Assembly (NCBI GenBank): GCA_963070105.1
Contig: OY718806.1
Location: 5,849,865-5,913,864 of the forward strand
Origin: Litomosoides sigmodontis
Lineage: Eukaryota > Nematoda > Chromadorea > Rhabditida > Onchocercidae
Reading direction: 5' to 3'
DNA length: 64,000 bases
Shown: positions 1-64,000 of the stretch, piece after piece
How positions within the stretch are numbered: the first letter of the stretch is position 1
How the letters are laid out: each line of letters begins with the position of its first letter
Position numbers and translations under genes: made by a program
Notes under the pieces: generated by a model
The model's input: the letters and a program-made list of their open reading frames with translations, nothing else
What the model was told of the DNA's origin: nothing
Databases searched by the model: none

Positions 1-269
1 ATTTTGTCTGTCATTAATTTCAAATCCGTCTGCCTCACAGTTCTAGAAGCACTGTATTCACTTTTGTTATATTTTTAATTACTTAGCGGTCAACAAAGTC
101 ACTTTTTTAAATCAAACAAAAAATTACGAAATTTCCAATGAGAACTAAATGTACGTTATCTTGAAGAAATACAAAATACCTGTTCTGAAATGTGGGCTGG
201 ATGAATCTTGTATACAGTTGAAGCTAATTCTAGCAAATATTGTTGCTCTTAAAACATTTCCATTTTGAG
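1..269. other. Unassigned upstream sequence of PDZD8-type gene
   Basis: No exon could be fixed here. The next exon opens in the middle of the SMP domain, so the N-terminal membrane anchor and first part of the SMP domain must be encoded here or left of the window. The frame continuing into 270 stays open back to a TAG at 231-233, so the true acceptor may lie a little upstream of 270. Confidence 0.5.
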
Positions 270-3200
270 GATATTCGCATCAGGAATCTTTCTGTTGGCT
301 CCAGATTTCCGGTGATCAAAGCAGTGCGTGTGGAGGACTGTGAGCTCTCACAAGATGAGAATTTCAAAGTAAAATTTCATTATGTGTCATATCGCATATA
401 CCAAAAAAAATAATTAAAACAAAATTAAGTCGACACATACGTTTAATTAAATACGGAGTCGATATCATGCATTTGTGCGCGGAACATGAAGGTTAGTCGA
501 AAGGAGTTAATTTCACACGGCGACTTTTTGGAGCTAGAATACTTAAGGAAAAACTTTTTTAGACACTGAAACTGCTTGTCGATGTAGATTATAGCGGTGG
601 TTTTCAATGTTCTGTTGATGTTAGTATGCTGTTTGGGCGATTTGCGCAGCTATCGATAAAGGTTTTCATTTAATTTAATATATTTGATTGCGGGAAATAT
701 TTCATTGTAACTTGGGTGTTGGCAGCGTGTTTCGTTCGAATTTCTTGCACCATCCAGATTGAGCACAGTGTATCCATCCATATCTTTAATCTATTTTTTT
801 TTTTTGTATTTAGCTTACTCGTCTTTCTGGCAAAATCCGACTGAAGCTCACTCGTGATCCATTCACTCATTGGGTCTTTGCATTCGTTGACATGCCGACG
901 CTTGAATTTCAAGTATGGTTTAAATTGCTATTTTTATGATAACAATATTCATTTTTCATTTACAGTAGAACGCTTCAGCGTTTCAATACGTGTGTTACGG
1001 CGATGATGTACGAAATTGTATGAAAGAAATGAAAATCATTACATCGCCAAACAAAGTGCAATTTTTCAGATTGATTCACGGTGGCAAGGCAAACAAGTGA
1101 AGCATCTCATACCCATCATTACACAGAACTTTAGACGTATGGTTCAGCGCAAGCACGTTTGGCCAAATTACAAGATTCGATATCGTCCTCTTTTTCCTAA
1201 TCCCTTGTATCAACCTTCTCCATGTGCAGGTAACCTATATTCATTCGTTAATCTTCGTAAATATAATAATACTTAATTTTATTTGATTTATTTGGGATTT
1301 GAAAAGCGATTGAGCACCACAATATTAAAGTGGTAACAATTAGGCAGGATCTAAGGATTCCAGATACTTTTTCCGAAAACTGCACGTACAAGACATTTAA
1401 GCCTGCACTAAGTAGTTTGAGTTCTAATTAAATAGCATATTAAAAAGAACAATTTAGCGGGATGATCATTTTTGGAAGTTGGCTTAGTCACTGTTTTTTA
1501 TTAGTAGTACTTGTTGCAGTAGTACTGGGCAACATTTTCATAGAAAAATAGTATGTTTCAGGTGCTTTCGAATACATTAAAACAACTGGTTTATTAGAAG
1601 TTACGGTTTTACAATGTACAAGACTGAATACTGCATTGGTCAGCGATAAAAATTCAGAGGTTTTCTGTGTTGTGTCTGTAGGTAAAGGATTTTAATCGTT
1701 TTTTACCGTACTTGTTTTTGATTTAAATAAAATACGACGGTCGTTAACAGTTTTACGCTTCTAATTATGAAAGGCTTTCTTGACTTTTGATGATTCAAGG
1801 AAGTTAAGTGTGCGAGTTTTCTAGAAAAAAAAATGATTAAATGTAATATGATTTTTGGTTATTAAACAGATCGCCGACCGATAATGCAAGATGCAAGCAG
1901 GAGTTCAACACGATGTATCACCGTATTATTAAATTTCAGTCGGCATGGTATCAGTGAATCTATTGGATTAACATTTTCTAAAGTAAATTTATTGTGCAAA
2001 CTTCTATTTTATGCAGTCAGTGAATTCTCCTGGTTTTGAGTTGAAAGGCAATCATAACTTTTAAACTCGCTACGAAAGATCAGTTGTATGGTGTTTAATT
2101 TCCTATCTAATATTTTCCATTTTTTCTTCTAACACAGATATCTCATTTCTCTGCTTTGTGTTTGAACGCATAGGTACTAGTTATAATGCTTTCTTTGTCG
2201 ATTCTTACGATATGACGTTTTCATATTCCACATCAGCGTGACGTTGCACACAATACATTCTGCATTGCTTTTATTGCTGGGAAATTCGATTTTGCTTTAA
2301 CAGTTGTGTTCGGAACGCGTAAAGTGCTGTTAACAGTACGCAGTAAAGCACTGTTTACAGTTCGTAGTATCTTCTTGTTTAGTGCTTTTCAAGACAATAG
2401 TTCCCGCTGCTGCTGCTGAAGGTGTCCCACCACTATTATCCCCGATGAACACAATAGGTTTAGCGAATACTAATGTTGTTTATTTCACCGCCTTTAGTGT
2501 GCTAGATTACGCTAATTGTATTTTATTTTCATAAGAAAGTCTGTATCAAAGAGTCACATACAGGCATCTCCCGTTACTGTGTTAAAACTAGCGTTGAATA
2601 AATTTTTCAGCTCATTTCGAACACAGGAGTCAGATCTGTGCAAGTTTCCAATGTGGAAAGCTTTTCTTCTGCTGAAAGATGTGGTTTTAAAACAGGTATT
2701 GGCATTAATTCTTGTTCACAAAATTATGTTTTATTTCATCTCTTATGATGCACAATGGATTAATTTAAGGAGATGTGGTCCTTGCTGTAAATAACGTTCC
2801 TGTTACAAGTGAGCGTCAGCTGAACAAGCTTCTTTCCGGTACTTCGAGCGAGCTAAGTGTTTTAGTTGATCGGATAACATATGAAAAAGGCAACGTATTA
2901 CACAGTACGCTGAACAAGAACAGTCACTTTTTTTCCTTTTTTTTTCATTTTACATTCATGTTCTACCTTATTTATTATGTTTCATAGTACCAAAAAAATA
3001 TTTTTGATTATTTTACTGGCGAGCGAAAAAGGTAGCAGGAAATCCGCCAAAAATCTGCCCTAAATTGGCTTTACATTTGAACTAGTTGCTGTTTATTCGT
3101 TCCTAAAGATTTTGACTACTAAATTTTAGGAGATGACTCATCTTCTGTCGGTGATTTCGACGAGATCAGCGTGTCTGAAATCTTTGAAAATGTGGAGAAT

Positions 3201-5314
3201 AAAAGTAAGGAAGTAGAAGTGACAGAGAAAGGTTCTACCTTTTCTCGCCATTTCCAACAAAAAACTTTTTTGTTGTATTCTTAATCGAAATTGAAAATTT
3301 TTTAGCATAAAATACTTTTAGGTAACCGTAGACGTAGTCGAAGTTCAACAGGAATTAGTTCAAATGTAACGTCAAACGACTTTACTGTAAACGTTTTAAA
3401 AGGTGGGAGGATGTTTCCTCCACACACAGACGATGGCGATTTTATGTCGAAATCTTCTGATCTACTGAAGATGGTTGAAACTGAGCGTGACTGTGTTATG
3501 GGGAAGCGTGTTCATATTAAGCGTGCAAGGTAAGCAAAACCATTTTGATTTTACAATGCTTTTAAAACGGCGCTAAACTGTAGCTTTCCTATATAGATTG
3601 CTGTAAAGAATAAATATGGTATTGAAATTCTGGAATCTCATGTTTTTTCTTTTTTACAATTTTTGATATGTTTGAAGATCTGAAGCGGAAATAGCGTCAA
3701 CTGGTTATCCTAATAGAGAGAAGCAGAAGCGGTTGTTCACCTCGAGTCTTGAAAATCTATCCTACTATGTGCATAAGGTATCAAACTCATTCGGGTGTTA
3801 ATGAATCTGTAAGAAATTAGTCAGAAGTTCATTTTATTTGAAAATTGCAATGTTTTATTTATAAAAGTTGAATTCCTACTTAGTTTAGAATTCAGTTTGA
3901 TTGTTGGCGTTGTACGAAATAAAAAATATTTGTGAGGATAACATATATTTGCATCAATTGTTTCTTATATTGAATTCTGCTTAGCAGTGTGAGGAAATTA
4001 GAACGGTAACCAACATGATGGAAGACTGTGTTATGGTATCTACAATAAGCAAAGAGAAAGGTGATAGTGTTGGCAACTTGAATGTTGATATTTCTGCTGA
4101 AGACTGTACGAAAGATTTTCAGCGAAGTCCTTCTCGAAGGCAACGACTTCAGGTAATGATTGACTAGGAATTTTTGAAAAAAGATATGGTCGGTTACTTG
4201 TTGAGTTTAGGCTCGAGCAGCAGAAATGGCGGCAGCAGGGAAAGCTAGAATGTCTGACTTTTGGTATCGACATAAAGATGGTGGTTCTGGTGCTGAAGTT
4301 GGAGTGGATGCGTTATCACAGCACGATATTGGCTTGGTAAACTTAATCTCATTTAGATACAAGGCGAACACGCCTTTTCTCTAATTTCAGTGAGCAGTTC
4401 GACTGAACGAAGTACGGATTCAAAGATATTTATTCCGAGATATTTAACCTTACCTTGGATACATTTCTCTTTGTCAGTGAACTAAGGGCGAACGGCGAGG
4501 TGCTGCGCGATTAATGTGTAGCGAAATATCATGTGATTATGTGCTCCACAACCTGTGCTGTGTTGTGTTTCCTGACAACTAATGTCATCTCTGATCTGTT
4601 TTATAGTTATTGAGGATCCAAATTTTATACATTGCAAAAAACAGTTATGAGAAAGATATTTATGAACGATTTTTTTTAGATGCTTCCACCTACTTCATTG
4701 CTCTCAAGCTCCGAGGAGGGAAAGAAAAGTCCAGTCTTTAAAACAAAAAGGCAAGTGGAATCTCATATTACCATTTCGCGTACATTTAATAACTAGGTAC
4801 AGTTTTTGCTCGAAAACATCAATTTGATGTTTTCAGATCACTTACTGCACAAAGTGATGAATGTGATGATGTTTGTGATTTGTCGAAAGCGCCAAGAATA
4901 TTGACGACAAAATCACTTGCTACAAGCGAAGTTTGTTTTTAATTGAAATTTTTTTTCGATTTTTTGGAGGTGGTAGGATTTTACTTAACGTACTGCTAAG
5001 AAATATAGTTGTTGGTTAGGTTGCTTTTACTGTTTATTAGCGATGAGTGTCGCGTGATTATTTGAAATTGTATATTTCGTTTTGCTCTCGCTTTTTCCAT
5101 TTGTTGTTTTTCTTATATCTTAGTGAAGGTAATATTATGAATGAAAATCCTATTCTAAAAGGGCTTGTTGTGACGATTATTTTTACGTTTGTTTGCACAA
5201 GGTGTTTCACGCGTTTTAAGGAGAGGCGTTCATTTGTGATGTAAGCAACCCAATTATTCACTGTCCTCGACTTAATTGACCTACTGCGAATATTAATCAT
5301 AGCTCATTTTTTGG

Positions 5315-5364
<50 letters not shown>

Positions 5365-8300
5365 GGGACTTAGTTTGTGAAATGTCAGACCATCCCGCCC
5401 TGCCTTGCAAATTCAACAAGTGGTTTTGCATTTCTTCTCTTGAAATAATGATCGCTTAAATCAGCATATTTTTTGTTCAAAACTGTAAGAAGTGGTTTGA
5501 ATAGGTATCATATTAAGTTTTATAAAAATAAGAATGCACAAGTACTAACTGAATTTTTGTTAAGTAGAACGGAATCTTCTAATTAATATTGTGGATCTCA
5601 TCAAGAGTTTTACAGTACATTTGCAGAAACGTTGCTGTGAATAGCGAGTAGTATTGAATGAACTTTCTCCAAAAAATTATGAAATGCTTGCCATAAAGCA
5701 AATACTTGCGTATTGTTAAATTTGTCACAGAAGCTTTAACCATTCCTGAAATCGTTTCACATATTAAGTGGCCAAGTCTATACAACCTAAACTGCTGGCT
5801 AAAGTGTAGATATGGTTTTCCGGCGTGTAGTAATTTTGCCGTTAGTAGGTGTGTGTTTGTTGCGAATGAGAACAGTTTTACCGATTTTATTGATGCAGGT
5901 TTGATAACAGTATTTCTTTACAGGATGTTCGCTGGAATCAGTCGCTGCGTTTTGAGCTTGATACTGATACCTGTAAATATTTAAATGTAATCGTGCAAGC
6001 GAGACCATTAACTATTAAAGCAGCAGATGTGACCATTTCACAGGACAGCCAAATTGAGAGGGATGGTTCTCAAATGCTGGGATATGTTCGTTTTTAAATA
6101 GAGTTAAAAATCACCAGCATAATCTGTGCGAATTTCCAATTAATAAATGTAAAGTGCCTCTTAATTTCAGGCAAGTATTTACATACCGCAGGTGATAGAC
6201 GACTGTCAGCTCACTTTGTCCAATCGTCATCAAGAATTGTTCACTTTGCGACCACCATTTTGGACTGCTGCAAGGTGATTTCAAATACTGTAATATTGTG
6301 CTTAGATTTAGTTGTGGTAATAGATAACCGAACTTTGAGAAGGAAAGTGTTTAATTGCAGATAAGGATTTGCATGCCGCAGACAGCTGCTTATGTCCAAC
6401 TGTCATCAGGAACTTTGCTATCACCATTTTGGTAGTATTAAAGACAACTTTAAGCTCTAAATTTAATCTTTTTAAGGCGACCATTAACACGAAAAGCTGC
6501 TGATGAGAGTCGTCGAGCTGGTTTTGATGAGCGTCTTTGTTATGGAGACGTTGTTCTAGGTTTTCATTATTTTCCTACAAGTCCTCCAACGAGTGTTGAA
6601 AACAGATCGAAGTACGTTTTAATTTATTTTGATTCTTAGCAAAAAGATATCTTTATCCTAGTAAGAGGGGGGATTTTACAGCTTCTTTAGTGATGGTAAT
6701 CTGCGTTGTTCTGGTTTTTTTAATTGTTTATTATTCCGAGTTGATCGAATTTAGTTTGGAACATCTTTCAAATAAGCCTTCTTGTTAGTGGTAGTATTAG
6801 GTAGAGTTGCAAAAATTTTTTCTTTAATTTCTTAACTTATTCAAACCTTTTTAGTGTGGAAGACACTGGGTGTGTAAAAGGTGTTGCACAAATTAACAAA
6901 AGGAGCAGTCTTGAAACATCATCTGAAATCAAGCATAATTTCGAAACAATATTGCTGAAAGGTTTACTTTTTAAAAGTTGTTTTGCAATAGAGTTCCCTC
7001 TTTGTTTTAGTTTCACTTATTTTTTGTAGGCACAACTGTTTGTGCAGTTTGTCGGAGAAAGGTTTGGCTAAAAATGGCTTCGCATTGTACCAGCTGCTTG
7101 TTAGTGTGCCATAACAAATGTGTACCTAAAGTTGAGTCATTCTGTTCCCAGCATCCTCCCGTCGATGACTCAGTATATGATGTTAGTGTTTTGTTATGGA
7201 ATAGTTCTCATGGGTTCAAAATACGTGGTAATTTTGCATCTGTTGGAAACCAATATTTTTTCAGTATGTCTGCTTAAATCATTTGTATTCCATTTTGGAT
7301 ACAGATTACATCCAGATTTGTTTACAAAGCAAAGGTAAAGAGAGTTGACTAAACAAAGTGGATAGTTGATAAGCTGTTTAATCAAAAATAAAAATCAACC
7401 GTCATAGCGATGACGCGGAATGGTTGAGTAAAAGGGGAAAAAATATGTGTACAGGAACAGCAGTCCGATTCAAGGAGGAATGGGTAACTTATTTGTTTGC
7501 TCGAATTTATCTTGGCGGCAATGTCTACCAGAATCTACTAAGGAAAGGTTGGCTGAGAGAACAACATGAGTTTCTCAACGGACATGACTATCAAGTAGAT
7601 TTGGGAAGTTTAGTACAGAAACCAACCTGTCTGTATTCCCTGGACAGTAATATTTACCTTGCGTGGTGACACTTTTTTCTTTTACTTTCGGTTAGTTCGT
7701 TATTTTCGGTATTGGACGGGTTGCACTTAAATGCAAGTGAAGGATCCAACTTGCTGGACGGTATTGTGAAGACTGATCACATGACAACAGAACTCGATTT
7801 TCCTTCATCAAGTTAGTTTTTTCTCTACTGTAATTTTTCCCTTTTTTAGCAATTTAAGGACTGAAGATTATTTTGATTTTCTCGTCAAGTTAGTCCTCTA
7901 AAGTTTTTGCTAAACCCAGGAACATGGTTTTAGGTTCTACCGAATTTCTGTGATATATGTTGTTATTTGTTTTACATCTTCTAGTGTACTAAGGTTAACA
8001 AAGAAATACTGCATGCATTAATCAGATATTGCTTGATATGTGACAAAGAGGAATCGATCAGAAATCTTGGGAAAGTAGAATTAATGTAGTCGAAAATATA
8101 AATTCGTGTAAGAAATGAATATACCTGCTTGCTACTCTAGAAACTACAGAATCAGCATCAGCCTTAATTTACCGTAGTATCGGAATATGTTACCATAATT
8201 CAAATTTTTTTAGTGCATGCTTTTATTAAAAATATTTATTTGATAGAACCTGAAGAGCAGCTACTGTCTCGGCGACGTCGCATTGCTGTTAAAGTATCTG

Positions 8301-9418
8301 AAAGGCTCAGTTCTACATGGAGAAGTGTCGGACGTAAGAGAGTATCTTTTCATCCATTAGAAGAAAAGAAAATAAGAGTTGGTTAGTAATTATATTCATT
8401 ATCGAAGATTGATACTGCCTTTCTTTAATTTCATTTGAAACACAAATTTCAGAGCAGAAAACCCCAATTATTCAATTCGGGATTGATGATGTAGTACCAG
8501 TTGAGGTGAGTTTTAAACAAGTTGTGGAGATGATACCTCAGTAAGAACTATTCTGAAAGTTTAACGTAATAATCGAACGGCTTTCAAGCTAGTATGTATT
8601 TTTCATAGTTTTATTCAGAAAGCAATACCGGATGTCTTTTCGATGTTGAAACTTTCGGAAAATTTAAATCAGATGATGTATCAGCCAGGGAACGCCTATA
8701 ATGAACAGATGGTAAATGCTGCCAAAGTAGCTGGTAAAGATATGTTCTCTGATTTGGACCCTATTGAGAGGAAGGCGAGAATAAATGAAGATGCAAGTTC
8801 TATCTTACGGTTATACTCTATAATCCATTTAAAATGTTGATTTTGTAAAACATCTCGAGCAACGTGCACCGTTTGTAGGGATGCACATCATTTTTTGCAA
8901 TATTGATCACTATTGATTTATAGATCAATATTTTAATGTTCTTGCAATAATCATTAAGTAATTTTCTGGTTTGTTTTTATTTAGAAAATCATAATGTACC
9001 ACTTACAGATGGAGAAAATTCGAAGTGTTATACACCAGACAACTACTGAACGTTTGAATGTAATGAAGAGTATGAAAGATACCCAAAGCTATGGTTCTCT
9101 CAGTTTTGCAACATTGGAGGACAGGCTACAAGCTCTTGCGGTTCTAATGCTGCATTATTGTGCAGCTTTGCAGGTATTTTGCATAAATAGATTTATGCAC
9201 AATTTTCGCTGTTATGTTTTTCTTTCTTATGGACGGAGTTTCAGAACTGTATTGATCTAGAAGAAAGTTGTAAACATCAGGATGAAAACAAAAATATAGC
9301 CGATGCTTCACAGGATAAGCAGGACACCAATGCCTTCTCTAGAGATGAGGAATCGGAAGATGGCAAATATGTTACTGACCCCTGTAATAAATTCGAGGAA
9401 TTCTATGATTGTTTCTAA
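270..9418 (+). CDS. pdzd-8: PDZD8-like SMP/C2/PDZ/C1 lipid-transfer protein (5' partial)
   Basis: Homologue of PDZD8, an ER-anchored protein that moves lipids at contacts of the ER with mitochondria and late endosomes. I read 27 exons: 270-368, 563-661, 814-912, 1070-1229, 1562-1681, 1870-1982, 2611-2695, 2770-~2897, 3130-3231, 3322-3529, 3678-3777, 3988-4152, 4211-4336, 4680-4750, 4837-4930, 5924-6085, 6171-6274, 6477-6611, 6855-6961, 7030-7181, 7455-7483, 7696-7811, 8247-8381, 8453-8505, 8619-8792, 8985-9173, 9245-9418. Domains in order: SMP (270-1229, ending with HVWPNYKIRYRP), C2-like (from 1562), PDZ (1870-~2897, with GFKTGDVVLAVNN), acidic/Ser-rich linker, second C2-like part (5924-6274, DVRWNQSLRFEL), C1 zinc finger with full H-C2-C2-C2-H-C-C spacing (6855-7181), and a C-terminal helical region. 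Phases agree at nearly all joins. The donor near 2897 and the end of exon 3130 (3231 or ~3203) are ambiguous, and the 29-base exon is tentative. The start lies upstream. Confidence 0.9.
5320..5361. repeat. (AT)n microsatellite
   Basis: About 42 bases of uninterrupted AT dinucleotides in the ~1 kb intron 4931-5923 of the PDZD8-type gene. Confidence 0.95.
6370..6433 (+). pseudogene. Decayed duplicate of the upstream exon, within an intron
   Basis: Inside intron 6275-6476 lies a stretch resembling the preceding exon (about 6182-6262): CATGCCGCAG, CTTATGTCCAACTGTCATCA and CACCATTTTGG match CATACCGCAG, CTTTGTCCAATCGTCATCA and CACCATTTTGG in the same order, with small gaps. The deletions disrupt the frame and no good donor follows, so it looks like a non-functional tandem exon copy. 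The flanking exons (6171-6274 and 6477-6611) join in phase without it. Confidence 0.6.
8899..8932. repeat. Short inverted repeat in intron
   Basis: AATATTGATC (8899-8908) and its reverse complement GATCAATATT (8923-8932) are separated by 14 bases inside intron 8793-8984 of the PDZD8-type gene. This could be a small hairpin or chance in AT-rich DNA. Confidence 0.6.
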
Positions 9419-9540
9419 ATGTTTTGTTTATTCATAAGCTGTTTCAGCTTTTTCGACTTGTTGTGGATTGTCCTTTCGTAAATATTGAACTGGATATTTT
9501 TGCTTAATAGCACATTTCAGCTTTCTGAATCCATTTATTA

Positions 9541-9546
9541 AATAAA
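9541..9546 (+). terminator. Polyadenylation signal AATAAA
   Basis: Canonical AATAAA 123 bases after the stop codon (9416-9418) of the PDZD8-type gene and the first strong candidate for its 3' end. Confidence 0.6.
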
Positions 9547-12500
9547 CGAATGTTGGAGGTTTTTTTCTTATTTGCACGTATTTTATTCACCACAAAAAAA
9601 GGTGTTATTTGAGACTACGTTTTGTCTCTGATTTCTCATACGGATAATTTTGCTATGTTAATATATTGTTTTTTTTTTTAACACTGATCTCCTAGAATTA
9701 TCGTTGTTAACATATTTTCGCCTAGCTATACCTTGGCCCGATTCATGGAGTACAGCATATAAATAATACAATAATACGCTCATGGTATCAGAGTTAGTGA
9801 GCAGAACGTTATGCAGTCCATGAACTCATCTGAAATGGGGTTAAAATTTGTGGATAGTCATGGTGAAGACATGTAAGAATTGTCATGATGTTTTTTTCAT
9901 TTTTCTAAAATTAATTTTCAAGCTTCACTTATTACTTTCATTTTCTGGTCTCATTTTTTTGCTACAGATAAAACGTTTTTCTACGAATTTTTGAATAACT
10001 CTTCAGTTTATTTTTCGTGATTATGAACTTTAACTGCTACCTTCTTTTGCTGTGTCTCATGCTTAAATGTTTTTCAATGCTTCTGATTTCCCGTTTATGT
10101 GCTTACCAAAGTTTTTATGGAATATCACATTGAAGTGGTTCGTTTCTGAATGTTCAGAATTCTATTGGTCTGCAGGTTTCATCACGTTATTATGCTCTTG
10201 ATTTTGCTACGTTCATTCATATAGCCTCTGAAATTAGTTTCGGACAGCTATTCAAATTTCGATAATGTACCTTCTGCTTCCTCACATATTTTTGTAAATG
10301 GATTGGTTATTTCGAACATGAATTAGGATTTATCTACATTAAATTTAACTAAATCTCGTAATGTTAAATTCATTTTGCAGCTTGCAAGTAACGCAAAATA
10401 CCGGTATAACAAGCAGTTCCACACCAATCAAAGATCCATTTGCCTGTTGCCTTTACTATCTCTTGATTCTTTGATGACTGATACACACAAGGGCAGAAAT
10501 TAAGAAGTTGAATTTCCAGTGAAGTAAATCATTCTTACAAACTGGATACGTGGCTCGTGCAGTTAATCGTCTTTGCAATTAGATGATTTACATACCCCAC
10601 TTCCAGCCGTTTCTCGAGACGGCAAAATCCATTTTAAATCGATAGCACATTAATACAGTTCGCATAGGTAGTAAAGTGTTCCACTACAACGTTTGCTCAT
10701 AATTGATGACGTCATAATAATTACTAAAATATACCGCTTTAAACACAGAAGATACAGCTTATCAACCGAAAAAAAACGTAGCTCAGGAATTTAAAGGAAA
10801 GAAAATGAACATATCACTTCCAAAATATTCAAGACCACAATTACATTCATATTTCACTTAATTTCATTCGAACATACATCGTAGATTCTATACACAATCA
10901 TTTTGCACATAAACATAGTCTTACCCATCTACAAAAAATTTACAAGTTTTGCTAAACTCATATTTTGAATATTAGAAACACTTGGAATTACAATTAAAGT
11001 GGACATCATCTAGAAATACTGAGGGGAACATGGAGAGTTGAAGATTGGCTTTTGAAAAGCATAAGATGAACAATAAATTTTTTAAAACATTTAGCACTGC
11101 TTTAAAGTATTATTACTCCCTTGCAAATACTTGAAGGTAGATACATAAACCCACCTAAAAAATGTCACGTCAAAATATATCAGAAAAACAATACAATGTG
11201 CAAAACACACGGTGCAGCACATAAATGCATTCAGTGACTATCGGTGAAAGCAATTAATGATAAAGGTTTGAGCACCTGATTAGGAGATATCACTCAGTAT
11301 TCATTTACACATGCCTTTGCTAGAATTATCAAAACTTTGCCGGATGAAATGAAATGCATTCAACAATGAATAGTTAAATGAGGGCAGAAGTTATATGGCT
11401 TGCTTGAATTGTTATACTATGTTATACTTCAAAATGCTATATAAAAAGAAAATTTTGAGGGAGAAGTAAAATAGAGGCTAAGTGGTCATTAAAACCTCCT
11501 CGCCGCGACTCTGGATCTGCTTTTTTATAAAAGGATTTTGTTTGGATAAAAGCAAGCCTGACTGAAGCACAACATGCCAGCAAGAGTGTAAATGACAATT
11601 AAGATCAAGTAAAAGGAAAGCTTAATTACCTTAATTATTCAACAACACCTGACCATAAAATGAACAAAATAAACAGAAAGAGCAGAATACAATGTGAAGA
11701 GCAATAATATTTATGAAGTCTGTAGACAAACGAACCACAGTCTTGCGCAACACTGTCTTTGAAATATCAAAACATAAAATATGACTCACTTCAAAACCCA
11801 AACACAATTACATTCATATAATGCCTACAAATTTCGCTGCAAAAACAGTATCACATTTAGATTAAATAATAAATCACTCAATACGGTGGTACATTTACTA
11901 ATATAGGACACACGGAGTGACTAGTGCACAACAAAGAGTAACAAAAACAAAAGCGTGTTACGTTACCTATAGCTGAATCCATCAAATCAAAGCCAAACAT
12001 TTGCTGCTTAGTGGTTCCCAATATCACAAAACTTAGTCTTAGCATTGGTTCTCAAATGCATCAGTGTAGGAATGCGCTAGAACTGATTTCATCGGGGAAT
12101 TTCAGAACGTATTGTAATTTGAGTGAAACTGCAATTTATACAACAATAAATTAAAAGATGATCACGTTTGATCCAAAACAGTATGAGATGAAACTCCAAA
12201 CGAACTAAATCTCCACCCTTTACAAGTTGTTTAAAGCTTTCCCTATCACATATATACTACATTTTACAATTAAGTTTGATGTTTTAAACTGAGAAAATCA
12301 AAATTCAGCAATTAAAAGGTTGGCTATCCCTAAGGCTACCGTACATGCTTACCAGTTCAAACCTATTGAATCAAACAATCACAAAAGTTGCATTATTGAG
12401 AGACCATGACTTCATTTCTCTCTAATATTTCTTGTCTCAAAATATGAAGCGAGACGAAAATTTACACATAGTGTCCCCAAACACAGCAACGAGCCCCGTT

Positions 12501-12918
12501 TCATGAAAATGGGGATGCAAGATATTAATCAAGGCTTTCGTAACAACCAAAGAAAAAATACAAAGACTTGTATGGAGTGACATATGTTAGCAAAATATTA
12601 GAATAAAAATACTAAGTTGCTCACAGCAGACGACATATGTTATTTGGCAGGGTGACAGCTAAGACTGTGACACAGACACTCTCGATTCGAACTCATTTTT
12701 GATTTCAATTTACAAAATAAACTTGTAGTACGAAAGTTCCTAGCCGGTACGATCGGAAAGACGAACTTCTGAAGAGACTAGTTAGCTAAGCCACCTGTCG
12801 CCCGAGATAAACGTGCTTAGTTTCTTAGATACGCGGCAACTTCGAAACTGAAATGCAGGCAAATAAAAGAGGAATTTAAAATCCAAAAACAAATTACATA
12901 ACTGTTTCATATACAAAA
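9547..12918. other. Convergent intergenic region, no gene recognised
   Basis: Lies between two convergent genes (PDZD8-type and the DYRK kinase). AT-rich, with stops in all frames and no recognisable coding exon. Part of it is presumably the 3' UTR of the kinase gene. Confidence 0.6.
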
Positions 12919-16123
<3,205 letters not shown>

Positions 16124-19100
16124 CGTCTGAGTATGTCGCAGTGGTGGAACATCGATGACTAACGAGGTTGGTGACTTTATGTAGCGTTTAGCTCTTGGGA
16201 CTACACGTCACAATTTCTTGTGTCTAGCGCACTGCAATGTAAGATATATGCTAAAATAATTAAAACAACATCGTTCCGTCTGCAAAACAGGAAGATGGTT
16301 CATTTTCCGATGACCAAAGTCTAATGCAGATCCATTCTCACTTGATAATTGGATAAGATGATTAAGTATATGTTTCTCATTAAACAACTTATTTCATTAA
16401 GTAAGCAAAATTTGCTGCAAACGTCAGAAAATTGCTTCAACATTGGTTAATTATAATATTTATTCCAGTCGGAATAATTCCGGTTAGAATAAAGTGAAAA
16501 AAACCTCGATGGAAAACCATTATTTTATTGCTGAAGTGCGCAAGCTTTCTTGACGATAATTCCAAGAGAGCGGAAACAGAGCGATTTATGACATGAAAAA
16601 CGTTTGACCAAATCAATGATAAAAAATATTTACAAGTTCTAAGTGTTTTCCCCTGTCGTGTTATGACACCTTGTGAGTTTTGATAAGCGTCCACTCTGTC
16701 CTGCCGGCCGGAGAGAATGAACGATACTTGCTGTCAGTTTAGTGATGACAAAGTTGCTGTCACCACCAGGCCTCGCTTCAACGCCAGGCGAGTTTTGCAA
16801 CAAAGACGCCAGTGATATTGTAACAAGACGCCTCTTCCGAGACCTCGCGTTTCTTGCTGAAATTTAACGAAAACTAAAAATACTGCACATTCAGGACTCA
16901 ACTTTTTATAGTTCTCGTATTAAGTGCAGTCCAGCATCACGCTTTGCAACAGGAATAAGTGAGACAATGGAAAATTGAACTCATAGCAAATGATAGGCAC
17001 ATAAACATTGGAAAATTACAGTTGCAAAAGAAAGCACTGGTGCTCTTCCTATTAAAGCTAATTACGAAGCTACAAAAGTTCCAAATAATGCAAACGCGAA
17101 GATTTGAAGGGCAACTTTCAACTGCAAAATGAAGTGCGCTGAGATTAATTACCACCGTAATGAAGCAATTAAAGAAATAAGAACTTTAACAGCGGAGAGA
17201 ATTTTAATGTCTAACTAACTAGAACTGAGCGCTACCCACCACCTTTACAAATAAAAAATTTGCATAAACTAAGTCGTTCCTCATATATATATATATGGGT
17301 ACGATAAAGAGGACAATAGCGCCCTAGCCAATAGACCAGTAATTCGAGATAAGCTCGCAGAATATATAATAATGCTAAGTTCAGCAATCATAGACCAAGC
17401 AGTGTGATTGATAGTCGGAGATAAAGGAAGCCAATTCAGCGCAGTTGGCATAAGAGTATCGAGCTACACACCCCGCAGATGGACATGTAGAGGTCGCCAC
17501 ACAACAACAGATCACCAACAGCTCAACAACCTTGGATGAGCAAGTCAACCAGTAACGTCAACACTATTCGCCCTCTCCCCCTCTCCTCTCACTCCCCTTT
17601 CTCGTCGATTTGTGTTGTACTACCGCTGCTGCAACAATAGCTACTGAACCACCGCTGCTGTCCAATTATAATTCTACTCGAATAACGGGTGAATGATGCT
17701 CCACCGCGAACATCATTATCATCGTAATCATCATCATCATTATTATCACCATCGCCCTCATAACCATCATGAAATCTCTTCCTTACACTACCACTAGTAA
17801 CACTTCCCTAGTGTTATAAAGCATTCTACAATCAGCTGTCAGCTATGATGAGTGCAAGCAGAATTATGTACCCTTTTCCAATCTGTGACCCAACACTCCC
17901 CCCAGAACTTGCTTAATGTGGTGAAGGTACATAACATTTTTACCACTCTCTCATCGTTTTTATCAGACCAGCTTCCTTCCAGCATATAAATAGTGCTGAA
18001 GCAAAACGCTCATTTGCTTAATTAGCAGATTTCACCAATCTAACCTGTTCTGCCTTATGATCTTGTTTGAAGTCAGCAAATCCACTAGAAAGTAAGCCGC
18101 TGTCTCCAAAACAAAAAAGAACAATGAGCGCAAAACTGTGAACTTCATAAAAAGTGGCTCTGATTTGGAACAAAACGAGAAAAAAATGTTATTGATTTGG
18201 ATGCGGCAACGACGTTGTAATAATGTTTGCCATCGGCGAAAGCGGAATACATCTGCGAGCGAGTGTATACACGTGTGTACGCATTATTTATACGCACAAG
18301 TATTTTTGTGAGTATACGCCAATGTCACAAAGTAAATACGAGTTCGATTAGCAGCTTACTAATGATTTGCATATTTTTCATAAAAAAAACGTCACTTTAA
18401 TAATGCGCACATAGATATATTACCTAACAGTTATTCATAACGTGCATATAAATTGTGAATGATCTCATCTGAAGGATCTCATTAGCTGATAGGCTTACCT
18501 TAAATGCAAAGATGAGGTACAAGAAACTTTCCTTACATGAAGCTGAATTGTTTTGAATTAAAGTAGATTTTGCTTTAGTAACTTCTTGGTTATTATGACT
18601 TCTTCAAATTTCAATAATTTTAAACGTTTTATCTTCATTCCCTATGTGAAGCCAACGCTTTATCTAACAATTTATCTAAGGACCAAGCATGCAGTCAAAA
18701 TCCACTTCCTTGAAAACTTTGAGCTTATTCCATGGGTTTTCTTTAAAGCAAATGTCACTCAACTTCTCACCGCCTCGAAACACCAACTTTTCTTTCATCC
18801 ACAATAAGGCAGTTAATATTGCTGTAAATAAAGCTTCCTATTAGTATTCGAATAGGTCGGTTAGTTATCCAGTGAATATAACCATTAGTTAGGTGTCCAT
18901 CGGGTCACATGTCACGTTATTTTAACGAACTAACATAGTTTAAAAAAAACCTAATTTATTGGTAATACGATTGGTCCTCATAATATAAGTTTCAGGTTTG
19001 AAGAGCGGAAAAAAATTTAGCAACATTGCAGAGATGATATAAATCATTGTAAGAAATTGCTGATGTCACTGTAACAAATCGACAAATTTTTTCATAACAG

Positions 19101-22100
19101 TGTCGTGAGGTGAAAGCTATTACAAAATATTATCCTTAAATGATTACATTCCAAAAAACCCATGATCTTAATTCATCACATCTTGCAAAATATTTCGGGC
19201 TTTGGAAAGGATACATTAACTACTAACCTGAATGCCTTCTAATTTTTGGAAGGGCTATAGAGACAGTGAAAATCAATGAACAAGCGGTTTATTCCAAAGG
19301 CGTTTTTGATGATGGATTGTATATTCTTTGATCACTTTAACCATATATTTTAGTTGCTATTTTTTTTCAAACTTTTCACTCACTTCCTTTACTTCCAGCA
19401 TTTCAAAGGTAACTCCAACTTTTTGCTAAATGCAAAAACTTGAATAATAGTGGTTTGAAGAAGTTGAGCTGCTTAGGAAGTTACCTAAGTAGATGGTTAA
19501 CTGTCAGCACAAGCGCATACTTCGGTTCACTGAAAAAAAAACACTTTTCCACTGGCAGCAGCACAACAACGCTTCGAATTTTCTGAAGATCCAAAAGCGC
19601 GCAACCTCAGTGATTTCCACTTGTTCAGTATCTATTTACATCGGATGTAAATATACCTGGAGTATTGTGAAACTGCTTATTTTATTGGATTTGAAAAATA
19701 GCGATATTTTAGCACTAACAAAGTACCCATCGGTACTCACATGATTCATGCATAAACCATCATTGTCCTGTTGACGATAAACTGTATACCTTACAGTCAA
19801 CCAGAAGACTAAACTGAAGTCATGACAATGGTAACGCGAATAAATTCCGTGTAATACGGGACAACTCGAATACTTTTGAGATTTGTCCTGTTTATTAGAG
19901 AAGTGACAAACCAAAAAACCAAAGAAATCAAATGTTCGAAGCAACAGAAATTGTATAAAATTCATTTGTTGAAGAGAAAGTGTGGGCCACATAGAGTTCC
20001 TTAGAAAAATTATACAAGAAGGTGTAGCCTATTTCGCATGGAGCTGCTGCCTCAAACGTGGAAAAAAAGACTGTCACTACAGAACTTTTAAAACGGCTTC
20101 TTATTTTCTATTCTTCGCTTACTTTTGCGAACTTTGCTCACTTATTTTTCCCGTAATTTCGTTATATTTTAAACGTACTGTGCTCAAAAAAAGAGTGATC
20201 GGTCTCAACCATCCACGACCAGTTGCAAAAATAACAGCCTTTCCAGTTATCAATTACCTTTAGCATGTTATTACAATAACTTTCCTAAATACAGCCTCAC
20301 ATTCCCCACAGCGCTGGTCGACTAATTTTCAGATCAACTGCTTCCGAAACAGCAAGGGAGAAAGAAAAGAGAGAGTGCTAATGGGTAAGCAAGAGCCTAC
20401 TGAATCGTGACGCAATGATGTAAAAGAGTTGGAGCATTCAAAAGATCTGCTGAGGCATATTTACATGGTCAGCTGTGTCCACTTATTTAAGCAGCTCTGC
20501 TCCATCCACATCTAATCCATTTAGTTTCCTATCACTTAGCAAACTTCTCATTAGCTCGAAGACTCGCAGCCTCATAGCTCACTCTCAGAAGATTGTCCAG
20601 CTCCTTCCTACGCAATGCAATATGTTGATAAATTGTAAGTACCTTATTATCGCAGAAAAGTATAACAATGTACAATTGGTCTACTTCGAGTATGCTTGTC
20701 TATTAAATGAAGCTAAAGGTGCAGAGCGAGCAAGTTAAAGTTCGATGTGTGATTCCTGAACACAAAAAGTGCCGATTGGTAAAATAATGGAGCACTGTCG
20801 GAAATGACCCGCAGAGTGTACTGTATTGTGACAGCATAACTAGCAAACCAAAATAAGTGCGCATTAACCTACAAAATATGAAAGAAGACAGACGATTGCA
20901 TGTGATCATCACCCGATCGCTCATTATCCCCACAACCATCAGCCAACTGTGCGTCGGCAACGGAACTGAACGATGCAGTAATGCAAGGCCTCCAGTTTAA
21001 CCCCCTTTTTTTGCGAACATTTCGAAGAAATGTTAAGACTTCTCGAAAATGCACTCTCCAATTCGACACATTCATACCAGTCAAACTTAGCTAGGTCGTA
21101 GAGGGATAAGCTCAGGCGTCTTTTAAAATTGACATCGTACAGGAAAAGTCCAATTTTGTCTTCTTGCTATCTGTCCAACGACTACTTGAAATGCGCTAGC
21201 TTCGGCGTAGCATGAAGCTCTTTTTCTAATTGCCTGGTTCCAGAAAAGCTTGTTCACAATTCGTGCTGCATTAGATTTCATTTTTCATTCACTATTGACC
21301 TATTCACGTTGATTTGATCAAATCGCTTTTCACAGCTGTACTTTGATGGATGCTTCAGTGGAAATTTTGATTAGGAAGCAACGGGTCAAGCAGTCATAAA
21401 GAATACATGGAAACTATAATAATGATACCGCAGGACGAAAAGGAGGATTGTGTCTTCTTAAGAAGTGAAATGAAAGCCGGTCGCTTATCTAAAAGAGGCC
21501 GAGTATCAGTGACAAGAAAGAGAACGTCAAAAATTTCAGTGCACCTCACAAAGAGATATGCAATCGTTGACTTCAATATCGATCCTTTCTGATCGACTGT
21601 GACGTAGCACATGTAAGTTACAATACTGTCTCGCAAATACTGCATTCCATATTTGGCATCAGTAAACACGTGTGTCATAATTCGGCCTTGTATCTGTTGG
21701 AAGGGTGGAAAGTAGTGTTGTAGTCTTCAAGTTCGTTGGTGAATCCTCACAATAGCACGAGACTGTTTTAAAGCAGCATGGAAGAAAGGTATTTAGGTAA
21801 ATAATAGTGTAAGATTTCAAAAAGATAAAAACTAGGTTAAGCTGCGAATTGAACGTGAGAAGCTGTGCTCGCGTGGCAGCAGCAGACGTGATACGTTACC
21901 ACCGGGAGCATTAAAGAAATGCATAGGGAAATGGAAGCGATGGCACAAGCGTGCGCTGGCCCTGAAGCTCATATTCAACAAACTAAAAGAGGACGCACCT
22001 TGTAGTGCGCCCATGAGGCTACGGAAAGAAAGGATAGGGAGAAGTGCCAAAGAGTAAGGCACTCTTCCTCCCTTTTCCATCCAACATTTATTATTATAGG

Positions 22101-23880
22101 AGGCGAGGCGAAAGAGACAGAGGCAAATACTGCTTCTCAAACAAAGAGGGAAGAGGGATGAACGCTAGTGGACATCACGTCTTTGCATCGACCTTCTTCC
22201 AAAATTAGTTGGGGGGCAGGAAAAGGATGATAGCAAGGCAGGGGAATCGAAGTGAAAGGATGATAATATTGATAGCAAGCCAAACAGACTTCATCATACG
22301 GCCCTATACCCTGCACCTGCACCGCAAGCTCTTCATCTTCCAGATTTACAGTTTGCTCCTCGTTCCCACTGACCTTTCGCCCCCCAACTTTTCTGTGCTA
22401 CTACCTGGCGACCTATTTGTCAAAGGTTAGCCCACAACTCAATGAACTTATATGACCTCCGATATGAAAGTTCGTCCTACAATTTCAAGACTCGTGATGA
22501 GAGAGAAGGAGATACCAATATTTCACGTACATTAGCTGGTTGCATACACTTTGCTGCGTACGTCAAACTAATGTAGTATCTGAAAAAGGAATTCATCCTT
22601 GACCAGAAAGCTCCAACATATCACTAAGTTTCAACAATGCAATTCTTATTTAGGTGCAGCTATTCTCAAGATCACAACATTTGCGACATTTTAACATTTA
22701 AAATGCCTAAATGAAGTTAACTACCTGGTCCTCTCCCAAGAAAAACTGGAACAGCCCCTATGAGTAAACGTTTCGTAACTTTGTCGTACCCAGAAAGCAC
22801 CACCATGAGTTGGCAGTTGCAGACTTCCAAGCTATTTTCGCAGGAACGATCAAGCTTAACTGCATCATTCGCATGATATAAACGCTGTTTATAAGCAGTA
22901 TGCATTGGCGGAACTTACGGATGAAATCGAAAAGTGATTTTAGAATCAGTGCAAGTGTACATTGCCACTTGCACTTGTTATTTTGCTGACCAAAGAGAAT
23001 AATGGTTGCAGTACATGAAAGTAAACATAACATACAACCGTTGGTAAGTGCTTACGGTGCGTGGGTAGTCGTCATCACGCAGAATGCAACCCAACCGCAT
23101 CACCAAACAATTAAGGTTCCCCACCGCTGAACGGCGATTGTATATCTGTATGAGAGGGAGCTGGACAACAAACTAGCGGCACCAGCGAGGGAGATGTAGG
23201 AGGAAGTAGGAGTGATGGAGGAATGGAGGAAGCGACTAGAAATGGAGGCACTAACTTGGGAGGGATGGAAGGAGAGCGGGAAGGGAGGTTAGGATGAACA
23301 GAAGTGCAGATGACGTTGCCTGGTAACAAGCTAGATGGCTTCTCGAAGTGGCTCGTCGTCGTGTTTCCTTTTGGAGTGGAACAGCGGGGGAGAGGAGGAC
23401 CGCGGAGATACTGGGACTAGCGAATGGGCGGGAGCAGTGCTGGATCAAACATGTATCTTGCAAGGCTCTCTTTCATTCGTCCTGTCCCTGTACACATCGA
23501 ATTTCCACTTCGTGAATTTCGGCCATGGATTTTACAAATCCTTGTCACACGTATTGTTGAATCAAAGACAGAAACTGCCGTGTGAAAAGGTAAGAGTAAG
23601 CACGCTAAAGCAGTGTTCAGCGATTGACACTTGCATTTGTAGGAAAGGAAACACTCAGCGAAACACCTCATCTTCCTTATGATCCCTTAATATCCCCTTC
23701 TGTCTAAAGAATCTGTAAATCAGAGTTCGTAACCTTAGCGTGACATCCGAACAGTTCTCCTCCTTACGTCGTATCCATATCGTCGACATAACTTCAGTTG
23801 AAATAAGTGCTACAGTTAGGAATCGATTTCCCATTTAACGAAGTGTTCTTTGAGTAGAGGTTGTGATTATGCTAGCGTCC
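16124..23880. other. Long accessory region, mostly non-coding, 5' of kinase gene
   Basis: About 7.7 kb upstream of the kinase gene without a recognisable conserved gene. It holds a pyrimidine-rich patch (about 17565-17610), CAT/ATC-rich DNA (about 17710-17775), and GC-richer purine-rich patches (21840-22260, 23150-23420). Open frames in the purine-rich patches run on both strands and are compositionally biased, so I do not call them genes. The first kilobases may hold kinase promoters or alternative first exons. Confidence 0.45.
21833..22057 (+). other. Open frame in GC-rich patch, possible terminal exon
   Basis: After an acceptor-like AG at 21830-21831 a plus frame stays open for about 74 codons to a TAA at 22055-22057. 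It is rich in Lys and Arg (for example LKKCIGKWKRWHKRALALKL). It has no near ATG and no upstream exon that I can link. The antisense frame is also open, which argues for a compositional effect. Function unknown. Confidence 0.15.
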
Positions 23881-23995
23881 CATAGCTTAGCAAGCCACAT
23901 AAACTTGGGGAACCGTAAGAGCTCAAGTATGATGAGTACTTGAACTTCAAGATCGGTCTTTGAATAATTTCCACTTTATGGTAAAGTCAAGCTGC

Positions 23996-24335
23996 CTTGT
24001 ATGGTTTTAGTGATAAGATGTATGTCCAACGGATGTGAAAAAGATGCAAGATCTCCATATTCAGATAAGTCGGTCTGAGTTTGTCCTTTGCTCACTCCTT
24101 GTATTACACGCCATCCACCACCTTAAAATCATTTTGGACATTGCAGCACATCTGGTTATGCACGATTTGTTGATCAAATATCATTGAAATTTCTAAGTTA
24201 GAAAACTTTAGAAGCTTTTGTCACTTAAGCGATAAATGGTAATTTACCAAATCTAAGTTCCCAACGACAAAAAAGGCGTTGTTCGGGGAATCCAGATGCA
24301 CTTTCAATCTCACCGATAATGTGCACCTCGGCCAT
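23996..24335 (-). pseudogene. B9D2: Truncated duplicate of B9D2 (exons 1-2 only)
   Basis: Exact copy of B9D2 exon 1 (24335-24248, starting [10 protein letters not shown]) and exon 2 (24121-23996, containing KGQTQTDL and [13 protein letters not shown]). The sequence leaves the gene inside intron 2 at 23881, and exons 3 and 4, which encode the GWP...GYG half of the B9 fold, are absent. Frames and splice sites are undamaged, so transcription is possible, but the product would lack more than half of the domain unless spliced to something downstream. Perfect identity means a very recent duplication, gene conversion or an assembly artefact. Confidence 0.85.
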
Positions 24336-24378
24336 TTACTTCTCCGGTATCATCCCCCTCCAGCTTTCTTCTATCAGT

Positions 24379-24392
24379 GTCACCATAGCGAC
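24379..24392 (-). promoter_or_regulatory. X-box in truncated B9D2 copy
   Basis: Minus-strand GTCGCTATGGTGAC, identical to the element in front of the complete B9D2 gene and fitting the RFX/DAF-19 consensus RYYNYYWWRRNRAC at every position. It starts 57 bases upstream of the copied ATG. Confidence 0.6.
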
Positions 24393-24663
24393 AACAACGC
24401 GTTGCCATTCTGCTTTTTACGTGTACTACGCGAACAGCTCAGGATCGCTTGAAATGCATTCGCGACACAGCGAAGTCATTTTGCTTAGTCGTAACTCTTC
24501 ATCCAATCAACCCAGGTCAGCCCCTCTTCAACTTTACATTGAGCCCATTGAATTGTCGCTCCCCTAAATTCTATTTCCATAAGCGAAGAGTACTATGCAA
24601 AACACGGACATCAATCAGCTCTTAAAATGCATTTTATTCACTTTTTTGTTATGTAACAAAGCG

Positions 24664-25243
24664 CTACCGGGACATCATCCCACTGGAAAAATTTTTTAAA
24701 GCAACAATACTTTTTAGCATTACGACCAAAACTATAATTAAGTATATCCCAATTGAACATACCGGAAGAACACAGTTTACCTTGCTAAACATTCCACTGT
24801 TTTTCCTAAACCATCATCAGTAGGATCGTTCCCAAGATATCCTGATGATGGACAGTATTCATAAAAGTATAAACGCATTCGAATGTGATGGGATCTTGCT
24901 AACAGAATGAATACAACGGGAAATAAACCGTATAACAAATATTTAACGGAATTGTTGTCATTCATGGTCACCTCATTACATCACGCAACAATCACACAAC
25001 TGCTTGTGAACAGAACAGAGTCTACTATCTCAGACGTCTAGTGCTGCTCGCTCAGGTTCGAACACCAGAGGCATACATAAATCAAGGCTAATTTCATTCG
25101 AGGATCGATTTTTAGCAAAGCATTAATTTTTTGAGCGATATGAATACCGCGGATCAAAGTTGTGCTTTTCTCCATGATATTATTGAACTGTGAATTAATC
25201 ATGACTTGTTCAAGTTTTTCACCACATCTATTTCGTACACTAC
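24664..25243 (-). CDS. Putative small membrane-protein gene fragment, unknown family
   Basis: Not recognised. Three minus-strand exons join in phase: 25243-25077 (with EKLEQVMINSQFNNIMEKS), 24971-24781 (with hydrophobic YLLYGLFPVVFILLA, a likely membrane segment, then YCPSSGYLGNDPTDDGLGKT) and 24682-24664, which gives SGMMSR and a TAG. Splice signals are CAG|G, AAG|GTAAAC and TTTTTCCAG|T; the acceptor before 24971 is weak. The last base of the stop codon (24664) is the first base of the duplicated B9D2 block, and an AATAAA on this strand (24638-24633) lies inside the block. So the present 3' end is partly built from duplicated DNA and the original gene may have been cut short. An ATG at 24965 could be an alternative start. 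Confidence 0.35.
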
Positions 25244-25252
25244 CTGTCAATA

Positions 25253-27210
25253 TAGGTGTAAAAAATTAAAATAAAATTGGAAACCTCCACACTGAATTCA
25301 AATGCATGATTACGTTTTAGTTTTCAACTTGCTATTGCTGAACATGGCAAGGAACAATAATGACTGAATGTAATTATGAATTCAGGTATCAATGATATCA
25401 ATTAAGTTTGCTCAACAAATAAAATTTGTTTCTTCCACGAAATTACAATTTTATTTTTTCCAAAATGAATTTTCTAGTGCTACAGTGAGGAAATTACCGA
25501 TTCTTTTTATGGCGTTCGTTCAGTAAAAGCATTTTAAGCAGTTAATTAGAAGAAATTTGCCTTAAAAACATTGAAATGAGCACATTTAATTGAACAAATA
25601 AATTCAGGACAGATATACATGACGTTAAGAATAGCATCATCCATTCATATACATACATTGAAAACATAAAAGATCTTTGGATCTAGTATAAGTTTAAATT
25701 ATCGGTTGGAAGTATTTTAAGAAATTTGGCTCAATAAAAAGTTTAGTGAGTGAATAATAATCACTGCAAGAATATCAATGATAAGCAAAAATCGCTTCCA
25801 ATGATAGTGAAAAAATTAGAGTGATTTGTCGATAAAAAGACAATGTATAAAGCGAAGCTATTGAGAAACTCGTATTTTGAAGCAAATTATGATTATGAGT
25901 AGTTTCGCAATGATTAATCGTAGGTCAGCAATTTGATTTATTAGCGAACACGTCACGTTTGTGCATTACTGCATTGTATGTTAAGCACAGTCGTGGATCA
26001 TCTTGTAAGAGATGAAAATCTAAAGTAAAAAGGAAACTTTATTTGATTCACCCGTAGTTAATTTAGAAGCAAAAATGCATCATTTGAAGAAATGAAAGTA
26101 TTAATTTTTAATTTAAAATATTTTGCGCAGATAATAACAGGTTGAATGCCAAGCTAAGACAGTTACAAAACGCTTGAAGTCCGTCATTTAAATATATTGC
26201 AGGTTTCAGTCGATAGCAACATCTCCATGATAAGTAAGCAAAAGAGCATTATAGGGCATGAAAGTTAACGATCTGCTAAGAGTATCCAATTGTGTGTGTG
26301 CCCAGAAATTTTGTTCTTTCACCGTCACAGATATTTCCAGAAAGTTTTAAGATCTACATTGAATGATTTGCAATTAATTCAGATGTACATTGCTCTGGTG
26401 TTTGCGAATCGGTGGATAGGTTAGATTAGAGTGCTAGCTTACTTATGACTTCACACGCTGAATTTCTTAATAATACAGTACAGCGACTTCCTTCCTACTG
26501 TTTTGCGAAACATACAGTTGTGAAATAAGTAATTAACATTTGTCGGAAGTAGAAATAGTAACGTTGCTGAAATCCTTCCTTATGAAACCCATTTGCAAAA
26601 TGATAAATAATGATAAAAAGTAATTATAAAAGGAAGAGGTTAGAAGCGCATTTATTAATTGTGGTCCAAATTGAGAATACGAAGATAATTTAAGGCTTAA
26701 AATTGAGGAAGATTGAAAGAAAAAGAGAAAGAAGAGAGAAGGAGAGAGAGAGGAGGGGAGATGAAGAGAGAGATGGCACAGTAGCTACTGGCAGAATGAA
26801 GAAATGCTGCGGAAAGCGGACTAGTTTCGGCACTGATTGCTGGATAAAAACAGATGGACGGATTAAATGATCTGTGGATCTCGTCGTCGTCGTCGTCGTC
26901 GTCGTCGGTCCGAATTCGCAATAACACTGATTGATAGTCTTCCTCTAATTATCGACCGTCATCAACCTACCGCCCTTTCCTTACTATTTCTGCACTATGC
27001 ACTGCTATGGCTGTTCAGTGGCACAGAAATGTTACCTTGAATGAGTGAAAAGGGTGCCTACGTATGAACGTACCGCACATGGAGGGAACTGTATGTGTGT
27101 GGCAGTGATATTCTCTTCCGCAACAATTTCGAATTAAATCAATTTTATAGACAGTATATCACCGATGATTGATAATTTAATAGAGAGGTAGATACCATGA
27201 TTAATGAAAT
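25253..27210. other. Intergenic, AT-rich; purine tract and CGT repeat near right end
   Basis: No gene recognised. GA-rich strand bias at about 26705-26775 and a trinucleotide run at 26881-26907 are the only clear structures. Confidence 0.5.
26881..26907. repeat. (TCG)n trinucleotide microsatellite
   Basis: About nine tandem TCG/CGT units. On the minus strand they would read as poly-Asp in one frame, with no support for real coding. Confidence 0.95.
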
Positions 27211-28037
27211 CTATTTCAACCTGATCTCATTGTTATAGTCCATTTTAGATTGCACTATCCAAGTCGATGAATAGTTCAGTTCGTTCCGCTCACTAACTGG
27301 AAACACTCGACCCCGTTCGACAATGAAGTGCAGATGCAATTCTTCAAAGAATTGCATGAGGTTTTTTGTGTTCTGTTGATGGTTAGCTTAAAAAAGTAGA
27401 TATAATGGATTGGGCTATGCAACATTCTTACAGAGATAAATTTCGGAAGGATAAGGATAAGGTTAAGCACAGAAAACAGTCTCTTGAATAATAAAAAATG
27501 AAAAATAAATAATGCTAGCATTATCATCCACAACCTTCCTTCTTTCGTCTACTGCACTTCTCATTTTAACTATGTTAAATCTGTAAGTTTGAAAGATAGC
27601 AGAAAACCTAATTACATACCATTCCGCCGACCCGAAAACAACTTACCACTTCGAAAATATAAAAACACTGAAATTAAAGATCTTCCCACTGATAACTTCT
27701 GCCTTTTTTTTTAAATCGTGCTGAAGCAAAGCTGTTTTGGTGTAAAATTTATAAGCAGCAAGACAAAAAACAGCTCGCTCATCTCATCCGATATTTTCAC
27801 TTACGTTCGCCCGTCAGCTCCATCTTAAAAGATGGCATAGTACGTATTAAATATCGCTGCAAACCACTTACCATGAAGGTTTTCAACAGTGAGTAGTAAA
27901 AGTTGCAAAATTTTCATCTCATTATCAACACGAGTCACACAACTGCCTTTCGCAAGAAAATTTCGTGGCGGATAATCCAAATGACAAGGTGTTTTTGCTT
28001 CTTCTTCTTTCCCAGCAGTGATAAGCAGAGATGAGGC
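27211..28037 (-). CDS. Putative 3' exons of an unidentified gene
   Basis: Not recognised. Three minus-strand exons join in one frame: 28037-27872 (with PPRNFLAKGSCVTRVDNEMK and LQLLLLTVENLH), 27667-27620 (VFLYFRSGKLFSGRRN) and 27386-27211 (with ELHLHFIVERGRVFPVSERN and YSSTWIVQSK), ending in TAG at 27213-27211. The acceptors CCTTAG|G, TTTCAG|T and TTTTAAG|C and the donors G|GTAAGT and G|GTATGT are good, and all phases agree, giving about 128 open codons. No domain is identified. Further 5' exons (perhaps from about 28.2 kb) were not fixed. Plus-strand frames are also open over parts of this stretch, so the strand is not beyond doubt. Confidence 0.4.
27334..27357. repeat. Near-perfect palindrome
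   Basis: ATGCAATTCTT and AAGAATTGCAT are an 11-base inverted repeat separated by two bases, inside the last putative exon of the unidentified gene. It makes both strands read MQFF-like peptides. Confidence 0.8.
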
Positions 28038-29607
28038 CTAAGGCAGAAAAATAAATCCTTCTGATTTATTAGTTTCGCCAATATCCGTGATGCATTCTTC
28101 ATCTTAAGGAAAAGTAAAAATGGATCCAGGCGAGTGACTGCGAAAAAATAAGTTATCATTTATTAACTTACAATGAAGTGATGAAGAAGTGTGGTGGAGA
28201 GCACACTTTCCTACGTCGCTTCACACCTGCAGCACTTGGCGCATGGTTTCACCAGAGTAATTGAGAAAGCATGTGAGTTGGCCCGGAATGACTGTTGTAA
28301 TTTTCAGCATAAACGAGAGAAAATTGACCTTTCATATTTGTTTTCCAATGTTTCTCAAAAGGGGGAAAGTGGGCAAACTGAAATATCTGCGAGGGTTCAA
28401 AATGCTACAAGTCTTACAGCAAACGAATTTTCAATCCCAACTGGCAAACCTCTAAAAGCTTGGAATCATTTAAAAGTTTCGCATATTTTTGATTTTGCTG
28501 TTCAGAATAACTAAGGGTTTCGTTGCACTTAGAGTAACTTGTTTCATTTTCTGTTTCCTTGCACGTTTTTTCATTTGGTCTTTTTTAAAACTATTTTAAG
28601 GCGAACATTTTGCAAGAGACTGTGTACTGGAAACACTACATAGTCGAACTTACCTAATACAGGAAACCTGTCATGGAACAGAATAAATGAAAATGAATAT
28701 CAAAAACTTTTGACTGAAATGTATTCGTGCTTTTTACGAGTTATAAATAATGAAAATTGAGCGGATGGAACATATATCGAGAATAACGAAATAACCGTTA
28801 TGAATCAATGATTGATGTTCATATATATCTTCCTTCACACTGACGAATCACCTCTCTTTCCGAGCTAATCTACGAAGCATTCTCAATTGTTCAAACGTCG
28901 CAGTCACTCTTCGTATTTTCTGCTTTTTAATTTCGATAGATCGAGCTGAATGCTTAAAACACTGCCACCGTGAGCCTGATTCGATATAATGTCTAGCATG
29001 GAGAAACACTGTTCAGACTGCACTCACTATCTTCTTGAACTGAAAACAACTCATAGTTGCTTGTAAAAGCGTCCTGATAATTTACACTTTCTTGTATCTA
29101 ATCAGGTTCTCTTTCACATAAATCACAACTTACTGACTTCAATGCATTTTCCTTATACGTGAAATGCGTGTCAGATGCAGCTCGTCAGAATCTGCTGTTT
29201 TCTTATTGGTGCATTTAATCTAAAATCATTTCATAGAGGTGGAGGAAGTGCTCTTTTACCATAGCTATTATCGCCAATCGCAATATGCTAATTTACAGTG
29301 CAGGAAAAAAAGTGATCAACAGAATGGTCGTTGATGAACGAGGTGCACAGCATGATTAGCATTCTAAAAAATGCAAATTCAGGGCTGAACAGCAATATCG
29401 GTCTTTTCGTTGTGATCTTTATAAATCCTTTGACAGTCGTTGATGCCTTACTTCAACAGTTTTCGTGATCCGTTTTCCCAATGTTTTTATTAATAGTTCC
29501 CTAGTCAATGGGTGTCAAAAACTCTACCTTAAATAAACGCTACAGTGTAGTTGATGCGTGAATTTTTACACAAATAATATATAATTCAACGTATAATCTG
29601 TATTCAG

Positions 29608-29761
29608 CGGTACTATTCGCGATTTGTTCCAAAGTATTGATGAAAATTTTGCAGTTGAACAGGACTTTATGATGAGATTATCCGGTTATGCAGATCTTTA
29701 TGCTAATGTCTACTTGGATGATGACGGGACGGAATGCTCAAACAGCGTTAATGCTATCTGA
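29608..29761 (+). other. Candidate terminal exon, unknown gene
   Basis: After a good acceptor (GTATTCAG at 29600-29607) the plus frame is open for 50 codons to TGA at 29759-29761. The peptide has balanced, protein-like composition (RDLFQSIDENFAVEQDFMM, then YLDDDGTECSNSVNAI) and lacks an initiator Met. No in-phase upstream exon was found. It may be the last exon of a poorly conserved gene, or chance. Confidence 0.25.
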
Positions 29762-32700
29762 GCTACCATTCCTATTTTTGCGTATAGGTCTGCAGTCAAG
29801 CAAGGTTGACATGTCGGAAAAATTGCACTCATAATTAATAAAACTATATGGTGACAATATTTACGAAATTTCTCTTAATTAGCCTGCACATAGCAATTGC
29901 TTGACCATTTTCAACACAAGAAGCACTTGCTGTTCGAGAATCCAGAATTATAACACGAGTGTATTAAGTGGAATTCAGCATCATTCCTTCGTAACAGTAG
30001 AAAGCAACATTTGCCATTTTAGAAAAAATGCCGTCGTAAAAAACGCAAACACTAAGTTATTTCTTAACTGATAATGTCAAGAGGTCTGTTAAACAGAATT
30101 TGAGACCACTCATTAAATACGCTGCATTCGAATTCTGAATTCTTTCACATTATAGGCTTTGAAAATTGCATTTCTGAAACTGATTCATTGGATTTGAAAA
30201 CGTTTTGAAGTTGTCTTGCTTTCCAGAGTTGCTTCGTAACCATTCGTAGAGCAGAAAAAAGCACAAGGACTGCAGAAAAAGGAAATCATAAGAACAACAA
30301 TCAAACTTCATGAAATCAACAGCTATGTCAAAAATTTCATGCGGTCATGTTTGTTGAGTGATATTTCAGAAGAAAAACTGTGTTCTCGAGCATCTTGAGC
30401 TTATGAGTACCCCACACTACTATGCTGCTTTTACATGAAAACGTGATAAAATCATTACTGATTACACGTTGATTAAGTGTTCTCCTCTCACATACTACGC
30501 ACGGTTTTGGACGAGACGGAGGACGTGTTCTAGACGGTGACGTTATGATACGTATTTGAGATTCTCACCATGTTGTGCCATTGTTCGACAGATAGGTGGA
30601 ACAGAAGAGGACAGGCAGCATTTTCGACTGTAATGCGATGCCATCGTTTATTTCACACCACCCAAACGGAACTGCCCTCTTCTCCTGCAAATCAGCAGCG
30701 TATTGCTCATTTCTTCTTTTTAACTATTCAAATATTTTACCTTTAGTAAATTTAATTACTTGTTTAATTCAAAGGACAGGAATTGACCTTAAAATGCATT
30801 TTTGTTTCTTGGAAATTTTATTCTTTCTCAAGTGCGATTATAAATGATTAATCATCAGACGTTCAAAATTGATTTTGGATAACCCTTTGCGTGCATTCAA
30901 ATGGTTAGCCATAATTTCAGCAAGAACCGTTCTTTAAACTTAAATTCACAATGCGTCGTTTTTTACGTCCGTTTAATGCTTTCAAGCCTGAAAATTAGAC
31001 ATATTGATGAAATACTGCTGCTATGTATGCCTTTTAATTAACATTTTTTGGAAAACAGTGCTCATTTCTGACTAAGTTTCGGCATGGAATAAATTTAGAA
31101 AAAGTGAGAGTACATAAGAATTTCATTTTAATATGCATTTGCTCCTTTTAGCAAATGGAAAATCAAGGAGATCAGTAGTACATACTTTACGTTAGGTAAT
31201 CCTGCTAATCAAAGCATTATTGTTCAGAGTTTCATGAATTCGTTGTTAAACTGACTAATGTTTAGCAACGAATTCTAATGTCAAGTTTCAGCTAGTCAGG
31301 TAAAATGTTCGTAGTACTCTGAGCTAACTCGATTAGCGTCTGAAATTTCCTATTATTGGTTTTTCTTCAAAAGTAGTCCGCTTTTTCTGCTTTTTCTTTT
31401 CCATATACACATAAAGCATTTTTACATCGATGGGCACATAGCCAATCCTACGTTTGAGCACTTGTAACTTACCCTGTAGCCCCAAAATTGGAAAACTCTT
31501 AGGTTAGTTGGTCGGAGTCGACGGATATTTTTCTTATGATTTCTTGAAAGAAGTCTTGTATTCTTCCCCGTTTCTCAGGCCCTTTCTCATTGACAGCTAT
31601 GTGCAGGACGACTTTTCATAACTGTTCAAGAGCTAACCACAACTTGGTTCAGAAAAGTCTAGATTATACTGTAAATGTAAAAAACGGTAATGTCACAGAA
31701 AGTTATGGTGGAAGTTTCTTTGAAATTTTCAGAAAATGACTTTTTGAGAAGAAATTTTCTTTCCCTTTCTCTATTTCTGCAATGGTTGTGCATATCCGAG
31801 TTAGTCTTTTTGCAGTTTAACGTTCGGTCATTCCATCCTTCGATAACCTTGAAGATCAAGGTACTACTACAACAGAGATATCAGAAGTGACGAAGGCCGG
31901 CGAATACTGCCTGTCTCCTCTCCTCTTTTCCTCATCTACCTTATTCGTCGCAATTTACGCCTTTTTAGAAATGTTGGATAGACAGCACCTATTGTTAATG
32001 TTGTGATAAACCGTTAGTTTCTGTTTTCTACGATTGAACCTGGAGAGCTGATGGCATCTGGAAATGTTGCAGCTGAGAGGCTCTTCTGTAGTTGAGTGAA
32101 GCGCAGAAAATGCGTGTATGATTCATGCGCGATTGAATGCACGCTTCCAAGAGAGACAGACTTCGCTGGCTGTCTTGTTAATTGAGGAGAGGAAAACGTT
32201 GGAATATTTCATAAAAGTTGTTTGCTCAATGATGGCAGCAGTCATCAGAGGCAGTGGCGGCACAATGCAGATAGATATGAAGCCTCAACAAACAATGCGT
32301 CGGTCGGTGGAAAGGAAAGCACTTGTGAATCATCACGGCACACATGTTTTAGGGATGGCTTCACATGAAAGCAGGAATCCACTGCTCAGTGCGCACCCAC
32401 CTTTTCAATGATTCCTTTTTCGCACATCTGCTTTTGGGGTATTTCTCCTTTCTTGAGAAGACCTGATTCGATTAGTTGCTTCATCAGGCAGGCCTCTCTG
32501 CAGCGTTTCTCACACCACGTTATTTTTGACCCTTCTATCGCATTAAACTTTGATCTCGCAACACTGATCAATTTCTTTTTCTACATCTACAGAAATGTTA
32601 TCATGCTCTGCAAACACATTCAAGCATTGCTAATATTATCTATCATTTTCTTCTCCTAGCTGCGTATCTCCAATGTGTGCATCATCTGTCGAAGGAGCGC

Positions 32701-33317
32701 GTCATGGAAGGAAACTAGGAAGTGACCGCTAAGGGGTCTTATCCGTCACTTATTAGCTCCAGGTAACTCGAATGACTCAAGTGTCCACGAAACAGATGAT
32801 GTTTTTTGAAGATGTGGCGAGGAATGTGTTGGCGGGATTATCATGGCCAGGCTTTTGGAGGCAGGCAATCATCAACGAGAGGGAAAGGTGTTTTTGTGAG
32901 GGTGGTGACTGTACTGCTAGGACACACTGACCGTTGCATGTATGCTAAACATTCTTTCCTCATATCGCTGATCTGATCCAATCACTGATAAGGTCGTTTC
33001 AATGACGTTAACTTTCCTGTTATTCTGTATTTTTAAATTCTTTTTCTATAAATTAAATATAAGGTTCATAAGTATGTTATTCTGTTCATTCACGTACTAA
33101 TAAAATACAATATCTTGTTTTAATGAACAATTATTTCCTTTTCTCACACTTGAACGAACGCACAGAAGTGTTTAAAAAACGGAGCTTGGGTAATTTGAAG
33201 TTTATATTCTGTCCAAAAGACTGCATAGTACACCTCACCTTTTAAAGATACGCTGAGTGACTTTGCTATGCTATTTTATATTGCGGAGCATTTCGGTGTT
33301 CAAATTTTCTTTCGTTT

Positions 33318-33325
33318 TTGTTTCA
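33318..33325 (+). promoter_or_regulatory. Probable trans-splice or 5'-UTR acceptor for GFAT
   Basis: TTGTTTCAG preceded by a T-rich tract, 34 bases upstream of the GFAT ATG. In nematodes this position usually marks spliced-leader addition. A spliced 5' UTR exon upstream is the alternative. Confidence 0.5.
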
Positions 33326-33359
33326 GTGTCAAAGGGCAAATCTAGTCAGGTTTCGCAAG

Positions 33360-37877
<4,518 letters not shown>

Positions 37878-38902
37878 CAAACCAATAATGTGCAGCTTCA
37901 TAACTTCGAGTAAATTAAATCTAACTAAAATATTTTGAAATTCATATTCTCACTGTATAACCAATATTTCAACACTTCCGTTCACCACCTCCGTCCACTT
38001 CACGTATATATTTTACAGTTACTCAACTAAAATTTTACACGTCTCTAATATGGATTTGCAGTTGCTCAGTACTTTTTTATGAATGTTCAGCTGAGTCAAA
38101 TAAATTATTTCATACAGTTTCCCGATGAAGCCAAACATATGACCTCTGAACAACCATCTATAGACTCATCTCAAAATGACTAGCTAGCTCACTGACAACT
38201 ATTTAAGACATAATGCAGTGCTTCAAAATGCATAAACAAGCTTATTAAAGTCCACTCATTTTCTCAGAAACTTTCACTACTGCAGTAGCTACGATTAAAA
38301 TAACCAGTTGAGAAATCACTGAACACAGAAATCATAAAGCTTTTGTAACACTTTTAAAACACACTCTTTACAATGCATTTACAGTAGCTAACAGAAAATA
38401 TAAAATTAGCGAGTGCACTACACAACGATGGTGCATCCCCTTTAACCTTATCTACTTTCCTCAACTCCTTTTCTTCTGGCCTAAATTTGATCGTAGGAGG
38501 CCACAAGCCACCTCAAATCAAACAATCATAACAATAATACTGGTCACAAAAATAAAGTGATAATAATGGGGTTTCAAAACAATAATGTTAAAACAATACA
38601 GGACTGTCTTTAACCACTTGTAAATCAAAAGCAAAAGGGAGAAGTTGCTATACGAGTTCAATGAGTTCTAATCAAATATATCCGTTTAACTGATGCCTAA
38701 CTACGTGGATACAGGTGTTTTGATAATTTACCTATCCTAATCAAGATAACACCGCCAACATCAAATGCAATCCCAAGCCGGAGGACTCAAACATAATTAC
38801 ATAAAGAACCAGCCAGTAAAACTGGAAGTATCTAAACATTATTAGATATAAGCAAACAAAGACAAGGAATGAGACGGGGCCTGCCAAAACATGAACGAGT
38901 TA
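37878..38902. other. Convergent intergenic region (GFAT / helicase 3' ends)
   Basis: About 1 kb between two 3' ends, with no coding potential seen. It holds both 3' UTRs. Confidence 0.6.
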
Positions 38903-41900
38903 TCAATCATCAGAGTCACACAAGTCGATCACCTCACTGGGAACAAATGAATTCTGCTCATTTCCAGCCTTATCTGAAATAAATTTGTCAAACAACATAA
39001 TTGAAAAGTTCATTGAGTACGCCTGTTTAATTGTGCCTGAATAATATTTAACAGTACGAATTAAAGTCTAAATTTATTATAAGGACCGACATGTCGGCTT
39101 GTCATAGGCTGAACCACGAGCATCATAGACATCACCACGCAATGATCGGATGAAAACTCCACTCGGTAAAGTGACTAGCCAGCATCTCTCATGAAGCGCA
39201 ATTTTTCCCTTTTGTCCAGGACAGGTTAGGCATGGAAGCTCCATTTCTACAGAAAAAGAAAATCATCAGCAAAAATTGTAACAAGACCGGATCTTCAGTC
39301 AAACATTTCTTTATTCAAGCACAAGAACATACCAGCTTCACTGATGATCTGTACAGCATGTCCGTTAAGTTGTTCATCAGAATTTTCTGTAGATTCCTGA
39401 CTCGGTTCCTCCTGACTCTGTGAATTTTCTTCAGTGCGTTGAAGAACCATTGCCATTGGTGTTGATTGAAGCGGAGTGTAAATTTGCTGTCTAAAAAAAT
39501 GATTTATTATTTTAGGCCCTATTACAGCAATCCTAACGTTGTGAAAAATTTTATAATTTACGGTGTCGAAGGCCACATCCTTGGGAACTGCATTCGTGGA
39601 CCGTCAAATTCATTACTACCTCGACCAACAACACTACGTGGTGTCCACTCATAATCAAAATCTCCATTTTTGTAGATCTGTTTTTCTCTTTCATAAAGCA
39701 TTCTGGCTTCGAGTTTCTCTTCCTCGCTTAATCGATCTTCTCTTTCCATCATCAGGCTTTCGTGCAAGAATGGGATCTGATAGAAATCAAAATCATAAAT
39801 CTGATTGACAAACAAATACTAAAACATCTGATGTCACTCAGTAAATGAGAAAAACTAAGAGGCTATTTTACTTGAGCAAACATTTTTGAATGAGATAAAG
39901 CTGTCATCCAAAGCAACGCGTCATCAATTTGCCAAGTGGTTACATTCCAATCTTCTGCAACCACATCAAGTGCCTCCTAAAAATAATTCCCGATATCACG
40001 TACAAAATAAAACATTGAGGCAAACATGAATTATACCCAACAATAGTTATGGTAATTTCGAATTATACTCTTATGAAATCCAAGAGCAATAAGCACCAGC
40101 AATATCTTACGTCATAGACAAGAAGCTGTTCCAATTCACTCTTTGTAATGTCAATGTCCATCTGCTTATCATCCACAACTCGCTCTACAAGTATAAATTT
40201 AGAAAGAAATATATTCAAAAGTAACAAAGAAGCTAAATGTTATGATAATTGAAATGTCTAATTTACGTTGTAATCCACTCTTTCCAATTTGACGACTGAA
40301 AATCGCCCTCTCCATGCTATTGTCCGTAATCAAGCGGTACACATATGTACGTCTCTTTTGACCGTATCTATATATTCGACATACTGCTTGCGCATCGTGA
40401 CATGGGTTCCAGGAAGCATCAAAGATTATAACTCGACTTGCGGAAACCTATAAAAAAACCTTCCTAAACCAAAAGGATACAAATAATACATACAGTAGTA
40501 TATTTCATGTGATGTTTGAATCAATGGTATTTGAAATACACACTGCAGACCTTTAGCATCAACAGGCAAACGCCCCTGAAAACAGAAATTATGAAACTTA
40601 CGAGATTTATTCCAAGTGATCCAGCACGCGTTGATATAAGAAAGAGGAAAATATTAGGATCTTCATTAAATCGAGTGATCAATTTTTCTCTCTCTGTAGC
40701 TGTCGTTGATCCATCAAAACCTGCAGTTGACCTCTTATTGATTCAAACACTAATCGAGAAACCGTGTTTCTTAAATATTACTCACAGGCTGAATTAACCA
40801 TTATATTAACCAATTTGATTTTAATTAGTTTTTTAACATAAAACTAACGATAATAACTAATATTCTTCTTCCAGTGTAGCTTTTCGTTACCAATAGTTAT
40901 AGAGCTCGATGTTTCAAGAAAGTGTTCAATCCGGTTGAGAGTAAGCAAGCTCTGACTGGAAACATAAGAATTAAAGACATAAACAATCAAGACTACTGCT
41001 AGAAAAGTGGGAAGATACACGAAATTTCAATCTTACTGAAATCATTATCAAATGAGACTGTAAAAACACCTGAAGAGTAACACTTTTTCGCCACCCATCA
41101 CAGCCTGTTCAATAATGGCTAACGATACTACCATTTTGTATCCGTTCTCCAAAACGCCGGGTTTGTATTCGTGAAGAGCAAACGTAGCCTAAAAGAACAT
41201 GTTTGCGCATTTCGAATAACAATGAATTAGAAAAAAATCGTTATAAAACTGTAACTTTAATGAACTATTAAGTTCCAGAACTCTCATATTTTAGACGTAG
41301 AACACAGCGAAGAGAAATTTGAACTTACCCAGTCGTACTTAATTCCTTTATCAAGATTAAGTTCTTCAAGTAATGCATTAGCGATAGTAGTATGTTTCGA
41401 ACGAACACCCGTTTTACGAGAAATCCCATTCGCAGCGGGGTGAGATGTAGTAGCATCGTTAGTCGAGGAAAATGCTTAAAAAATTTACATCAATAAGAAG
41501 CCACAAAAATTAGCATCAAACAGAATTACATATATCAAAATGTGTTAAAACTGTTTTTAACGCAGGAAAACATGAAATTTTGATTGAGAAACCGATCAGT
41601 AACAACATACATGCTATTTGAGATTCCTCTTCCACTGTTAGAGACACATTCCCGGTGTCTTGCAAAATTATATCCAAATCATCAGCAGAGAATTTCTCGT
41701 CAAAAAAAGATTTATTATCATAACTTAAGGTATCTAACGAAGATTGCAATGTTGTCGGATCGCTTAATACAGCAGGCAACGTTGACGAGTCAATTAAAGC
41801 CAATGATAAAGTTGAATCTGAAATACTTTGGATTTATGCCACAATCAATATCAAAATATCATCTGATTACGAATACCTTCTAGAAAAATGCCTTACCCGC

Positions 41901-44900
41901 CAAATCATCTGTGACTGCTGCTGTCGTGAGTTGTATATTTTTTTCGTTAATTTCATTTCCACATTCAGTTCTTCGCTTTTGGAAAACTTCATACAAGATG
42001 TCTGGATGATTCCAAATCTTTAATAAACATACCTCTACGCTAATAACTCCCTCGAAGTTTCAGACCGGTAAGTAAAATTTTAAGAAACAATGTTTAAAAC
42101 TTCGAGAACAGCAAAACTCTACATGAAAAAAATAAACCTTTGAGCAGACAGCGAAGGCCTTAAGTGGATTGAAGACTGCGGTTCCGCTAACATTAATTTC
42201 ATTCTGTGCATATTGCAAAAATGCTCGATAAAGCATTCTCTGTATCGGGCTTTTGCGCAAGAGGACAACAAATTCGGAACTTGGCGGAAGGATATTTTTT
42301 AACAAATGATGTGTTCGCCTGCAATTTGTACTTCTCTATATTACGCAGACATGATCTGACTGTAAAAAATAAAACGTCTGCAATTTGAATTAATACCGCT
42401 GTACAAATCCTTTCAATAATTCAACAAGAATATGAGTGCGTTGACGGGCAATTTTGAGATCTGACGGCGTAGAATCAATACATAGCCCATTCCTTATTGG
42501 TTTTTCAAACATAACGCTGAATTCTTTCTTCGAACCTAGATAATGAGGTCTTACAAAATCCACCATGCAATAATATTCCATCAAATTGTTTTGCAAAGGA
42601 TAACCCGTCAACACAATTCTGCGCCTAAAAATATGTCTCATTCAGTCTGAAAAACAGAAAGTAAAATTAGACTCATAAATGTACAAAATTACCTTAATGA
42701 CCACTGAATAGTGATCAGTGAATTATAATTCGCAAATATTTGATAGATTACCTTGTCTTTATAGCGCTTAACGCTGCTGCTATGCCTGTTCTTTCATTTT
42801 TTATACGATGACCTTCATCACACACGACCAAATCAGGACCGGGATCCAATAAAGCTTCTCGGGCAGCTGCAAAAAGTTTAGAATTAGCAGCTTTACATAA
42901 ATTATAAATAATGTCCCATCAACAAGCTTATGAACAATAAATGTTTACCACACAGCGCCATTGCATCCAACTCTTCCTTTTCCAGATCAACTATTTCTCC
43001 TGTCTTTTTGTTTGGTCTTCCAGTAATTCGTTTTTTTGGTTTTATTTGCACCAGTAAACGAAACATATCATAACCAATTAATAAAACTCCTCCTTCTTTA
43101 TGCCAATTTTCTGAATAACAATGGAACAGAAAAATCATTTAATGTTCGCTTTCTAAGTAGTTACTTTTCGGCACTTCCATGTTCCTCCATAGATTGTCTG
43201 CTTATTCGTTACTACATCACTGCTTTCTTCAGCATTTTATAACCGAGAATTAATTTTCATATCATTAGAAATTTTAATACGACAAAACTGTCCAACATGC
43301 TCTAACACTAATTCACTTAAAATATTTAAAAATGAAATATAAAAACAAACGTAGCAATTCTGCGCGTTGCTCATTTGTCTTCACTGTATCGCCCAGAAGC
43401 CAAACTACAAATGGACGTATATTTTCTCCTGCCTCATTAATTTTGCTGGAAAAATAGTTTATAGAAGATTAATTTCGGTGAGCTGAAGAACGGTGAGGGT
43501 AAGAAATAATCCGCTAAATTAATGAACAACTTATTTCTACAGTGAGTAGTAATTACGAAAACCATGACGAAAGTTCTCACTACAACTCTCGCATACAACT
43601 GTTGCAAATTTCATTATCCATTGTTCACCTGAGAAACAACGGTAGCATTTTAAATCAGTATAAGACAAAACTAAAAATATTGAAGGAGCGGGACGACAAA
43701 ATAATACAGGAAAAAGAGGTCGCACACTAATTCCACGAGAAAGTGATGATTAAAACTTACTTGGGCAACCATTTTTCAAATTCGGAGTACCAATTCTGTA
43801 TAGTATTTACCGGTACAATGATCAGTATTTTTTTTGCACCTGTCGTGCGAACAAAAATGTCCGTAAATGTAATTATCTGAAAAATATTCTCTACCGGTAA
43901 TATTATTGCTCAAAATTTATAATTTTTCAGGTCGAAATAATTACCTGAATAGTTTTCCCTAACCCCATTGCATGCGCCAAAATACACCCAAAACCAGGTG
44001 ACTTTGCATAATCCTTCACACTTTCGATGGTATTGCCGTACCTGCAATATTTGTCGTACACTGTTTTGGAATATATGAAACAACATATAAAAGACACATC
44101 TACCAAGTAAACACCCAATTTTTTTATCAAACGATAAATCCTTTGTGATTATTGCAGAGCTGAAATGAAAATTCCATTTCTATAAGCGAAAAGGAAGACC
44201 TAGTCAAATAAAACGGTAAAGAACTAACATGAATCGTATGCCTCCTAATTGATGAGGCTGAAGCACATCATTTAGATGATAAGGGACATAGACATCTGGT
44301 TCATCAGATGTCTTTCCAGGATTCACGAGCAGTCGACCTCCCATTAATTTTTTACTTTCAAGTTCCTCTTCCGTAAGGAGCTTTTTACATAATCTTTCAC
44401 GCTCAACACGATGCAATTCATCGGTCATATCTTCATGCATTACCTGCACTTTTTCACGAAAAATTTTTCTAATATGCTAAATTAACAATTTAGTGATAAA
44501 AAAGCGATCAGCCTATATAATGGGTGCTTGTATAAAAATAAAACACACCCTGTATAATGATGACCGTCGGCGTAACGACAGTGGCTGAATTATATCTGAA
44601 AGTTTTCATCTGAGAAAACTCTGACAGTAAAACATTTGGGAAGAATCCAATGATAAGTCATATAAAATTAAGGAAAAACTTCTAATAATCATTGCTACCT
44701 CCGCCTCCGCCTGAACTCCTACTATATGCATAGGGATGCGAGCCACGAGAACCTCGGCCCCGCGAACGTCTGCCCCGCATCACTAATGATTTGTACAGTA
44801 ATGCACCGATAGGCCAAAATCAAATGATATAGATTCCAAATACGCAATTTTGCATATGTGCAGCAATTTGCATAAGCATTTTTGGAAATTTTTTCACTTA

Positions 44901-45715
44901 TGTAAATTTTAAAAAATTTTTGCACTTACGCAAATTGAACAAGCATTTTTGCAAATTTCTGAACGTATGCAAACTCATGCCTATTTTGATATTTCGTCTT
45001 ATGTATATTTTGCAAATTGCTTGTGCAGTTTGAATAAGCACTTTTTGTTTGAAGCAACAAAAAACGCATATGCAAATATTATCGTGAAAACCACAAAGCT
45101 TCAAGACGAACCAAGCAGACGACAGTCGGCATCGGAATCCTCATCGCTACTTAATTCTATAACATCATCGCCCATAAAAGATGTTGAAGGCTCCACGTCA
45201 CGCAAAGATGACGTCTTCAGACATTTAGATAGCGGTTCCAATTTCACATATAGATTTTCATCGCCACTCAACCTTTCTTTGCACTGTTCTTCTACCAAAT
45301 TACTGATTTCCGAGTCATACATTTTGGAGAGACGTTCCAGCCGCTCTCTTTCTCGCTTTTGTGCCTCAACTGCATCGGACGACACCTTTATTTCATCGAA
45401 ATCTGTTCTAAAATATAAAGACAGTGATGTGTTTCATTTTTAAAGCTGATTACACTGTTTGATGTAATTTTTATTTGAAATACAGCAGATATTTCAAACG
45501 CATTTGGTTATTTTTTGTCATGAAAACGATGGGTTCTCAAGAAATGACAAACAAATATGGCACCTGATATGTTTCCTTTTGTTGGAACGCATTTGGGTAG
45601 GTAAAGTTAATGAAATAAGTTCATTAGTGCTGTCACTTTTAGTCCCTGCTTCTATCGGATTCTCGTCTTTGATTAATTTTACTTCAAGCTTCGCTTTCAT
45701 TTCATTTTCTTCCAT
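38903..45715 (-). CDS. RAD54L2: SNF2-family helicase, RAD54L2/ARIP4 type
   Basis: DNA-dependent ATPase of the ATRX/ARIP4 branch, a nuclear chromatin remodeller. Exons 5' to 3': 45715-45564, 45407-45112, 44769-44699, 44443-44229, 44041-43945, 43876-43761, 43445-43351, 43110-42949, 42866-42752, 42624-42397, 42318-42138, 42017-41897, 41817-41611, 41474-41329, 41188-41070, 40955-40849, 40720-40602, 40447-40267, 40184-40111, 39976-39872, 39800-39562, 39490-39333, 39246-39077; about 1157 residues in phase. Motifs: [27 protein letters not shown] (Walker A), [15 protein letters not shown] (DEGH), [53 protein letters not shown]. The acidic N-terminal [11 protein letters not shown] aligns with ARIP4 and resembles a SUMO-interacting motif (inference). 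Uncertain: exon 44769-44699 has two acceptors. The 3' end may stop at 39077 or splice from an internal donor to 38973-38903, ending VIDLCDSDD. An acceptor-like TATTATAG lies 6 bases before the ATG. Confidence 0.93.
44682..44782 (-). other. Alternative helicase exon form ending in an RGG-like tail
   Basis: Using the acceptor CATTAG ending at 44783, and the phase-1 donor of exon 45407-45112, the reading gives [20 protein letters not shown], a Gly run, then SNDY and a TAG at 44684-44682. The alternative acceptor 13 bases downstream shifts the frame and continues into the ATPase domain via the donor at 44698. Both are phase-compatible. Which is used cannot be decided from sequence alone. Confidence 0.4.
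44841..45095. repeat. Degenerate AT-rich tandem repeat in helicase intron 2
   Basis: Recurring, diverged units built on GCAAATT...GCATAAGCATTTTTGCAAATTT (for example near 44870-44890 and 44935-44960, and again around 45009-45080) make up most of intron 44783-45111. The units are too diverged to give a strict period. Confidence 0.6.
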
Positions 45716-46199
45716 TCGCACCTATAATACACCTACTTGTCAAACTAGAAGTTAACCGCGGTATTTCCAAAAAATTGACTTTATGGTACCATTTCATCTC
45801 TTGACATTTTAGAGGATCTATAACTTTGTTGCATATACAAATTTCCATATAAAAAAAAGTTTACTAGTCAAACATCAATTCCGATAACGTTTTGAAAGCT
45901 GAGTTAATCCGGCAACCACCGTCCAGTTTTGCTGAAGTGCTTGTCATCTCTGTCGTACAGCACACAGCACAAAGGATCCCTTCTGAAGATCCGTGCGAGA
46001 ATTGCAGCAGAATTGTTGCGTTAATAATGTGACCCATAGTCATGTTAAGTTCGGTTAGATTGTCCTGTAGCGATTGTTAGTCTCCTCCGATAAATGTGAA
46101 GGTTGCGGTGTGGACTGAAGGGTCTGGTTGAAATTCTGGGTAAGAGAGCCGGATTTGCTTATCTCTAACTAGAAATTGTTGGTTGATCTGTTGCAGCAA
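45716..46199. promoter_or_regulatory. Shared divergent upstream region of helicase and acetyltransferase genes
   Basis: Only 484 bases separate the two start codons, which point away from each other. No coding potential is evident. Acceptor-like sites lie just before both ATGs (6 and 3 bases upstream), so the promoters must lie within this stretch or overlap the neighbouring gene. Confidence 0.55.
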
Positions 46200-50253
<4,054 letters not shown>

Positions 50254-52712
50254 AGCTGTCATTATGTATTTCCATGTTCTTTCGCAACAATATTTTTTAT
50301 CGGCTTATGTTTCAAATTTATGTTCGTCACATATTATAATGCCATCAGCAGTACTGACTATTTTTAATGAATGTTATAAAACATTGAAGTGCGGAGCGGA
50401 ACTTATTATTTTCTGAGGTACTTTGTAGAATGCTGAAAATTTTTGCCAGGCAATGGGTGTTCGGCATTCAGCAGAAAGGCAGCAATTTAAGGAGCTGAAA
50501 TTGTTTTAATAACGCAAGTATCCATTATTTGAAGATATAGAAGAAATTACCTTTGAAAGTTTGCTTGATTTATTTATGCCCTTTCGAACAAAGTTAACTT
50601 AATCGAAGGGTGAACGTGAGTACATATTCTGGTACGTGGATTTTCTGATTATTTGTATAGTTTGTCCTTCACCTGTTTAGCAGTTTTTAGTGAGTGTTTG
50701 TTATCAAAACTCGTTTTCCGGGTAGTTCTATGAAACTTAACGGTGAATAAAATGAAACGATACATTGTTAAATGTTAATTTTTATCAACAAATAAGTTTG
50801 CTCTGCTAGAAGATTTACATTATGTGGTGAACTTGTTTGTTTTAAGTCTTAGGAGGTCAATCGTTGGTTATTCTTGAACTTATACTTTCGTTATCAGTTG
50901 TCTTGATTGACATAAAATGAAGTTGATGCCAGGTTTTTTTCGTTTGTTGCTTTTGTGATATTTCACTCATAAGTGAGGGAAATTTTTCTGTACTGTAGAA
51001 GATAATGCATAATTTATTGTGTTCTTCGTTAGGTACTGATAGGTACGATGTGTAAGATAATGGGATCTCATCATCACATGTTCTTTACTTGCTGTATGGT
51101 TCACATATATAATCGTATTACCTTGTGGTTTGTATAAGATTTGTAATGTTTTTCATTTCGTGCATGTTGTGTATAGCCTTATCCATTATTTCTAATTGAC
51201 TGTCATTAGTTCGTTATTTACAGCACTTAACATTTTTTCATAATTCCTTCTTGAATTCTTTATTCATCATCAAAAGTTGGTTTTTCTGTTGCATTTGTTG
51301 CACTAGTCTTAATAAAGCTATTACTTGATGCTTATCACATAATATCACAATAAACTTATCCAGGCCTCACGTCTTCATTTTTTTGCAACGTCTGTTTCCA
51401 CTGCCAAACATCAACTCTCCATGGGTTTTGTTTTTTCTTTTTTTTTGCTTTAGGCCGTAAGCGGGTAATTTTTTGAGAAAAGAAATCTATAAAAAGTTGT
51501 AAGTTATTGGAGATTACATAATCAGTGAGTTGCTGTATACATGTCATTGCAACACAGTAGCCATGCCTTTTTTTAAAGGATTAATTTCCGAAAAGATTAA
51601 CTAAGAATTTGCTAAGAAATTTTTCTTCTTTAAGAATCTTCTTCGAGAACTAGATAAGAACTTTTTGGTTCACCGTATAAAATCTATTGTTGTATTAGTT
51701 TTTGATCCCGTTTGTTACTTGCATTTTTACGACCACGGTTTCAAAGCTTGTGCGCGAATAATTTCATTATGTAGCTACCGGATGAAATGACATTATTACA
51801 ACATCCCTGGAATCGATTTTTTACCGGGACTCTTATGAAATATCATTTACCGGGCAATTAGAAAGCATATATAAGCGGGCCAAATAGCTCATAGGTTTTG
51901 AGGCACCATCGCAAAGTGACATTTCAAATGCTCAGTGTTTGATAAAGGGTAGTTAAGTTTGCAGGTTGTTGACATTTTCTTGTGTCTTCCATTTTTTGAT
52001 GTTTAAATCGTGAAATAGCAGAAATCGCTTGCACTTTGAATAAAGAGTCTGACAGTGTTGCTGGTAACGGAAAATGCAAAGAGTCAACCACCCTCCTATC
52101 AACTTTGATTTTTGACTTTTCCTGTCAATTTTTGTTTTGCAGTCCAAAAAGACGCTGATAAGCAGTCAAATGAAGTTTCTAGGGTTAGGTGGATTTCCCA
52201 ACTAAGCAAAGGCAATATATTAAATAAAATTTTTTTCTTTCGATCTTAATACTGAATCTGAAAGGCTAATTTCGAACAGTGTAATAGGATCATATCACTC
52301 GATTCTGTGTGAAAGCTATGTCTCATCCCTGAAGTCAATGAAATGCGCAAGTGACCCTAACTTCAACAACACATGTTAATTACAGGTAACAAAAATTCAA
52401 GACACTAATAGGAAAAATAACGAATTTCCATGCAGTTTTTGAAACATGTTTGAGTTTATTTGAAAAAAACTTTAAATTTTAGTGCCATGAAATTTCCAAC
52501 TAATGGAAAGCAATATTCAATGTATTTTATACAGGAATTGATTAAAGCGAAACTTCACTTGAACACAGAATAAAGTTTTTAACGGTATCTAGGTTTGCAA
52601 GACAACTTGGACTGATTGCTACCATCCGAACAAATTCTAATGATAGTTGGTTGCAGTTAGAAGATGAATATAGCAATTTCAATCTATGTTAGTAGAACAA
52701 AAGAATGGGAAG
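50254..52712. other. Convergent intergenic region
   Basis: About 2.5 kb between the acetyltransferase and the cation transporter 3' ends. AATAAA at 50746-50751 is a candidate polyadenylation signal for the acetyltransferase. No coding exon recognised. Confidence 0.55.
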
Positions 52713-54645
52713 TTACTCAGCCCAATCACCATCGCAACGGTAATCACCGTGTACAAAAGCTCGTTCGACAAATGGCAAAACTGATATTTTTTTTGTCAAT
52801 GATTCAATGATATCATGAGTGATTTTGAGTGGCAGGTCATCGTCTAACACAATGTGCACTTCCACTGTGGCCAATGAACCAGTATGATAAACCATCACAT
52901 GATCCAGACATTTGATGTGTTCGTCGTGCTCCACACAGATCCGAATGATGCGTGATAGATTTTCCTGATCACTACGTTTACCCACCAACATTGGGATATT
53001 ATCGACTGCGTTACAAAACCACGATGAGGCGACAAATGTGCTGGAAATAAAAGGAAAGAGATTGCAAGCAGCATAAAAAAAGAGAATTTGGTAAACAAAT
53101 ACGAAATTCAAGAATTATGTTATAATGCGAATGTTTCCACCAGACACATATGGCTCCAATCGGATCAGCATAAAGCCAGTATTTGTCACCAATAAAAGCA
53201 CTAGTTAATGCGACTACACTTGTTATAATATCATTACGCTGATCCATAGCTAATGTCTGAAAATTCTTTCGTCAGTTCACTGGTCTTGATTTATATACCT
53301 CATAGCCGAATGTAGCTTTTTATAAACTGCCAAATGATCTGATTCTTTTTACTTGTATTTTCATCCCTTAATACCCATTTAAAAAAACAAACCCGTGAGC
53401 CAGGTGTGCCGTGTTTATAGCAAAATATCATCAACAGTATTTTTATGACACAAGCGATAACTAATATGCAAATAGCAGATACACTTGCATTCGGATATAT
53501 CTGCAAATGATACTTTTTCGTGACTGGCAGTACTTATACAGTCGTAATGTTCATTATTAACAGGGAGGACAAATTCGGATAAGTAAAAAGTAAAGAATTG
53601 ACAAGCAGAAACTTTTAAAATTGGCACTGAAATTGAAATTGGAACTTTCAGAAACAATTATTAAAAGTTTCAAATGAAGAGGCAACTGAATTTGTTGCTC
53701 AAAATTTGTCATTATTTACCAAATGAAGCATATCTCACACTCTTATTGATAATTGATTCAACTGATTGAATAATCATCATAATGTTGGCGACACCCATGA
53801 TGACAGAACAAATGAGGACAATGATTAGCTCTAAGCGTGCACGTCCTCGTGGATAATTGAATGTATCCGTATTATTGATAGCCCAAGTACTAATATAAAT
53901 TAATATTCCACTAATGCAATCCACAGCCGAATCGAGAAATGTGCTAAATTAAACAAACTTACAGTTCTGCAAAATTTTTTGACTCTTTAAAACTGAAATA
54001 TTTATTCGTTAGGTGATATGAGAATTTGGCATGAGCACAATATCAAACATTATGTTCTCTGAAAGATCCCCAGAAAGATTCGCCAGGTGATATGAGAATA
54101 AAAACACTTTCAATTCTTTCAAAAATTACCTAATAATAGAAAGAGAACTGGATAGTACGGACGCAAATCCATTAGCAAACAACAAAATAATGTTCGCCGC
54201 AAAAGTTATTCGTGCCAAAATGCTATTTATGTTTTGTTTTCGTTGTTCTTCGTCATTCGTCGCTTTCATTATATTTCCATTCGAGGAATGTGTGAAGAGC
54301 TGTTCATCATGGCGGTATAAGGATTGTAGACGTTCTTGGTCTTGGTTGTACTAGAATTTTGACAAATTTGTAGTCTATCATCGTGATAATGGCTTTGTAC
54401 GACTAATGGCTGATTTCTACGTAACACAAAATTCTTTGTTGTTCATATCAAAAACTTACACATATGCAAAGTACAGCACATTAAAAAAAACGTCAAACTT
54501 AAAACTCCTCACAAAAGTGTCTTTGTAACGGGAGTATTGATAAAACAATTAATCAGTATTTGATCACCTTATGGAGAAGCTTTTTGTGTTGTCTTCTTTT
54601 CCAGAACGAAGAGGATTCACACGAAAAACTATTAGTGCATCCATG
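52713..54645 (-). CDS. Cation diffusion facilitator (MTP/Mn-CDF-like), 5' incomplete
   Basis: Membrane metal-proton exchanger of the CDF superfamily. The layout (soluble Tyr/Gln-rich N-terminus, then TM bundle and C-terminal cytosolic domain) resembles the plant MTP8-11/Mn-CDF-like group, but the substrate is not proved. Exons 5' to 3': 54645-54568, 54350-54130, 53943-53739, 53500-53393, 53256-53141, 53040-52713; 351 residues in phase. Visible: YNQDQERLQSLYRHDE; TM1 ITFAANIILLFANGFASVLS; TM2 with metal-site motif DSAVDCISG; NYPRGRARLE loop; TM3 and TM4 (LICSVIMGVANIMMIIQS; AICILVIACVIKILLMIF); TM5 with DQRNDIITS, the second half of the transport site; then the cytosolic beta-alpha domain ending HGDYRCDGDWAE. 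The exon at 53943 must use donor GTGAGA to stay in phase. The start codon exon was not found; it should lie upstream of 54645. Confidence 0.88.
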
Positions 54646-56798
54646 CTGGTTTCCAAGTAAGCTTTTCCTTTCTTCTTCACTCATTTACCAACTAATTAAC
54701 TGGAATTGACATGTTTATCGTCTTTTTCACTTAATTGAAATTGGAAATTGAGACGGTAGTTAGTCACATGTTAGAGGAAATAGTACAACTTTTTCAAATT
54801 TACCTTTACACTTAAGCAAAAACTAATCGTTGCTTTCTCGTGTTGAGCAAGAAAATTACTGATCAAAAATAGTGTTTTCATGAAAACAGGAGAAGCGGAA
54901 AGTGTTCCTTATACCCCCAAAATTGGAGATAAGGATCACCTGGATATTTTCTAAGACTTAACAAAATTAAAGAAAATAAAAGTCTGAATTTAACTTAACA
55001 AAATTAAAGAAAATAAAAGTCTGAATTTATTGAATAAATGAGTATTTGCAGAAAATAAGAGGAAATGTCGGCGTGATGACATCTAAATAGAGTGGTGATA
55101 AGAATGTCGCAGCAATCACTGGTTCATCATTTTATGTGATAATACTCTGTACTACTGAATACTGTAGACGTAAAGCATATGATGCATCGTTGAACAACTG
55201 CGCAATCAGTGCCTTATGATAACAATCGATTTGAAAAAGTTAGTCTGTTAGAACAAACAATCCGACAGTTTCTTCAATTAGTTGTTGATTGAAGGTTAAA
55301 CACAGGATAGACCGTTAATTGTAGTGTCAGTTGGTGTGGTCTTCCTTAGATCAGCTTTTCAATCATCACTAATTTCACTATATATAATGGCAATGTGCAT
55401 TTCTGAATGAATAAAACTACCGATTTCCTAATTATTATTTTAAACTGATTTACCTTATGAAACTCCAACAGTCGCTAATGGATCATGTCGCATAACACTT
55501 CTAAACAAATGATATGTATGCATAACTGCAGTTTGGAAAAACTAATTTATGCACAGATTAGAGTATGACAGTGAAGTGAGCATCAAAATTGAACTCAGCA
55601 AGCATGAGACATGAGACGAGCAACAAACTGTTAACAGCATCGACTTTATAGAACCATAAAAATTTACAAAAACAAAAAGGTCGTTCAGAGCACTGAAAAA
55701 GAAAGGCTGAAAGGTATTAGAGAAAAAAATGGAAAGTATTGCAATCTAGATTGAAGTTTTCCCGAATCTCAAGCTTCATTAAGTCCGAAAAACAAATCAA
55801 TCATAAGCTCACTGGATTTTCCAGTAAAAAATAATGCAAATATGAAAACATAGGTCGTAAAATAAATAACATTAAGGTAATAAAAAGTTATCTTCAATCT
55901 TCAGACATCTTAATTTAAAAAATGAAGACAAGAGAAAAGTACTTCCCTTGTCCCTTGTACTAAAGAAGGAATATTTAATTACGCATTTCACTGCTTAACC
56001 ACGAAAGACTAGTAGCGGAAAAGCAATTGGGCGAGACACACGGAAATTTAAATGAATCAATATTTGACGATATAGCTTTTTTGAATCATGGTATGCTGAA
56101 CTGCATGTAGTTAGAATAATAGTAGTAGTGGTAATGGTGATAGCAATAAAAAAAAAAGCGATAAAAGTCGTAGGAACTTGAGGAAACATGTAGGAGGGTG
56201 ACAACAAAAAAAAAGGGAAACGAGAGAGAATAATCCTATTGGAAACAGTGTGAGCTAAAATGCCTCATTCATCTTAATTACCAAAGAGGATATGAGCAGT
56301 GAGGTACCAAAATTCTGATCTAAAATATCTGATGATCCATGCAGACAACAAATATACTGTTCATCTCGGTATACAATATTTCATTTATCAAGGAACAGGT
56401 ACAAAAAGACAAGAGCATGAAAGGAATTGAAATCCAATGCCTACAAAAATGATTCGTCAATAAATCATCTAATTTTTCTCTCTTCTACATGAAAAATCGA
56501 TAAGATAAAAACTTACAAGATCTTCATTTGGCGAACGAGTAAAATTCTCGTGAGTGACTGGTACTAACTATGAAGCTAATTATACAAAATACATGATGTG
56601 CAGATTTGACGATCCATGCAGACATGATGTACAGAGACATTTGAACCTGTGGGACAATTCAATTATTTTAAAAGGCACTATAAAAACTCCCTGAAACTGT
56701 TTAATGGATAAAGAACGACAACAGATAAAAAGAGCTGCCATGAAATCGTTACTGCCTCCGCATTTTAGCCGAGGTAACATTAAAATAAAATACATAAA
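54646..56798. other. Intergenic, AT-rich; contains the missing 5' end of the transporter
   Basis: No exon could be fixed. The first exon(s) of the transporter should be here. A perfect 37-base tandem duplication is listed separately. Confidence 0.5.
54956..55029. repeat. Perfect tandem duplication, 2 x 37 bases
   Basis: The unit beginning ACTTAACAAAATTAAAGAAA occurs at 54956-54992 and 54993-55029 without difference. Confidence 0.95.
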
Positions 56799-59359
56799 CT
56801 ACAACTCTGTCTTCCTCAGTAAAGAATAACGGTTTTCCGAAGGCTTCAGCTCCTTAAAAACAGAAGGAGGAGGTGTTGCAAATGAAGCTGTAGCTGACGG
56901 TCTTGCTCCGTTTTCAGCGAATGTTTCAAGTTTTTTCAAAGCTAGCTTCTGTAAATCTACCATTTCCTGATCCATTTTTTCATGAAACTCCTTATGTAGT
57001 TTCCCAGAATGTAGATCAAGAACAAACTGAAATAGAAGCATCTAGTTTAATTAGAAGTTCAATGCATCGGTTCAGTATAAGATAAAAAATTCGTGCTAAT
57101 TAAGTATGGACTTGAAAAATTGTATGAATTAGATGTTAAAACACTTGGTGGCCGCGAAACAACCATTCACTACAACTTCAAAGGAGGCTACCCTACCTGT
57201 GGAACATCTAAACTATTAAATCATTATTTCAACGGATATAAATGAAATATACCTGTCGAAGCTTTCCGGGAATATACAATTCATTCATGTTGTCAAACAA
57301 AAACATATGTTGAAACGAATCAATTGCTAAAACCGGCAAATCATCTTCGGTTTTACCTAAATGTTTTAACGGATGTGCAAATTTATGGCCGTCTGCCAGT
57401 AAAGCATTGACCGAGTTTTTCTGATCATAAAGTTCACGCATCACCTGTAAATGAGAAATGTTCAATGGGAAATTTTAACTATGCCTAAAAAAGACCTGGT
57501 GGAAAATGATTTGGATTATAAACCGCTGTTTATACAACTTTCGTGATATTCTAAAACCAAAAATTTCTTCATTTATTAAAGAAAGTATCATGACATACAA
57601 TTTACCAATTCAGTGAATTTTTTGTCGCCTTCTTTATCTCCACGATTTCTGAATAAAAGCAAGAATGGTAGACCTTCTTCGGTTAATTCTTCAACATTTT
57701 CAAATGTAACTTCACGTACCAATGGTATGCACTTATCTGTAAGCCACTGCTTTACATAGTTGTAGTCAGTAAAATTGCCGGTGAACTGAAAATAAACTTT
57801 CAATGCATCGAATCTAAGATATTCACAGAAGTTCTACATTTATATATGTTCAAAGCAGCTTCACAAATCAAACCGATTGAGTAATTAAAGATTTTTGCCA
57901 ATTACCACGCTGTTAGCCGAAAGCGATTATTATTATTTCACTTAATGAAGCTTCAAAATTACTAAGCTTTTGTTCGTCTTCAGTATCCGGATCTCGGAAA
58001 TGCATCATACTTCCACCCACACCTTTCAAGTCTTCGTTACTGCCAACCCAAAACGCACAGTCTTCGCGTAAAATAGTAGCAACCTTCTATAAATTCCAAA
58101 ACACAACTCACAAAAACTGCTCAAAAATTAATATCTAGCTAGCAAAAATAATATGTAGCTAGCAAAAAACACAACCTGGAAACTTCGATACTCATCGCTA
58201 TTTTTGTCTGCAAAATAAGCAATCACATTTCTCTTGGATTTATCCATTTGCTGCTCCAGATCTTTTTTACCAATAAAATCTTGTATACTGGAGGACAATT
58301 GTTGCTTAACAAACGCTGTGAGTGCCTCAACTGAACGCGTAGATCTAGCAATTAAGTATAATGAATTTTTTACATCGAAATCAAATAGTTTCGAGGAACT
58401 CCTGTCCGTAAGCAAGCAAGCAGTACCAAATAATGCGACGAAGATACCTGTACTCCTTGTTTGCTAATTCTCCATTGATAAAAATTTTCATCGTTGGATA
58501 TTTACTGACAGCGTATTTATCAGCAATTTTTACCTGCAAATAGCTTGAAATAAACAAGAAAATCACCGTTTCACAACATAGTCCTTTTCATCAATACAAG
58601 ACAATACATCTGTTTATTGTCAAACATTACTTGTCAAACATCATCTGTCAAAACATTACTTGTTCGACGCTATCCACAAGAGCCCAGATTACATTTGCCG
58701 TAGGGTTTTCTCGCGCAAATATTGCAGCAGCTTCCTCAAAAATTGGTTTAAGTCGACGACTAAAAGGACACCAATCAGCACAAAACGCAACAAACACAAC
58801 CTAAAACAGTGCCAGAACGCATTACGATCAACAACTATTATACTACAAGTAATGGTCTACTGATAGCAAGTCTGAATCACTCATCTTCTATGGTTTTATT
58901 CTATGGATAAAATATTTGACGAGTGCCAACATATATAATCATTAGCACACCACTCAGAGATATAATTTCCGATATCTAAGTAATAAAGGTCCAGAATTAA
59001 TTTTGTAAGAGCAGTATTAAATTGAAAAGGGCAGTAATTCATTTGTGAGCTCAAACTCATAGTCTCAGGGTTAGTCAAATCAAGTTCTCCGCAGGTTACG
59101 TCTTCGAATTTAGCACCCTACCCATTTTTTCACTCCAAATATTTAATTTTCATATCTTTTTACAATGATTAAATGACATCCTATGATGTTATTCACAATG
59201 TTGCCAAGTTTGTAAATATCCTAAAGAAACTGCACACTTCTATACCTGAGCACTTTTAATGATACCATCGTGATTATCCATATTCAGCCAAATGACATTC
59301 GCTAATACAGCCGGCAAAGATAAAATTATCAGCAACGACCAATAAATCCTTATTATCAT
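56799..59359 (-). CDS. ERP44: ERp44 (thioredoxin-fold ER retention chaperone)
   Basis: PDI-family protein that cycles between ER and Golgi and retains Ero1 and unassembled clients by mixed disulfides. Eight exons: 59359-59246, 58800-58660, 58533-58448, 58344-58176, 58086-57963, 57796-57606, 57444-57253, 57026-56799; 414 residues (human about 406). Signal peptide MIIRIYWSLLIILSLPAVLA; first thioredoxin domain with FCADWCPFSRRLKPIFEE, where the active site is C-P-F-S, keeping the single reactive Cys of ERp44 (CRFS in human); SKYPTMKIF; second and third domains with CIPLVREVTFENVEELTEEG and LPVLAIDSFQHMFLF; IPGKLRQFVLDLHSGKLHKEF; C-terminal ER retrieval signal KTEL. The ATG is one base after an acceptor-like CTATAG. 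Tandem neighbours on this strand are the transporter and B9D2, but spacings of more than 2 kb argue against an operon. Confidence 0.96.
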
Positions 59360-61665
59360 TCTATAGATGATTTTTGTCACCTGAAAATTATTCCTACCTA
59401 TCGATCTTTCAAAATTCAAATTCCTCCTTCGACATGAATAAGAAACAATGAAGCCACGATAATTACAGACGCTACCGACTTCCATCTCGGAAAATTTTTG
59501 ATCCTCATTAATTTCACCGCTTCGATCCTATTTTCCATTAATTCTTAAAAGACTCAAAAGTACTATTATTCATTCAAATTAAAGATGAAATTCATCTCAG
59601 GAGTAAGCACTAAAGAAATCCAACATGAAGCAGCGCTTACTTAATCAAAAGCAGCTCTTACTTAATCAAAGCTTACTTTACTTATCAAAGCACGCGGAAA
59701 GCTTAACCCTGTGAAGAAAATCCCTACAAATCATTACCCCGTATTTCTCCCACTACAACACTGTTCACAACTCGGAAGACGTTACACGACCACTCAACGT
59801 GTATCGTTCGTCCCTCTCAACCAACCCCTTGCTCACTTCACTCACTGAGTCGCCTCTCGTCCTCCTCCATTTCCCACCACTCTAAACAGAAGTCACTACA
59901 CACTCTGTCTCCCTCCTATCACCGAATGATTCACTCTTTCCTCTAACGCACTGATCCATTTTATTTCTATCTAATTTGATCACTCAGCACTCCGGTAGGT
60001 GAAGTGATGGTTTAAGGTTGGGTCGGGTTGGGTGGTTTGTGATTGTTCTGTGCAGAAACATTAACAGGTATGATGAAAAAATGGTCGGTAAAACATCCGT
60101 ATAGGCTTCTGATATTTCTGTAGAGTAGAGGTGAGGGCGATTTTACTGTTAAAAAATCTAGAGCTTCGCAACGTAGAATTAAACTTCCCGACAAGTAAGT
60201 GCGAGTGGTGTACAGGTTAACAGAGTGATGTAAAGGCGTGGAGCAACTCATGCTATGAAAGTGCAAACCGCACATTTTTGTATGCGTTCTTCGCATTGGA
60301 TTTCCATTTAAGGCACAGAAAACGAAGTAATTTGAAAAAGCATTAGTTGTACGTGGAAGAGAGTGAAGTAATAGAAATAGCACAACGTGTGTTTCAATTC
60401 TCCAGGAGAATCACAAGAATGTGGAGCTAAAGTAAATGTAAATGCGGAGAATTGAAGTTTGCCTTAACAAGGAGCTCTGTCATTTCCAGAAATTATCAGT
60501 ATATTTCGGACATGAAATCAGGTATGCGATGATTAGTGTAGTAAAAGAAATCGTGACATTTACGGATGTGTTGTAAATCCCTTACTCAAAAAGCATCGTG
60601 CATGATTGTAACACTCTGTTTGTGAAAAACGAGATGTGAATCGATTTAAAATGACATTAAAAAAAGTTCTTTCTAGACATAATTATCAAGTCCTTTGGTA
60701 GCGCTCATTAAAGTGACACATAACAGCTCACCGTGATTGTCACTGGTTTATAATGCGCGTCCCCTCCTTTTCACTGTTTCGAAACTTGCTTTTCATACGC
60801 CAAGCTGAGTTTTTAATTGTGCTAGGATACAGTAGTGTAGATTGAATATACTTTTCTAATTTCTAATAGGTCTTATTGCAAATAATCAGTGATCTAACTA
60901 GAGGGTGAGTAAAATTAATAGGGCGAAGCGAACTTTAAGTCCTCTCGAGACTCATATCCGCTCACATCAAGCAACGCTCAAGTTGGATGGTTAGAAAATC
61001 TCAGCAACTTTAAGCTTATGTTCTCGTCAACGTTCATCTTATATGATGAAATAAACCGTAATTTTTCTCTTAACATTTCAAGGTTCATTGAAAAGTCCTA
61101 CTTGTCTACCTACCTACTCGGATATCTTGCAGTGATGTGAGAGTCATGGTGATTAAACAGCACTGATCATGAATTTTACTTCTTGTGAGTAGCTAACAAA
61201 GATGCATACGACGCACAACTTGGATAATGATATAAGGAGCTAATAACACAAAATAGTATTATCTATGGAAAACAACTTTATAATTCTTTCTTTGAAAGCC
61301 ATCAGTTAGCTGATACAGTCGACATAGGGACCGCTGCTTAAATATACCCTAAAAAAAGAAAAAGTTGGAGAGATACAAACGTTGATTTTAGAAACCGACT
61401 TCAGAAGATGACCGTTCACAACAAATTATTAGTGACGTCATCATAACAATGACACCAGTAATCACTGCGCACTGCCTGAGTGATATATTTGACAGTAAAA
61501 CGAGAAAAATGTTCAGAAAATGTTGTAGATAGGATGAGCGAACAATAAATAAGTCCTCAATGGATGTATTGCATCGAAGACAACTTGCTTTCATCATCAC
61601 AACAAAGCCATCTTGGCACTCGTATTTATGAGACGACAAAGAATATTTAAGCAGAGACTAGGTTA
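59360..61665. other. Intergenic between ERp44 and B9D2
   Basis: About 2.3 kb. Contains ERp44 upstream sequence with short imperfect repeats of GC(A/T)CTTACTTAATCAAA type at about 59631-59690. Minus-strand open frames such as 60383-60012 look random. No gene recognised. Confidence 0.5.
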
Positions 61666-62661
61666 TCAGCACTGAATTCCGAAACGATCAAAATTTTTCG
61701 TTATCACTGAAATGCGTAATCTGACGACGCCCATTGATACAGTATGTAATTTTGAGTGTTCATCGAGTCGCGTCGAAGTTTCATTGCTAAGTTGTAAACC
61801 TCCTCCAACGAAGTATTGCATCATTTCTTCACGCAAACCACCTTTCGGTCTCCATGTATAGCATTTCATCTATACTTTGTGAAAACCAATCAAATCAACC
61901 AAACCATTGATATAAACTGATAATGAAAAGTTAAATTTATAGTCACATGCAAATGGCTTAACCAATTACTGAAAATAAGAATGAAGAAATTACTTGATGT
62001 TCACCAGGCGAAGCTGGCAAAAATATAGACCCGTAACCATACAGCTCCTGGCGACCAAATTCATCGTAGTGCCAAACTTGTAAACTAATTGAAGGCCATC
62101 CTGAATATAAGCAACATTTCCAGTGATCTTTTTACATGCATAACTGTTACTTTGAGATTTTCTGAGACTACGACAAATCACATAGTTCTTGGTTATAAAC
62201 GCTGAACATAGCTTAGCAAGCCACATAAACTTGGGGAACCGTAAGAGCTCAAGTATGATGAGTACTTGAACTTCAAGATCGGTCTTTGAATAATTTCCAC
62301 TTTATGGTAAAGTCAAGCTGCCTTGTATGGTTTTAGTGATAAGATGTATGTCCAACGGATGTGAAAAAGATGCAAGATCTCCATATTCAGATAAGTCGGT
62401 CTGAGTTTGTCCTTTGCTCACTCCTTGTATTACACGCCATCCACCACCTTAAAATCATTTTGGACATTGCAGCACATCTGGTTATGCACGATTTGTTGAT
62501 CAAATATCATTGAAATTTCTAAGTTAGAAAACTTTAGAAGCTTTTGTCACTTAAGCGATAAATGGTAATTTACCAAATCTAAGTTCCCAACGACAAAAAA
62601 GGCGTTGTTCGGGGAATCCAGATGCACTTTCAATCTCACCGATAATGTGCACCTCGGCCAT
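61666..62661 (-). CDS. B9D2: B9 domain-containing protein 2 (transition-zone MKS module)
   Basis: B9D2 works with B9D1 and MKS1 in the MKS module of the ciliary transition zone, gating membrane-protein entry; in nematodes it acts in ciliated sensory neurons. Four exons: 62661-62574, 62447-62322, 62100-61994, 61869-61666; 174 residues against 175 in human. Family landmarks run the full length: [92 protein letters not shown] and terminal [12 protein letters not shown]. Exon 2 ends AAG|GCAGCT, so intron 2 would be a GC-AG intron; the phase (1) fits exon 3. An X-box lies 44 bases upstream. The 5' half (62207-62990) is duplicated at 23881-24664. Confidence 0.95.
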
Positions 62662-62990
62662 TTACTTCTCCGGTATCATCCCCCTCCAGCTTTCTTCTAT
62701 CAGTGTCACCATAGCGACAACAACGCGTTGCCATTCTGCTTTTTACGTGTACTACGCGAACAGCTCAGGATCGCTTGAAATGCATTCGCGACACAGCGAA
62801 GTCATTTTGCTTAGTCGTAACTCTTCATCCAATCAACCCAGGTCAGCCCCTCTTCAACTTTACATTGAGCCCATTGAATTGTCGCTCCCCTAAATTCTAT
62901 TTCCATAAGCGAAGAGTACTATGCAAAACACGGACATCAATCAGCTCTTAAAATGCATTTTATTCACTTTTTTGTTATGTAACAAAGCGC
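62207..62990. repeat. 784-base direct repeat, right copy (contains B9D2 5' half)
   Basis: Same as 23881-24664, no difference found. This copy is contiguous with B9D2 exons 3 and 4, so it is the one attached to the functional gene. It starts inside intron 2 and ends 329 bases upstream of the B9D2 ATG. Confidence 0.95.
62705..62718 (-). promoter_or_regulatory. X-box (RFX/DAF-19 site) of B9D2
   Basis: Minus-strand GTCGCTATGGTGAC matches RYYNYYWWRRNRAC at all 14 positions and lies 44-57 bases upstream of the ATG, the usual place for X-boxes of nematode ciliary genes. DAF-19 control is inferred from family knowledge. Confidence 0.75.
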
Positions 62991-64000
62991 CATTACTATT
63001 AATTGAATAACAGAGAATATTGAAAGTATTCACTGAAACAACTATCGCTCTTAGGAATAAGAAGACGGCGGAAGAGACGCATTAAAGTGCGAATGATATG
63101 CGCGTGCTTTCCGGAACAACTGAACAGTTCTCAAGAACTTCGGAAAAGCGCCGATTATCGCGAAGGCGTTGGTTTATCGGCATGGGTAATAGAACCAATT
63201 CAATTTTAAACAAATTACTACACGGTGGTAATGCTGCTTTTTTTTGTTTCAGCTAATCCGTCACCAGAGCTGTGTCCGGCAATCAGTGGCGCTGCTCGAC
63301 CATTCATGAACAAATTCAAACATAGCTGTGCTTCATGCCATTGCTCACTACCCTCATCAGTCGCGCTATTTGCCAGTGCATCCGATGAGCCTACGGAACG
63401 ATCCATTTCATCTCCTAAGCACCTAAAGCAGCGCTAAATAAATCATTTGAAACGTTGTATGAAAAAAGAGATATATCTAATCAGTGAAAGCGATCCATCT
63501 CATCACTCTTCACGTACAGCAGCAACTAGTCATCCTTGCTAAGTGAGCACTAATGACGACTTGAGCAAAACATGTTGAATGTCCCGTGGCACAATTATCA
63601 AATAAAAAGAACGCTTCGCTGAATGAATCATGAAAGGCTTAGGATATGGAAGAAGTTTTTGCTAAAAATCTTTTTTTGCCCTGAGAAGTGCGACGACTAT
63701 GGAAGGTGATGCATATGCATTAGGAGGCGACAGGTAGAAGCACAAAGAAGGAATTTAAAGCAATGAGTCATGAAACTGTTCCTGCTGCAGTGCAGTGACA
63801 CATTCCATTTACAACAGGACATCACACTGAAATGACTGAAGGAAATGGCAAGTTAGGTAGCGTAACTAACACATAACGGGTGGAAATAATGTAGCATGCC
63901 GCCTGTGTGTTCGTCTTCTCTGATAAGGCGGTTTTTATTGCTGAATGTGATTTTTTCCTTTTGCTCAACATGCATTTACTTAGTGAACTGAATTGTGGTG
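62991..64000. other. Region upstream of B9D2; one short open frame
   Basis: Mostly non-coding by eye. A minus frame from ATG 63406 to TAG 63218 (62 codons, with EQWHEAQLCLNLFMNGR, faintly TPR-like) follows an acceptor-like GCTTTAG, but no linked exon lies downstream before the duplicated block begins at 62990. It may be a first exon cut off by the rearrangement, or chance. Confidence 0.25.

What the first reader, a model, noticed from the sequence alone, without database searches (positions are those of the whole stretch)
23881..24664. Perfect 784-base partial duplication of B9D2, 38 kb from the parent gene
Both copies appear identical over 784 bases, including introns, in direct orientation. 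The left copy carries promoter, X-box, exons 1-2 and intact splice donors but no exons 3-4. Identical introns imply a very recent event, ongoing gene conversion, or an assembly duplication. If real, it could be expressed in ciliated neurons as a truncated B9 protein. The direct repeats also bracket about 37.5 kb holding five conserved genes, making that interval prone to deletion or circular excision by recombination.
Basis: partly seen in the sequence, partly recalled or inferred. Interest (0 to 1): 0.75.

Follow-up and report, generated by a model that had tools for sequence, protein, structure and literature searches.

The report
Recent partial copy of B9D2 gene
In a rodent filarial worm, the front half of a cilium gene has been copied to a spot 38 kb away; this looks like a real but ordinary young partial gene duplicate, most likely a fragment that does little.

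Summary
Window 23881-24664 and 62207-62990 are identical over 784/784 bases, in direct orientation, and are the only two places found in the 65.9-Mb assembly. The genome is, by inference, Litomosoides sigmodontis nxLitSigm11.1. The parent is a complete four-exon B9D2 on the minus strand, 174 aa. The left copy holds its upstream region with an X-box-like site, exons 1-2 and 115 bp of intron 2. Its B9D2 frame ends after 77 aa and covers positions 1-73 of the 166-position B9 profile.

Best reading: one recent copy-and-paste insertion into single-copy DNA, probably during break repair. Its edges are sharp, without diverged shoulders or obvious mobile-element ends. A review of gene duplication draws exactly this structure as its schematic partial duplicate.

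An assembly artefact is unlikely: HiFi fragments averaged about 15.8 kb. A further, indirect trace: a protein made from this segment sits on a database contig of 39,103 bases, against a repeat-to-repeat span of 39,110. Expression, function and deletion-proneness are untested. Interest is low.

The parts
23881..24664 (-). Partial copy of B9D2 (784 bp): upstream region, exons 1-2, first 115 bp of intron 2
   Evidence: 784/784 identical to 62207-62990; only two places in the genome
24248..24335 (-). Exon 1 of the copy
   Evidence: coordinates by offset from the parent; tblastn of P0001 hits 24335-23994
23996..24121 (-). Exon 2 of the copy; reading on past its GC donor the frame stops inside the copied DNA after 77 aa in all
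   Evidence: profile positions 1-73 of 166
24379..24392 (-). X-box-like site (consensus recalled) of the copy
62207..62990 (-). Source segment in the parent B9D2 locus
61666..62661 (-). Parent B9D2 gene, four coding exons 62661-62574, 62447-62322, 62100-61994, 61869-61666; 174 aa
   Evidence: PF07162 182.1 bits; orthologues
62705..62718 (-). X-box-like site of the parent, 43 bases upstream of the ATG at 62661
24665..62206 (.). 37,542-bp interval between the copies, with five conserved genes and exons 3-4 of B9D2

Best explanation
A real, recent, DNA-level partial gene duplicate. A 784-bp stretch of the B9D2 locus (upstream region, exons 1-2, the start of intron 2) was copied with its introns and inserted into single-copy DNA 38 kb away on the same chromosome, in the same orientation (copy structure shown; the event inferred). 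The likeliest route is aberrant repair of a break, or template switching, at the left site with the B9D2 5' region as template (inferred; no empty site could be examined). The copy keeps the parent's upstream region and could be transcribed (inferred). Lacking exons 3-4, it offers only a 77-aa fragment with under half of the B9 profile, so it most likely has no B9D2 function and will decay as a pseudogene (inferred).
For: 784/784 identity with introns. Two places only in the genome. Both 2-kb flanks of the left copy match only themselves. Flanks of the two places are unrelated: local alignments of 400 and 1000 bases on either side are no better than 200 shuffles each. No word longer than 5 bases is shared by the two junction windows scanned, and no terminal inverted repeat shows. 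B9D2 and the ARIP4-like gene of the interval both list a contig of 59,082 bases in Thelazia callipaeda (P0005, P0046), which suggests that B9D2 beside that gene is the old arrangement. HiFi reads of one female, average fragment about 15.8 kb, QV 52.9. P0037 is encoded letter for letter by the segment and lies on a contig of 39,103 bases, against 39,110 for repeat + interval + repeat. The anatomy equals the schematic partial duplicate of PMC3449122 (passages).
Against: No reads and no related filarial DNA could be examined, so neither presence in other worms nor the empty site is shown. The break-repair mechanism has no positive signature: microhomology cannot be read without the empty site. 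The contig-length match was noticed after the fact and a second protein did not decide it. The two-kb flank searches skip simple repeats and very common words (note).
Confidence: 0.82

Rival explanations
1. Assembly artefact: the 784 bases occur once in the worm and were placed twice.
For: Identity is perfect, and no read could be inspected here.
Against: HiFi fragments of about 15.8 kb on average exceed the repeat about 20-fold, assembly by hifiasm, QV 52.9. No N in the 264-kb block around it. Haplotypic duplication would carry flanks along, yet the flanks are unrelated. The contig length of P0037 fits breaks at the outer edges of two real copies.
Confidence: 0.05
2. An older duplication kept identical by gene conversion from the parent.
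For: Gene conversion is known between C. elegans paralogues and can include introns (PMC3966223, passages).
Against: No diverged shoulder on either side: Smith-Waterman scores 18-23 lie at or below the shuffled means of about 20-23, while a flank with 40% of its sites redrawn still scores 170 in the control. Conversion would have to cover the whole copy exactly to both ends. That paper reports evidence of conversion in 2% of 7,829 C. elegans pairs.
Confidence: 0.06
3. Capture by a mobile element (Helitron-like or terminal-inverted-repeat) that carried the gene fragment.
For: Such elements can carry gene fragments with promoter and introns (recalled).
Against: No terminal inverted repeat and no shared word above 5 bases in the junction windows; both 2-kb flanks match only themselves; two copies of the segment only.
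Confidence: 0.03
4. A young functional gene: the copy makes a truncated B9 protein or RNA in ciliated neurons that modulates the B9 complex.
For: Upstream region and X-box-like site are carried along. A database gene model made only of sequence from this segment exists (P0037).
Against: P0037 begins upstream of the X-box-like site in another frame than B9D2 and fits either copy, so it looks like a spurious model and is no evidence of expression. The fragment lacks 102 of 174 residues, including P74 and the equivalent of G155. With no sequence difference, selection cannot be tested.
Confidence: 0.04

Closest known systems
Partial gene duplicates of Caenorhabditis elegans (structural classes in PMC3449122 and PMC2728529, passages read)
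   Same: DNA-level copy with introns; break inside intron 2 leaving 5' flank, exons 1-2 and part of intron 2, exactly as in the schematic figure legend; span of 784 bp is of the order of the 1.4-kb median given for C. elegans.
   Different: Filarial worm, not Caenorhabditis; copies 38 kb apart with five genes between; no sequence difference at all.
Makorin1-p1 of mouse (5' partial duplicate, cited in PMC3449122, passage read)
   Same: A copy of about 700 bp of the 5' region of a gene.
   Different: A regulatory role of its RNA was proposed there by its authors; nothing here shows expression or effect.
Templated inserts of polymerase-theta end joining in C. elegans (PMC4490562, passages read)
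   Same: Copying of nearby sequence into a break, without an element.
   Different: Those inserts come from close to the break; this one is 784 bp from 38 kb away, so a longer-range copying process would be needed.

Membership tests
Partial gene duplicate (DNA-mediated) | Introns and upstream DNA copied along with the exons | tested here: met
   Intron 1, 115 bp of intron 2 and about 330 bp upstream of the ATG lie in the 784 identical bases
Partial gene duplicate (DNA-mediated) | One break inside the gene, so that the copy lacks part of the reading frame | tested here: met
   Edge at 62207 lies in intron 2; exons 3-4 match the parent place only
Partial gene duplicate (DNA-mediated) | The reading frame of the copy holds no sequence foreign to the parent locus (otherwise chimeric or recruiting) | tested here: inconclusive
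   The unspliced 77-aa frame ends inside the copied DNA; real transcripts unknown
Partial gene duplicate (DNA-mediated) | Copy is the derived state, absent in relatives | not testable with these tools
   No related filarial DNA is held ('It has no relatives here')
Retrocopy | Introns lost | tested here: not met
   Introns present
Mobile-element capture | Terminal inverted repeats or target-site duplication at the insert edges | tested here: not met
   None seen; longest shared word in the junction windows 5 bases
Mobile-element capture | Flanking element sequence present in several copies | tested here: not met
   2 kb on each side match only themselves
Gene-converted older duplicate | Homologous but diverged flanks | tested here: not met
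   Flank alignments at the level of shuffles
B9-domain protein (the encoded fragment) | Complete B9-C2 domain | tested here: not met
   Profile positions 1-73 of 166 only

The most novel reading that the evidence does not exclude
The insert is a freshly moved ciliary promoter: the B9D2 upstream region with its X-box-like site now sits between a DYRK-like kinase gene (minus strand, open stretch at 14780-15328, about 8.5 kb downstream of the copy; named from recall, Pfam found no family in it) and a GATase-domain gene (plus strand, about 9 kb away), and adds expression in ciliated neurons to one of them or makes a B9-kinase fusion transcript.
Probability: 0.03. Interest if true: 0.5.

Novelty: new member of a known kind. 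Interest (0 to 1): 0.15.

Why it matters
It is a clean, young example of how worm genomes make gene fragments by copying short stretches of DNA with promoter and introns, here in a filarial worm and with both edges known to the base. In practice, reads, primers and expression counts for B9D2 exons 1-2 in this species are shared between two places. It answers no long-standing question by itself.

Tried and rejected
Considered and rejected: (1) Retrocopy: introns are present. (2) Mobile-element capture: no element ends, single-copy flanks. (3) Older duplicate with a converted core: no shoulders. (4) Re-integration of an excised circle into an ancestral single repeat: that locus would have lacked exons 3-4, and the Thelazia contig lengths suggest that B9D2 beside the ARIP4-like gene is the old arrangement; argued, not tested. 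(5) Hairpins at the edges: the upper edge (24664/62990) has a 7-base inverted repeat, as good as 3% of 2000 random places; the lower edge has 4 bases, as do 74%; not compelling. (6) Fusion of the copy's exon 2 with downstream exons: a narrow acceptor scan gave 5 candidates, the longest adding 72 residues at 16856; the scan pattern was restrictive and no transcript could be checked, so nothing is concluded.

Led nowhere: own-genome searches with 20,000- and 17,542-base queries did not return even the query's own place, so say nothing about other duplicates. The ARIP4 search, meant to show whether an L. sigmodontis protein of the interval lies on the 39,103-base contig, has no row named L. sigmodontis among the 120 listed of 2600, so it did not decide. 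The PDB sequence search gave 0 matches; Rfam and tRNA scans of the window 0 features. A paper search for this duplicate listed 6 of 46 papers; none of the 6 titles concerns it; that is no proof of absence.

Full report
OBSERVATION. Self-comparison of the window shows one block of 784 identical bases in direct orientation, 23881-24664 and 62207-62990. The longest exact direct repeat in five simulated sequences of the same length was 15-17 bases. In the genome of the window (65,877,608 bases, 7 contigs) these are the only two places found.

SPECIES (inferred). The nearest relatives of the B9D2 protein are filarial, the best 94% identical and named Acanthocheilonema viteae. A 75-aa database protein named Litomosoides sigmodontis (P0037) is reproduced letter for letter from this segment. 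Size and sequence number equal those of nxLitSigm11.1 in PMC10817185: 65.9 Mb, six scaffolds plus mitochondrion (seen: outline, abstract, one Results section, part 1 of 2 of the Methods).

PARENT. On the minus strand exons 62661-62574, 62447-62322, 62100-61994 and 61869-61666 join to a 174-aa protein. It matches the B9-C2 profile from position 1 to 166 with 182.1 bits. All 36 proteins found at E <= 0.001 among 58 candidates carry the same precomputed Pfam domain. Intron 2 begins with GC. An X-box-like site (consensus recalled) lies 43 bases upstream of the ATG. The consensus matches 17 times on the two strands of 264 kb, palindromic sites counted twice, so a match so near the start of a ciliary gene is suggestive, not proof. 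The genome has two further places with B9-domain matches, on C4 and at C6 4455005.

COPY. The left copy holds 329 bases upstream of the ATG, exons 24335-24248 and 24121-23996, and 115 bases of intron 2. Read on past the GC donor, the frame ends after 77 aa, still inside the copied DNA, and covers profile positions 1-73 of 166. Exons 3 and 4 match at the parent place only. The fragment thus lacks P74 and the residue equivalent to G155, where patient substitutions damage MKSR-2 in C. elegans (PMC7859701, passages). P74 is P in the parent; the second residue I equate with the invariant G154 of alignment A1.

EDGES AND SURROUNDINGS. Outside the 784 bases the two places are unrelated. Local alignment scores of 400- and 1000-base flanks are 18-23; the shuffled means are 19.8-23.5, and 60-85% of 200 shuffles do as well. 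The control, a flank with 40% of its sites redrawn, scores 170. The two junction windows share no word longer than 5 bases, and no terminal inverted repeat shows. The 2-kb flanks of the left copy match only themselves. Between the copies, Pfam hits mark five genes: GATase, SNF2, bromodomain, ZT_dimer, Thioredoxin_6; 7 of the 12 open stretches of the interval that I scanned had no hit or were non-coding. The SNF2 gene is ARIP4/RAD-26-like. GFAT, GCN5, a zinc transporter and ERp44 for the others are recalled names.

IS IT REAL. The assembly came from HiFi reads of one female by hifiasm, average fragment about 15.8 kb, QV 52.9. Reads of that kind span a 784-base repeat (inference; I saw no reads). 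The 264-kb block around it has no N. Indirectly, P0037 lies on a contig of 39,103 bases, and repeat + interval + repeat measures 39,110 here. A draft L. sigmodontis assembly, PRJEB3075, of 3,165 scaffolds with N50 45,863 exists (PMC8564745, passage), and drafts tend to break at exact repeats. Under a rough exponential model of its lengths, a match within 7 bases to one of three plausible lengths has a chance of about 0.0006. Against this: the match was noticed after the fact, the link of P0037 to that draft is inferred, and a second protein did not decide it.

AGE AND MECHANISM. With no difference in 784 bases the 95% upper bound is about 0.58-0.96 million generations for rates of 3.3-2.0e-9 per site (rates recalled). 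The event is recent in evolution but need not be a laboratory event. The simplest route is copy-and-paste during break repair, which is inferred. Templated inserts of polymerase theta in C. elegans come from close to the break (PMC4490562, passages), so a longer-range copying process is as likely.

COMPARISON. [quoted passage not shown] It lists 39% complete, 21% partial and 40% chimeric among 290 young C. elegans pairs, and 37% complete and 63% partial among 30 events in mutation-accumulation lines. PMC2728529 (passages) gives a median span of 1.4 kb in C. elegans. In long-read C. elegans mutation-accumulation lines 12 of 40 structural mutations were insertions, median 441 bp (PMC13322394, passages). 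The finding is ordinary in kind and size by these measures. How common such repeats are in this genome I could test only in one 264-kb block. There, two repeats of at least 300 bp and 95% identity occur: this one and an inverted 777-bp pair 1 kb apart.

CLAIMS NOT SUPPORTED. Expression in ciliated neurons and a truncated B9 protein are possible but untested. P0037 is no evidence of expression: it starts upstream of the X-box-like site in another frame and fits either copy. Deletion or circular excision of the interval is a fair expectation for direct repeats, but nothing here measures it. Such a deletion would remove five conserved genes and B9D2 exons 3-4, so its carriers would probably be selected against (inference).

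Noticed in passing
window 62321 (minus strand), exon 2 / intron 2 of B9D2: GC splice donor. Database models stumble here: Brugia malayi P0003 carries 34 extra residues between TKTIQ and GWPS, Wuchereria bancrofti P0012 lacks the end of exon 2 and exon 3, and L. sigmodontis P0037 runs on into the intron. An earlier count said 36; 34 is right.
   Followed up: partly
G000 C6 5934128-5934904 and 5935917-5936674 (L020 264-1040, 2053-2810): A second local near-identical repeat, 777 bp at 97.6%, inverted and 1 kb apart; elsewhere only a 96-bp match at C6 10596163.
   Followed up: partly
window 35936-36064: Perfect AT array of 64.5 units; a length-variable site inside the interval that could account for small length differences between assemblies.
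   Followed up: no
window 23000-23500: G+C-rich stretch (52%) just left of the copy in an A+T-rich neighbourhood; possibly a promoter of a gene further left.
   Followed up: no
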